From Antedon mediterranea (lineage: Eukaryota > Echinodermata > Crinoidea > Comatulida > Antedonidae), in assembly GCF_964355755.1 (NCBI RefSeq), contig NC_092672.1:37196501-37260500 (forward strand): a stretch of 64,000 nt of DNA. The letters run 5' to 3'. Below, one piece after another: positions 1 to 64,000 of this stretch (positions within the stretch are counted from its first letter, which is position 1; every line of letters starts with the position of its first letter). The notes beneath the pieces are model-generated. The model was not told the DNA's origin, ran no database searches, and worked only from the letters and a program-made list of their open reading frames with translations. The translations under genes were made by a program, and so were the position numbers.

Positions 1-480
1 GACTTACTTCCGCATTGACGATTTTGAAGCGCCACCTATCGTTGAAAACTGAAACCACGATTTTTCGTCGCCTAGCAAATAAGTGCTGTTTTATTTTAAG
101 CTCTCATGAATATTTAAGAACCGCCCAACATTACCTATTATGGTAAAAGCATTTCCTAATAAGTATTATTGAATAACCAATCGGTTTCCTTCAAAGAAAC
201 CGAAGCTAATACAATACATTCGGCGACTGAAGTCGGGACTCGTGAAATTTATAAATGTGGTACGATTTGACTACTGTTTTGTTGTCCATTTTCTGAATAG
301 TCGGAGGTGCATCCCAACAAATTAAAACAATTATAATCAATTGTTTTATCAAGAATAATATTAGTTTAATCGAGTATGATATATTTCTATCCTGTTCAAA
401 ATTTGTTGGTGTATTCTCAGGCCTCGAAAGGTAGGTACATTTTCTAGCTGTGAGCGTGGTTTCGGCAACGCGAGACACGT
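1..480. other. Intergenic, nothing recognised
   Basis: AT-rich sequence without a credible exon. A short motif GAATAGTCGGAG.TGCATCCC recurs at about 4646. Ends at the hAT target duplication. Confidence 0.5.
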
Positions 481-488
481 GTGTCAGT

Positions 489-3479
489 CATAGTTGCCAT
501 TTCTGGCATTATTATGCTTTTTGGCATTATTTGGAGGCCCACGGCATCTGGCATAATGCCGCGGCATTATTTAGCCGTTTTTAGCATAATCTGGCATAAT
601 TTTGTGTTTTTTGAACAACCAAAAAAATAATATACCACAGAACAAAAATAAAATATTTTGTTAATACATATCACCTTACACAATATCATATCATACAAAA
701 CAGATCTGTTCGGGTTTTCCGTACAATAGTTCTTCCATCCTTTCGTTTCGGACTTAATCGACTCTTCGGATAGGAAGGCTGCTCAAAAACTACCGTGTCT
801 GCGATATAGGCAGCACAACAAATCCGAAGAGGCTAGCTATTGGCCAATTATGTTGCTCTATTTCAGAGACCATGCAGGTTATTGGATCCCCAGCGTAAGG
901 GCAAAATTCGGCAAACTGCGCCTTACTTCTAGAATTTTTACTCGATGGTATATAAAGTTGGTTCGTACTTTCGGTACTGATTTTAACCACCTGATGTAAC
1001 CCTGTTTACTAATTAAATTAAGTTAGATAAGTAGTTATTGACGATTAAAACGAATTTAGGTTCAACGATTTGCCCCAAATAGGGTGTTTTCCGATCGTGG
1101 TATACACTGTCTAATGGATGTCCATCTTGAAAAATACCCGCCACAAAAATGCGAGGAAGCTTCGCATTTTCCTATCTCCTCCTATGATAATTGTTTTTAA
1201 TAGCTGAAAACCGGTTGAACAGCTAGAGTACAGCATCATAATGTTGAAGACAGGCCGATTTTCTTTAAAAAATACTATTTTGATAGATTTAATATACGTT
1301 TATAGAAATGTATTGATTTTCAATGAATGGAACATTCCAAATTATTGCATACCTCCATGGTTTAACACAAGTAGGTAAATTTATAGACCCTTGGAGAATA
1401 AACAGAAATAGTATTGTAATGCTATACAATACTGCAAATAGGTATTAACCACTTTTGATCGCCATTTGAATCAAAAGTGTGTTGGTACTGTTAGATATAA
1501 TATAAACAAATATACTAATAAACTTTATCACTGTGAGTGTTGGTAGCCCCTACTTTCAGATTATAAACACATAATTATATAATACTTTATTACTGTCAAT
1601 TGTTTCTCAACGTTTGTATTAATTAATAATTACAAAAATATAAACGTATTAGTGGTCTTTAAATGTACTTTACTATTTCAATCGACCATGAGACAGTGAC
1701 AGTTTTAATAAAGTATTAAATCGGAAATGTTTTACTCTATTTAGTGGTATATTATTTATAGGCCTATAAAAAAATATTTCGTTAATGATTGGATAATAAA
1801 GAAATATAAAGAATAAAAAAAATTGGGTTTGTTAAAATGAGTCCAAATAACAAATTTCGACTCATTTTGTGACAAGTTTCTAGGTGCTAATTTTGGTTGA
1901 CTACATAAATCATTGTGTCTATTTATTTGTTTCTGTAAACGACAATGTTTTATAGTCCTGCCGTACGTACATTTGAAACCGACAATTTTTTTACGCTGAA
2001 ATGACTATGTATTCGAGAACCATCTGTGGGCACGAACTAGATGGTACGCGAGCGAAATCTAGTAGAGACAATTGAACGAAAACATTATGAAAGGGGTTTT
2101 GTTTTTTCAGTTCATAATTATAAGCGGCCATACCCCTACCCCAACCCTTAAAATGGCAATTTCCGGTAACTAGAAGCTCTAATTTTAAAAAGAATTTCTT
2201 CTAGAGAATTTGTTTTCCATATTTCAAATTATGTTCCATTTGCATCGTCGTAGCAACCCTATATTTCCAAATTTTCTTCACCTCTCAGTGACCATGATGG
2301 GGCGAGGTCCTAGGGACTCTTATACATTGTTATTTAAAATTAAGTGCAATTTCCGGCCATCTAGCAGCTCTATTTTTCCAATTTGTTTTACCTCAGCCCC
2401 AACCATGGTGGGGCTGAGGTCCTGGAAACACTTAATATATATTTTTATTTCCTATTTTAAATTATAATTGGCACTTTCAAAACTATCATGGGCTAAGATC
2501 CTGGAGGTACTAATAAATATATTTTTATTTTATATTTGAAATTAAGTGCCATTTCCGGCCATTGAGCAGCTCTATATTTTTCAAATTTTCTTACCTCAGC
2601 CCCATCATGGTTGGGGCTGAGGTCCTGGAGACACAATTAATATATATTTTGATTTCCTATTTTAAATTATAATTGCCATTTTCGAACTATGGTGGGCTAA
2701 GATCATGGAGACACTAATAAATATATTTTCATTTCATATTTTAAATTAAGTGCCATTTCCGGCCATCTAGCAGCTCTATTTTTCCAATTTGTTTTACCTC
2801 AGCCCCAACCATGGTGGGGCTGAGGTCCTGGAAACACTTAATATATATTTTTATTTCCTATTTTAAATTATAATTGGCACTTTCAAAACTATCATGGGCT
2901 AAGATCCTGGAGGTACTAATAAATATATTTTTATTTTATATTTGAAATTAAGTGCCATTTCCGGCCATTGAGCAGCTCTATATTTTTCAAATTTTCTTAC
3001 CTCAGCCCCATCATGGTTGGGGCTGAGGTCCTGGAGACACAATTAATATATATTTTGATTTCCTATTTTAAATTATAATTGCCATTTTCGAACTATGGTG
3101 GGCTAAGATCATGGAGACACTAATAAACATATTTTTATTTCATATTTTAAATTAAGTGCCATTTCCGGCCATCGAGTAGCTGTATTTTTCCAAATTTTGG
3201 TTGGTGTTGGTGTCATTTGCAATTACCATTTTCGCACCCCAGATATTTAGAAGTATTAGTTATTACTCACAAAACTAAAAATATAAATTTTGTATGACAT
3301 GGGGATACAATTTTAGGCCCTATTTTGTGTCAGTTGGGGTTTACAAACGTTTATTAGACATACAACCGTTGGTGGCGCTGTTTAGGGCCACATTTTGGGG
3401 ATCTGGCATTATTTTTCCCAATCTGGCATTATTTGAGACAGGATACGGCATAATTTAAATTTTATCGCTGGCAACGCTG
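489..3479. mobile_element. Non-autonomous hAT-type DNA transposon, 2,991 bp
   Basis: Flanked by an exact 8-bp direct repeat GTGTCAGT (481-488 and 3480-3487), the target-site duplication size of hAT elements. Termini are inverted: CATAGTTGCCA at the left, CAGCGTTGCCA as reverse complement of the right end. Both subterminal regions carry repeated TGGCATTAT / GGCATAATT motifs (about 500-610 and 3405-3460). No transposase frame is visible. An internal stretch (about 895-1100) recurs at about 21305-21510. Confidence 0.75.
2341..3160. repeat. Tandem array of about 203-bp units in a 406-bp dimer pattern
   Basis: TAAGTGCMATTTCCGGCCAT recurs at 2341, 2543, 2747, 2949 and 3153 (spacing 202, 204, 202, 204). 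Alternate units are more alike, so the array is a duplicated 406-bp AB dimer. Each unit holds a perfect hairpin CCTCAGCCCC...GGGGCTGAGG. It lies inside the hAT element. Confidence 0.85.
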
Positions 3480-3487
3480 GTGTCAGT

Positions 3488-5699
3488 ATAGGCGATAGCG
3501 AGACGTGTGTTGTACTGTGTTGATGCTGATCCGATAGTCGTTAAGTTGTACTGATTACGAGTATCATTGGTCCTGGCCGGCCTAGCCTGGTGATCTGATC
3601 CCCCCCAAAAAATACTTTTTTTCAATCAGTATTAATATTATTATTTTATTTTTCATTTATTATTTGATTTATTAGGCTCAATAGGTGCCTAGCTAGGCTA
3701 CTAGTAGGCCTAGATTATTATAAATAATAATAGCAAATACTGTAATATTAATTAATAAAATACAGCTTCCATTTGACATTAAAAATTTTTTTAAATAATA
3801 TTTATTATTTTTTCTGACACTTTCAGGAATCGTTGATGATGCAGAGTTCTTTGTGACTTCAAACTGAGAGTGAACTGGATAAAAAGATGACACCGGTACC
3901 TACCGACATTGTCATACCCAAACTATAATTTAATTATTTAAAACAAAATATTGAATTACAAATATATGTATGTTGCAGAGGATTTAGATGAATTACAATA
4001 CAAATATTTATGTTGTACCTACTACACTATACTCTGTAAATTATGTTATTGTCATGTGGTAGACCTTAAAAATTGAATATTTATTGTATGTTAGGCCTAT
4101 TTTATATTTTATTAATACTGTATTAGTTTAATATTACTATTAATTTATATTATAGAGTACTAGTTTGTACATGTTTTTACCCAAAAAAAATGAATAAATA
4201 ATTTGTTATTCAATCTAATTGCTTGTTTGTTCATCAATAACAAAACAATTGTAAGCAAGTATATAACAGTTCTTGTTAGCCGGTTATTTCAGGTCATATT
4301 ATTAATATTAGCTAGGCCCGACGCACCCGATCACAACGTCACTAAGTGACTTTCCGCCCCTGGAACAATCGCTCGCTAATAGGGCTAGGCCTCGGACTCG
4401 TATAAAAGCTATTATAATAGTTATGATAAATATTCCTCAACTAAAATGTATACTGTGATAAATAAACAAGTAATAATATACGTTGTATTGGAATGTATTT
4501 ATTTATATGAATTCTTATACGCGGACAATTATAAACATCGCGTATATCGTTCGCTATAAATAAATTCATAAACACGATGACGATGTGTTTACAAAATGGC
4601 GGTTTCGCTAGTTTCGATGGAACAAATAGTGGTACCTTTAGTTTGAATAGTCGGAGCTGCATCCCAACCACCGAATTTTGTATCTTAATATCGTATTCTG
4701 TAGATTATTAATTTTTCTAACAGGGATTTTAAATTCAGGACTGTTCAATTTTTCTAAATATTTTATTTTAACGATTTTCTAGGGTACAATTTCGGGAAAA
4801 AGACATTGGTTGATTTTGCCGTTAAATTACAGATTATCGTTTTGTTCAAATACATTTAATTTTACACGATAATATATTAAAACCATTTATGAATTTATTT
4901 CACTAACAATATTTTTCCGATAATCAGCTAAATTTACAAATATTGTGTTTTTCCAACACCCTAAAATTTAGCAATTTTGAACTAAATTAGAAAAGTAGGG
5001 CGCCCTCTCCGAGTCGAAATTTGACACGATTTGTCGACTGGCTGTCCCACTGAACATACTTGGCCAATTTTCAATTTGGCCAAGTAACAAACACACACAC
5101 AAACCGCACCAATCAACATACTTGGCCAATTTTCAATTTGGCCAAGTAACAAACAAACATACATACATATATACATACAAACAAAGTGAAAATTCTTTTT
5201 GCAAAGTAATTAGGATCAAGTTGTAGCTGATATAGCTAGCAACATTAGTCACAATTCCTTACTTTGTATTACAAGTGTCCCATACAAATGTATGGGAGCT
5301 TTGGGGATACAAATACCTGTCTTTGGGTCTGCATAGTGTATTAGGAGATGACTTAACAAGTAATGTGAAAATGCTTGTATAAGTGACACTAAAAATAAAG
5401 TATAATGTGGTAGGCTACTACACAATCATCATTAGTGACATGAGACGTATTTTGACGTGCACGTTTTAAAACCTTTTAATACGCACGCGTAAATCTCTTA
5501 AAAATAGGATATTAAAAATAACTTACTAAATGCATTATTGCATACTGCAATCCGTGGGTGTTTAAAAGCACATGCTGGTTGTGTATGGTCGTCTAAAAAT
5601 AAACATTTAATGAACCATAATATTATTTTACATAATTGAAATATGTTGAAGTGAGGTAACTGTATCTTTTATTTGTATTACAAAAATTAATTATATCAT
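3488..5699. other. Intergenic, nothing coding recognised
   Basis: AT-rich sequence with two TAGGCCTA sites and the duplicated hairpin at 5056-5155. Small open frames have no protein-like composition. Confidence 0.5.
5056..5155. repeat. Duplicated hairpin (ACTTGGCCAATTT palindrome) with a CA run
   Basis: The segment CATACTTGGCCAATTTTCAA...GGCCAAGTAACAAAC occurs twice, about 62 bp apart. Each copy is a palindrome (ACTTGGCCAA / TTGGCCAAGT). A short (CA)n run lies between them. Confidence 0.6.
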
Positions 5700-6500
5700 A
5701 TAATTTTTGTTATATTTATGTTGTATATAATGTTAAAAGTAAAGTATTGCCAGGCTTGTACTACTTAAAAAAATCTTCAAATCTCGTCCCAAAACATGTA
5801 TCTTGCTTAATGTATAATAGTATTATCTCTCCACAGTTTAACTACTGTAATATTGTGTGGGGCAGATCAAATAAAAAAAATACTAATAAACTACAAATGC
5901 TACAAAACAGAGCAGCCAAAATTATTACAAAAACAAGGAAATGCGACTCAAGTACACAAGCCCTGCAAAACTTAAACTGGATAAATCTTAATACTCAACT
6001 ACATAATAATGAAGCCAAAATGTTATATAAAATATTCCATAATCAAGCACCACCATATCTAAACGAACTATTTACACCCAAACTAGAAACATACAATACA
6101 AGATCAAAGGATGTATTAAAATTGAATAAACCCAAAACAGAATATAAAAAAAAAAGTTTTTCATATCATGGTGCTAGTTTATGGAATACTCTAAAAAACC
6201 AATGCAAAATGCCACAAATTTGAATACTTTCAAAAAATTATTGGTGTGATTTATTATTTATTTTGTACTCTTATCACAAATGTAATTAAGGTTTCTGTTC
6301 ATATATTTTTGTTCTCTAATTTGTTATTTTTAAAATTTGTTATTTTTAAAATTTGTTAATTTTTAAAATTTGTTATTTTTAAAATTTGTTATTTTTTAAA
6401 TTTGTTATTTTTAAATGTGTAATGTACTACTGTTAGTTGATCACGGCCTTGTAGAAGAACACCTTTATGGTGACACAAGCTTTTCCGTGTTAAAATAAAG

Positions 6501-6533
<33 letters not shown>
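5700..6533 (+). mobile_element. 5'-truncated non-LTR retrotransposon (LINE) 3' end with ATT-repeat tail
   Basis: An open frame (5747-6223) encodes the C-terminal region downstream of a LINE reverse transcriptase: SIISPQFNYCNIVWGRSN, LQMLQNRAAKIIT, then ...YKKKSFSYHGASLWNTL. It ends just before the usual Phe-Lys motif, apparently by a small frameshift near 6222. Next come a 3' UTR with five to six repeats of AAATTTGTTATTTTT (6318-6415) and a (TTA)n tail at 6506-6533. The tail and C-terminal motif fit the CR1/L2-like superclade; the exact clade is not decided. Confidence 0.75.
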
Positions 6534-6536
<3 letters not shown>

Positions 6537-6722
6537 GTATTTGTAGTCAATGGTAAAGATGCGACAAGAATCTACTTCTAATCTTGATCCTATCCTGTAT
6601 CGCTCCATTTCTGGAGGCTTATTTGAATATTCATGGCCGTTTATTTTTAACAAAATGTTTGCTTTTCGGTTTTTTATTGTTATCATTAATACCCATTATT
6701 AAATACATGTTGTATTGATTGA

Positions 6723-7047
6723 TTAAAACCGATCAAACCTACCGTTAGGTATACAATATTGTTTACACTCGTTTTTTGTTGGGAATATGTTACTTGTATC
6801 CGTCATATGACAGAAACTGGTTCTAAATGGTAGACACACGTCCCTGTCTGAATGATAATACCATTCGAATCCACCACCATCACAATCAGGAAAATGTGAT
6901 ATGCTGTAATGGCTAATTGGCACTGGTTGGTAGCAGCGACTGTCACAAGTGGTACTGCATTCTTGGTACGAAAAAAACCGGTTACGGTTACCGCCAGAAC
7001 CTCTGTATCTAAATACTTTACAAACCTTTGCGCTATTGTCGTAGTAC
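6723..7047 (-). CDS. Terminal exon: second half of one Kunitz domain plus a complete Kunitz domain
   Basis: Begins YYDNSAKVCKVFRYRGSGGN, the C-terminal part of a Kunitz domain whose N-terminal part is in exon 7380-7431. A second domain follows from CYQPVP to KQYC with the six expected cysteines and the EWYYHSDRDVC core. The stop follows at FDRF. The first domain lacks the second and fourth Kunitz cysteines (GYGQY and YRGSGGN where a Cys is usual). The exon at 11537-11945 is a close paralogue. Confidence 0.82.
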
Positions 7048-10000
7048 CTACATAAAAAGGAAAAACACTATTTACTTTATCTTCTTCTTTTTCATAGAAA
7101 CATCCAGAATAATGAACAAGAAAATGCTAGAAATCTTACTGTGAGATTTCCCACAATTTTCTATGTATACAAATAATCATAATTAAAGCTGTATTGTCCC
7201 CAAAACATGAAAAATAAAGATGAATAAAATCAAACTTTATAGACAATTTTGTTAAAAAAAATGTATTCACTAAAAAAAATGTGATTTTTAAAACCTAAGT
7301 GAAAAATGATCCGTTTGTTACAGACCTAAATGTACATAATGTGTCTAATTTATGACCAGTACAAAAATGTAACACATACCATCTACTGTATATATATTGT
7401 CCATAACCATAATCTCGTGGTAGTGCGCATACTAAACGAAAAGAATATTAGGAAGTCAATTTTAATGTTTATTTTCAGAACATTACATTATTCACACAAT
7501 CCTTCACCAAAGCAGTGACGCTGATAGACCACAGTCATAAACTTAACCCAGCAGGAATCTCGAATTTTAAGGCAAGCATGGTGACACACCATCCAGTAAT
7601 TCTTTGATATATCAATCAATCAATGTATTGAAAATATTAAACAAATTTTTCATTTTTGTTTGTTTGATATTGGAATAATTGCCTCAGCAACGTATTGGCG
7701 TTTTGTTTAAACATTGTACAGTAACAAGATCGCTAAAAATAGTAACATTTAATAATTGTACCGTACTTTACCTTCCTTATTAGTATCGGATTCTGTAGTA
7801 GGCCTATCAGTACCTGAACGAAAATAATGTTTGTTTAGTGTTTTTAATGTATTTCCATGCTGTGGTGATATTTATGTCACCTTTTTTATATTTTTAGAAT
7901 TAAATAAAATATTCAAATATTTCCTGTGCATTTCAATGTTATCCTTGTCTTAATTATAACTTCCATATTGAATGAATCTGAGTATCGGTCGTATGTTTCC
8001 CCTAAAGTTTTAAAGCATAAATCATGAATAATATGGGGTTTATCAAACCAGAAAACTAAACACGTATACCTATATCTAGTTTTGGTTGTTAATATACTTT
8101 ATTAATTATTTATATCTTACATTATCAATGGGCCCCTCAATACAAGTCTGCTGCTAAGTATTACAATATTTAAAAATGAAGTACTACTGTATTTAGTTGT
8201 TTAAGCCGTATTGTAATTTTCTATTTTACTTTTTTCACTTGAGAAACATAATGAACATGCGCAGTTTCGACTCGAAGTTTATGGAGTGCCAAAAGGTAAT
8301 GAAGTGACGATATCAGATCATAATAATAATGATAAATGATGTCACTGTCATGTTTCTTTTTATTTGTGCGAATTAGTATTGAAATTATAAAACACATTAA
8401 AACGGAAATGAGCGAGACTGATAATTGTGTACAGACACCACGTGTTCACCACAGACTGCTCTCTGTGGCTGACCAGCAGGCACCAGTTGAATTGATTGTG
8501 GATCACACATAGTCAATATAAATGGTTGTTGTTTAATAACAAAAACATGATTATATTGATTAAGATAATGAACTTTATTTAAAATGTATCTTTTGCTTAC
8601 CTCTATCTGGTGTAGGCATTGGAAAAGCAAAAGGCCCGCCTATAGTTGATAAAATAAAAGTAAATTTAGATTTATAATATAGGCTTAATATGTTTATAAT
8701 TCATTACTATCATTGAGACCTTCCGACTCATCTTTCTTTGAATTTAAGTCACTTTTCAAAGTAATTTTGTAACACAACAAACGGACATGCTATTTGTTCT
8801 CATGAGTTATTGTTTAAACATTGTAATAGGAGTTCGAAATAATTGAAAATAGTAGCCTATAAATAGTTATATTGTACTTTACCTTCCTTATTGGCAGATT
8901 CTGTAGTAGGCCTGGTACCTGAAAGAAATAATGAAGTAACCAAGTTTTCTGCTGTTATTTTATTTATATACATATATATATATTATTTTAAGTGATGTTT
9001 TATTGGGGAGGTGAGTTCCGGGCGTTTATTCAAATAAATACCATCCTAATTGGTATAATTAACACATTATTCCGCGACACAGTGGGCCGTTTTGGCCAAC
9101 GATGGAAAACGTTTGAAACCAGGAAGTTGCAAGGTGAACCTGTGGACTCACCGTGAACCAGGAAATTACTTATTACTGCACGGACGGTTGAAAATCTACC
9201 GATGAAATAAGACATTTTGTTTCAAAACCCTTTATAATATCTTCCTAAGATAGAAATATGGAAAAATATCGTAATAGTGGAAACTAATGTTATCAAAAAT
9301 CTAAGTTTCGCGGTACATCTGAGATAGATAAGGTAGGTATCTAAGGCGGAGATTTGTCCCTTAGTTTTTCAATTGTGCTCGCCCATGTGTTCTTCTACAC
9401 AGCCATATTTTTCCTGGTAAACTGAAAATCATAACAGCTACGCAAGTGACAATAACAGGGACGTAGAGTAAACAGAATGATGTTGAATCATGTTTAACCT
9501 ACCACAGTTTTTTGTTGCTGGTCCAACATTACATAATTCCCATCTTTTGCCTGGGTCTGTTGTGTAACACCAAGATGAAGGTTTTCCATCCGGGTTACGG
9601 CAGAAGTTGTGATCTCCCAAACCTTTCCATCTGTAGTTATCTGGTGTTCTTGAATGTGAATGGGGTGTTTGTGATGTCCATTTTTGGCAAGTTTTTTCAG
9701 TAATTGTCGTATAAACTAAACCTCTATAATCAACACCATTTTCACTTTCATAACATTCTGAAGAAACAAGGAATAAATATTATTCGTGATAATCATTACT
9801 AAACGCAATCGTTTTTGGAATAGTTCTGTGTTTTTAAACAAAACATACAGAAAAGGCACATTTCATCCTAGAACATAATACATATGACAATGTTAACAAA
9901 TTAGAGGGTGAGCTCGCTTCGCTCGCTCCCCCTCTAGGAAGTGTAGACGATGGGTCTCGGAATGAAGGTTTTAGAAGGACGTTCTGGCCTGGACGTTTCC

Positions 10001-10701
10001 GGTTATTGTAATGCTTGATATTCGTAAAACTAAACCTACTACTAACCTGTTTTACAGTATTTTAGTTGATTAATACCATTTTAACGTAAAGTGTTAGGGC
10101 CCTTATAGGGTGGAGGTGGGGATGCGGAGTTAATTTGAGGGAGGTGCTTATTCAAGGGATACGTTTAATTTTTTAGTTTTAATAATATAATAACATTTAT
10201 AAATAACTTTAAGTAACTTTGTGTAAAACACACATTTTTTTTCAACAGAAAGCTAGCGCCTGATATAAATTAAACTTTTGCAAAGTTTCAATTTAAAATG
10301 TTATTTGGTTTTTGACCTATGTTAAATACGAGAAAATCGTTAAATCGCGCGTAAATCACGTTGCGCAACTCTAACGTCATTCACAATAGGAGGTGCACAA
10401 TTTCACGTAAATGCCCACATGTTGACATCAAAACAGTTCAAAAAGTACAGAAAAGCGATAAAACGCATAGTGATACCGGACCGACAGACAGACAGAGAGA
10501 CCAACAGACCGACAGACAGACCGACCGACCGATCGACCGACATATTGAACTATAGAGTCGACTAAAAATAGAAAGTAATATAAATAAATATAATTATAAA
10601 TAAATATTTAATAACATAGCCTGATATATATTTGAAATTTATCTTCTGCTTACCCTCCTCACTTTCGGGAACCAGTTCATCATCCGTAGGGCCATTTAAA
10701 C
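6723..10701 (-). CDS. Kringle-linker-Kunitz modular extracellular gene, 3' part (gene K1)
   Basis: Exons in transcript order: linker 10701-10654, kringle 9757-9503, linkers 8918-8883, 8639-8601 and 7813-7772, Kunitz first half 7431-7380, terminal Kunitz exon 7047-6723 with stop TAA. Internal module and linker exons are symmetric phase 1, the arrangement used in exon-shuffled extracellular proteins. No signal-peptide exon or promoter is evident. Upstream exons may be those of the neighbouring cluster (11.5-17.4 kb), in which case this is an alternative 3' end. The product is probably secreted or the ectodomain end of a larger protein. Kringles bind proteins; Kunitz domains are often protease inhibitors. 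Domain calls are strong; the exon chain is inferred from phase and order. Confidence 0.65.
7380..7431 (-). CDS. Short exon: N-terminal part of a Kunitz domain
   Basis: 52 bp, phase 1 in, phase 2 out. Encodes CALPRDYGYGQYIYSR and a split Trp codon that joins YYDNS in exon 6723-7047. Paralogue at 12424-12475 with the same length and borders. Confidence 0.75.
7772..7813 (-). CDS. Phase-1 linker exon (TDRPTTESDTNKE)
   Basis: 42-bp symmetric exon bounded by CAG and GTAAAG. Encodes a Thr/Glu/Asp-rich linker. It matches the linkers at 8883-8918 and 12659-12700, which supports it being an exon and not chance. Confidence 0.6.
8601..8639 (-). CDS. Phase-1 linker exon (GPFAFPMPTPDR)
   Basis: 39-bp symmetric exon with acceptor ACTATAG and donor GTAAGC. 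Encodes a Pro-rich linker. Two more copies with conserved splice sites lie at 14568-14606 and 17339-17377, embedded in a longer duplicated block (8459-8697 resembles 14430-14660 and 17195-17430). Confidence 0.55.
8883..8918 (-). CDS. Phase-1 linker exon (TRPTTESANKE)
   Basis: 36-bp symmetric exon, paralogous to 7772-7813, with two fewer codons. Good acceptor (TTTCAG) and donor (GTAAAG). Confidence 0.55.
9503..9757 (-). CDS. Kringle domain exon
   Basis: 255 bp, phase 1 to phase 1, a complete kringle: CYESENGVDYRGLVYTT, then TCQKWTS, DNYRWKGLGDHNFCRNPDGK, SSWCYTTDPGKRWELC and a closing KNC. The six cysteines and the NFCRNPDG / WCYTTDP motifs are diagnostic. Kringles occur in blood proteases, ROR/MuSK receptor kinases and other extracellular proteins. 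Confidence 0.93.
10206..10432. repeat. Interspersed repeat shared with 58160-58378
   Basis: Both stretches share AACTTTGTGTAAAACACRC, GATATAAATTAAACTTT, AATCGCGCGTAA and CCCACATGTTG-type segments in the same order. This is an old dispersed repeat of unknown class, apparently an internal part of the candidate element at 56963-58511. Confidence 0.5.
10480..10547. repeat. GACA/GACC microsatellite
   Basis: Run of ACAGACAG, GACCGACC and similar tetranucleotides. Confidence 0.7.
10654..10701 (-). CDS. Phase-1 linker exon (LNGPTDDELVPESEE)
   Basis: 48-bp symmetric exon, acceptor TTCTAG, donor GTAAGC. Encodes an acidic linker. It is the most upstream exon that can be tied to the kringle by phase and spacing. 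Confidence 0.5.
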
Positions 10702-11536
10702 CTAGAATATATTGATAAAATAAAGTAAAGTTAGATTTATTATTATCATGTTTATACAAACAAGGACCATGTTTTAGTATAGCATTTATTTGGTATTCAG
10801 GGCTCGATATTTCACTAGTCCGGCGTACAATGTCTAGTTCAAACTGCTCTGGGTTAGTAAATCATCCGTCCGTCAAGCCCGGTCTAGTGTGTAAATAATT
10901 AAGCAAGAGACTAGAGGCCTAGACTTTCAAAATGCATTATTAAAATACAGGCTGAAACATACGGGGCGCCGTTCTGGACATTCCCAATTTTGACGACAAA
11001 ATAAAATTATGTAACACTGACATTGATTCTATTTGGACATAACAAATTCTGTACAGACATAATTAACTTTTATCATAATTATTTAGTTACGCACATAATT
11101 GTTAATTATGTTTAATTTTGTCTCTTAAAAAAATATTTATGTTTTTTTGTAAAAGACATAGGCCTAATTGATTATATTGTGAACAGAATTTCGTTTAATG
11201 CACAGAATTAATTATTATTAATTATGTGTCGACAGAATTCATTCTGTAGACAAAATTATTTTCCATGAATTCATTCTGTGTCGACCATGATAATTCCGTG
11301 TAGACAAAATTGATTTTTTTAGAATAAAATAATAAAAAGTAAAAAAATACATAAAAAGTAAGAAAGATATAAAAAAATTGTCGCTTCACTATGGTTAATT
11401 ATTACAGTTTACCAGTACTGAATTTTTTATTTGTATTTTATCATCAATTCTTGTGTATATTCATGTTGTATATTTATTTGTAATCAAGGGTAAAGAAGAT
11501 GAAACAAGAATCGACTTCTAATCTTGATTCTAATAT

Positions 11537-11945
11537 TCATATTCGTATATTTTTTTTCTCTTGTTTGCTTTTCTGTTTTGTATTGTTATTTAAACCAATT
11601 ATGAATAAATGTTGTATTGATTGAAATTGATCGAAATTACCGTTAGGTATACAATCTCGTTTACATTCGTCTTTTGTGGGGAATCTGTTACCGGTATCCA
11701 TCATTTGACAGGACCTGGTTCTAAATGGGAGACACAAGCCTCTGTCTGTATGATAGTACCATTCGAGCCCACCACCATCACAATCAGGATCAAGTGATGT
11801 ACCATTATGGCTGTCTGGTACTGGTTGGTAGCAGCGACCGTTACAGGTTGTACTGCAATTTTCCCTCGAAACAAACCGGTTACCGTTACCTCCACTACCT
11901 CTGTATTTAAGTGGTTTACACGTCATAGTGCCATTGTCATAATAC
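11537..11945 (-). CDS. Terminal exon: Kunitz half plus complete Kunitz domain, extended tail
   Basis: Paralogue of 6723-7047. Encodes YYDNGTMTCKPLKYRGSGGN (end of first domain), then CYQPVPDSHN through EWYYHTDRGLC to CKRDC (six cysteines), then a Lys/Asn-rich tail of about 30 residues ending at a stop at 11537-11539. In the 6723 copy the stop comes about 24 codons earlier, right after FDRF. The first domain again lacks the second and fourth Kunitz cysteines. Confidence 0.82.
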
Positions 11946-14900
11946 CTACATAAAAAAGAAGAAAAATGTTTATAGAAGCATCCAGTATAACGAATTGTCT
12001 ATGCAATTACAAAATAATAATAATCACATTTAAAGATGTATTGTTCACATGACAAAAAAAGATGAATAACATTTTTAGATCATTTTTTAGTTTTAATAAA
12101 GGTACCTAAAAAATGTGATGCAGTGTTGATAAAAAAACATTCATGATAATGGGCTTTCGTTTCTTCCTTAAATTAAGGTTTTATCAAATCAATAACTATT
12201 ATGTGAAATTAAAATTGCCTATTTAACAAAAATGTTTACACATTATTTAAAAAAGACAATATATTGTTAATAATTATACTTATCTAATTGAAAAAGTCAT
12301 TTGTTATGATCCATTTGTTTCAGACCTAAATGTACATTCACCATTGAAATTGGTTAGCGTGTAACATCAGAAAATAGATAAATATTATGTACTTTATGAC
12401 CAAAGTAAAAATGCAAAACATACCATCTATGGTGTGTTAATGGTCCATCACCATGGTCTTTTGGTAGTGCACATACTAAACGAAAACAATATTAGGAAGT
12501 CAATATTATGTTTCGTTTTTAGAACGTTATTCACAATCCTTTAGTGAGTTTGTCATGAACCACAGAACATTGTAATAGTAGGTTATTATTCGAGTTTGAA
12601 ATAATGGAAAATGGTAGCTTAATAGTAGCCTCCCGTAAATAGTTATGTCGTAATTTACCTTCCTTATCGGTATTGGATTCTGTAGGAGGCCGATCAGAAC
12701 CTGAAAGAAAATAACGTTTGTTTGGTATATTTAATGTATTTCCATGCTGTGATGATATTTATTACCATTTTTTTTATATTTTACCTTGTTTTGCTGTACA
12801 CTAGTAATAATTATAACCCCTAAATACATTTCTGTCATTTGTTTGGACGATTGCGGGTCACATGATAAAGAAATAAGTAAAATCGAGTATTCGGTTTATA
12901 AACAGCTTACCTGGGCACGGATCTCGTACACATATTCCATTTTCTTTCCAGTCTCCGCGGCAGTATAAACCTCCATTTTGAGGTCTTGGTGCGTTGCAAG
13001 CACGGTCACGTGTTTTGGTTCCCCTACCACATGTTACGGTACAGCTCCAGGGAGACCACTCGCCCCATCCTCCATTTACTATGGAAATAAGAAAATATGA
13101 AAATTGTTATCGTCTAAATGTGTGTTTTTAGAATACTTATAATGCATGCATAGCAAATCGAGTATTTTGGTTTAAACAGCTTACCTGGGCACGGATCTCG
13201 AACACATATTCCATTTTCTTTCCAGTCTCCGCGGCAGTATAAACCTCCATTTTGAGGTCTTGGTGCGTTGCAAGCACGATCACGTGTTTTGGTTCCCCTA
13301 CCACATGTTACGGTACAGCTCCAGGGAGACCACTCGCCCCATCCTCCATTTACTATGGAAATAAGAAAATATGAAAATTGTTATCGTCTAAATGTGTGTT
13401 TTTAGAATACTTATAATGCATGCATAGCAAATCGAGTATTTCGGTTTAAACAGCTTACCTGGGCACGGATCTCGAACACATATTCCATTTTCTTTCCAGT
13501 CTCCGCGGCAGTATAAACCTCCATTTTGAGGTCTTGGTGCGTTGCAAGCACGATCACGTGTTTTGGTTCCCCTACCACATGTTACGGTACAGCTCCAGGG
13601 AGACCACTCGTTCCATCCTCCATTTACTATGGAAATAAGAAAATATGAAAATTGTTATCGTCTAAATGTGTGTTTTTAGAATACTTATAATGCATGCATA
13701 GCAAATCGAGTATTTCGGTTTAAACAGCTTACCTACTGGGCACGGATCTCGTACACATATTCCATTTTCTTTCCAGTCTCCGCGGCAGTATAAACCTCCA
13801 TTTTGAGGTCTTGGTGCGTTGCAAGCACGATCACGTGTTTTGGTTCCGCTACCACATGTTACGGTACAGCTCCAGGGAGACCACTCGCCCCATCCTCCAT
13901 TTACTATGGAAATAAGAAAATATGAAAATTGATATCGTCTAAATGTTACGGTACAGCGTCAGGGAGACCACTGACTCCACCCTCTATCAATTTTACCTGA
14001 AAACAATTGTTCAACGCCAATGTTTTTTTTTTGTTCGTTAAATTACAGTTTTTTTAGGTAAACATTTTTGGTCAAAGTGAACTATTATGACATTAAAAAA
14101 AGAAAGAGAAGAAAAAACAAAAAAGATTTAAAACAATTATTTAGACAAGAATAAAATATTTCCTCTTCCAAGGTATCCCAACAAAAATATATCTTAAGGT
14201 TCTTATGAGACTGATACAAACTATATCAGAATCCCGAAGATTAAATATTTAAGAAATCGAACGGAATCCGTCCCCATTGAAATCCTGATATCATTTTTAG
14301 AACGAAACTAAAGATTGAGAAGTTTCTGTTGGAGTCTCTGTTTTCGACACCCCAACTAAAACGTACGTTTAATTATGTTAAGGGGCTTTCTGGCGCGAAA
14401 AAAAAAATAAATGGAATGCAATGGCGGCTCTGTGGCTGGCCAGCAGGCAGTCGTTGAATTGATTATGGATCAAAAATAGTGAATATAAATTATTGCTGTT
14501 TAATAACATAAAGATGATATTACTGATTAAGATAATGAACTTTATTTAAAATGTATCTTTTGCTTACCTCTATTTGGTTTAGGCATTGGAAAAACAAAAT
14601 GCCCGCCTATAGTTGATAAAATAAAAGTAAATTTAGATTTATAATATAATATGTTTATAAACAATGGCCATGTTTTAATATAAAATTCATTTCAGTATTG
14701 ATACAACTGATAATGATTTAGTATCATTTTATGTTTCAGTGAAAGACACCTGTAGGAACTTCACATACATAATATTTGCGTGTGTGCGCTCAGCGCATAG
14801 AAGTTATGCAAATTACTGTTGTAAATATAGCGAACGCGCAACGATCGGTCTCTCTCTCTCTGCGTCAAGTTTTCAACGAGAAGACATCGACATTTTTATG

Positions 14901-17377
14901 AGCAAACCATTGCGAGTTTTAGTACAAGTTTTACGATAATTAGTTGTTCTAATTATTAGCATTATTACATTTCGATATTAGCGTTATAACTTTACTTCAT
15001 ATTTTATTACGTGTTACTGTATGTTATCGTGTTTCAATTATTGTACCGTTGTATATCGTCCTGAACTGGCCTAGGCTTTACACTGCGCACGTACTACGCG
15101 CTTCGTGTGAATATTGTGACTGCTACACTCTGTGCATAGTTTATTTACTTCGAGCCTAGGATTCTTCCAGCTTTGGACATCGTTCGACTGCTACAGAACT
15201 CCATTACCGTATTCTAAATAGGGTAAGTAAAGACCGAATTACTTATTTCCTAAAGTGGTGACCCCGACGTGATTCGTACGGACCTAGTGGAGTATTCATC
15301 TGTATATTTGTAACATTTGTATTATTAATTAGCGATACTCGGCCTAACTAAGCCTATCCTGTATACGAGGGAGCAAACAGCATTGATCGTACTACTCGCC
15401 TATATTATAACATAGTACTACAACTATTTTTGAAAACATTTCTGATACACAGTTTACGTTTAATTATAATAAGCTAGAACAATTATTAATTTTTGGAGGC
15501 TAAAATGGAAGAACCTCCTCCAGCCGAAGCAGCAGTTGCTGTGGATCAAGCGTGAGGTAATGCTGGAGTACCAGTCGCTACGCAACGCGCAGTACCTTTT
15601 AGCGGCATTTACGCTCAAGCTACCGCCATTTTGGGCTAACTATCCCGCGATATGGTTTGCCCAAGTAGAAGCGCAGTTTGCAACTCGCAATATTACCACG
15701 GAAGCTACGAAATTTGCCTATATCGTGGCGTCGTTGCAGCCTTCGATCGTCCAGGAGGTACGTAATCTGCTATTCTTAGTTCCTCCTGCTGAGGGTCCAT
15801 ACAGCAAGTTAAAGGAAGAGTTAATTAAGCGGACCTCCGATTCGGAGAAGAAACGGTTACACACCAACTACTAACTACGGAGGAATTGGGTGACAGAAAA
15901 CCAACACAATTATTGCGCAAAATGTATCAGTTGTTAGGCAGCCGCACATTAGAAGATTCGATCTTGAAACAGTTGTTCATTCAGCGATTGCCCAATAGTG
16001 TGCAACTGATTTTAGCTGCAACGGACGGAAACGTTACCGTCGCTCAGATAGCGGAATTAGCCGACAGAATTTTAGAGGTATCTCCCAGCCCACTCAGAGT
16101 AGCCGCAATCTCTAACCCGACAGTTGCTAACGCCGACCGAAACGAAATTCAAACGCTACGAGCTGAAATTAACAAGTTGACCGCTATGGTATCATCCTTG
16201 GCAAACGATCAACATCGAGATAAGAGCAGGAGCAGAAGCCGAAATCGGAACCGTTCTTCAAGGCAGCACGTAGATGCCGGTCGCCATGCAGTTTTCCAAC
16301 TTCGGAAAACTCCAAAGCCGGCGAATAACTGCGACGAATTCGTGCGGCACCGTTTCTGATAGTCGCTTATTTCACATTTATGATAGAGATACTGGACTAA
16401 AGTTTTTAGTAGATACGGGAGCCGAGATTAGCGTCCTTCCTGCAACAAAACAAGACCGTCAACTTCGAAAAAGTTATTTTGTTTTGCAAGCAGTAAACAA
16501 CTCTCAAATCAACACCTATGGTGAACGATCATTACCACTTGATTTTGGTTTTAGGCGGACATGCAGATGGGTGTTTACTAAAGCCGATGTTCCTTCAGCA
16601 ATTATCGGCGCAGACTTTTTGCAACATTTTGGTTTATTGGTCGATGTTAAACACCGCAAGTTAATTGATTCTACTACTAATTTAAGTGTGCAGGGTACCG
16701 CATCTAAGCTTTGCTCGCTTAGTCCTGTTTGCCTCGACCTGTGATTGATTCACGTTACGAATCAATAATAGGCAGATACTTTCCCAAAAGCACACGTCCG
16801 AGTTTCAAAGAGGCCAAACTAAAGCATGATGTCACTCATCGTATAACTACCAAAGGTCCATCGATCGCTGCCCGACCTCGGAGATTGGCTCCACAGAAAC
16901 TTAAAATCGAATAATGCCCAGCTGAAGCACTCAGCTCGTGCGATTTTAAGTTTCTGTGGAGCCAATTTCCGAGGTTCTTATGAGACTGATACAAACTATA
17001 TCAGAATCCCGAAGATTAAATATTTAAGAAATCGAACGGAATCCGTCCCCATTGAAATCCTGATATCATTTTTAGAACGAAACTAAAGATTGAGAAGTTT
17101 CTGTTGGAGTCTCTGTTTTCGACACCCAAACTAAAACGTACGTTTAATTATGTTAAGGGGCTTTCTGGCGCGAAAAAAAAAATGGAATGCAATGGCGGCT
17201 CTGTGGCTGGCCAGCAGGCAGTCGTTGAATTGATTATGGATCAAAAATAGTGAATATAAATTATTGCTGTTTAATAACATAAAGATGATATTACTGATTA
17301 AGATAATGAACTTTATTTAAAACGTATCTTTTGCTTACCTCTATCTGGTTTAGGCATTGGAACAGCAAAAGGCCCGC
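11537..17377 (-). CDS. TSP1x4-linker-Kunitz modular extracellular gene, 3' part (gene K2)
   Basis: Exons in transcript order: linker 17377-17339, linker 14606-14568, TSP1 exons 13903-13733, 13625-13458, 13352-13185 and 13078-12911, linker 12700-12659, Kunitz first half 12475-12424, terminal Kunitz exon 11945-11537. Module and linker exons are phase 1, so any number of TSP1 exons can be added or skipped in frame. The 5' end is missing, and the Ty3/gypsy insertion at 14.7-18 kb lies in the region between the two linker copies. The product is predicted secreted or extracellular; TSP1 modules bind matrix, glycosaminoglycans and complement-type proteins. The tie to gene K1 (two genes or alternative ends) cannot be settled here. 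Confidence 0.68.
12424..12475 (-). CDS. Short exon: N-terminal part of a Kunitz domain
   Basis: 52 bp, phase 1 in, phase 2 out. Encodes CALPKDHGDGPLTHHR plus a split Trp. It completes the first Kunitz domain of exon 11537-11945. Confidence 0.75.
12659..12700 (-). CDS. Phase-1 linker exon (SDRPPTESNTDKE)
   Basis: 42-bp symmetric exon between the TSP1 array and the Kunitz exons; paralogue of 7772-7813. Confidence 0.6.
12911..13078 (-). CDS. TSP1 module exon, copy 1 (3'-most)
   Basis: 168 bp, symmetric phase 1. Encodes a full thrombospondin type 1 repeat: GGWGEWSPWSCTVTCGRG, then TRDRACNAPRPQNGG, YCRGDW and CVRDPCP, with WxxWxxW-type and CxxTCGxG motifs and six cysteines. Confidence 0.92.
13185..13352 (-). 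CDS. TSP1 module exon, copy 2
   Basis: 168-bp exon nearly identical to copy 1. The following introns are near-identical too, so exon plus intron form a 273-274-bp tandem unit. Confidence 0.92.
13458..13625 (-). CDS. TSP1 module exon, copy 3
   Basis: 168-bp exon nearly identical to copies 1 and 2. One visible change: the motif reads GGWNEWS where the other copies have GGWGEWS. It includes the same splice sites. Confidence 0.92.
13733..13903 (-). CDS. TSP1 module exon, copy 4, with 3-nt donor shift
   Basis: 171-bp exon. A 3-nt insertion (TAG on the minus strand) just before the donor moves the splice site but keeps phase 1, adding one residue after the final CP. Otherwise nearly identical to the other copies. 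Confidence 0.85.
13946..13996 (-). pseudogene. Relic fragment of a fifth TSP1 exon
   Basis: About 50 bp match the first part of the TSP1 exon (sequence around TTACGGTACAGC and GGGAGACCACT), but with substitutions and no remainder of the module. It marks the 5' edge of the array. Confidence 0.6.
14568..14606 (-). CDS. Phase-1 linker exon (GHFVFPMPKPNR)
   Basis: 39-bp exon with intact splice sites, in the upstream copy of the block duplicated with the Ty3/gypsy LTR. Paralogues at 8601-8639 and 17339-17377. Confidence 0.45.
14740..15254 (+). repeat. 5' LTR copy
   Basis: Matches 17511-18037 with few differences, ending ...TTATTTCCTAAA just before the PBS. It includes a CT-rich run and the palindromic GCGCTCAGCGC. 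The start at TGAAAGACACC is a guess, because similarity extends further left into duplicated flank. Confidence 0.65.
15256..15274 (+). other. Primer-binding site for tRNA-Trp
   Basis: TGGTGACCCCGACGTGATT is complementary to the 3' end of animal tRNA-Trp with CCA. tRNA-Trp priming is characteristic of CsRn1-like Ty3/gypsy elements. Confidence 0.8.
15505..16360 (+). pseudogene. Ty3/gypsy gag remnant
   Basis: The ATG at 15505 is followed by a stop at 15553. The Gag reading resumes in another frame at about 15600-15860, then in a third stretch to 16360. That last stretch has a Gag C-terminal part (LLRKMYQLLGSR, QLFIQRLPNSVQ, IAELADRILEV) and an Arg/Ser-rich tail (RDKSRSRSRNRNRSS). No zinc knuckle is seen. 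Disrupted, not functional. Confidence 0.75.
16274..16914 (+). pseudogene. Ty3/gypsy protease and truncated RT start
   Basis: Retropepsin motif FLVDTGAEISVLP near 16400-16440 and AIIGADFLQHFGL near 16600-16630, as in CsRn1-like Pol. In the next frame (16729-16914) comes the linker to RT (THRITTKGPSIAARPRRLAP), cut off before any catalytic RT motif. Confidence 0.75.
16876..16974. repeat. 34-bp inverted repeat at the truncation junction
   Basis: 16876-16909 and 16941-16974 are reverse complements with one mismatch, separated by 31 bp. The right arm is an inverted copy of the RT-start sequence and runs directly into the duplicated flank (AGGTTCTTATGAG). This is the signature of a template switch or foldback repair at the break. 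Confidence 0.8.
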
Positions 17378-17510
17378 CTATAGTTGATAAAATAAAAGTA
17401 AATTTAGATTTATAATATAATATGTTTATAAACAATGGCCATGTTTTAATATAAAATTCATTTCAGTATTGATACAACTGATAATGATTTAGTATCATTT
17501 TATGTTTCAG
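16972..17510. repeat. Tandem copy of the element's 5' flank (14197-14739)
   Basis: 14197-14739 and 16972-17510 match over their length, both starting AGGTTCTTATGAG and both carrying a linker exon. With the LTRs, the duplicated unit spans about 1.05 kb at an offset of 2,775 bp. Confidence 0.85.
17339..17377 (-). CDS. Phase-1 linker exon (GPFAVPMPKPDR)
   Basis: 39-bp exon with intact splice sites, in the downstream copy of the duplicated block. Closer in sequence to 8601-8639 than the 14568 copy is. Confidence 0.45.
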
Positions 17511-18037
17511 TGAAAGACACCTGTAGGAACTTCACACACATATTATTTGCGTGTGTGCGCTCAGCGCATAGAAGTTATGCAAATTACTGTTGTAAATATA
17601 GCGAACGCGCAACGATCGGTCTCTCTCTCCTCTGCGTCAAGTTTTCAACGAGAAGACATCGACATTTTTATGAGCAAACCATTGCGAGTTTTAGTACAAG
17701 TTTTACGATAATTAGTTGTTCTAATTATTTAGCATTATTAAATTTCGATATTAGCGTTATAACTTTACTTCATATTTTATTACGTGTTACTGTATGTTAT
17801 CGTGTTTCAATTATTGTACCGTTGTGTAATTATATATATCGTCCTGAACTGGCCTAGGCTTTACACTGCGCACGTACTACGCGCTTCGTGTGAATATTGT
17901 GACTGCTACACTCTGTGCATAGTTTATTTACTTCGAGCCTAGGATTCTTCCAGCTTTGGACATCGTTCGACTGCTACAGAACTCCATTACCGTATTCTAA
18001 ATAGGGTAAGTAAAGACCGAATTACTTATTTCCTAAA
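17511..18037 (+). repeat. Second LTR copy
   Basis: Near-identical to 14740-15254, including the end TTATTTCCTAAA, and followed by unrelated sequence (CACATTCCC). It is preceded by a copy of the element's 5' flank and not by a polypurine tract. It is therefore not the original 3' LTR in place. Confidence 0.65.
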
Positions 18038-21000
18038 CACATTCCCTACGTTTTTTAGATCTAATTTAAGATCACCAACTATATTTAAAGTAAAAATAAT
18101 ACTATATGGTCCTTTTGCGATAACTTTTTTCGTCTTTAAATGGTTAAAAATGTGAAAAATAAGTCGATTCTAATAATTATAGCGGCCCGCTATAAATCCC
18201 AAAATGCATTGCGCGCGGATTGATATTTTTGTTTTTCTTCTGTAATTCACCCACTTTTCGATCGATCGTGAGGCCAAAACAAATGGAAGAGTCCTAACTT
18301 TTAAGCGAAAATACCGGGTTTTCCCCAATTTGTATCAACAGAGTCTGGCAAAAATAGAAAGAAAATTAACGCAGCAACTATACAACGTCAGGCTAGGTAT
18401 ATAGCTAGCGTACGATGTTCGTACGTTACCGATGTTTACCAGCTAGGCCTACAAAACTAAGCCTAGCTATGCTAGTTAGGCCTACAAAACTAAGCCTAGC
18501 TAGGCTAGGCCTAAGACCGTCCACGAGAGGTCATTCGCCGCGAGCTACTTAGGTAGTGCATTGTTTTTCACTTTTTATCATAATTTACCATAAAACGTAC
18601 ATTTAAGACAAGGAATGACCTGGTTTAATGTTTTTAAAGTAATATATGTATTATTTTTACAAAACGTCACAAATTGTAGGGAAGGTGTCTTGTAATATCA
18701 TTTTTATAATGATTGTCATTATTTTAAAGGGTTTTTGGAAGTGAATAACTTTATTAAAACTGCAAAATAACATTCAAATATAACAATCTTATTTTTCTTT
18801 TTTTTTAAACTTGAAATTGAACTGTATGTACCAACTTTCTATACAAATTCTATAAGTTACTCGCGATTTACTGAAATGTGGTGTGGTGTACGATCTATAA
18901 CATTAATCACGCATTTGGTTCGTGCGAAGCATCATACGAACGCGCATCCACTTCTTTCCGATTATAACGTGATAAACTAGAAATAAAAATGTTTGAGCGA
19001 TTTGCCGATTTGTTGTAGTGAGAGTATTGTTTTGAGGGTCAAGAAATTCAATTTTGTTTTTCAAAATGGCCACCATGAAAATAGAAATTTTTGCTCATAT
19101 CTCAGCTTCCACATCGCATATGGACGTGATTTATGTTTTGAGGGTCAAGGAACTCAATTACAGCATTTTTCGCGCCGCGGATAAGAAGCTTTTTCATCGC
19201 GGTAGCTATAGTGCTAAGGCCGACAGTTTTGCAAATTTGTAAACTCGACTATAATTTATAGGTCCCAGCTGCTGGACCAAAGAAAACGTCTGGGAAAAAA
19301 AATCTATGAGGCTCACGGTTGAACGATTTCGGATTCTCGCCCTTTGATTGGTTTACGCGAATCAACAAACTGTGAATAATTTTCTCATTTGTACCACCGT
19401 GAAGTCAAGTTGTCACTAGAGGGTATTCAGTTGCATGCCTACAGGTTGAGGTCACACACACAGCACATTAAAGTTCAAAATTGACCATTTTTAAATGCCA
19501 TTTTTTAATTAGTTGATTAATATTTGTTGGCAAATAATACTTTATGGCCACCATTTTTCACACAATCATTACAATTATAAAACTTTACACGGAGGTACCT
19601 TTTATGAGGGGTCAACAGTGTCAATTTATCATTATTTTAATAAAATAAAAGGACTTTTATTACCAGTGGTTTATTATTATTATTTGATCTTATTAAATTC
19701 CTTGTGGATACCAGATCCAGAAATGATCCCATAATTCAAAACCAGAAAGCTAAACAAAAGATCTAGTACTACCTTATTAAAAGACATTACGGTTTAATTT
19801 GGGTCTGCTAGTTAGATCTAGTTTTGTTTGCGTTAATTATACATATACTTATATTATATAACATTATTAGTTGACCCTCAATGGAGTATTGCATTATTTA
19901 TATAATAAAGTACTATAGTTGTTTAAGCCGTAATAATTTTTTCTTTTACTTACTTCACTTCAGAAACATAATGAACAGATTTAATGACTTTCGGTTCGAT
20001 AGCTGCATTGAGTCGACGTCGCTAATAATCATTTTTTTTTCATAAATTCCCCTTTTTCATTTATGGTCGTCACTAGATACCTGCATTCTTGAGAATTACG
20101 TGACGTTAACGACCGAGATTTATGACGTTGTTTTTTTGGTCTAAATTGTTTAAAATATTATCATTCCACCTTAAACAACATTTTTGATATACTTCCTATT
20201 ATTTTATGCTTGAATTTTCCTAATACAGTTTATAATACCTATTAATATTATAAACAATACATTCACACTTGGCTGCGTCACCTCACATTATGATGATATT
20301 ACCTCAATGCTATCATCCCATAGCATGTGATCAATAAAAGATGATTTTATTCAATGTAAATTCTGCGCTCATGTACCAACGTATACATCAAATGTTAAAA
20401 ACTGTGAGTTTTTGTTTACAATCACACAATCGAAGTAAATGTAATATTATTCCTACCATGAAGACATTACAGTATAATATTATTGTATACGGAAGTGTTT
20501 GCGATTACTTCGACCGTTGGGCCTGCTAGTTAGTAGGCCTAGTACTCTAGTAGCCTAGAAATCATAGCTTTGCAGTTAGTGTAATGTATAGTGTATTTAC
20601 AAAGTATTTACTTACTTGCACCGCCAACTGTCATCGTTCTTAAAATATATGTCAATAATATCCATAATGCCAGAAGGTCACTTATACAGAAAGATGAAAA
20701 CATGCTGTATCGTTGTTCACAAATATTGATCTTCTTATTACAAAGTGTAGCCTACAAGAAGTATTATAAGAAGAAGCAAGCAAGCTACACAAATTGGTGG
20801 CGCTATTTTATATAAAATAATACCGTAAAACCTCGAAAAAGAATCTCATGGGCTTCTTTTTTGTTTAGTAGTACTCTTGGGCTGGCTTCTTTTCAATATG
20901 GGCTTCTTTTCGAGATTGCTTTTGCAAACTAAAGAGGAGGACTTATTTTCGAAATGAATGCTGTAAATGTTGTGTAGGCCTATTGGTGATCAAAATACCA

Positions 21001-22520
21001 TTTTTAAACTTATGATATAAACTTGACCATACATTATATCTGCATCACAAGTTATCTGGTCTTAAATCACCTTGTTCCTTTTATAGTCTATCTCTCAAAA
21101 AGAAGTCTATACTTCTTACAGTTTTTTTGCTGGTAAAAAGAAATGTTTCGATCCAATTTTTGGTCAAATGTAACTATTATGGCATTAAAATGGCATATTA
21201 AAAAAAAATTATCATGAGGAGTTAAAGAACGTGATTTGTTAATTATTATGACGTTGTGGTTGGCTAAATTTAAATATTTACAGAAAGCAAATCTATAATA
21301 AATTTACGTATGGGCAAAATTCGGTAAATCACGTGTTACTTCTTGAATATTTACTCGATGGCATATGAAGTTTTTTCATACTTTCGGTACGGATTTTAAT
21401 CACCTCTGTTTACTAATTAAAGTGAGTTGGATAATTAGTTATTGACAATTAGAACGAATTTAGGTTCCACGATTTTCCCATTTAGGGGTGTTTTCCGATC
21501 ACGCATAACTCTTAGGCCTATACATAGATATATAGAATAGAAATAATTCTTCGTTCCTTTTAAGACCAGTGGTGGCGCCAGGATTTGCCGGATGGGGGGG
21601 GGGGGGGAAGGAGCCGATGTCCCCGACCGGGGGGGGGGGCGTACGCGTCAGAACATTTTGAAAAAAATAGATGCTTACACACTGTTTAATAATACTAATA
21701 ATAAACTTTGATCGAAAAACACTTCAAACGAAATGAACATTTGGTAATGCGGCACTCCGAAAATGCCTCGATAGTGCATGTGTTTAGTGTACGACTGTGC
21801 TTTGGTGGTCTGTTAACCTCAGATATATACCCTATAGCCGGGTGAATAACTCAATGTAAGTTAGTATACAATGATTGCCGTAATCGCCGTGTCTATAACA
21901 CAAATCAATAAAATGCCAAATACATTTTTTTTCGTCCGTGTACATAGAACAAGACATTTCATGTTTATGTTATGCCTATGAAATAATAATAAAAAAAACA
22001 TCATGTTTCTTTCTCGTTTTTTTTATCGTTTATACTGCATACCATTATATAAAAAACCTTCATACGCGAGAAAAAAGTTCACGATATTACACTGTACAGG
22101 GGTGTAAATATACAGGTCCACGCTAACGCTTGCACAAGGACCAGGGCGGAAAATGGTGTATATTTGGAGAGTGATGACGTCAGCATTCACACGAGGAGCG
22201 AGCTAAGACAACGTGATGCTGGTAATGGAGCATGCATGTGTTTTGAAAATAACTCAGTTGTGGGTATTTTCCGAAGATTTTAAATCGCGTTTTCTTTTAA
22301 AACTCTTGAATTCATAAATAGTAATTAAACTCTTAGCTCTTTCACTATGTAGGCCTATTTACACAACTATAGCTCTAGCCTACTCTTCTTAATTAAAAGT
22401 GTCAAGCGCGTCGAATCCGCGTCTAGCGACGGTCGCGGGTTTGGTGCATCTTTTTTTCCCTTTAGAATTAAAGGGGCGGCTAGCCACCCTATTCACCCTC
22501 AGATGATGCCAATTTAAAAA
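18038..22520. other. Intergenic, no gene recognised
   Basis: Holds clustered TAGGCCTA sites (18440-18515), a twice-repeated TTTTGAGGGTCAAG.AA.TCA motif (19031, 19135), repeated GGGCTTCTTTT segments (20850-20920), a fragment resembling the hAT interior (21305-21510) and poly-G tracts. Confidence 0.45.
21588..21640. repeat. Poly-G tracts
   Basis: Two long G runs (about 14 and 11 G) 20 bp apart in otherwise AT-rich DNA; potential G-quadruplex. Confidence 0.7.
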
Positions 22521-23066
22521 AGCCTATAGTCTGTTGTACTGTACTTCCGATCTAAGAAACATACTGATATGAGGACTGGAGGTAATGAAAACAATAATTC
22601 CCACATTATGTCCATTTTGTGGATTTTAGTGATAAGAAACTCTCGAAAATAATTATTATCATATAGGCCTAAATAATTTATTTAAATTTTCATAATTTGA
22701 AAACCATATTTTTAGAAATTAACATTTAAAAATGGAGGCTAACTGTAAGTCTATAATATGAAAAAGCAATTTATCAAATTAACTATTCACAACATTAAAG
22801 CTCTTGGAAGTCTAGACAGGATTAAGTGTATTTCTATTTTTATTTTGCTTACATTGACGTACTGGAATACATAAACACAATAAACTTGAGAATAAACATC
22901 TAAAACATGTCAGACATCTAAATCGGCACCCAATTAATATTGTAATTGGCAATCTTGGTAGGTAATTAAAGTAAAGCAATCAATCAATAAATTTAACGTG
23001 TTTCTCATGCGAATTCATAAGTACTAAATTAATTTGATTAAACTAAGAGAGTAAAGATCCAACAGC

Positions 23067-23430
23067 GCAAAGTGAGTGAATGGCCAAACGGTTAAGACAG
23101 TGGAACCATAATAACTAGCGATTTTAAGAGCAAGGGTTCGAGCCTCACTCGCTCCATGGTTCTGGTGGTAGAACGTCGAGTCCTCTCGGATAAGGAATAT
23201 AAACCGTAGGTCCAGTGTACACATCTAGCTCATGTGCACTTTAAAGAACCTACTACTCGTCTCAAAAACATCTTTTGAGACGAGTAGGGGGTTACCCCGG
23301 TGTACTTGTATAACACAGACACTGTCACACACAGCCACTGGCATAACTCATACGCTGTTTAGGGACACCCTCTGTAAATAAGGTGACAAAAATAAATAGA
23401 TAAAAAAAAAATAAATAAAATAAAAAAAAG
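23067..23430 (+). mobile_element. tRNA-derived SINE, copy 1
   Basis: tRNA-like head with A-box (TGGCCAAACGGTTAAG) and B-box (GGGTTCGAGCC). Then a body shared by four copies (GGTCCAGTGTACAC, GCACTTTAAAGAACC, GAGTAGGGGGTTACCCCGGT) and an AT-rich (AAATA)n tail. It sits at the same place in both duplication copies (partner at 34149), so it predates the duplication. Confidence 0.8.
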
Positions 23431-24661
23431 CTTGTAACAGGCAGTCCATGAACTAAAACGAAAAACAGGACAACACGTGACCGGAAACCTGGTAAAGGAA
23501 CAAATGCAATGTTTCAGAATAATTAACAAATAATAAATCATAAAAATAACTAATTTATATATAGATAATCTGTGTTAGTAAACATCCTGAAATTGAAGAC
23601 AACATTTTCCCTGAATTTTGGTTATTGATATTCATAAACAAAACATTAGGTAACATGAGTAGACAAACAGGATATGAATGAAAATAGGTTCGTAGGCCTG
23701 TATTGCTACTAATATTACTGTAGGGATTTGTTTCATTTTCTTTCTCGTACTAAAATCTATTCATTACAATGTCAATCAATCAAAATCAATCAATAATAAC
23801 ATAACCCATTTTCTTTTCTCTTTCAACAAAATAACAATTTAAATATAAATAATAAAGAGGCAAACCCCAGGAAGAACATAATTTGAAGGTCTCCCTCCAA
23901 AAAAAACGTGTGGCGGGTTAAGAGAAAACAAGTTGTAATCATCCTGTATAAAATCACTTACTTATCCTACAAGACTAAAGAAGACTAATTACATTCGCCA
24001 ATTTGGTTCAGCAAATTACACAAGAAACTCAAATCGCGAAAATCAAAGGTCGCGAAATAGTTGAAAATGTAAAATCGCGAAAATTTAGGGCCGCGAAAAT
24101 GTTGGGCTTTACAGCATTCATTTTCATCCAACATAATTATAAACAACAAGAAGATAGTGATTTATTTTTATTTCAAGCAATATCATAAATTACATTGAAA
24201 ATACAAAAAAAAACGTGGAAATGTTGAACAATTAACATTAAAGAAAGCATTGCGGTAAACATTAGCAATATTATATTAAAAAATAAACTATATTAATAAC
24301 CGATTATCTTAAAAATACTTTATCATGATCCATAATTCACATGAGACTCACATGTGACGCTATATCACGGAATCGACTATAATATTGTTTGTAGATACAT
24401 TACTTTTGTACTGAAAGGGAATGTAGTAGTCTTTTGGCATTTTAAGTACATTTAATTACATGGGACATTTATTAAAGGTGTATTACGTCACTGAATACGT
24501 CACGGTTTTTAGTTCAAAATTGTAAGTGAATATTATAATAAATCCAAAGGCAAATTACTGAAAATAATGACAATGCTGTACTACTGGGTATCATTGGCTG
24601 GATCTCAATGAAGATACAAAATGAATAAAGCAAAAAGCTCAATCAAAACGATAAAGTAAAA

Positions 24662-24722
24662 CCAAAGATTGTATAGCGCCGCTACGCGGCGCTATCGCGT
24701 AGCGGCGCTATATAATCTTTGG
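24662..24722. mobile_element. 61-bp foldback mini-element
   Basis: Arms of 27 bp (CCAAAGATTGTATAGCGCCG... and its inverted copy, one mismatch) around a 7-bp loop, flanked by TAAAA on both sides. Copy B has the uninterrupted site (AAAGTAAAACATA at about 36505), so this is an insertion with a 5-bp target duplication. Confidence 0.75.
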
Positions 24723-24842
24723 TAAAACATCTAGAAAAAGTAGCATATATATATATATATACACTAGTTGTGTTCCAACCGTACCACGCCGAGAATGTTA
24801 AAGGGTCGTTATCCGATCGAGTTAAAGAACAATACCATGAAA

Positions 24843-24914
24843 GCCCCAGTGGTCTAATGGTTAGGGCAACTGCATATCAAGCAGACGGTCCGAGTTCGAG
24901 TCTCGGTTGGGGCG
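24843..24914 (+). tRNA. tRNA-like gene with anticodon AUC (copy A)
   Basis: 72 nt fold as a cloverleaf: acceptor GCCCCAG/TTGGGGC, D-arm GTCT/GGGC with GG in the loop, anticodon stem CTGC/GCAG with loop ATATCAA (anticodon ATC), and a perfect T-arm CCGAG-TTCGAGT-CTCGG. It is followed at once by a TTTTT pol III terminator. The nominal codon is GAU (Asp), but eukaryotic tRNA-Asp uses GUC, and the body is more like tRNA-Arg/Glu types. It could be a divergent gene or a tRNA-derived repeat. Confidence 0.7.
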
Positions 24915-25164
24915 ACTTTTTCTCATTCTCACAGATTTCCTCATCTTTATCGTTTCAAAAATTAATTAAATAATTTTCAGTGTATCACCGAGCGGTTTGG
25001 AATTTATTTCTATGCCTGTTGTGTTTATATATATACAGTATATATATATATATATATATATTCAGGTTGAAATTTTCAGACCGTTTGGATAGAGTGCTCA
25101 ATACCAAGGTAGAGCATAAATAAATAAAATAACAGCAGAAAACTTGGTTACTTCATTGTTTTAA

Positions 25165-25220
25165 TCACTACAAATTTGTTTCGTACGACCAGCATGTAGC
25201 TGGCCGCACTCTTCAGGTGA
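25165..25220 (-). ncRNA. Type I hammerhead-ribozyme-like motif (family 2), minus copy
   Basis: Reverse complement of the motif at 25279-25334, with all core positions kept. Confidence 0.5.
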
Positions 25221-25278
25221 AATATAAAACATAAGTGACACAGTTGTCTCATAGTGCTTAATAGAAGTGTTTTATATT

Positions 25279-25334
25279 TCACCTGAAGAGTGCGGCCAGC
25301 TACATGCTGGTCGTACGAAACAAATTTGTAGTGA
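25279..25334 (+). ncRNA. Type I hammerhead-ribozyme-like motif (family 2)
   Basis: Core CTGAAGA (25283-25289, fits CUGANGA), an 11-bp stem II closed by TACAT, GAAA (25317-25320), short stem III (ACA/TGT around AATT), cleavage-site A25330 after GT, and stem I CAC/GTG plus one pair. Penelope-like elements are known to carry such type I motifs in their terminal repeats. Confidence 0.55.
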
Positions 25335-25570
25335 TTAAAACAATGAAGTAACCAAGTTTTCTGCTGTTATTTTATATATATATATATATATATAAATCCA
25401 AAAGCAAATTACTGAAAAAAATGACAATGCTGTGTGTATCAGTGGCTGGATCTCAATGGAGATACAAAAATAAAAAGCGAAAAGCTAAATCAAAACGATA
25501 AAGTAAACAGCCAGAAAAGTTAGCAGAGCTTTCGGGCAACACTAGCCCTTCATCAGTGCAAGTGTTTATA

Positions 25571-26045
25571 TATAAAAATCAAGATCAAATAAGTTAAAAC
25601 TGCCTCAATATAGATTTATTTTAACGACATGTTTCGGGCATAGCCCATCATCAGGTGAAAAGAATTGTAACAAAGGATAACATATATAAGTCACAAAATT
25701 ACATAATAAAACAAATCAGCCAATCAAAGATGTTAACAAACAAAAGGCATAGTTATACAGGCACGCCTCTAAAAGCTATGGTGTACAAAGCAGGAATGGT
25801 TGCTTATAAAGCAGGAAATTTAAAACAAAGACAAAAGCTTCAAGTGTAAATAATTGTTAATATGTGAATGTCTCTGGCAAAATTAATGTTTAAAGGATCT
25901 AAATTGTACATTTGCCGGTAGGGGCAAGAGTGCCAAGCTTTACAATTATTCTTTCTTCTATAATTCTACGAGATGTCTCAGAACCATTACATACTTTAAC
26001 ACCAGAAATTGTAATATCCGAAAGGGAATGCTCATTATTACAACA
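25571..26045 (-). mobile_element. Penelope-like element 3' end, copy A
   Basis: Minus strand: remnant of a GIY-YIG-type C-terminus (CNNEHSLSDITISGVKVCNG, IEERIIVKLGTLAPTG), then about 220 bp of trailer and the hammerhead-like motif. A 2-nt deletion shifts the frame near the end relative to copy B. Confidence 0.6.
25619..25661 (-). ncRNA. Hammerhead-like motif (family 1), minus copy in A
   Basis: Same as 37100-37142, in duplication copy A. Confidence 0.45.
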
Positions 26046-26456
26046 AGCACGAATGTGCAATACTCGGGGTACAGCGAAAGAAGCTGTAAGACGTCATAAG
26101 ACCGGATGTAACGTCACATACACATCAAAAACCGCGCTACCAAATACGGCTATACGATACCATCTTCGAGACGTCATATGGCTGCATCCGGTATGAAATT
26201 AAAAAATCCGGCTCTCTATAGCTTTGAGGACATGTCCCTGTAGTATATTCATGCTAAATCCGAGCTCAATACTACAACGAATAAGGGAGGAGTAGTACTT
26301 TATAAATTGCACTTTTTGCTCAATAGTGTCCGGATGGAAGAAGAAGAGGAAAAGATGAGAGAGTCCTAGACTCAGGTACCCCGACTAATAAAACGATATA
26401 TACTCTATATCATTTTACGTATACAGTATATTTCACCATAAAGTTAAAGAAAAATA

Positions 26457-26527
26457 GGTTTCGCCAGGGCTCGAACCAGGACCTTCTGCGAGTTAAGCAG
26501 ACTTGACAACCACTACACTACGAAACC
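26457..26527 (-). tRNA. tRNA-Val(AAC)-like, copy 1
   Basis: Minus strand: acceptor GGTTTCG/CGAAACC fully paired, D-arm GTGTAGTGGTTG, anticodon loop TTAACTC (AAC), T-loop TTCGAGC with one stem mismatch, then a T-rich terminator. D-stem pairing is weakened. Gene or recent pseudogene. Confidence 0.6.
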
Positions 26528-26740
26528 TCTTACACCAAAAATGTGGGTTACACAAAGTTTTTTAATCCATTTAAATTACAAATAAATTATTATGTAATAA
26601 GCACAAAGCAAGATAAACATGTGTAAAAGTGATAATTACCGATTACACAAAATAAATATTTTTAAAAATAATAAAAATAAGATATACTGTATATCATATT
26701 ACCTTATCAGTACTTTTTACCATAAAGTTGAAAAAAAAAA

Positions 26741-26812
26741 GGTTTCGCCCGGGCTCGAACCGGGGACCTTCTGCGTGTTAAGCAGACGTGATAACCACTA
26801 CGCCAAGAAGCC
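26741..26812 (-). pseudogene. tRNA-Val(AAC)-like, copy 2
   Basis: Anticodon arm (TTAACAC loop) and T-arm (CCCGG/CCGGG) are sound, but the acceptor GGCTTCT/CGAAACC has two mismatches. A long T run follows on the minus strand. Confidence 0.6.
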
Positions 26813-27082
26813 GCATATAACTACATAACGCTGTGGTGTGTGTCACACATTGTGGCTTCTTAATTAAACAAATTAATTAACAAACAAGCACGAATGTGCA
26901 ATACTCGGGGTACAGCGAAAGAAGCTGTATACAGACGTATACAGTTAGCAAGTTAAAGAAAAATAGGTTTCGCCGACCGATTACACAAAATAAGTATTTT
27001 AAAAAATAATAAAAATAAGATATACTCTGTATAATTATCATATTGCGTATACAGTACTTTTCACCATAAAGTTTAAAAAAAA

Positions 27083-27154
27083 GGTTTCGTCCGGGCTCGA
27101 ACCAGGTACCTTCTGCGTGTTAAGCAAACGTGATAACCACTACGCCAAGAATCC
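27083..27154 (-). pseudogene. tRNA-Val(AAC)-like, copy 3
   Basis: Like copy 2, with acceptor GGATTCT/CGAAACC mismatches and a weakened T-stem. Flanks match those of copy 2, so the unit was tandemly duplicated. Confidence 0.6.
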
Positions 27155-27765
27155 GCATATAACCATATAACTACATAACGCTGTGGTGTGTATCACACAT
27201 TGTGGCTTCTTAATTAAACAAATTAATTAACAAAAAATTAAAAATCCGGCTCTATAGCTTTGAGGACATGTCCCTGTAGTATGTTCATGCCAAATCCCAG
27301 CTCAATACTACAACGAATAAGGGAGGAGTAGTACTTTAAAAATCGCACTTTTTACTCAATAGTGTCCAGATGGAGGAAGAAGAGGAGAAAATGAGTAAGT
27401 CCTAGACTCGGGTACCCCGAGTAAAAAGCACGAATGTGCGATACTCAGGGTGCAGCAAAAGAAGCTGTAATGACGTCATAAGACGGGATGTGACGTCACA
27501 TACACATCAATAACCTACCAAATACGGCTATATGGTACCATCTTCGAGACGTCATATGGCTGCATCCGGATTGAAATCTAAAAATCCGGCTCTATAGATT
27601 TGAGGACATGTCCCTGTAGTATATTCATGCTAAATCCCAGCTCAATACTACAACTAATAAGGGAGGAGTAGTACTTTAAAAATCGCACTTTTTACTCAAT
27701 AGTGTCCAGATGGAGGAGGAGGAGAAAATGAGTAAGTACTAGACTCGGGTACCCCGAGTAAAAAT

Positions 27766-28260
27766 GGGTGGCTACAGGCCGGGACATTCACATATTAACA
27801 ATTATTTACACTTGAAGCTTTTGTCTTTGTTTTAAATTTCCTGCTTTATAAGCAACCATTCCTGCTTTGTACACCATAGCTTTTGGAAGCGTGCCTTTAT
27901 AACTATGCCTTTTGTTTGTTAACATCTTTGATTGGCTGATTTGTTTTATTATGTAATTTTGTGACTTATATATGTTATCCTTTGTTACAATTCTTTTCAC
28001 CTGATGATGGGCTATGCCCAAAACATGTCGTTAAAATAAATCTATATTGAGGCAGTTTTAACTTATTTGATCTTGATTTTTTTCTATATCCTGCCTATGC
28101 AGCTCTTTGATTTATATATATATATATATATAAATTGCAGATCCAAATAGTTTATCTAAAACAATAGGCTATTGTATACGACTTCCTGATGACTCACTTC
28201 TATTAGTATTAAGCACTATGAGACAACTGTGTCACTTATGTTTTATATTTCACCTGAAGA
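27766..28260 (+). mobile_element. Penelope-like terminal sequence in plus orientation, copy A
   Basis: Inverted copy of 25600-25870 plus further tail (GAGGCAGTTTTAACTTA), running to a truncated family-2 motif (CACCTGAAGA at 28251-28260) where a deletion joins GGCAAATTACTG. Confidence 0.55.
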
Positions 28261-28857
28261 GGCAAATTACTGAGAAAAATGACAATGCTGTGGGTATCAG
28301 TGGCTGGATCTCAATGGAGATACAAAAATAAAAAGCGAAAAGCTAAATCAAAACGATAAAGTAAACAGCCAGAAAAGTTAGCAGAGCTTTCGGGCAACAC
28401 TAGCCCTTCATTAGTGCAAGTGAAGGAATTTGGATAACGTCATATAAAGCTGGCAAGTGCTGCCTGGGTGGACATGAATAAAAGAAATATAACAAAGGGA
28501 GCCAGGGTGGAGTCTGAATAAGAGTGGTAAACAAAGAAGGTAGCTTGGTAGAGATATAAACAATTTATATATATATATATATATTAATGTCCTCATCTTT
28601 ATCGTTTCAAATTAATTAATTAAATTTCAGTATATCACCGGGCGGTTTAGAATTAATGTTCTTTGCCTGATTTGTTTATATATATTAATGTTCTTATATA
28701 ATTTTAAAAAAAAGGTAATGGTCGTAGAAGAAGAATACAGAGTATCTCCTAGCACACCGTTACGTAATATCTGGTAACTACACGTTTCTATTAGGAAAAG
28801 GAACAGGTGTGGAATGTTAACAATTTTTTGATTAAATCAATTTTAAAAACAACTCCC

Positions 28858-29220
28858 TTGAGTGAGTGGCCGAGCGGTTAAGACAGTGGAACCGTAATTA
28901 CGTAGCCATAACATCGGCAGGGGTTCGAGGCTCACTCGCTCCATGGTTCTGGTTGTAAAACGAGTCTTCTCGGATAAGGATCTAAACCGTAGGTCCAGTG
29001 TACACATCTAGCTCGTGTGCACTTTAAAGAACCTAGTACATCTTTTGAGACGAGTAGGGGGTTACCCCGGTGTATTAGTATATCACAGCCACTGATCAGG
29101 GAGTTGTTATTACAACTAACTAATAACAACTCCCCGCACTGATCACCAACTGGGCCCTCTGGGAGACCAGTCTTTGACTGAAGAGGTTACCCAGTATAAA
29201 TATAAATTTCAATCAATTAA
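28858..29220 (+). mobile_element. tRNA-derived SINE, copy 2
   Basis: Head GAGTGAGTGGCCGAGCGGTT with B-box GGGGTTCGAGGC. The same body is interrupted near its 3' end by a short palindrome (GGGAGTTGTTATTA / TAATAACAACTCCC). Partner at 38704. Confidence 0.8.
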
Positions 29221-29686
29221 CCCTACTCACATCAGTTAACATTGTCTTCAAATACATGTTGAAACCAACAAACTTCTTATTGTTTACGATAAAAAAATAT
29301 ATTATAGTAATTTCGATAAACAGTATAATAATATTTATAAAACTATTACAAACATTAATTCAATCTGGCCTATACGTGACCTTAAATAAACTGGAAACAT
29401 TGTATGTAAATGTTGCTTAATGCAGTTACGTTCAAACAGCAAAATACCGGAATGTGCAAAATGAACTTTCGAAAAATGAACTATCATAAACATGTTTCTG
29501 CTGAGCGTATATACACCTCACCTCACATAACATCTCTGTGACATCACTGGAGTTTAGATAGGTATATTATTACAGTAGGCCTACTGTAGATAATGCGCGC
29601 GCGCGCGAAGTGTGTGCTAGCATGGTGGCAATTTCAGCCAAAATCTAGACACAGCTTATAAACGTGCCGATTTGATTCAGCATAAT

Positions 29687-29885
29687 TCAACTTTCAACAG
29701 ATTCACTTTGATGTCGTTTTTTAACCATCTGATCACTTGTACTTGCATCGGATTCAGTAAATGTTACATACTGAGTATCTACAAATGCAAGCTTTTGGAG
29801 CATAAGGTCAAAGGTCGAATACAACTCAGCAAATGTTGGTCTTTGGGATGGAAAGGCTTTCCAGCATTTCGTCATCACTTCGTAC
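29687..29885 (-). CDS. Duplicated terminal RTK exon in copy A, orphan or alternative 3' exon
   Basis: Same length (199 bp), acceptor and stop position as RTK exon 9 at 39478-39676. The frame is fully open and only two residues differ (LMLQK for LMLQQ; DAST for DAIT). No other kinase exon is present nearby. It may be a passenger of the segmental duplication, an alternative downstream last exon of the same receptor (same strand, 9.6 kb further on), or the remains of a lost paralogue. The intact frame fits a recent duplication as well as retained function. Confidence 0.6.
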
Positions 29886-30076
29886 CTGTAAAAGAGGTTT
29901 CATTTTTTAGGCTCATAAGTTATTAGTTGATTCAGCTATAAATGAATGAAAAACCGAAAATGCATAAGCTATGTACTTGGTGATTAACCCAACCCCACCC
30001 CGTTTTTCGGCCAAACAACATTTTTTTTTTAGTTCGTTTAAAGTTTTCGCAAAAGTAAGAAGTGTTTTCAATTAAA

Positions 30077-32157
30077 ATGTTAAAAAAAATGTACATCGTG
30101 GAGAAATTTGAAAAACGAAAGAGGACAAAGGGGGGGTATTTTGGAGTGGGCATGATAATTGAAGAGGGAGGTAAAATGGTTATCAGTTGTTATATAAATG
30201 ATGTTGAGTCTCCAAGCATGAGCAAATTGATGACTTTGGAAACTGGTGTAAAGGTGATAATTACAGACGTAATTGGGGGAAATGATTGTTTGAGGTTAAC
30301 AGCAAAATCTAAGGTAATGTTTTTAGTTCGTTATTATTTAGTTGTTAAAATGACGTTGTTTAGTTTTGTTAACTGCGCATGGATATAGAACATGTTGTAA
30401 ATTGAAGACCTAGTCTAGGAGGCCTAGTCCTGGAAGAAATAATACAGAAGTTACAATATAGGCCTATACTGTAGTATAAAACTGAATTGAGTTGAGTTTA
30501 GCCATATTATCAATACTTTAGATTTTAGATTTTAAATATTTCATGAGAATTTGTTAGGCCTAATTTCCGCTTTTTTATTATTTGCGATTGTAGGTTATGA
30601 CGAAAGTGGCAAACTTCAATGTTGACATGGGGGTAGTAAACAATTTTATCCGACCAGAAGTTGTGTCTCTATCAGAAGCGAAGGGTAGTCCACAGAAGAA
30701 ACGAATTTCGGTGCAGGGATGTGTTGTTGAGGTAACTTTATATTTCATTTATTTATTTTTTTACATATTTATGAATAGGTTTTATTAAAATTTGAGAATA
30801 ATTCAGAATTTCGGATAATAATGCTGGGGTAAGTATTAGGAATTATGTTAAACTTGTTAAAATTCCTAGTTGAAATGACAGTGTGATTGATAGTTTTGGG
30901 TTATGTAAAATTATGAAATGTTATTACCGTTGTTTCATTGCTGTAATTTTTGTTTTAGATGGGAGAGTATGTATGTACTGATTCGTATAAGAGAAGATCG
31001 ATATGGTTAGGAAATGGAGATACAAAGATGGAAGTAGTGCTGTGGGGTGAGGCGGCGGCATCCACCTTTGACTTAGTGGCAAATGAGGTGATAATAACTG
31101 CAGTTGTTGTGCAGGGCATTCAACTAAGAAGTACGCCGTCGACGGTGGTAGAAGTAAGTTTTGTTTTGTTATAACTACTTTAAACTGAAATTCTATTTTG
31201 TATATTGGAACGAAAAATTATTAATTATGATTTAATTTCCAGCTATTGTAAATGAATATCGAGTAGAAAGAATTGTATAATCGACATCGCTCTGTATTGT
31301 CAAACTCCATTTGTTTAACCAATTAGTAGTGTCATTTAAATTACTAATCAATATTAATTATATTTTATATTTGGTTTGTATTATAGGCGAATGGTATGGA
31401 TAGCGTAGAGGGTGTGATTATCGCTGTTGGCGACACCAGTGATGGGTATGTAAAATTCTACATTATTGTATTGATGCTTGTACAGTGTTATTGAATGTTT
31501 TAAAAGGCAAATTGTGACATAACCATATTTTAAAAAATAAACGCCCCGGGGTGTTATTTGTTAAGTGGTAGTTGCGCTCCCTCGATAGCCTGGTCAAAAA
31601 AATAAAATAAAATCAGTGACTTCTGTTACAATGGCGGACTCAAACGCTCACATTATCTTATCAGTTAAAAATTGACATGCACCCCCACATTTTGCTTCAA
31701 GGATGGATCCACATGGATGCGCCTCCCTGGCGCAAACGCGCTGGATCCGCTCTTGAACATGAAGTTTCATGTTTAAGATTATTACTATCGTTTTGTAATG
31801 TAAATCTACAAAAATACACAATAACTTTGAAAATGAAAATCAACATATTTGTTAACAAGTTATAAAAACTGTATATTTGTTTCCATTAAACTTCACTTCA
31901 CTTAACAGACATGGAATATTTTAGTATTAAATTTATAACACAACAATATTTGAATGCTATTTTGTAGTAATGCTGTTTAAATTTATTTTTATTTTAGATA
32001 TCCAGTCGATATTTATTTGGAGACTGAGGAATGTTTAAGGCTTCCGGAAAGTACGCATTTTGATATCAACCTTATCACTTTGCCCTGCGGTGTAGAGTTT
32101 TCGGCCGACAGTTCGGGGCTGATATCCGAAATCAAAATGCTAGATTTTGAGGAATAA
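30077..32157 (+). CDS. RPA70-like tandem OB-fold protein, five exons, 262 aa
   Basis: Exons 30077-30313, 30594-30731, 30959-31153, 31387-31445 and 31998-32157 all have GT/AG borders and matching phases, totalling 789 nt (262 residues plus stop). The ATG at 30077 is preceded by an in-frame stop; a second Met four codons on is possible. The pattern resembles two RPA70 single-strand-DNA-binding OB folds. Domain 1 (about residues 5-80): FGVGMIIEEGGKMVISCYIN and LETGVKVIITDVI. Domain 2 (about 100-190): KMEVVLWGEAAA, then NEVIITAVVVQGI and LRSTPSTVVE; VLWGEAA is a typical RPA DBD-B-like strand. No zinc ribbon is seen and the protein is much shorter than RPA70. Role is inferred: ssDNA binding or a lineage-specific RPA1-like factor. 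It lies between the two copies of a segmental duplication and is itself single-copy here. No TIR was seen around it. Confidence 0.8.
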
Positions 32158-33644
32158 ATTGTGTAGGCCTACAGATTATATTTAGTTAATTAGTGTTAAT
32201 TTTGTAATTGTTTTGATAAACGACTAACAATGTCGAGTCGATAAAAAAATGGTAATAAACGTTAAATCAATATATATTTAAATTGTGTCATGTGAAATAT
32301 GTTGATTGCTTTTTTTGTAAAAATAATGTAGATTACATCTGTACTGTATTTCGTAAACGTACTGATAGCAATTGGATAATAACGTTTCTGATTAAATGGA
32401 ATGTTTAGTTCTGATGAGATGGGAAAACCAGGATGAAAACTGTATACACAGCAGAGCTTTTTCCTTGCAATGTACCAAGGACTACTAGTAAAAATCACAA
32501 TAAAAATAATTATTATTAGCATTACTTACCTGAAAAATTGTATAAATAAAAAAATGAGTGTTTTTTGAAACAATATTCATAAGGTATAATATTATAAAGT
32601 TTACTTTAATGTATGTGCAATATTTATATACAGTACTATAAAAAGATTGTTTGTGTGCTGTCTTATATTAACAACTTATTCTATAATATTATTATATTAT
32701 ATAATAATGAATTTTGTATATACAATATTGAATGAATAAAGATTGAAGGAATAAAGATGGGAGAGACCCATAAAAGATTAAAAAAAATAAATAAAAATAA
32801 TTATTCAATTGTACGAAAATAAACTAATAAGTAGTACGCATACTGTAAAGCCCAACATTTTCGCGGCCCTAAATTTTCGCGATTTTACGTTTTTAACTAT
32901 TTCGCGACCTTTTGTTTTTGCGATTTCCGTTTATTGTGTAACTTAAAAAAATGATTCGTCCTTTTTAAGAATGTAAAGACTATGTAGTTCTTAGAAGTAT
33001 TTTGAAATGTTTGTATTGTAATTAGCAATACAATAAGGTTAATGAACTGTTATCTAAATAGAGTAGGTATTACCAGAACGTGATATTGTTGCGGTGGTTG
33101 TTTTCGGAAAAAATACGGATTTCATCATTGTTCGTAAATCGAAACTGGCATGTATTGTTATGTGTGTCAGCTTCCATACAGACAACAATACAATAATGGG
33201 TAGCTTTAAACAATCAACTCAAGCAAAAGTTTGGATAATGGTCGGTTAAACGTGACTCCTTTGCGCGTGTACGTCGCTACATTACGCAGCGGGAACCAAT
33301 CAAATCAAAGTACCTACGGTTGCAAAAAGCTTAGAGTACGTTTCATCTGACATTTTACAGCGGTTTGTAGGAAGTAAAATGAAAGAGGAACATAAATTAT
33401 AGAAAATATTTATTGTGTCATGACAGGAAATCTTCATGGTATTTATAGAGACAAAACTTGTTTGTTTTGATGTAATAAAGGTGGTTTAGCTAGACGCTAG
33501 ACTATAGATCAATCTATTTTAAACCTTCTATTGCCATTTTGTTTGTTAATGTTATGTTGCATTTTGGCAATATAGTTGAAAGTACAGTAGAGTTTATTAA
33601 ACAAAATAAACACCAGACTGCATAAATAGAATACTTTTTGAACA
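32158..33644. other. Spacer between the OB-fold gene and duplication copy B
   Basis: Contains the CTGTAAAGCCC repeat (32844-32940). No exon or RNA gene recognised. Confidence 0.45.
32844..32940. repeat. Interspersed repeat with CTGTAAAGCCC end
   Basis: CTGTAAAGCCCAACATTTTC and further GCGA-rich segments occur here and, inverted, at 24033-24117 and 35882-35973. MITE-like; the class is unknown. Confidence 0.5.
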
Positions 33645-34148
33645 AGCCTATAGTCTGTTGTACTTCCGATATACTGATATGAGGACTGGCGGTAATGAAA
33701 ACAATAATACCCACATATGTCTATTTTAAGAAACTCTCGAAAATCATTATTATCATTTAAATAATTTATTTAAATTTTCATAATTTAAAAACCATATTTT
33801 TTAGAAATTAACATTTCAAAATGCTAACTGTAAGCCTAATATGAAAAAGCAATTTATAGAATTAACTATTCAAAACATTAAAGCTCTTGGAAATCTAGAC
33901 CGGATAAAATGTATTTCTATTTTTATTTTGCTTACATTGACACACCGGAATACATAAACATAATAAACTTGAGAGTAAACATCTAGGCCTAAAACATGTG
34001 AATCGGCACCCAGTTAATATTGTCATTGGCAATCTTGGTAGGTAATTAAAGTAAAGCAATCAATCAATAAATTTACCGAGTTTCTCATGCAAATTCATAA
34101 GTACTAAATTACAATAATTTGATTAAACAAGAGAGTCATGATCCAACA

Positions 34149-34480
34149 ACGCAAAGTGAGTGAAGGCCAAGCGGTTAAGACAGTGGAACCGTAATAACTT
34201 AGCCTATTAACAGCAAGGATTCGAGCCTCACTCGCTCCATGGTCCTGGTGGTAGAACCAGTTTTCTCGGATAAGGACTATAAACCGTAGGTCCAGTGTAC
34301 ACATCTAGCTCATGTGCACTTTAAAGAACCTAGTACATCTTTCGAGACGACTAGGGAGTTACCCCGGTGAACTAGTACACATCCACACTGGCATAACTGA
34401 TACGCTGTTTAGGGACACCCTCTGTAAATAAGGTGAAAAAAAAATAAATAAAAAAAAACAAAAATAAATTAAATAAAAAA
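34149..34480 (+). mobile_element. tRNA-derived SINE, copy 3 (partner of copy 1)
   Basis: Same head, body and A-rich tail as 23067-23430, with scattered substitutions and small deletions. Confidence 0.8.
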
Positions 34481-34590
34481 AGCTTGTGAACTAAAACGAA
34501 AAACAGGACAACACGTGACCAGAAACCAGAAAATCAAATGCAATGGAGTTTCAGAATAAATAACAAATAATAAATCATAAAAATAACTAA

Positions 34591-35413
34591 GGGCCTGTTT
34601 CTGCTGCAACTGCTCAAAATACGGTATAAAAATACGGTATAAAATACGGTATTTTTTATACCGTATTTTTTAGTACCCCGTTTCTGCTAACAATACTTCT
34701 TGGGTGGTCGTGTTAAATTTCATCTTTTTTACCCAAATTGCCATTCATTTATTTGATCGATAATTAAAAGTTGAAATAAAGGAAGTTTTACGTCTCACTT
34801 TCAACAGCCTAGCCCTAGTGATAGAGATGTTGTGAGAGCACAGAAAACATCGTAATGGGGACAATTAATTCGTTCCCTCCCCGAGTTATTGTATTTTGCA
34901 ATGTTGTACTGCTTTCGCAGGCTCTTCAGCTTTGAGTTTACTTGCTTTGGAGACAAGTTTATTCCATACTCCTGCTTTATTTTTTTAGAAATGTCTTTAT
35001 AAATGTGGTTGTCCCTTTTATTACCTTTTAGTTGGTCAGACATTTTAGCTTCCCCACACACATTTATTTAGTAAAACTGTGACGTATTCGCTCCACATTT
35101 TCGCCGAATATATCTATACATGTGTGTAAAGCAGCTAACAGCGACAGAAAATAAAAACACGAATGGTGACCTTTTGTCATGTAAAAAAAAAATACGGTAT
35201 TTTTTATTGGCAGCAGAAACGGGTACAAAAAATACGGTATAAATTTGTAAATACCGTATTTTATCCACAAATTTTGTGGGGAAAATACGGTATACAAAAT
35301 ACGGTATATTTTTTATGAGCGCAGTTTCTGCTGCCAAAAATATACCGTATATATACGGTATTCAAAAAATACCGTATAATATACGGTGTTTAGTTGGCAG
35401 CAGAAACAGGGCC
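34591..35413 (-). mobile_element. PIF/Harbinger-type DNA transposon with Myb-like ORF, 823 bp
   Basis: Terminal inverted repeats GGGCCTGTTTCTGCTGC / GCAGCAGAAACAGGGCC flanked by TAA (34588-34590, 35414-35416). The empty site is preserved in copy A (AACTAATTTATA at about 23548). A 3-bp TWA target duplication and GGGCC-type ends are Harbinger hallmarks. Both subterminal regions carry clustered ATACGGTAT palindromes. No transposase is present, so it is non-autonomous. Confidence 0.85.
34801..35061 (-). CDS. Myb/SANT-like protein fragment of the Harbinger element
   Basis: An 86-codon frame: KDISKKIKQEYGINLSPKQ, then VNSKLKSLRKQYNIAKYNNS. This resembles the Myb/SANT-like (trihelix/MADF-type) DNA-binding domain encoded as the second protein of PIF/Harbinger elements, which helps bring transposase to the ends. 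Only this domain is left; a tryptophan-based first helix is not evident. Confidence 0.6.
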   Translation of the reverse strand: MCGEAKMSDQLKGNKRDNHIYKDISKKIKQEYGINLSPKQVNSKLKSLRKQYNIAKYNNSGRERINCPHYDVFCALTTSLSLGLGC

Positions 35414-36532
35414 TAATTTATATATAATCGGTGTGAGTAAACATCCTGAAATTGAAGACAACATTTTCCCTGAATTTTGGTTATTGATATTTATAAATAA
35501 AACATTAGGTTACATGAGTAGAAAAACAGGATGTGAATGAAAATAGGTTCGTAGGCCTGTATTGCTACTAATAGTTCTGTAGGGATTTGTTTCATTTTCT
35601 TTCTCGTACTAAAATCTATTCATACAATGTCAATCAATCAAAATCAATCAATAATAACATAACCCATTTTCTTTTCTCTTTCAACAAAATAACAATTTAA
35701 ATATAAATAATAAAGAGGCAAACCCCGGGAAGAACATAATTTGGTCTCCCTCCAAAAAAAAACGTGTGGCGGGTTAAGAAAAAAACAAGTTGTAATCATC
35801 CTGTATAAAATCACTTACTTATCCTACAAGACTAAAGAAGACTAAATACATTCGCCAATTTGGTTCAGCAAATTACACAAGAAACTCAAATCGCGAAAAT
35901 AAAAGGTCGCGAAATAGTTGAAAATGTAAAATCGTGAAAATTTAGGGCCGCGAAAATGTTGGGCTTTACAGCATTCATTTTCATCCAAACATAATTATAA
36001 ACAACAAGAAGATAGTGATTTATTTTTATTTCAAGCAATATCATAAATTACATTGAAAATACAAAAAAAACGTGGAAATGTTGAACAATTAACATTAAAG
36101 AAAGCATTGCGGTAAACATTAGCAATATTATATTAAAAAATAAACTATATTAATAACCGATTATCTTAAAAATACTTTATCATGATCCATAATTCACATG
36201 AGACTCACATGTGACGCTATATCACGGAATCGACTATAATATTGTTTGTAGATACATTACTTTTGTACTGAAAGGGAATGTAGTAGTCTTTTGGCATTTT
36301 AAGTACATTTAATTACATGGGACATTTATTAAAGGTGTATTACGTCACTGAATACGTCACGGTTTTTAGTTCAAAATTGTAAGTGAATATTATAATAAAT
36401 CCAAAGGCAAATTACTGAAAATAATGACAATGCTGTACTGGGTATCATTAGCTGGATCTCAATAAAGATACAAAATGAATAAAGCAAAAAGCTCAATCAA
36501 AACGATAAAGTAAAACATATAGAAAAAGTAGC

Positions 36533-36563
<31 letters not shown>

Positions 36564-36664
36564 ACGCGCGTGCGTACAACTGAGGACTAGTGCTGTTCCG
36601 CCGTACCACGCCGAGAATGTTAAAGAGTCGTTATCCGATCGAGTTAAAGAACAATACCATGAAA

Positions 36665-36736
36665 GCCCCAGTGGTCTAATGGTTAGGGCAACTGCATATC
36701 AAGCAGACGGTCCGAGTTCGAGTCTCGGTTGGGGCG
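36665..36736 (+). tRNA. tRNA-like gene with anticodon AUC (copy B)
   Basis: Identical 72-nt sequence to 24843-24914, with the same TTTTT terminator. The flanking difference (a long TA run upstream) shows the tRNA part is better conserved than its surroundings. Confidence 0.7.
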
Positions 36737-36844
36737 ACTTTTTCTCATTCTCACAGATTTCCTCATCTTTATCGTTTCAAAAATTAATTAAATAATTTTC
36801 AGTGTATCACCAAGCGGTTTGGAATTTATTTCTATGCCTGTTGT

Positions 36845-36878
<34 letters not shown>

Positions 36879-37099
36879 CCAAAGGCAAATTACTGAAAAA
36901 AATGACAATGCTGTGGGTTTCAGTGGCTGGATCTCAATGGAGATACAAAAATAAAAAGCGAAAAGCTAAATCAAAACGATAAAGTAAACAGCCAGAAAAG
37001 TTAGCAGAGCTTTCGGGCAACACTAGCCCTTCCTCAGTGCAAGTGTTTATATATAAAAATCAAGATCAAATAAGTTAAAACTGCCTCAATATAGATTTA

Positions 37100-37142
37100 T
37101 TTTAACGACATGTTTCGGGCATAGCCCATCATCAGGTGAAAA
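37100..37142 (-). ncRNA. Hammerhead-like motif (family 1), minus copy in B
   Basis: Intact core elements (GAAAC and CTGATGA on the minus strand), facing the plus copy at 37644. Confidence 0.45.
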
Positions 37143-37643
37143 GAATTGTAACAAAGGATAACATATATAAGTCACAAAATGAAATTTAAAACAAAGAAAA
37201 AAGCTTCAAGTGTAAATAATTGTTAATATGTGAATGTCTCTGGCAAAATTAATGTTTAAAGGATCTAAATTGTACATTTATGCCGGTAGGGGCAAGAGTG
37301 CCAAGCTTTACAATTATTCTTTCTTCTATAATTCTACGAGATGTCTCAGAACCATTACATACTTTAACACCAGAAATTGTAATATCCGAAAGGGAATGCT
37401 CATTATTACAAAAATGGGTGGCTACAGGCCGGGACATTCACATATTAACAATTATTTACACTTGAAGCTTTTGTCTTTGTTTTAAATTTCCTGCTTTATA
37501 AGCAACCATTCCTGCTTTGTACACCATAGCGTTTGGAAGCGTGCCTTTATAACTATGCCTTTTGTTTGTTAACATCTTTGATTGGCTGATTTGTTTTATT
37601 ATGTAATTTTGTGACTTATATGTGTTATCCATTGTTACAATTC

Positions 37644-37686
37644 TTTTCACCTGATGATGGGCTATGCCCGAAACATGTCGTTAAAA
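37644..37686 (+). ncRNA. Hammerhead-like motif (family 1)
   Basis: CTGATGA, stem II GGGC/GCCC with an extra unpaired T, GAAAC, tiny stem III (ACATGT), GTC cleavage triplet, and stem I TTTTCAC/GTTAAAA with one mismatch. Other copies: 27994-28036 (core G changed to A), 25619-25661 and 37100-37142 (minus strand). Confidence 0.45.
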
Positions 37687-37889
37687 TAAATCTATATTGA
37701 GGCAGTTTTAACTTATTTGATCTTGATTTTTTTCTATATCCTGCCTATGCAGCTCTTTGATTTATATATATATATATAAATTGCAGATCCAAATAGTTTA
37801 TCTAAAACAATAGGCTATTGTATACGACTTCCTGATGACTCACTTCTATTAAGCACTATGAGACAACTGTGTCACTTATGTTTTATATT

Positions 37890-37945
37890 TCACCTGAAGA
37901 GTGCGGCCAGCTACATGCTGGTCGTACGAAACAAATTTGTAGTGA
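37890..37945 (+). ncRNA. Type I hammerhead-ribozyme-like motif (family 2), copy B
   Basis: Same core and stems as 25279-25334. Confidence 0.55.
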
Positions 37946-37980
37946 TTAAAACAATGAAGTAACCAAGTTTTCTGCTGTTA

Positions 37981-37990
<10 letters not shown>

Positions 37991-38055
<65 letters not shown>

Positions 38056-38103
38056 TCTCAGTAATTTGCCTTTAGATTTATATATATATATATATATATA
38101 TAA
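37991..38103. repeat. Long TA microsatellite with internal hairpin
   Basis: Runs of (TA)n interrupted by TTTTTCTCAGTAATTTGCC, whose inverse complement follows at 38106-38129. It forms a large hairpin and probably marks deletion hot spots between duplication copies. Confidence 0.7.
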
Positions 38104-38275
38104 ATCTAAAGGCAAATTACTGAGAAAAATGACAATGCTGTGGGTATCAGTGGCTGGATCTCAATGGAGATACAAAAATAAAAAGCGAAAAGCTAAATCA
38201 AAACGATAAAGTAAACAGCCAGAAAAGTTAGCAGAGCTTTCGGGCATCACTAGCCCTTCATCAGTGCAAGTGAAG
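38061..38275 (-). repeat. Penelope-associated repeat block (GGCAAATTACTG family)
   Basis: Runs from GGCAAATTACTGAGAAAAAT to CTAGCCCTTCATCAGTGCAA. The same block occurs at 25393-25560, 28261-28430 and 36876-37045, and partly at 24545-24660 and 36403-36510. On the minus strand it ends in CTGATGAAGGGC...GCCCGAAAG-like sequence, a decayed hammerhead-like core. Confidence 0.55.
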
Positions 38276-38703
38276 GAATTTGGATAACGTCATAGTATAA
38301 AGCTGGCAAGTGCTGCCTGGGTGGACATGAATAAAAGAAATATAACAAAGGGAGCCAGGGTGGAGTCTGAATAAGAGTGGAAAACAAAGAAGGTAGCTTG
38401 GTAGAGATATAAACAATTTATATACATATATTAATGTCCTCATCTTTATCGTTTCAAATTAATTAATTAAATTTCAGTATATCACCGGGCGGTTTAGAAT
38501 TAATGTTCTTTGCCTGATTTGTTTATATATATTAATGTTCTTATATAATTTTAAAAAAAAAGGTCATGGTCGTAGAAGAAGAATACAGAGTATCTCCTAG
38601 CACACCATTACGTAATATCTGGTAACTACACGTTTCTATTAGGAAAAGGAACAGGTGTGGAATGTTAACAATTTTTTGATTAAATCAATTTTAAAAACAA
38701 CTC

Positions 38704-39060
38704 CCTTGAGTGAGTGGCCGAGCGGTTAAGACAGTGGAACCGTAATTACGTAGCCATAACATCGGCAGGGGTTCGAGGCTCACTCACTCCATGGTTCTGG
38801 TTGTAAAACGAGTCTTCTCGGATAAGGACTATAAACCGTAGGTCCAGTGTACACATCTAGCTCGTAGAACCTAGTACATCTTTTGAGACGAGTAGGGGGT
38901 TACCCCGGTGTATTAGTATATCACAGCCACTGATCAGGGAGTTGTTATTACAACTAACTAATAACAACTCCCTGCACTGATCACCAACTGGGCCCTCTGG
39001 GAGACCAGTCTTTGACTGAAGAGGTTACCCAGTATAAATATAAATTTCAATCAATTAACC
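38704..39060 (+). mobile_element. tRNA-derived SINE, copy 4 (partner of copy 2)
   Basis: Near-identical to 28858-29220, including the internal palindrome. About 14 bp of the body (GTGCACTTTAAAGA region) are missing. Confidence 0.8.
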
Positions 39061-39477
39061 CTACTCACATCAGTTAAAATTGTCTTCAAATACATGTTGA
39101 AACCAACAAACTTCTTATTGTTTACGATAAAAAAATATATTATAGTAATTTCGATAAACAGTATAATAATATTTATAAAACTATTACAAACATTAATTCA
39201 ATCTGGCCTATACGTGACCTTAAATAAACTGGAAACATTGTATGTAAATGTTGCTTAGTGCAGTTACGTTCAAATAGCAAAATACCGGAATGTGCAAAAT
39301 GAACTTTCGAAAAATGAACTATCATAACATGTTTCTGCTGAGCGTATTATACAGTTACTAGGCCTACTGTAGATAATGCGCGCGCGCGCGCGAAGTGTGT
39401 GCTAGCATGGTGACTATTTTGTATCAGCCAAAATCTAGACACAGCTTATAAACGTGCTCTTATAGATTCAGCATAAT

Positions 39478-39676
39478 TCAACTTTCAACAGATTCACTTT
39501 GATGTCGTTTTTTAACCATCTGATCACTTGTAATTGCATCAGATTCAGTAAATGTTACATACTGAGTATCTACAAATGCAAGCTGTTGGAGCATGAGGTC
39601 AAAGGTCGAATACAACTCAGCAAATGTTGGTCTTTGAGATGGAAAGGCTTTCCAGCATTTCGTCATCACTTCGTAC
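39478..39676 (-). CDS. RTK exon 9: terminal kinase exon with stop
   Basis: 199 bp including the stop. Encodes [20 protein letters not shown], the last kinase helices with the invariant Arg of QRP, then a tail ending [16 protein letters not shown]. It lies in copy B of the segmental duplication and has a near-identical paralogous exon at 29687-29885. Confidence 0.9.
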
Positions 39677-42600
39677 CTGTAAAAGAGGTTTCATTGTTTA
39701 GGCTCATAAGTTATTAGTTGATTCAGCTATAAATTAACTCCCGCTGTTTTGATTTACGTATTTCATCGTGTTATTTATAAATAAATGATTGATAAATTAT
39801 CTCCGGTAATTTGAATTTAACTTTTATCGATTTCAATCGATAATTGATCAATTCATTATTATTCGAAACATGATGATGATGTTTTTTCCACATGTGCACT
39901 GTATTGTTTACGATCATATTAATGTAATATAATGCTTTATTATTGATGCAACTTTATACTTTATTAATCAGTTAATAATGGGAAAATGACATAAACAGAG
40001 GCACGATTAAAGTGTAATGTATGTTGCGCTTGGTTAGCTGCTGTAAAGTGTGTGTGCATTTGATTTGGTAAAGCCATGAATCTGAATTAAACCACTAAAA
40101 TTAAGTTACAAATATGTTAAAGTTACACAATTGCGACAGGTCACCCGAACTCATTGGCCGTCATTGCATATTATTACCCGTATCTCATTGCGACGATGCG
40201 TGCGTAGTTGATATTAAAATACCATTTTAAATATTTTCGATTGTTGATTTGTTTATAATCTGTTTCGAATAACGCAATTAAATCTCTGGAATTCAATGAA
40301 ACGTAAATTGCTGTGGGGCCTATAATGTATCTTACTTCTATGGCAATGTTTTAAGGTATTATGAACCATACGTAGGCATATTAAAAATGTAGGCCTAATG
40401 AACGACCCTCTAAAAATGTTAATGTTGACAACTTAAACGGTGCTTGTATGGTAGCACTGCTTGTGTCATTATTAGTTGTGAAGAAACTGTACTTTCAAAT
40501 GCATTAAAATTGAAATTATATCTTTCAATATCATACATGCCAGACCAGGTGCATAGACAGCTTTCATGTTAAAGAATGCTAAGCATTACATTTGTCATGC
40601 AAACATTGACGTCAAAACTATGTGAATGCTATGAGTTACTTTGAAAGTACAGTACATTGACATTGACGTTTTTATTATTTTTAGGGAATGACGTCATGAA
40701 GGACTTTTTTGTTTATGCCAACATATCTTCGCGCATCCAAAACGTCGGGGTGAAAAACCGAAAATGCATAAGCTATGTGCGTACACATTTCTCCGGTGCA
40801 AAAACAAATACATAAAAATATTTCAACGTAATTATAGCTGTTTGTTCATAATAGATACACCATCGTGGTCATCCCACCATTTACTTAAAGTAAAGTAAAT
40901 AAATTCTATCGTAAAAAATAAAGCACCAAAGAAGATACTTCATAAAGCGACATGTCTGACGTCACAGCGTCGGAAATACATCCGTTTTTACGGGGCGCGT
41001 ATAAGGACATTATTTTATTAATGTACGGTATGAGCGGCCGTTATGACCAGAATAGACAACATTTACGGACTATTCTTGCGATATCGGCCGCCCATAATAA
41101 TTCACAGTAGAAACACTTACACTTCGCGTGGACATTGTCTTGGCTGCGGCATACGGTACCCATCTATGAGCTTGTCAGTCAGGTCACTAAGTGAGATGTC
41201 TGGATAAGGAGGCGAGCCTAACGTAATGATTTCGTACAATAAAACGCCGAATGACCATCTGAAAACAAAAACATTATAGGAGGATTTATTCATAAAGTTA
41301 ATTTTATAGGGGCTCTCGATTCGAGTTCAATTGTATTTTTTTTTTTACCGGCCCTCGCGTATCACACGAATAATCACAGATGAAGCCTTCGATTTAACCT
41401 AAGTTATGTAATGTAAGTCATTCACTCTATTCATCTACACAGTTTTGTGGTTAAACTGTAGACAGACGACATAATTATTATTCTTAATTATAGTGTGGGT
41501 CCTCCATGGTCCTTGGTTGTTAGTCATGCGGCATATGTGGCCGGAAACTACGTCCATCGTCCACCTTGGTAACCACCTTGGTAAACCAATAATATTGATT
41601 CATTGCACGCTATAATAATATGTGGTTAGGGTTATCAGCCATTGTTTCATACTGCTGATAGCCATTACTCCCACAATTGGGAATTCATGTACCCACGTAG
41701 TAGGCCTACTTAAAATCTTAAACACACATCGATGACGTAGGCCTACACACCTTAACCAATAGTTGACCAATCACAAAGTTATAATCATTTGTTGCTTGCG
41801 ATTGATCAAAATCTTGAGTTATGCGCAGGTCATTGCGTTGTATCCTAGTAAGACCTGAAATGTCGTAAAATCTCTCGATAGCTGAGTATTTAATCTAATC
41901 AACCTCGTGTCGAAATTGTTCTTTTATATATTTTTGTCGCATTGTCAGTGCCCTGAAAATTATTGTCTTAAATAAAGGTCAAATCCTACGCAACTTCCTA
42001 AATACTACTTCCGGAAATTGTCTTTCCGACCGTGATCACTGTGATCTGATCCATCCTACATCCGCCCGCGCTTAGAAATCAAAATTTGCATTGGTATGAC
42101 ATCCGGGAAATATTAACCTTTAGAGGTCGGCTTTTCCACTTCATATATTATTCCTTATTATTATATTTAACAAAAAACAAAAACAAATCTTCACAGATTT
42201 ATTCAAATTAAATTAGGTAGACCCCACTTTAATATTTAACCTATGGTTGACTAATTCCAATTCGAGTTTGCATTGAATTTACTGTACTATTTTTAATATT
42301 AAATATATTTTCCCAGAGTTTCTATAGACAAGTTTATAAGCGTCTTGTGGCACGGATTTGGTACAGTACATATTTATATATTGTAAATGTGGGTATATTA
42401 TATCTCCAATCAACATATTTGTTTATACAAAAAGTACGTTACTGATTCTTTACTCCATGCTGAGCCAATATCAAATTTATTGAACCAAAAGAAACAAACA
42501 ATTCTGACTTACACGTCACTTTGTATAGTACACAATCCTTCTCGAATAGTTTCAAGCGAAACCCAGGCAATGGGTCGTTTTCTCTCAGGAGCAAGTCGTT

Positions 42601-45600
42601 TGTACCCCCGCATGTAAATATCATTAGCAAGGCCAAAATCAGACACTTTTACTGTCAAGTTCTCGCCCACTAGTATGTTTCGTGCGGCTAAATCTCCATG
42701 GTAGTACCGGGTTTTTGATAAATAATTCTGAGAAAATAAATTAATCATTGTATTAATTAATTGGTTTTTCATGGTAAACGCAAGGTTAAATATTAAACGT
42801 AGTCGTTTTTGACAATATACATAATTATTTAATTAAAGATTAATACAATAACATCCGCTAGCAATGCAATCGTCAAAGAGACAAGCGTCGTTGTGTCAAA
42901 GTTCAATTATTGATGATGTGAAGTAAACCAAGATTGTATATAGCCAGCTTATTAGACCTCTCTGGAATTGAACCATTTTAAAGCTGGCGCGCGGACAATT
43001 CTCTTCAGTGAGCGCGGTGAATGCAGTTAGCAAAGGTTATTTAGAAGTCTCTATTATGTGGCCTAATTTGTGAATTCACTAAAGTTGACACTCTTACTCT
43101 TGACACTATTTGGTGGTCAATGTGGAAACAAGCCGAATATTTATTATCTTCCACTGGGACGCAACGGATGACGTAAGCGCAACGCAAGTGAGTTTAACAA
43201 TGACAAAGCGACAGTTCGGAAAATTCATTTTACTTCTGACTAGTCAAATTACATGCGGTGTGCTTACGTCCTTGCGTTACGTCCTAGTGGAAACTAGGCT
43301 AAAGCAATGTTTCACTGAAAGAGCACCGCCGACGTTAATGAGAACCTGTGGCCGTATTCACCAATCACACTCAAGTGATTTTAACCCTAGACACCCTGAA
43401 AAAGTTATTTTTAAACACAAATTTGCAAGAACCAATTGTCTAAAATTCTCGTTATTCAATCAGTTTCCACGTATTTGGCAAAATACCCCTGACCCCATCA
43501 AAGACCGATTATTATTTAGCTTCAGCCAATTTAAAAATTCTCTTCATTCAACTATTACTGAACTTTAAATTGTGCATTTCTTTGTGTAATTACAATTATT
43601 TCTTATAATTGTTGATTGCTCAATTTGTTTTTGCCTTTTTTGTTTTGAATTTTTGCTATTTATGTCATATTGTAGTTTTCATATTTTTGATCTTTTGATC
43701 TGTATTTTATATATTTTAAAGTTTTTGTGTGTCTTCAATTTTTATGTGATTTATGTATGTGGTTTGGAGTATTGGAGAGCCACTTTGATAGTGCTTGCAC
43801 TGTTGGCAATCCACAGGGTACTCCATCCACACTTCGTTTGTTAATGTTGTTGTCTGTATACCTGGAAATTGAATAAATAAATTAAAAAAAATAAATAAAT
43901 CTATGATAAAAGTGTTTTCCTTAGCAAGTGTCAAATTGGGCAGAGAATACACAAGAAAAATACTGGTACTGAAACCATATATGCATTTTAGGAAATAGGA
44001 TCATTTTCAGCCCCTGAGCCTAACGACTTACATACCATTGCCTTAGCTACTTGTCTTGCTATATTATACATATCAGTTTCCTTAAGACAATAAATCGGAT
44101 CGTCCACATAAATCCCATGTTCTTCAACAACCTAAAAAAGTACAAATCAATAAAGTAGTAACAGAAGTAAACATTCTTATTTATACATTTGTCATGCTCC
44201 CAGCCGATATTCTTAATATGAAAATGTATAAGAGTGAATGTTCGTAATGTTAGCAGGCATAACAAATAATGAACAATATTCATAATTTTAGAAGATAATT
44301 TGTACAGTATTAATACAAAAAGATCAATACTACATGCACTGTACGATCATGAATATAAAAGCATTATATTAAATTTATTAAAGTAATTGATAGTGTCATT
44401 CGGGATATTTAACTAATTACTCTTCGAATTTTAATTAGGTTATAAATTATAAATGAAGTTAAGATTATAAGTTAATGGAAACGAATTAACTCGAAATGTC
44501 ACTAAAAACACAATAATTGACTAATTTAAATATTTGAGAAGATTTTTTTTCTTTGAAATACACACTAATAAATCTCAAACATCGAGACTCACTGAATCAA
44601 GGCTGTGAAATAAAATAGAAATAGATGATATAAATATATCGTCGTCGTTTCATAAAATATATTTTGATAAAAATAAACTGTGACAATTATTTCACAGGAA
44701 AAGACTTACCTGTCTACACGTTCTAAGAAATCTTAGCAGGTCACCGTACTTCATTAGTTCGGTAATCAGCAAATATGGTTCTGCTATCATACAGCAGCCA
44801 ATAACTGCTATTATATTCGGATGTTTTCCAATATTAAGTAATAATTTAATTTCATCGACAAAATCCTCTTTTTGTTCCTGGTTTGCTGTAACTATAAACA
44901 TAAAAAAAGTTTTATAAATTTCTGCAACAAGAACAATATGAACCATGTATCTGGGGTGTTTTGGCTTGCTACAACAAGAACAACATGAAACATGTATCTG
45001 GGTTGTTTTGGCTTGCTGCAACAAAAACAATATGAACCATGTATCTGGGTTGTTTTGGCTTGCTGCAACAAGAACAACATGAACCATGTATCTGGGTTGT
45101 TTTGGCTTGCTGCAACAAGAACAACATGAAACATGTATCTGGGTTGTTTTGGCTTGCTGCAACAAGAACAACAACATGAAACATGTATCTGGGTTGTTTT
45201 GGCTTGCTGCAACAAGAACAACAACATGAAACATGTATCTGGGTTGTTTTTGCTTGCTACAACAAGAACAACATGAAACATGTATCTGGGTTGTTTTGGC
45301 TTGCTGCAACAAAAACAACATGAAACATGTATCTGGGTTGTTTTGGCTTGCTGCAACAAAAACAACATGAAACATGTATCTGGGTTGTTTTGGCTTGCTG
45401 CAACAAGAACAACATGAAACATGTATCTGGGTTGTTTTGGCTTGCTGCAACACGAACAATATGAACCATGTATCTGGGTTGTTTTGGCTTGCTGCAACAA
45501 GAACAACATGAAACATGTATCTGGGTTGTTTTGGCTTGCTGCAACAAAAACAACATGAAACATGCATCTGGGTTGTTTTGGCTTGCTGCAACAAAAACAA

Positions 45601-48600
45601 CATAAAACATGTATCTGGGTTGTTTTGGCTTGCTGCAACAAGAACAACATGAAACATGTATCTGGGTTGTTTTGGCTTGCTGCAACAAGAACAACATAAA
45701 ACATGTATCTGGGTTGTTTTGGCTTGCTGCAACAAAAACAACAACATGAAACATGTATCTGGCTTGTTTTGGCTTGCTGCAACAAAAACAACATGAAACA
45801 TGTATCTGGGTTGTTTTGGCTTGCTGCAACAAAAACAACATAAAACATGTATCTGGGGTGTTTTGGCTTGCTGCAACAAAAACAACATGAAACATGTATC
45901 TGGGTTGTTTTGGCTTGCTGCAACAAGAACAACATGAACCATGTATCTGGGTTGTTTTGGCTTGCTGCAACAAGAACAACATGAAACATGTATCTGGGTT
46001 GTTTTGGCTTGCTACAACAAGAACAATATGAACCATGTATCTGGGTTGTTTTGGCTTGCTGCAACACGAACAATATGAAACATGTATCTGGGTTGTTTTG
46101 GCTTGCTACAACAAGAACAACATGAAACATGTATCTGGGTTGTTTTGGCTTGCTGCAACAAGAACAACATGAAACATGTATCTGAGTTGTTTTGGCTTGC
46201 TGCAACACGAACAATATGAACCATGTATCTGGGTTGTTTTGGCTTGCTGCAACAAGAACAACATGAAACATGTATCTGGGTTGTTTTGGCTTGCTGCAAC
46301 AAGAACAACATGAAACATGTATCTGAGTTGTTTTGGCTTGCTGCAACACGAACAATATGAACCATGTATCTGGGTTGTTTTGGCTTGCTGCAACAAGAAC
46401 AATATGAACCATGTATCTGGGTTGTTTTGGCTTGCTGTAACAAGAAAACATGAAACATGTATCTGGGTTGTTTTGGCTTGCTGCAACAAGAACAACATGA
46501 AACATGTATCTGGGTTGTTTTGGCTTGCTGCAACAAGAACAACATGAAACATGTATCTGAGTTGTTTTGGCTTGCTGCAACACGAACAATATGAACCATG
46601 TATCTGGGTTGTTTTGGCTTGCTGCAACAAGAACAATATGAACCATGTATCTGGGTTGTTTTGGCTTGCTGTAACAAGAAAACATGAAACATGTATCTGG
46701 GTTGTTTTGGCTTGCTGCAACAAGAACAACATGAAACATGTATCTGGGTTGTTTTGGCTTGCTGCAACAAGGACAACATGAAACATGTATCTGGGTTGTT
46801 TTGGCTTGCTGCAACACGAACAATATGAACCATGTATCTGGGTTGTTTTGGCTTGCTGCAACACGAACAATATGAACCATGTATCTGGGTTGTTTTGGCT
46901 TGCTGCAACAAAAACAACATGAAACATGTATCTGGGTTGTTTTGGCTTGCTGCAACAAGAACAACATGAAACATGTATCTGGGGTATTTTGGCTTGCTGC
47001 AACAAAAGCAACATGAAACATGTATCTGGGTTGTTTTGGCTTGCTGCAAAAAAAACAACATGAACCATGAATCTGGTTTTTTGGCTTGCTGCAGCAAGGA
47101 CAACAAACATGACATTGTATATAGCTTGCTAAACTAATAAAAGTTTTATGTAATGAAATACAATGACTGAATAATGTAAACGCGTTTATAATGTAGTGTG
47201 TAACGCGTTTGTGATGTAGTATGTAATAGTACAAAGGTAAATGTTGAATCTTTTGTCGTTCTAAAAAGGTTAATTAGGGCGTTAAATTACAGACATCTTT
47301 ATACCGAAAGTTAAAAATGTTTGAAGAAGATTAAATGAATGTACATCATCATACTCTCAAATGTTACAATTTTTTCTAGTTTAAAGCAACGAGGTGAGGA
47401 ATATTTGGTAACCTACCGCCAACGCTTTTGACTGCAACCTGAACGAGATTGTCTTTTGATAAACGCAGAATGCCTTTGTGTACGACACCAAACTTTCCAT
47501 GGCCTAACCTTTCCCCAATCTGCAAACATCTTCGATTGATTTCGTGTTCTTTGTAGCTATGGTCTCGAACTGGCAAAGATATAATTCGCCGATCTGCTAC
47601 TTTTGGAGGCTTCTCTGTTTAAAAAAAAGATTGATTGATTGAAATCTTTGTCACAAAATGTTTTTATATATTTATTTTCCCAACCAACAGTAAACTCAAT
47701 GTTCAGTATTTACAGGAGGGAGAATAAAAAATTATCTTAAAAATGTATTGTCTCCCTGAAAAAATAATCCTTAACAAAAATGTTTTTGAATATGCCATTT
47801 TAATGTAGCATAATAGTTATCCACTTTGACCAAAAATTGGATCGAAAAAAATGTATTTACCTGAAAAAAACTGTAATTTAAAGCAAAAAATGGGCAAAAT
47901 AACATATTCAAAGTCTGATTTAATTAGGCCTAATCTTCATTTTTCATGTTTTTTGGGGGACAATACATCTTTAAGATAAAAGAAACTTCATTAAATCAGA
48001 GAATACTCTCGAACATTACATAAAACATACCGCTCATTCGATTACAAAAAAAAACAACCAAAATCCAATATCTGTGTCGATGTTTCCATAAATGAACAGT
48101 TTCTTAAAATACTCTTACGTAACCCATCTCTATCTCCTACTAGCGCATCTTTATTTAATATCATTTTAAAGACCTTTGTAGTATAGATATCAAAATTGTC
48201 GTATAATACACATTAGTGTGTGACTATTATCATGTAAGGTAAGGTTACCAGATATTGATGAATTACATGAAATATAGCTTTCCGCACACTTCTCTATTTT
48301 TTTTTATATACATTAAACTAATGAATATTAGTAACTACGTCAACATTATTTAAGATGATGTTTATGTTAAGCAGTATAGCCTTCACTATAAGTGGTGCAT
48401 AATGTCAGTCCAATGTCCATATTATTCATGCATCATAAAATCTTAGCGTTTGTATTATTTAAAGCGTTTGTATTAAATTTAACTCAAATTTGAGTACGCG
48501 ACTGCAGCCATGTATATGGCCTTGTTTACAATTAATACGAATATTTTAAATTTTGAATATTCTCGCTTGTCTATTAATGCTATTGGTGGCGTTTTGATAA

Positions 48601-51600
48601 TACTTTGAATGCTAAAATATATATTATAGGATATAATACAAGGATATGATGAAGATATATTAGTCGGGTTTTTAAAAATACCAATATGAAAAGTATTGTG
48701 AACAGTTTACGAGCGGCTGATCCCTTCAACCTCATTTAATCTTTATAACCAAGTGAAGGCACGGACACCTTCTATAATATCAGCTGTCTCTTACCAATAA
48801 ACTTTCCTTTGATTGAATCCATAATAGGTTTGTGAGTGACTATGACAAGTATCAGCAGAATAAACAAGCCGAGTGTTAAAAATATGTATGGCTTAATCTT
48901 GAAGTCCTTATCCTTAATGGGAATTATATTAACAGAATCAAGTGTAGTACTATCAAGTGTAGTACTATCGGTTGTACCTGAAAATAAACAATAAACGTTC
49001 TTAAGCTCTGTCTACACTATCAAACTTTATGTTAAAAAAAAGTGATGTGCCCATAATATAGACATGATGATGTCCTATCACTACCATATTTGGGCATACC
49101 ACTGCCATATTTGGGCACATCACACCCATTTTGATAGTGTAGACAGAAAAGAGAGAGAAAAAAACTTGAATTTTGCATTTGTTTTAGATTTTATCAATTA
49201 TATTTTGGCCCGAAAATTTTAATTTGATAAATGACTATCGATTGTATTGCTATACGAGGATCATAACATTACATATGCATGTACATTATTTCTGTATGTT
49301 ATATGAGGACTACAATTATCAATGATTAGATATAGATTGCAAAACAAAAATCCAAATACGCATCATGGACGGTAATCTGCGCATGTCTAATCAATCGATT
49401 TTTTGTGGAAGAGATGGACAGGGTTTGAAGACATGCGCAGATCTAACAATTTATGTCGCATTCAATTCAATTCAAAAACTTTATATATACTCGAAATATT
49501 AAAGATAACAGTAAAAAATATATACATATACAATACAGTATATCACAATGCTTGTTCGATAGCCTTCTGTAATCGAAAATTAATCAATAATCGATGGCTA
49601 TCACAAATATGAGAAAGAAAAAATTATATTTACTTTGTGTCCGCACGATGACGTTACACGCGTTACTGCTACTCGAGGCGACGCAGATCCGATCTGAACT
49701 CCTGCATTCTGAAGCCTTACATTTGCAGCTGGCTTCATCACTTTTATCTTCACAGTCATAAACCGCGTCACACACAAACGCGCCAGCAACACACTGTCCA
49801 TTATGACAATGAAACTCATTTTCCTCACATTTACAATTAAACTCATCAGCTTCATTTGAACAATCAACCCGGCCGTTACATTTATGCGCTAGTAGGACAC
49901 ACTCGCCATCTCCACAGTCAAATTCAGAATCGGAGCAACTGCAGTCGTATTCATCGGTGCCATCTGTACAATCCATCGTTCCGTCGCACATCAGTCGATT
50001 GTCGACGCATTGGCCATCGTTACAGCGATATTCTCCTGTGGTACATGTGCAGTTGAATTCATCCGATGAATCAGCATGGCAATCTATTCTGCCGTTACAT
50101 ACAAACCGGTTGCCGATGCAGCTACCGTCTGCGCACGTAAATTCGTTAACCGTACATCCGCAGTCAGTTTCGTCAGAGCCGTCGGGACAATTTGTACGGT
50201 GATCGCACACCCAACTTTTCTTAATACATGTTCCATCATTGCACTTAAATTGGTTATCAAAGCATAAGCAATGTTTTTCATCACCGCCGTCAGGACATTG
50301 TTGTTGGCCATCGCATATTCTATGACCAGGGATACACATTCCATTCGAACACTTGAAATCTTTAGAATCTTTACAACTGCAGTAATGAGCAATTTCATCA
50401 GAGAAATCTGGGCATTGACCGCTACCATCACAAACGAATTTCTCATCGATGCAGATGCCGTTATCGCACGTGAATTCCGAGTCAACGCACGGACAGTTCA
50501 TTTCATCATAACTACTTTGTTCGCAGAAGACGTGTCCATCGCATTTTGCATTACCACCCATGCAAAGTCCGTTTGGGCAGCGACCGTTACCGTGACAGGA
50601 GCAATTCCGCTCGTCATTTCTGTTTAAGCAATCGTAATGTCCATTACATAAAAATATCCGTAGTATATCAGTTCCGTTACCACACGGAATCCTACAACCC
50701 TGTTCATCTGAGCCATCCATGCATTGGTTTTTTCCATCACATATAAAATAATTTCTTAACTTCCTACCATCACCTGGACAGGTGTAAGCATACTCGCACT
50801 CGTTCTCATCCGTACCGTCACTGCAGTCATTGATGCCGTCACAAATTTGTAATTCCTCATAACAGTTACTCTCGCTTTCGCACCTGTAATTATTCGGACA
50901 TTTTGTACAATCTGTCTCGTCAGATGAATCGACGCAGTTATCATGCCCGTTGCAAACATCATTCTTTTTTATACACTCTTTACTCTTGTGACACTGAAAC
51001 TCGCTTTCTGAACACGTCCCGCACAGTTGGGCCAGCGTACCAATAACAGGCGTACAGTCCGATTCGCACGCCGCATCTATGGCCATGCATCTACCGTCAT
51101 CGCATCGAACTTGGTCCTCGTCAAAACAGCAGTTCAACTCGTCAGAGTTATCACTACAGTCGACTTTTTTGTCACATCGATGATCATTTGAAATACAAAA
51201 TCCGTTACCACATGTAAACGCATCGACGCCACAACCACAATTGTATTTCTTGAACTCGTCGACGCTATTAGAACAGTATGCGATATTCTGGCATACTTCC
51301 TCGCCACTAATACATACATTCTGATCTCCTTTACAAAGAAACTCGTCATCTGCACATACAACTTGGTCCGTTTTGTCACATCCGTCTGTATGACACATAC
51401 CATCAGGGCACAACACAGCGTTCCCAGTACACATACTGCAGTTTGACTCATCTGATCTGTCCGCACAGTTATCCACCCCGTCACATCGTAACTGGTTGGC
51501 GATACAGAAATTGTCCGTGCAGCGAAATTGATCGGAAGCACAGGGGCAGCCGATTTCGTCACTGTTATCATTACAGTCTCCTTCGCCATCGCATTTCCAT

Positions 51601-53418
51601 AGCACTGAGATACACATAGCTGATGGAAGGCTGCATTTAAACTCTTCTTTGGTACATTCACAGTATTTTTCGTCTGAAAAATCTTCACAATCAAAATGCA
51701 TATTGCATGCTTCTTCTGGTTTAATGCACTCATTATCATCGCACTGAAAGAACGATTTCCCACAACCTATATAAAATATGAAAAAAATATTATTTTCAAA
51801 AAGTAGTTTATTTATAACAAGCCTACAAACAGATTGTGCGATTTTAATTAATAATTATTGACTCTGTAATTTTTAAAAAATGTAAAAAAGAAACAATTAC
51901 AGGCCTACTATTTTTATTCCTTAAACAAATATTCTGAATTTAAATAAATCTTGGAATCTTCCCTAATTACATTATTAGACAGTAGTCTAATTAAAACGAT
52001 GGTCAATGTACTTCCACAGTCATCAGCGTTGGTGCAAATTTATATTTTTAGATAGTGTTTTTGTGGAAATTTCTATTGTTAGTTTCTTGGTAAAATCTGT
52101 TTCTATTCGTTCTGTATGTTTTGTATGAATGTAGTATCCGATAAAGGAAATTAATGGATTTTTTTTGTTTGCGCTTTTAATCATTTCTCATTATTCTTCC
52201 TTGTCATTGAACTATAGTAATATCTATATTTTTTAACACGAGCATATGATAACATCATTTCCAGTTATTTGAGATGGTGCACGATAAGTAGGCCTACACC
52301 GGTAATCCACGTCTGCAATGATTACCTTCCACATGACCCAAGTAGGCCTACAAACAGGATGTTATCATGAAAAGGTGGAGTTCGAAATTTGAAAGTATTA
52401 AACAAAATAATAAACGACGGCCTCAATTGCATTTTACACCATTACAGACAAACAAAACAGTATATGGACATCCATTTGGTTATAACAGATTCTATTTTAG
52501 GACTGCACCCCCCCCCCCCCTCCCCACGGATCTTATGTGGCCCTGATCAGTGTTCAGAGGAAAAAAACAGGCATTAAAAAAATGTCTAAAAGCACCCGAG
52601 ACCTCCAGCGTTGGTGGGCCACTTGGGGTTCCTAAGGCAGCGTTACGCCAATGCACCCACTCTCGTTTCACCGTATACCCAAGAATAATATGATTTATGG
52701 TTGCCGAAAAGATTGATGGGAAGAACAATCGAATGTGGGTTGGCGCCTAAAGGAAACGTTCTGATAGATGGATGGGTGAAGACGGGTAGATGGATGGGTG
52801 AAGAATAACGGGTAGGATGGATGGGAAATTAAATGTTCTGATGGGTGGGTAACGAAATGTAAATCATAATAATATCATAACAAGTGAAGAAAATGCTATG
52901 TACGTCCAAGGTCCAAATTATTACAGAATCTCAAAATAGGCTATAGTTTAGATTGATTTTTTTTTATGAGTTATGTCCCAAAATGAGAACGTAATCTCTA
53001 ACTGTATATATATATCTGATATATTATCTGATTTTATGGAAGTTTATTATGATAATACTCCAGTAAGATGAAAACATTATTGGGTCTTGCTATGAAAGCA
53101 TGATTAAAAAGAGACTGGGTGCAAAATGCTGCAGATCAAACATGACGTCCAAAACATTCAAAATTTTCAATCATGTTTTAGGATCTTAATGCACCACAAT
53201 AAATACATTCTTAACTTCAAACTGGTCAGCAAGTAGGCCTATTTGTTTGTGTCAACAACGACTGAACGTCGAGTTCTCTAATTCACAGACGGCGAATGTG
53301 CACGTCACTTGATACCAATACAAAACGACCTACCTGTAGAATTGCCAACTTGCTTAGTTTCCCCCGATTGAAACACATTGAATAACACAATTAATAAATA
53401 TAATAAATGAACAAACAT
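39478..53418 (-). CDS. LDLa-repeat receptor tyrosine kinase, complete gene, nine coding exons
   Basis: Type I membrane receptor predicted to bind an extracellular ligand and phosphorylate tyrosines. Coding exons in transcript order: 53418-53334, 51766-49634, 48977-48795, 47614-47417, 44891-44710, 44131-44036, 42727-42513, 41258-41121, 39676-39478. All have GT/AG borders and agreeing phases, and sum to 3,429 nt, giving 1,142 residues plus stop. Domain order: signal peptide (about 1-22), about 18 LDLa modules (about 30-735), Ser/Thr/Asp stalk, transmembrane helix (about 765-783), juxtamembrane, kinase (about 825-1105), short tail. Kinase landmarks seen: GHGKFGVV loop, VAVK lysine, DEIKLLL helix-C Glu, HGDLAARN catalytic loop, DFG, SLE in place of APE, WSFGV, QRPTF. 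HGD replaces HRD, but the catalytic Asp is kept. Family-level assignment as a receptor tyrosine kinase is firm. I do not recognise a named orthologue; ALK/LTK carry only one LDLa module. The splice model is read by eye. Confidence 0.9.
39677..41120. other. RTK intron 8
   Basis: Includes about 1 kb (39735-40750) that is absent from copy A, and the distal end of the duplication near 40779. No features recognised. Confidence 0.5.
41121..41258 (-). CDS. RTK exon 8: C-lobe helix F/G
   Basis: 138 bp, phase 2 at both ends. Encodes [20 protein letters not shown] followed by [17 protein letters not shown], the conserved helix F-G region of tyrosine kinases. Acceptor GTTTTCAG, donor GTAAGTG. Confidence 0.9.
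41259..42512. other. RTK intron 7
   Basis: AT-rich intron with two TAGGCCTA sites and a small GGTTATCAGCC/GGCTATCAGC hairpin. Nothing coding. Confidence 0.5.
42513..42727 (-). CDS. RTK exon 7: catalytic and activation loops
   Basis: 215 bp, phase 0 in, phase 2 out. Encodes [17 protein letters not shown], then [20 protein letters not shown] and [10 protein letters not shown]. The catalytic Asp and the AARN tyrosine-kinase signature are intact. The HRD Arg is Gly, and the APE region reads SLE. Activation-loop tyrosines are present (DIYMRGYK). HGD forms are known in some invertebrate receptor kinases, so this does not by itself mean an inactive enzyme. Confidence 0.92.
43149..43292. mobile_element. 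Foldback MITE related to 61800-61976
   Basis: Ends TTCCACTGGGACGCAACG and, inverted, TTCCACTAGGACGTAACG. The interior has AACGCAAGTG and TTACGTCCTTGCGTTACG as in the 61.8-kb copy. It lies in an RTK intron. Confidence 0.6.
43310..43900 (+). mobile_element. 5'-truncated LINE 3' end in an RTK intron
   Basis: The frame ends with [19 protein letters not shown], then [15 protein letters not shown] and a stop, the typical C-terminus of non-LTR retrotransposon Pol. A 3' UTR and an (AAATA)n tail end near 43900. Antisense to the RTK gene. Confidence 0.65.
44036..44131 (-). CDS. RTK exon 6: kinase insert and helix E
   Basis: 96 bp, 32 codons, phase 0 at both ends. Encodes a short kinase insert ([15 protein letters not shown]) and [17 protein letters not shown], the start of helix E. 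The acceptor follows a T run; the donor is GTATGT. Two tyrosines in the insert could be phosphorylation sites (inference). Confidence 0.83.
44710..44891 (-). CDS. RTK exon 5: helix C to hinge
   Basis: 182 bp, phase 1 in, phase 0 out. Encodes [20 protein letters not shown] (helix C with the salt-bridge Glu), then VIGCC and [16 protein letters not shown] (beta-5, gatekeeper region and hinge). The acceptor (TTTATAG) lies about 30 bp from the minisatellite. The same frame stays open upstream into the repeat, so intron retention would not be stopped at once. Confidence 0.9.
44922..47110. repeat. 47-bp minisatellite, about 46 units, inside an RTK kinase intron
   Basis: Tandem units of 47 bp built on AACATGTATCTGGGTTG and TTTTGGCTTGCTGCAACA, with sparse substitutions and occasional 46- or 50-bp variants. 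Because 47 is not a multiple of 3 and the minus strand of the unit has no stop in any frame, every minus frame reads a 47-residue Cys-rich repeat. Open frames of 780, 416, 367, 334 and 259 codons result. A five-unit block of 234 bp is duplicated exactly at 46317 and 46551 (higher-order repeat). The array lies wholly between kinase exons 4 and 5, so it is intronic and not a protein gene. Confidence 0.92.
47417..47614 (-). CDS. RTK exon 4: glycine-rich loop and catalytic lysine
   Basis: 198 bp, phase 1 to phase 1. Encodes the juxtamembrane region and start of the kinase N-lobe: [18 protein letters not shown], with a GxGxFGxV nucleotide loop and VAVKSV carrying the ATP-contacting lysine. One potential regulatory Tyr lies in the juxtamembrane (HSYKEH). 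Its downstream intron (44892-47416) contains the 47-bp minisatellite. Confidence 0.9.
47615..48794. other. RTK intron 3
   Basis: AT-rich; no features recognised beyond one TAGGCCTA site near 47927. Confidence 0.5.
48795..48977 (-). CDS. RTK exon 3: stalk, transmembrane helix, juxtamembrane
   Basis: 183 bp, phase 1 to phase 1. Encodes a Thr/Ser/Asp stalk with a tandem hexapeptide ([10 protein letters not shown]), then Lys-flanked [19 protein letters not shown], a clear single transmembrane segment, then a basic juxtamembrane stretch. Acceptor TTTTCAG and donor GTAAGAGAC are good matches. It links the LDLa ectodomain to the kinase exons and is the main evidence that the two belong to one receptor. 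Confidence 0.88.
49005..49146. mobile_element. MITE with CTCTGTCTACACTATCAAA ends, copy 1
   Basis: Inverted ends CTGTCTACACTATCAAA / TTTGATAGTGTAGACAG and internal CCATATTTGGGCA. Preceded by TTAA. It lies in an RTK intron. Relatives at 61531-61635 and 63911-64000. Confidence 0.7.
49634..51766 (-). CDS. RTK exon 2: single giant exon of about 18 LDLa modules
   Basis: A 2,133-bp exon (phase 1 to phase 1) encodes roughly 18 consecutive LDL-receptor class A modules of about 36-40 residues. Most have six cysteines and the Ca2+-binding signature CDG..DC.D.SDE..C. The first begins CGKSFFQC. The fourth is longer or irregular, modules 9 and 10 have altered spacing, and the last (KCKASEC...) is degenerate. 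LDLa modules bind Ca2+ and protein ligands in lipoprotein receptors and proteases. Having all of them in one exon differs from the one-module-per-exon plan of LDL-receptor genes and suggests expansion within the exon or loss of introns. Open frames in other registers over this exon are shadows. Confidence 0.93.
51767..53333. other. RTK intron 1
   Basis: AT-rich intron with a poly-C run (52509-52522), a GATGGATGGGTGAAG-like local repeat (52770-52830) and three TAGGCCTA sites. Confidence 0.5.
53334..53418 (-). CDS. RTK exon 1: start codon and signal peptide
   Basis: ATG at 53418-53416 opens a 28-codon stretch with a hydrophobic core ([15 protein letters not shown]) typical of a signal peptide, then a donor (ACAG/GTAGGT) in phase 1. 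It joins in frame to the LDLa exon, completing a Gly codon before CGK. Start choice rests on the signal peptide and the exact frame match with downstream exons. The 5' UTR and promoter are not identifiable. Confidence 0.8.
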
Positions 53419-53943
53419 TGTACGTTTTTAGTTTGTCAAATGACAGTATAAAAGCAGTGTTCCTGTCGGCCGTGTAACTACTTCCAAACCTCATCATTCA
53501 CTTTTACAATCAGCTAGCAACGACCAAGCGTAGGCCTAGCATTTAATAATGCATGTTTAGGCGGATACATGCATTATGACAATCCATAATTGATGATATT
53601 AAGAAAGGTAAATCTTGATTTTGTATTTCTTTTCTCTTCACCTCACGAGACAACTAATGTTTACAAAGATGATACATATTTAATACATACTCGACGAGAC
53701 ATTATTGTCTTAAAACAAAAGCACTTCTTAACCTTATAATACTGATCGCCCGCCAGTGCAGTGGTTGATGCTTTAACTTCCTTACACCGGACTAGATACT
53801 AATCTTCTTGATCGCGTGTTAAAAGGTGAAATAACAGACTACAAGACACAACTGCTATTCATTCAGGTAGCACTATAAAAACTAAAGCCGGATAACAATT
53901 GCCGTATAAAAGTCACTTCATTAATTTGTGGTTGTATTTTTTA

Positions 53944-54063
53944 TGAAGTTTTAATATTATCGACTGGGTGGCCATCATCCTTAAGTTTTAATATTATCGA
54001 CTGGGTGGCCATCATCATCCTTAAGTTTTAATATTATTGACTGGGTGGCCATCATCCTTAAGT
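53944..54063. repeat. Three tandem copies of a 42-45-bp unit
   Basis: TTTTAATATTATCGACTGGG plus TGGCCATCATCCTTAAG occurs three times. The middle copy has an extra CAT. Confidence 0.85.
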
Positions 54064-54442
54064 TGTGTATCCTGTTGCATCTTAGATAATGATGACGACA
54101 TATTTATTAATGACTTTTTCATTAACAACATGATGATCAAGAAAACCACCTTTAATTGACATAATACATTAAAAACATTAAAACATTTATAAAATGTGCA
54201 TATTGATAATCATCTTTTGATGACTAATATGTTTCGAAATTGATTCGGTGATTAAAGTGTCTTTCGTAATATGCTAATGAGCTTATTTCGTCACTTAATA
54301 CGATTTTTGTCATGACATTACAGGCCTACATTAACAAGATTAGAATTTCTAATTCGTCACCTTTTCTGTAGACGTCATTTTTTTTTTAAATTTGTTTAAA
54401 CATTCTTTTCAGCCTTTTCAATTTTTTTGATGAATTCATAGG

Positions 54443-55027
54443 AATTATAGTCTGTGATTAGCTATAATTATAGTCTGTGATTAGCTAAAATTATAGTCTG
54501 TGATTAGCTATAATTATAGTCTGTGATTAGCTATAATTATAGTCTGTGATTAGCTATAATTATAGTCTGTGATTAGCTATAATTATAGTCTGTGATTAGC
54601 TATAATTATAGTCTGTGATTAGCTATAATTATAGTCTGTGATCAGCTATAATTATAGTCTGTGATTAGCTATAATTATAGTCTGTGATTAGCTATAATTA
54701 TAGTCTGTGATTAGCTATAATTATAGTCTGTGATTAGCTATAATTATAGTCTGTGATTAGCTATAATTATAGTCTGTGATTAGCTATAATAGTCTGTGAT
54801 TAGCTATTATAGTCTGTGATTAGCTATTATAGTCTGTGATTAGCTATAATTATAGTCTGTGATTAGCTATAATTATAGTCTGTGATTAGCTATAATTATA
54901 GTCTGTGATTAGCTATAATAGTCTGTGATTAGCTATTATAGTCTGTGATTAGCTATAATTATAGTCTGTGATTAGCTATAATTATAGTCTGTGATTAGCT
55001 ATAATAGTCTGTGATTAGCTATAATTC
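54443..55027. repeat. 23-bp minisatellite, about 26 units
   Basis: Unit ATTATAGTCTGTGATTAGCT plus ATA. Toward the 3' side, shorter 18-20-bp variants lacking part of the ATAATTATA palindrome are interspersed (54781-54840, 54915-54950, 55000-55020). No coding frame. Confidence 0.93.
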
Positions 55028-56962
55028 CGAGAAACAAAAATCGTACAGAATGTTATTTGGATAAAAATAGATGTAGAATGTTTTTTCAAATAAAACAACA
55101 AATGTTTATTCCACTTATACAAAAATAACACTTGCGAATGACGTAACATCCGGGGCCTTTTTTGCATCATGGTCCGTTAAGCTTTCTTAGAAACTATAAA
55201 ATGACGTTATAATCAGAGATAGCTGGTAAATACATAGAGCGCCGCACAGACGATAATGCATTATGGGGTCAATTATAGTTTAAATTCGTTTTTTAACTTA
55301 TCACCTATAATATTAATTTCATCTGTGATTTCATCCAGTCGTAGTCGATTAAACGTATTGTGTAAATTCAAATGTTGGACATGCATTGCATTATAATTAT
55401 GATTATTAAAGTTATAATCATTAATATAATCAATCAGAATAATGATATGATCATATTAGATAATAATATAGGCCGCATCGGTGAAGAGAAAGTAGGCGTA
55501 TCTATGGTTTGAAATCATGGTCAAACATAGGTAATAAGTCAGACTCCACATTTATTATTTTTTTTAAATATTTCAATTTGACTTTTCCACATACGGTACT
55601 CGCCCTCGCAATCACTGTTGCTCTATTATATAAATATGGAGTACCATTTCATATTTTACGTACGTGTCCTAGAGCAAAATTTAGGGAAAAGAACAAATAT
55701 AAAATTGGCTTAAAATGATAAGTAGTAGAATCCTCATACAATAATTACAAAGTTCAACGGTAAATTGATCTAAGTTATACATCTTGAAAAGTCGTTAGCA
55801 TTTTGCTGACCTACAAAAGTATTATGATGCACAGAGTACTGATAGTAGGCCTACTTCCTTATTTGGCGGTTCATACTTTTGTTGAGCGTGTGGGCAATTG
55901 GTTAGGCTTCGGTTTCAAATAACGTATACGTACGACTACTAACTCAGACTTTTCCCCATTCGTACCATTCAGTCATACTATATCATGTCATTCATGTTAT
56001 TTCATCATATCATATATCATAGTATATGATTTCATATCACATATATCATAATATCATCATCATATCATCATATCATAAATCATCATATTTATCATCCAAT
56101 TATCAAACAATCATATCATCATTAAATCGTTATTATGAATTAACTTTTGCATTGTAAAATGTTACGGTTCTACCTTCTGGCTGTTTAATTGTGGCATTGT
56201 TCGTCTTTTTTGGACAATAAAATATACATGAAGAATAAAAAAAAAATCATCTCATCACATTTCATCATATGTCATTATAATTTCATTTATTTATTCATTC
56301 ATTCAAGTATTCTAAAGTTATTGTCATTACGAGCGCCACCAGTCGGCGTTTTGATTCCAGCATGAAACGTCATGTGTGCCAAAATGTTTATCTTTATACC
56401 GATATTAAGTTGACCCTTCGTCTAAAACTAGTCTAACGCACAACGTTAATTTTTATCAAATCACAAGCGATGTGATTGGCTATAACTTGCGTTACGCGCC
56501 CTTGTTGAGTTCTAGTCGTAAACAATTTAATAACATTGAAACGTATGGGTGAAGTTGCTGTTGCAAAAACGAACTAAAAATTCGGATCGATTATATCTAA
56601 ATGAAACGCTGGCTATAGGCCATGGCAAGTAGTTGACGGGGGAAGGGGGGATGCTGTTAATCTGGAGAGATACATTAAGATATATATACCATACTCAAAA
56701 GTGTACTCTCATTCACTTCAAAGTCAAGTCAAACAGTGTTTGGTACAACTTGTCTTAATCAGGCCACAAAAAGGCAAATCAAATGATTATTTGAAGCTAT
56801 AAACATACAGTATCAATTCATAAATGATGGCCATCCAATGTATGAGTTGCAGGGTTTTTTTTCATTCACACATAATATCCAACAACGGCCAACTCGTCAC
56901 AGGATAGAACATACAAAAACAATAAAAACACTAGACATGAAACTCGTCACTTTGACGAGTTA
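55028..56962. other. Intergenic, nothing coding recognised
   Basis: Contains a TCATATCA/ATCATCAT-rich tract (55970-56110) and a possible decayed relative of the 61.8-kb MITE near 56424-56520. Confidence 0.4.
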
Positions 56963-58511
56963 GTTATCCGCACGACAAACGCCACGTGCACGTAATACGT
57001 TGGAATATTGCACACCGATAAAGATTAAGGCATTATGACCTGAACTGAAGAATATGATTATGTTATTATTGCTGAATTCTGTTATTTTGTGTCATATAGT
57101 ATACACAGTACAATCTGTATACATATCACATACAGTGTAGTATAGAATAGATGAAATTACGGGACTCGCTATTTATTCCAATTTTTAACATGTTGACGGT
57201 TTCAAAATGAAACGCGAATGTAGCAATTTCGGAAGAAAATTATCTCAGCAAAAACATATTAACGTGTAGAAGAAATTTGAATACGTGAAATATTGATGCG
57301 CGCTCTTTTAAATGTAATGAACTACGACACAAAAGATGAAAATATGACATTTTTTATTTAACTGGCCATATGATGACGTCACAACATCCGATTTGCAAAA
57401 ACTTTACATGATTTCGTATCTACAATCCCATAGCTTCCAGAAAACATTTTAATCGTGATTATCACATTTTATTCTTACGAGCTATGACAGATTAAAATTT
57501 ACTGTAAAGATGAAATTAATGACCCACGTAATTAAAATTTTTACGCATGATGACGTCACAAAAATTAAAATATTTTTAACTCATGCGAAAAATAGTTGAT
57601 TGACCTAGACAATATTAAAATCCAATAGAAAATGGAATACGGATAAGCGTGATGCGCTCCATTGAATGTGATGAGCAATAACGAAAGACAAAAAAATCCT
57701 ATATTTTACATTCGTGTGGCCATATGATGACGTCACAACATCTGTGAGGTAAAAAATCTGCATGAATTCATATCTACAACATATCTGCTTACATATATAT
57801 AATTAGGGGTAATCGTTGATCCCGAGAAGCTATTAAAGATTCAAAATAGGCATAATTTTGACAACATTTTGTAACTTTTTCAACTAAAACGCGCGCAAAT
57901 GGTCTAAATCAACGTGTTCGTATGACGTAATTTTAATTTGAAATGATGTCAATATTTTTGAAAATGACTAGGAAAGGCTGGAAAATCACAATTCAAGAGA
58001 AAAAAACATGATTTTCATGCTCTATGCGCACTGTACGCGTAATATATTTCGCGCGCGCGGTAATTTTTGACATGCTTAAAATGACATGAAACGCGTAGAA
58101 AGAAATTGATTAGAAATTATTTTTGCGCATTTTGAAATTTTAAATGCACGTGCGCGCGTAACTTTGTGTAAAACACGCAATTTTTTTCATCAGAAAGTTA
58201 GCGCATGATATAAATTAAACTTTCACAAAGTGTCAATTAAAAATCACTTTTAGTTTATAATCTATGATCAATCATAAAAAATCATAAAATCGCGCGTAAG
58301 TCAGGTTACGCAACTCCGAGGTCTTTCAAAAATAGGAGGTGACCAACTTCAGGTAAATGTCCACATGTTGTCAAAGTTATAAAATGTTATGTTTACACAT
58401 TTTAGAGAAACGCGCTGAACAAAAATAGCGAGAAAGAAAGAAGAATAATACAGAAAAAAAAAATATTGATCCCATACAATAAGAAGGAGTTATCCGCCAA
58501 GTGCGGATAAC
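56963..58511. mobile_element. Candidate DNA transposon, 1,549 bp, TIR GTTATCCGCAC, TA target site
   Basis: Left end TA-GTTATCCGCAC, right end GTGCGGATAAC-TA. The interior has repeated ATGATGACGTCACAA-type segments and a part shared with 10206-10432. No transposase frame. The right end is itself a small hairpin (58489-58511). Confidence 0.4.
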
Positions 58512-61500
58512 TAAAAACACAAAAGATTAAAAACAAGTAAGCAGTCAGGAAGTAATATATAAGTTAATTCTACGTTTAAAAGAGAATCATAAAATATATC
58601 AAAATAATAATCTAATAAAACGACAAATGAATTATGATCTAATATTTTGAAGTCTGTCAAGCATTAAGCAAAGATGATGATGGCGCTGTAATGATTATTC
58701 TGCATTTATCGACAATACAATAAGGAACAGGCTATTCCAAATAAGGATAAGACACATTCAATTCAATACAAGAGAAAAGGAAATGAAAATAGGGTTGAGG
58801 TCAAATCGAGGTCAACAATCAAAAAGCGCATAATTATACCATATTTATAGAAACTTTGTAATTACGTAGTCAAATCAACTTGAACTCCTGGTCAAAGGTT
58901 AAAAAGCATCGTATTATTTGGATAATAATCTGGTTAAAATGAGATAATTAATCGGATAATTTTGTCTCGAATCTGTTAAACCTGGTTGTCATATAATTTT
59001 TATCAGAATTTTGGCTGCGGAAGAAACACCAGTCAGTTGTCGCTTGTAGTACAATCACTCCTGGCGTTAGAGGGCGACACAGCATATCAATGGAAAGAAA
59101 AATGACTATATTGCACCGTATTACTGGGATATAATTATTATAAACAACTTAAATGACTGCTATCACAAGATAGGCTACTGTTGATATCTTTATTCATAAT
59201 TGTTTCCATATTATATTTAACTGAGGTAAGTTTGCACATTTTGTTTGGCTTATATTTTCTTTAATACTTTTTATTTTACTTGAGTTTCATGTTTCATCGT
59301 GAGGTGTTATTTTTTATATTTCGGCTTTTTAAATTGTTTATTGTTTTTAAAACAATGACAGAAGATTATTTTTCTTGGACGTCGCTGATTAATTATACTA
59401 CTTATTAATATAACTTATTCTAGGCCTTCTCAATATCTGTGTATAGCTAAAGTGAATACATTTAGTTGATTATCTTTGAAGTATTCTTCTGTCTGTTTTT
59501 TTCTCTTTTCCCAGTTTTAAATTGTCATTTTGAAAAAAGTAAAGATATATACTAAATATGCTAAATAATATTATTATAATAAAAAATTAATCTTTTTTAA
59601 ACTTAAATTAAGAAAAATAGAATTATCTACTATTATTGTTTTATTTATTTTTTATATTGTGCATTTCATTGTAAACGTTTATTGATGCTAGCATTTAGGC
59701 TATGTTGCAAGGTAATTTCGGTCAAGTCAATATTTACACAACCCTATTATTATTAAAAATAAGTATATCAAAAACATCGACCATAATGATAATAGAAATG
59801 ATGTTGTCCAGTTAAAAAAGGATACGAACAGTTAATGGATTAACAGGCAATTGTAGGTCCGACCTACGAGTTGCAGTTACCTTCTCCTTGAACACAAAAT
59901 GATGGGTAGGTCTAGCCTCGCCTATATACTGTATAGCCTAGTGGTTGTAAATCTATATTCATTATTAATTGCATAAACACGTAATAATCTAAAACAACAC
60001 ATCAATCAATCAGTACTATGACTACTTTATTATTATAATAGTTAGATGTGTATACAAACTACTTAAAATCCACAAATTAAAATCACAATTGTTTCAGTTC
60101 ATTTTGTTGTTACTGATGTCAGTGGTCCATATACACCTACGGGTCATAGAGCATGGCGTCACATGCCCGCACAAATCATTAGCTTACCACTACTATTCGA
60201 TCTCAATCAGCTAAAAGATCGATATGAACGTGGGCTCAGAGAAATCATTGGACCTTTCTTACTACTACTGGCTATAAACATACCATACATAATCATTGTA
60301 GGTTGCTTATTCAATGATTAAGATATCTCTCACTGGATTTGTTTTTAAGGTAAGAAAAGCTAAGACAGAAATTCTTGTTTTAGTATCGTACGTATTATAG
60401 GAAATTTTATATTATATAGAAACACGTTTTCAAATTGTGGGCTGTTAATTTAATATATAGTAGTAGTACCCCGATACACAGGCGGTATTAAGTCTAACGA
60501 CAATAAACAGCACGCAGTATTGTGTCTTCTGAAACCAACCTTCATCCCATATGTTTTGTTTTATTTTTATAGTGAAACACTTTTTTTAGAGGGTTAAGTT
60601 TTTTTTAGGAGTTATGTTGGTGTGATATGGTTAAGGCGTCTGCAGATACGATACTGCAAACTGTTTATTGTCGCTAGACATGATACCGTCAAGAATAATA
60701 ATAAATGTTTCTAACACCAATTTGAATTAATATTTATTAGTAATCAGATATAATCCCACATTTGGATTTTATACAATCACTAATTACGTAATAGTGTGCT
60801 ACAATCATTTAAACGACATTATGTATTTCTCATTATTATTATTATTATTATGGGCTTATTTAGGTAGACTATCTAGAGAAATAACTAACTTATTTCTCCA
60901 TAGGTAGACTATCTAGAGAAATAGTCATTCTGTAATTGGTTATGTTTAATGTAATTGAAATAAAAAAAAGGTAACTAATTATTTTTTCATGAATAACTTT
61001 ACAAAATGATTTTAAATAATTTTAAATAAGAATTGTAATTGAATAAAACTAAAACTTACATAAACAACTAGTACTAGTATGCTTTATTTTAAGGGGAATG
61101 GGGCCACGACACGCCAAGCCTAATGAGAACTTTGTGTTTGTGAGCAGTATTCCTGCAACTTGTTATCGTTTATGTTACTCTAGGCAACAACATTACAATA
61201 ATCATTCTTTTTGTATGTATGTTTGGAACAAAACTTGAGATAGAAAGGAGAAAGTCTTCACTAATTCGAAACCATGGATTCACATATGCACGGGACGCAT
61301 GCGCAAGGTTCGGACTTATTAGTCTCGCGTGTTGTGGGAATTACGCTCATAAGTAGGATTGGTCAGTGACCTTCGTCTGAAAAACATGATATTAATACAG
61401 CTGCTGAGAATGTAAAATGCGTAGGAGACAAAATGAGACATTAAATAAAATTTGTCAACTGATCTCCACAATCACACTCTCTAAAAAAGAGTTCGAACGG

Positions 61501-61530
61501 TCCCTTTTCCTGGCTTCACCTTATCTAAAG
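58512..61530. other. Intergenic, only one weak exon candidate
   Basis: No gene recognised apart from the weak frame at 60098-60322. GTAGACTATCTAGAGAAATA occurs twice (60864, 60903). Confidence 0.4.
60098..60322 (+). CDS. Candidate exon with one hydrophobic segment
   Basis: After a good acceptor (AATTGTTTCAG) a frame of 74 codons runs to a stop: GPYTPTGHRAWRHMPAQII, then LKDRYERGLREIIGPFLLLL and AINIPYIIIVGCLFND. The amphipathic basic helix followed by a membrane segment looks protein-like (vaguely like TM6 of a G-protein-coupled receptor). No flanking exons are recognised and chance frames of this size are common here. Confidence 0.22.
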
Positions 61531-61635
61531 CTCTGTCTACTAAATGTGATGTGTCCCATAATGGACATGATGATATTACTACCATATTTGGGCAAATCAC
61601 ATTTTTTTGTAAAACTATTTTGATATTGTAGACAG
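61531..61635. mobile_element. MITE with CTCTGTCTAC ends, copy 2
   Basis: Left end CTCTGTCTAC, right end ATTGTAGACAG followed by TTAA, internal CCATATTTGGGCA. Partly deleted at the left. Confidence 0.65.
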
Positions 61636-61799
61636 TTAAGAAATCGATTAAAATACTTTAAGCAGTAACTGTATTAAATATTGTAATAAATATAGATGAT
61701 AATTGTATTTAACTACTGTGGATTAGCTTTGCGTCATGGTGTTGAGTAATTATTGTTCAGATGTTTGCCCTACTCTGACGTAATTGTATTTATACTTAA

Positions 61800-61976
61800 G
61801 CTTGGTTCCCACTAGAACGTAACGCAAGGACGTAAACGCAACGCAAGCGTTTTAACCAATGACAAGCGAACTTATAGACAGTTAGCAATCACAAGCGAAT
61901 AAGTCATCGCTTGTGATTGGTAAATTCACTTGCGTTGCGTTACGTCCTTGCGTTGCGTCGCTAGTAGGAACCACGC
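61800..61976. mobile_element. Foldback MITE with TTAA target duplication, 177 bp
   Basis: TTAA at 61796-61799 and 61977-61980. Inverted ends GCTTGGTTCCCACTAG / CTAGTAGGAACCACGC. The interior is rich in ACGCAAGG and its inverse. TTAA suggests piggyBac-type mobilisation (inference). Confidence 0.7.
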
Positions 61977-61980
61977 TTAA

Positions 61981-62914
61981 GTAACATTGAGAACAATACT
62001 CTTGCTTTGAGGTTAGCATTTAATAATTATGAAAATGAGTATAAGTAGTCGTTCTACGTTGGCAATATTATGGTATGTTTATTTGCGCTGACAAAGAATA
62101 TGATGGTGGATTATACTTAATAATATAGATAATACTAAGACAAATATTAAAGTATAATGAGATATGGGATTATTGTCGGCACATTCGCTTTGTGCAAAAA
62201 CTATTAATTCAAATTAAAAAATAAACTTTAATTCTTATTAGCTTTACTTTGATCGTTCTGTTATTAACAAATGTTTTATCAAATATACAGATACAAAAAA
62301 GTTAGTATTATTTAGCGACGTGAAACGCGCCACGCGATTACGCGATTACGCAGCGATTACGCAGCGATTCCGCGCTTGACCATATTTCTGAGCATGCGTA
62401 GAATGTAGTCATGCAAATGCAACAGAACATTATTTAAGTAAAGTTACCATTTTTTACCGTTTTCTTAAATGAGAGATCCTGTCCGGGGATCCTGTTCAAA
62501 CATCGTTAGCAACATGTTGCCAGGAGACGTCAGTGACGACAGCCAATGTTTCTATACGGTTCGCTGAGTAATAACAATGTTTAACGTAATTATCAAATCA
62601 AATACATTATTGTATATTTATTGACAGTGAAGGATGCGGAATAATAATAATTAATGTGAATAGATTTGAATTACTAACATCATTAAAAAGAAGCGTGATA
62701 AAACAAACACACGATAATTGACAATAACCGCTGGCAAGTCAATAAGTCATCGTATACCACCAATACGCTACTTTGATGAGCCGAGAGGTTCCCTAAATAA
62801 AGTTATTGATTTTGGTACCGATTACAGAAAGAAGAATGAAGATTGTTTAATCGACTGTTTAAGAAAGATATCCTCATCTTTAGATTTATTTAACAAATAT
62901 TAGGAGTAAAATGC
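61981..62914. other. Intergenic, nothing firm
   Basis: Includes a GCGATTACGCA short repeat (62335-62375) and an ATG-less 61-codon frame (62718-62903) of unclear status. Confidence 0.35.
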
Positions 62915-63390
62915 GTTTCATCATTCCTCTTATCAACACTTCATCATCAATCTTATCGACATTTCATCATCACTCTTATCAACACTTGATCATCACTTTT
63001 ATCAACATTTCATCATCACTCGTATCAAAATTTCATCATTACTATACTCTGATCAAAGCTTCATCATCACTCTTATTAACATTTCATCATCACTCTTATC
63101 AACATCTCATCATTACTCATATCAATATTTCCTCATCACTCGTATCAACACTTCATCATCACTCTCATCAACACTTCATCACTCTTATCAACATTTCATC
63201 ATCACTCTTATCAACATTTCATCATCACTCTTATCAACACTAAATCATCATTTTTATCGACATTTCATCATCACTCGTATCAACATTTCATCATTACTCG
63301 TATCAACATTTCATCATCATTCTTATCAACACTTCATCATCACTCTCATAAACACTTCATCACTCTTATCAACATTTTATCATCAACATT
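62915..63390. repeat. 24-bp minisatellite, about 20 units
   Basis: Units like TTTCATCATCACTCTTATCA plus ACAT with 21- and 24-bp variants. The period is mostly a multiple of 3, so an apparent His/Ser-rich open frame appears (62911-63243), which I regard as non-coding. Confidence 0.9.
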
Positions 63391-63910
63391 ATAAGTAATA
63401 CCATTCAATATAACAGAAATACGGTAAGGAAATAGGTCAGCAGAAAAATAAATTGTTTGTAAAACATAAATTTAAGCACTTAATCAGTGATGGCTGCTTT
63501 AATCATACAATGGATGAAAGAGGGGTTTTCTTTTTAGAAAAAAACTACTGGTGCTGCAAAGATCACAGATGTTTAGCTAAAAAACACTGTTGATTTAAAA
63601 ATATATCATCATATTAATGGCCCTACAACCTGATGAAATACAGGTTTAGTTTAATATTCATTAGATAATTTACCATTATGGTAATTACTGGAAATGAATG
63701 ATCCCTTGTTTAATTCCGAGGCCAACGTCACAGAATCGATTGTATATCATAATCCTTTGCATTCCCGTAGTAATTAACGATTATTCTCCATAGAATTCCA
63801 CAAAATCGGCGATTTTCAATCTTTTTTAACGCCATTGTCCGGAAGTTTTAAATGCCACGGAACTGTCATCTTCGGTGTGAACATTATAAAACAAACTTTT
63901 AGTTTCTTAA

Positions 63911-64000
63911 GCTCTGTCTACACTTATCAAACTAGTTTCACAAAAAAAGTGTGTTGTGCCCAAATATGGTATGATATAGTAAGTTTGACAGTGTAGACAG
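63911..64000. mobile_element. MITE with CTCTGTCTACAC ends, copy 3 (at window end)
   Basis: Begins GCTCTGTCTACACTTATCAA after TTAA and closes with AGTTTGACAGTGTAGACAG at the last base of the window. The right-hand flank is not visible. Confidence 0.65.

Follow-up and report, generated by a model that had tools for sequence, protein, structure and literature searches.

A predicted crinoid receptor tyrosine kinase gene with an ectodomain of about 17 LDLa modules belongs to a genomic family of HGD kinases with apparently differing ectodomains

The window analysed here, a stretch of 64,000 nucleotides of Antedon mediterranea DNA, carries on its minus strand (53418 to 39478) nine exons whose borders are all GT-AG and whose phases agree, with intron phases of 1,1,1,1,0,0,2,2 in gene order. 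A sequence-only reading had proposed a single receptor tyrosine kinase gene of 1,142 codons at this place; rebuilding the gene independently from the raw sequence bore out the main points of that description and the joined nine-exon frame, while the length becomes 1,140 codons plus stop. The exons encode, in this order, a signal peptide, an LDLa array, a transmembrane segment and, over the last six, a kinase. Exon 1 (53334 to 53418) holds the start codon and a hydrophobic leader read as signal peptide (a stretch of 28 residues) and ends in phase 1, exon 2 (49634 to 51766; 2,133 bp, 711 codons) is the LDLa array, and exon 3 (48795 to 48977) encodes a short Ser/Thr-rich stalk, one transmembrane helix (19 residues) and the start of the juxtamembrane region. 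Both exons 2 and 3 begin and end in phase 1, as does exon 4 (47417 to 47614) with further juxtamembrane sequence, the glycine loop GHGKFG and the VAVK lysine. The following exons cover helix C (DEI) to the hinge (exon 5, 44710 to 44885), the kinase D-E region (exon 6, 44036 to 44131), the catalytic loop (an 11-residue stretch) and activation loop (exon 7, 42513 to 42727), helices F-G (a 10-residue stretch; exon 8, 41121 to 41258) and the end of the C-lobe (RPTF) with a short tail and the stop codon (exon 9, 39478 to 39676); the stop-to-stop frames that bear the kinase lie between 47618 and 39478. The domain search of the translation that had been proposed as a check returned only two kinds of domain above the Pfam cut-off, LDLa (total E 1.6e-109) and tyrosine kinase (PK_Tyr, E 8.4e-85). 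A receptor tyrosine kinase layout is thereby established at the level of the gene model, with leader and transmembrane helix judged from sequence, and the gene most likely encodes a receptor tyrosine kinase with signal peptide, ectodomain, single transmembrane helix and cytoplasmic kinase in one frame.

The earlier estimate of about 18 LDLa modules was a fair one, since 17 stretches pass in Pfam and a local profile, built from those modules that stand out most clearly, counts 17 complete ones and 2-3 degenerate remnants; its claim that the ectodomain consists of LDLa only also holds in that no other domain in this part exceeds the Pfam cut-off. The array is not a chance product, because its frame stays open over 756 codons (51854 to 49584 on the minus strand, stop to stop) and the ectodomain contains 112 cysteines. 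Two in-frame donors of equal consensus score and both in phase 1 can end the exon, after 49721 and after 49634; with the former, the array would stop cleanly behind its last complete module and drop a degenerate half-module, giving a protein of about 1,111 aa. In 12 of the 17 modules, both tested positions of the calcium site still hold Asp or Asn and the closing DE is present as well. Seven modules carry an aromatic residue at the place where, in LDLR modules, such a residue packs against a ligand lysine; the meaning of the calcium-site positions is likewise established for LDLR modules. Among PDB sequences, LRP2, VLDLR, LRP4 and LDLR are nearest to the array, and we infer that the ectodomain may be a calcium-dependent, multivalent binding string. 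The exon has no near copy elsewhere in the genome, where, among the matches listed, LDLa arrays at C2:3.23-3.26, C1:2.05 and C1:29.74 Mb resemble it most, none with a related kinase nearby. Within the first of these regions, at C2:3.233-3.245 Mb, many LDLa modules are encoded in one uninterrupted open frame, whose 3,779 codons would be an unusual length for a lone exon.

The LDLa exon is joined to the transmembrane exon across an intron of 656 bp with ordinary splice consensus, and this intron together with phase, strand and order provides good but indirect evidence for the join. Since extracellular exons often have phase-1 borders, the phase agreement is weaker than it looks. The locus could instead hold two genes, one coding for an LDLa protein that is secreted or tethered to the membrane, the other for a kinase with its true ectodomain exons at another place. 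Such a division would suit the LDLa frame, which continues beyond the chosen donor and, after a short hydrophobic tail, reaches a stop at 49584, and it would agree with the other large LDLa arrays of the genome, which have no related receptor kinase in their vicinity; moreover, the joining of LDLa and kinase exons in a single transcript is a prediction from DNA. We nevertheless consider it unlikely, because both sets of exons lie in the same strand and order, the two good phase-1 donors fit the phase-1 transmembrane exon, and the sole poly(A)-like signal in the short stretch between the exons is one ATTAAA at 49223. A separate kinase would also be left without an ectodomain exon, as the rest of the window upstream of the gene has no other domain-like frame on the same strand. 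The sister loci that were read have ectodomain-type exons upstream of their transmembrane exons.

Several other features lie in and around the gene. Intron 4 contains a non-coding 47-bp tandem repeat of about 46 copies (44922 to 47105), which leaves a meaningless open frame of 793 codons. An apparent segmental duplication of about 6-7 kb (22561 to 29943 versus 33671 to 39734; about 97% identity in most pieces) has left downstream, at 29690 to 29884 on the minus strand, a second open copy of the exon 9 coding sequence with 97% protein identity. By eye, neighbouring coding exons on the minus strand appear Kunitz-like (6723 to 7067 and 11537 to 11998) or kringle-like (9438 to 9779), a 274-bp unit repeated 3.9 times (12880 to 13946, minus strand) resembles a duplicated EGF-type exon, and plus-strand frames at 5660 to 6223 and 15473 to 16744 look like retroelement remnants (reverse-transcriptase-like and gag/protease-like).

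The kinase domain is complete (profile positions 1-257 of 258 in PK_Tyr, overlapped by a Pkinase match) and keeps the catalytic Lys, Glu, Asp, Asn and DFG, while the HRD arginine is replaced by glycine, making HGD and thus a non-RD kinase. Searched against PDB, a family profile from a seven-member alignment finds FGFR1-3 (up to 297 bits, for FGFR2) and RET (291 bits) in the lead among single-domain chains. The top match overall, a tandem EGFR construct, was set aside as an artefact of summing two domains (211.6 bits per domain). By profile, the window kinase is FGFR/RET-like and not ALK-like, and the subgroup nearest to it comprises FGFR/RET/PDGFR-type kinases. The FPVR group unites FGFR, RET and PVR kinases and features a molecular-brake asparagine near the hinge (PMC8662651). 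The window kinase has a short D-E region and reads HPN in the loop between helix C and beta4, where most family members have H-x-N; this position was assigned by eye, and tyrosine kinases of other groups can have HPN as well. Among decapod receptor tyrosine kinases, HGDLA was reported as the only deviation from HRD among the classes studied, confined to PDGF/VEGF-type receptors (PMC11024359). The HGD loop and the profile rank would thus fit a place for the window kinase in the FGFR/RET/PVR (FPVR) group, at group level, though the HGD common to invertebrate PVR and the window kinase could be convergence.

A degenerate DNA pattern finds HGDLAARN catalytic exons at 15 places in the same genome and HRDLAARN at 33, with no hits for reversed control patterns, and as judged from these matches the family of related kinases to which the window kinase belongs has at least 15 members. 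Six aligned relatives are 42-61% identical to it over the domain, and identity in the catalytic exon is about 50-78%. In ten further members, the kinase introns lie at the positions and in the phases seen in the window gene wherever exon ends can be aligned, and the few mismatches in the intron table are mostly ends beyond the reach of the alignment or weak exons. By its HGDLAARN loop and these common intron positions and phases, the window gene falls within the HGD family of its own genome. This family setting also bears on the possibility that the gene is a pseudogene or encodes a catalytically dead decoy receptor, for which the change from HRD to HGD and the duplication of the last exon downstream could be cited. 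Such a fate appears highly improbable given that all nine exons are open with intact splice sites, that the catalytic Lys, Glu, Asp, Asn and DFG are not only kept but invariant in all seven aligned family members, and that HGD is fixed in the same seven and present at 15 loci; HGDLA is also what decapod PDGF/VEGF receptors read (PMC11024359).

The upstream DNA was read for nine family members, leaving out five further HGD catalytic-exon places, and the ectodomain exons found there differ: SRCR plus C-type lectin, SRCR, YWTD plus EGF, mucin-like repeats, Ig-like and TSP1-like. At C7:21.82 Mb, Pfam finds two SRCR exons (1.2e-19 and 2.5e-16) and two C-type lectin regions (Lectin_C, 1.9e-9 and 7.9e-5), and exon by exon this gene reads SRCR, SRCR, lectin, lectin, transmembrane and juxtamembrane. 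Both SRCR exons are phase 1-1, the borders between modules being in phase 1 as in the window gene, and in the first lectin there is an EPN motif such as occurs in mannose-type lectins. Upstream of these SRCR exons, at a distance of about 1-1.5 kb, a GH18 chitinase-like piece (L062:2988-3182; E 4.4e-5, below cut-off) and a frame resembling its continuation (together L062:2988-3693) form a candidate exon of the same gene or of a neighbour. The other members have SRCR (C7:21.83 Mb, 2.4e-12), EGF (5.3e-11 and 4.3e-9) with YWTD repeats (Ldl_recept_b 2e-4; C4:8.57 Mb), an Ig-like match near the transmembrane exon (V-set_CD47 1e-5; C4:23.63 Mb), Ser/Thr-rich repeats with a weak MAM match (2e-4, below cut-off; C3:7.73 Mb) or a weak TSP1 match (0.015, below cut-off; C11:1.16 Mb). 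Pieces at C11:9.15, C11:9.17 and C4:3.70 Mb look FN3-like by eye and matched no Pfam family. At C4:23.63 Mb a CUB exon (1.1e-16) lies some 6 kb further up and may belong to another gene; distant exons such as this one (in L066) could generally be parts of neighbouring genes rather than of the receptors. Strong SRCR exons number at least 150 in the genome and are clustered on C1, C3, C6 and C7.

LDLa exons were found at no other HGD member in the sequence searched. The 150 top-ranking LDLa matches include none close to an HGD kinase; the smallest distance among those listed is about 58 kb, to the C7 pair. At C2:3.23-3.25 Mb, an LDLa array was considered as a second LDLa kinase and dismissed, as the kinase fragment 33 kb downstream of it is FER/FES-like and cytoplasmic by eye. 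The earlier interpretation is sharpened by these comparisons: the window receptor is not an isolated invention, and other members of its family appear to carry other ectodomains.

We regard it as fairly probable that the gene encodes a single-pass receptor tyrosine kinase that is the LDLa variant of a shuffled HGD family. About 17 Ca2+-dependent LDLa modules, strung together flexibly, would bind a multivalent or basic-patch ligand, as the clusters of LDLR/VLDLR/LRP do; receptors would be brought together by this ligand, and the intracellular FGFR/RET-like kinase would then phosphorylate in trans and pass on the signal. As candidate ligands of a receptor perhaps specific to its lineage, the sequence-only reading had suggested lipoproteins, secreted proteins or microbes. 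It counts against this explanation that the HRD arginine is lost, a change that bears on how the kinase would be regulated. As for origin, symmetric phase-1 exon cassettes with different extracellular modules would have been joined to a common transmembrane-kinase cassette, and the window receptor is probably one variant on this common chassis, assembled by shuffling symmetric phase-1 exons; the phase-1 borders that separate modules in both the C7:21.82 Mb gene and the window gene count in favour of such cassette joining. The nearest solved relatives of the array, the cargo-binding clusters of LRP2, VLDLR and LDLR, would also suit a scavenger or endocytic receptor of the LDLR type whose kinase mainly drives the uptake of bound cargo. 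In LDLR-family receptors, cargo is released by EGF/YWTD modules; Pfam finds neither in the window protein, and the translated cytoplasmic part contains no NPxY endocytosis motif, so a primarily endocytic role seems improbable to us.

What usually identifies a family of receptor tyrosine kinases is that a given ectodomain stays paired with a given kinase. The HGD family seems to combine a single type of kinase with several unrelated ectodomains, a number of which consist of modules widespread in scavenger and lectin receptors. Should this be confirmed, it would offer a direct view of new animal receptors arising by exon swapping, along with a concrete set of receptors that may recognise ligands from microbes, lipids or cell surfaces. 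SRCR and C-type lectin modules are often found in immune recognition, and their presence in sister receptors makes a sensing role of the HGD family worth testing by analogy. More speculatively, a repertoire that swaps modules (LDLa, SRCR, C-type lectin, YWTD/EGF, Ig-like, mucin-like) on one non-RD FGFR/RET-like chassis might serve pattern recognition or self/non-self sensing via tyrosine phosphorylation, a role that we consider possible but doubtful.

In the open literature searched, outside of which most subscription papers lie, neither a receptor kinase with an all-LDLa ectodomain nor a mixed-ectodomain family of this kind is described, in agreement with the sequence-only reading, which knew of no such counterpart. 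The FPVR receptors (FGFR, RET, PDGFR/VEGFR) resemble the window gene in the profile search, where FGFR1-3 and RET are the top single-domain matches to the family kinase, in the short D-E region and in the H-x-N placed by eye between helix C and beta4, but the window receptor is without an Ig or cadherin ectodomain and has HGD in place of the usual HRD. Invertebrate PVR shares the HGDLAARN loop (decapod report, PMC11024359) and differs in its Ig-type ectodomain, that of the window receptor being LDLa only. ALK/LTK are likewise LDLa-containing receptor tyrosine kinases. They combine a single such module with MAM and glycine-rich domains, whereas the window receptor has 17 and no MAM in Pfam; membership is excluded by ectodomain content and by profile rank, ALK being absent among the 60 best profile matches. 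With LDLR, VLDLR and LRP the window receptor has Ca2+-type LDLa arrays in common, matching the clusters of LRP2 and VLDLR, and it carries a kinase instead of their EGF modules, YWTD propeller and NPxY. Unusual extracellular modules on tyrosine kinases are also known from choanoflagellate and cnidarian receptors, including the C-type lectins of Hydra Sweet Tooth and choanoflagellate receptor tyrosine kinases.
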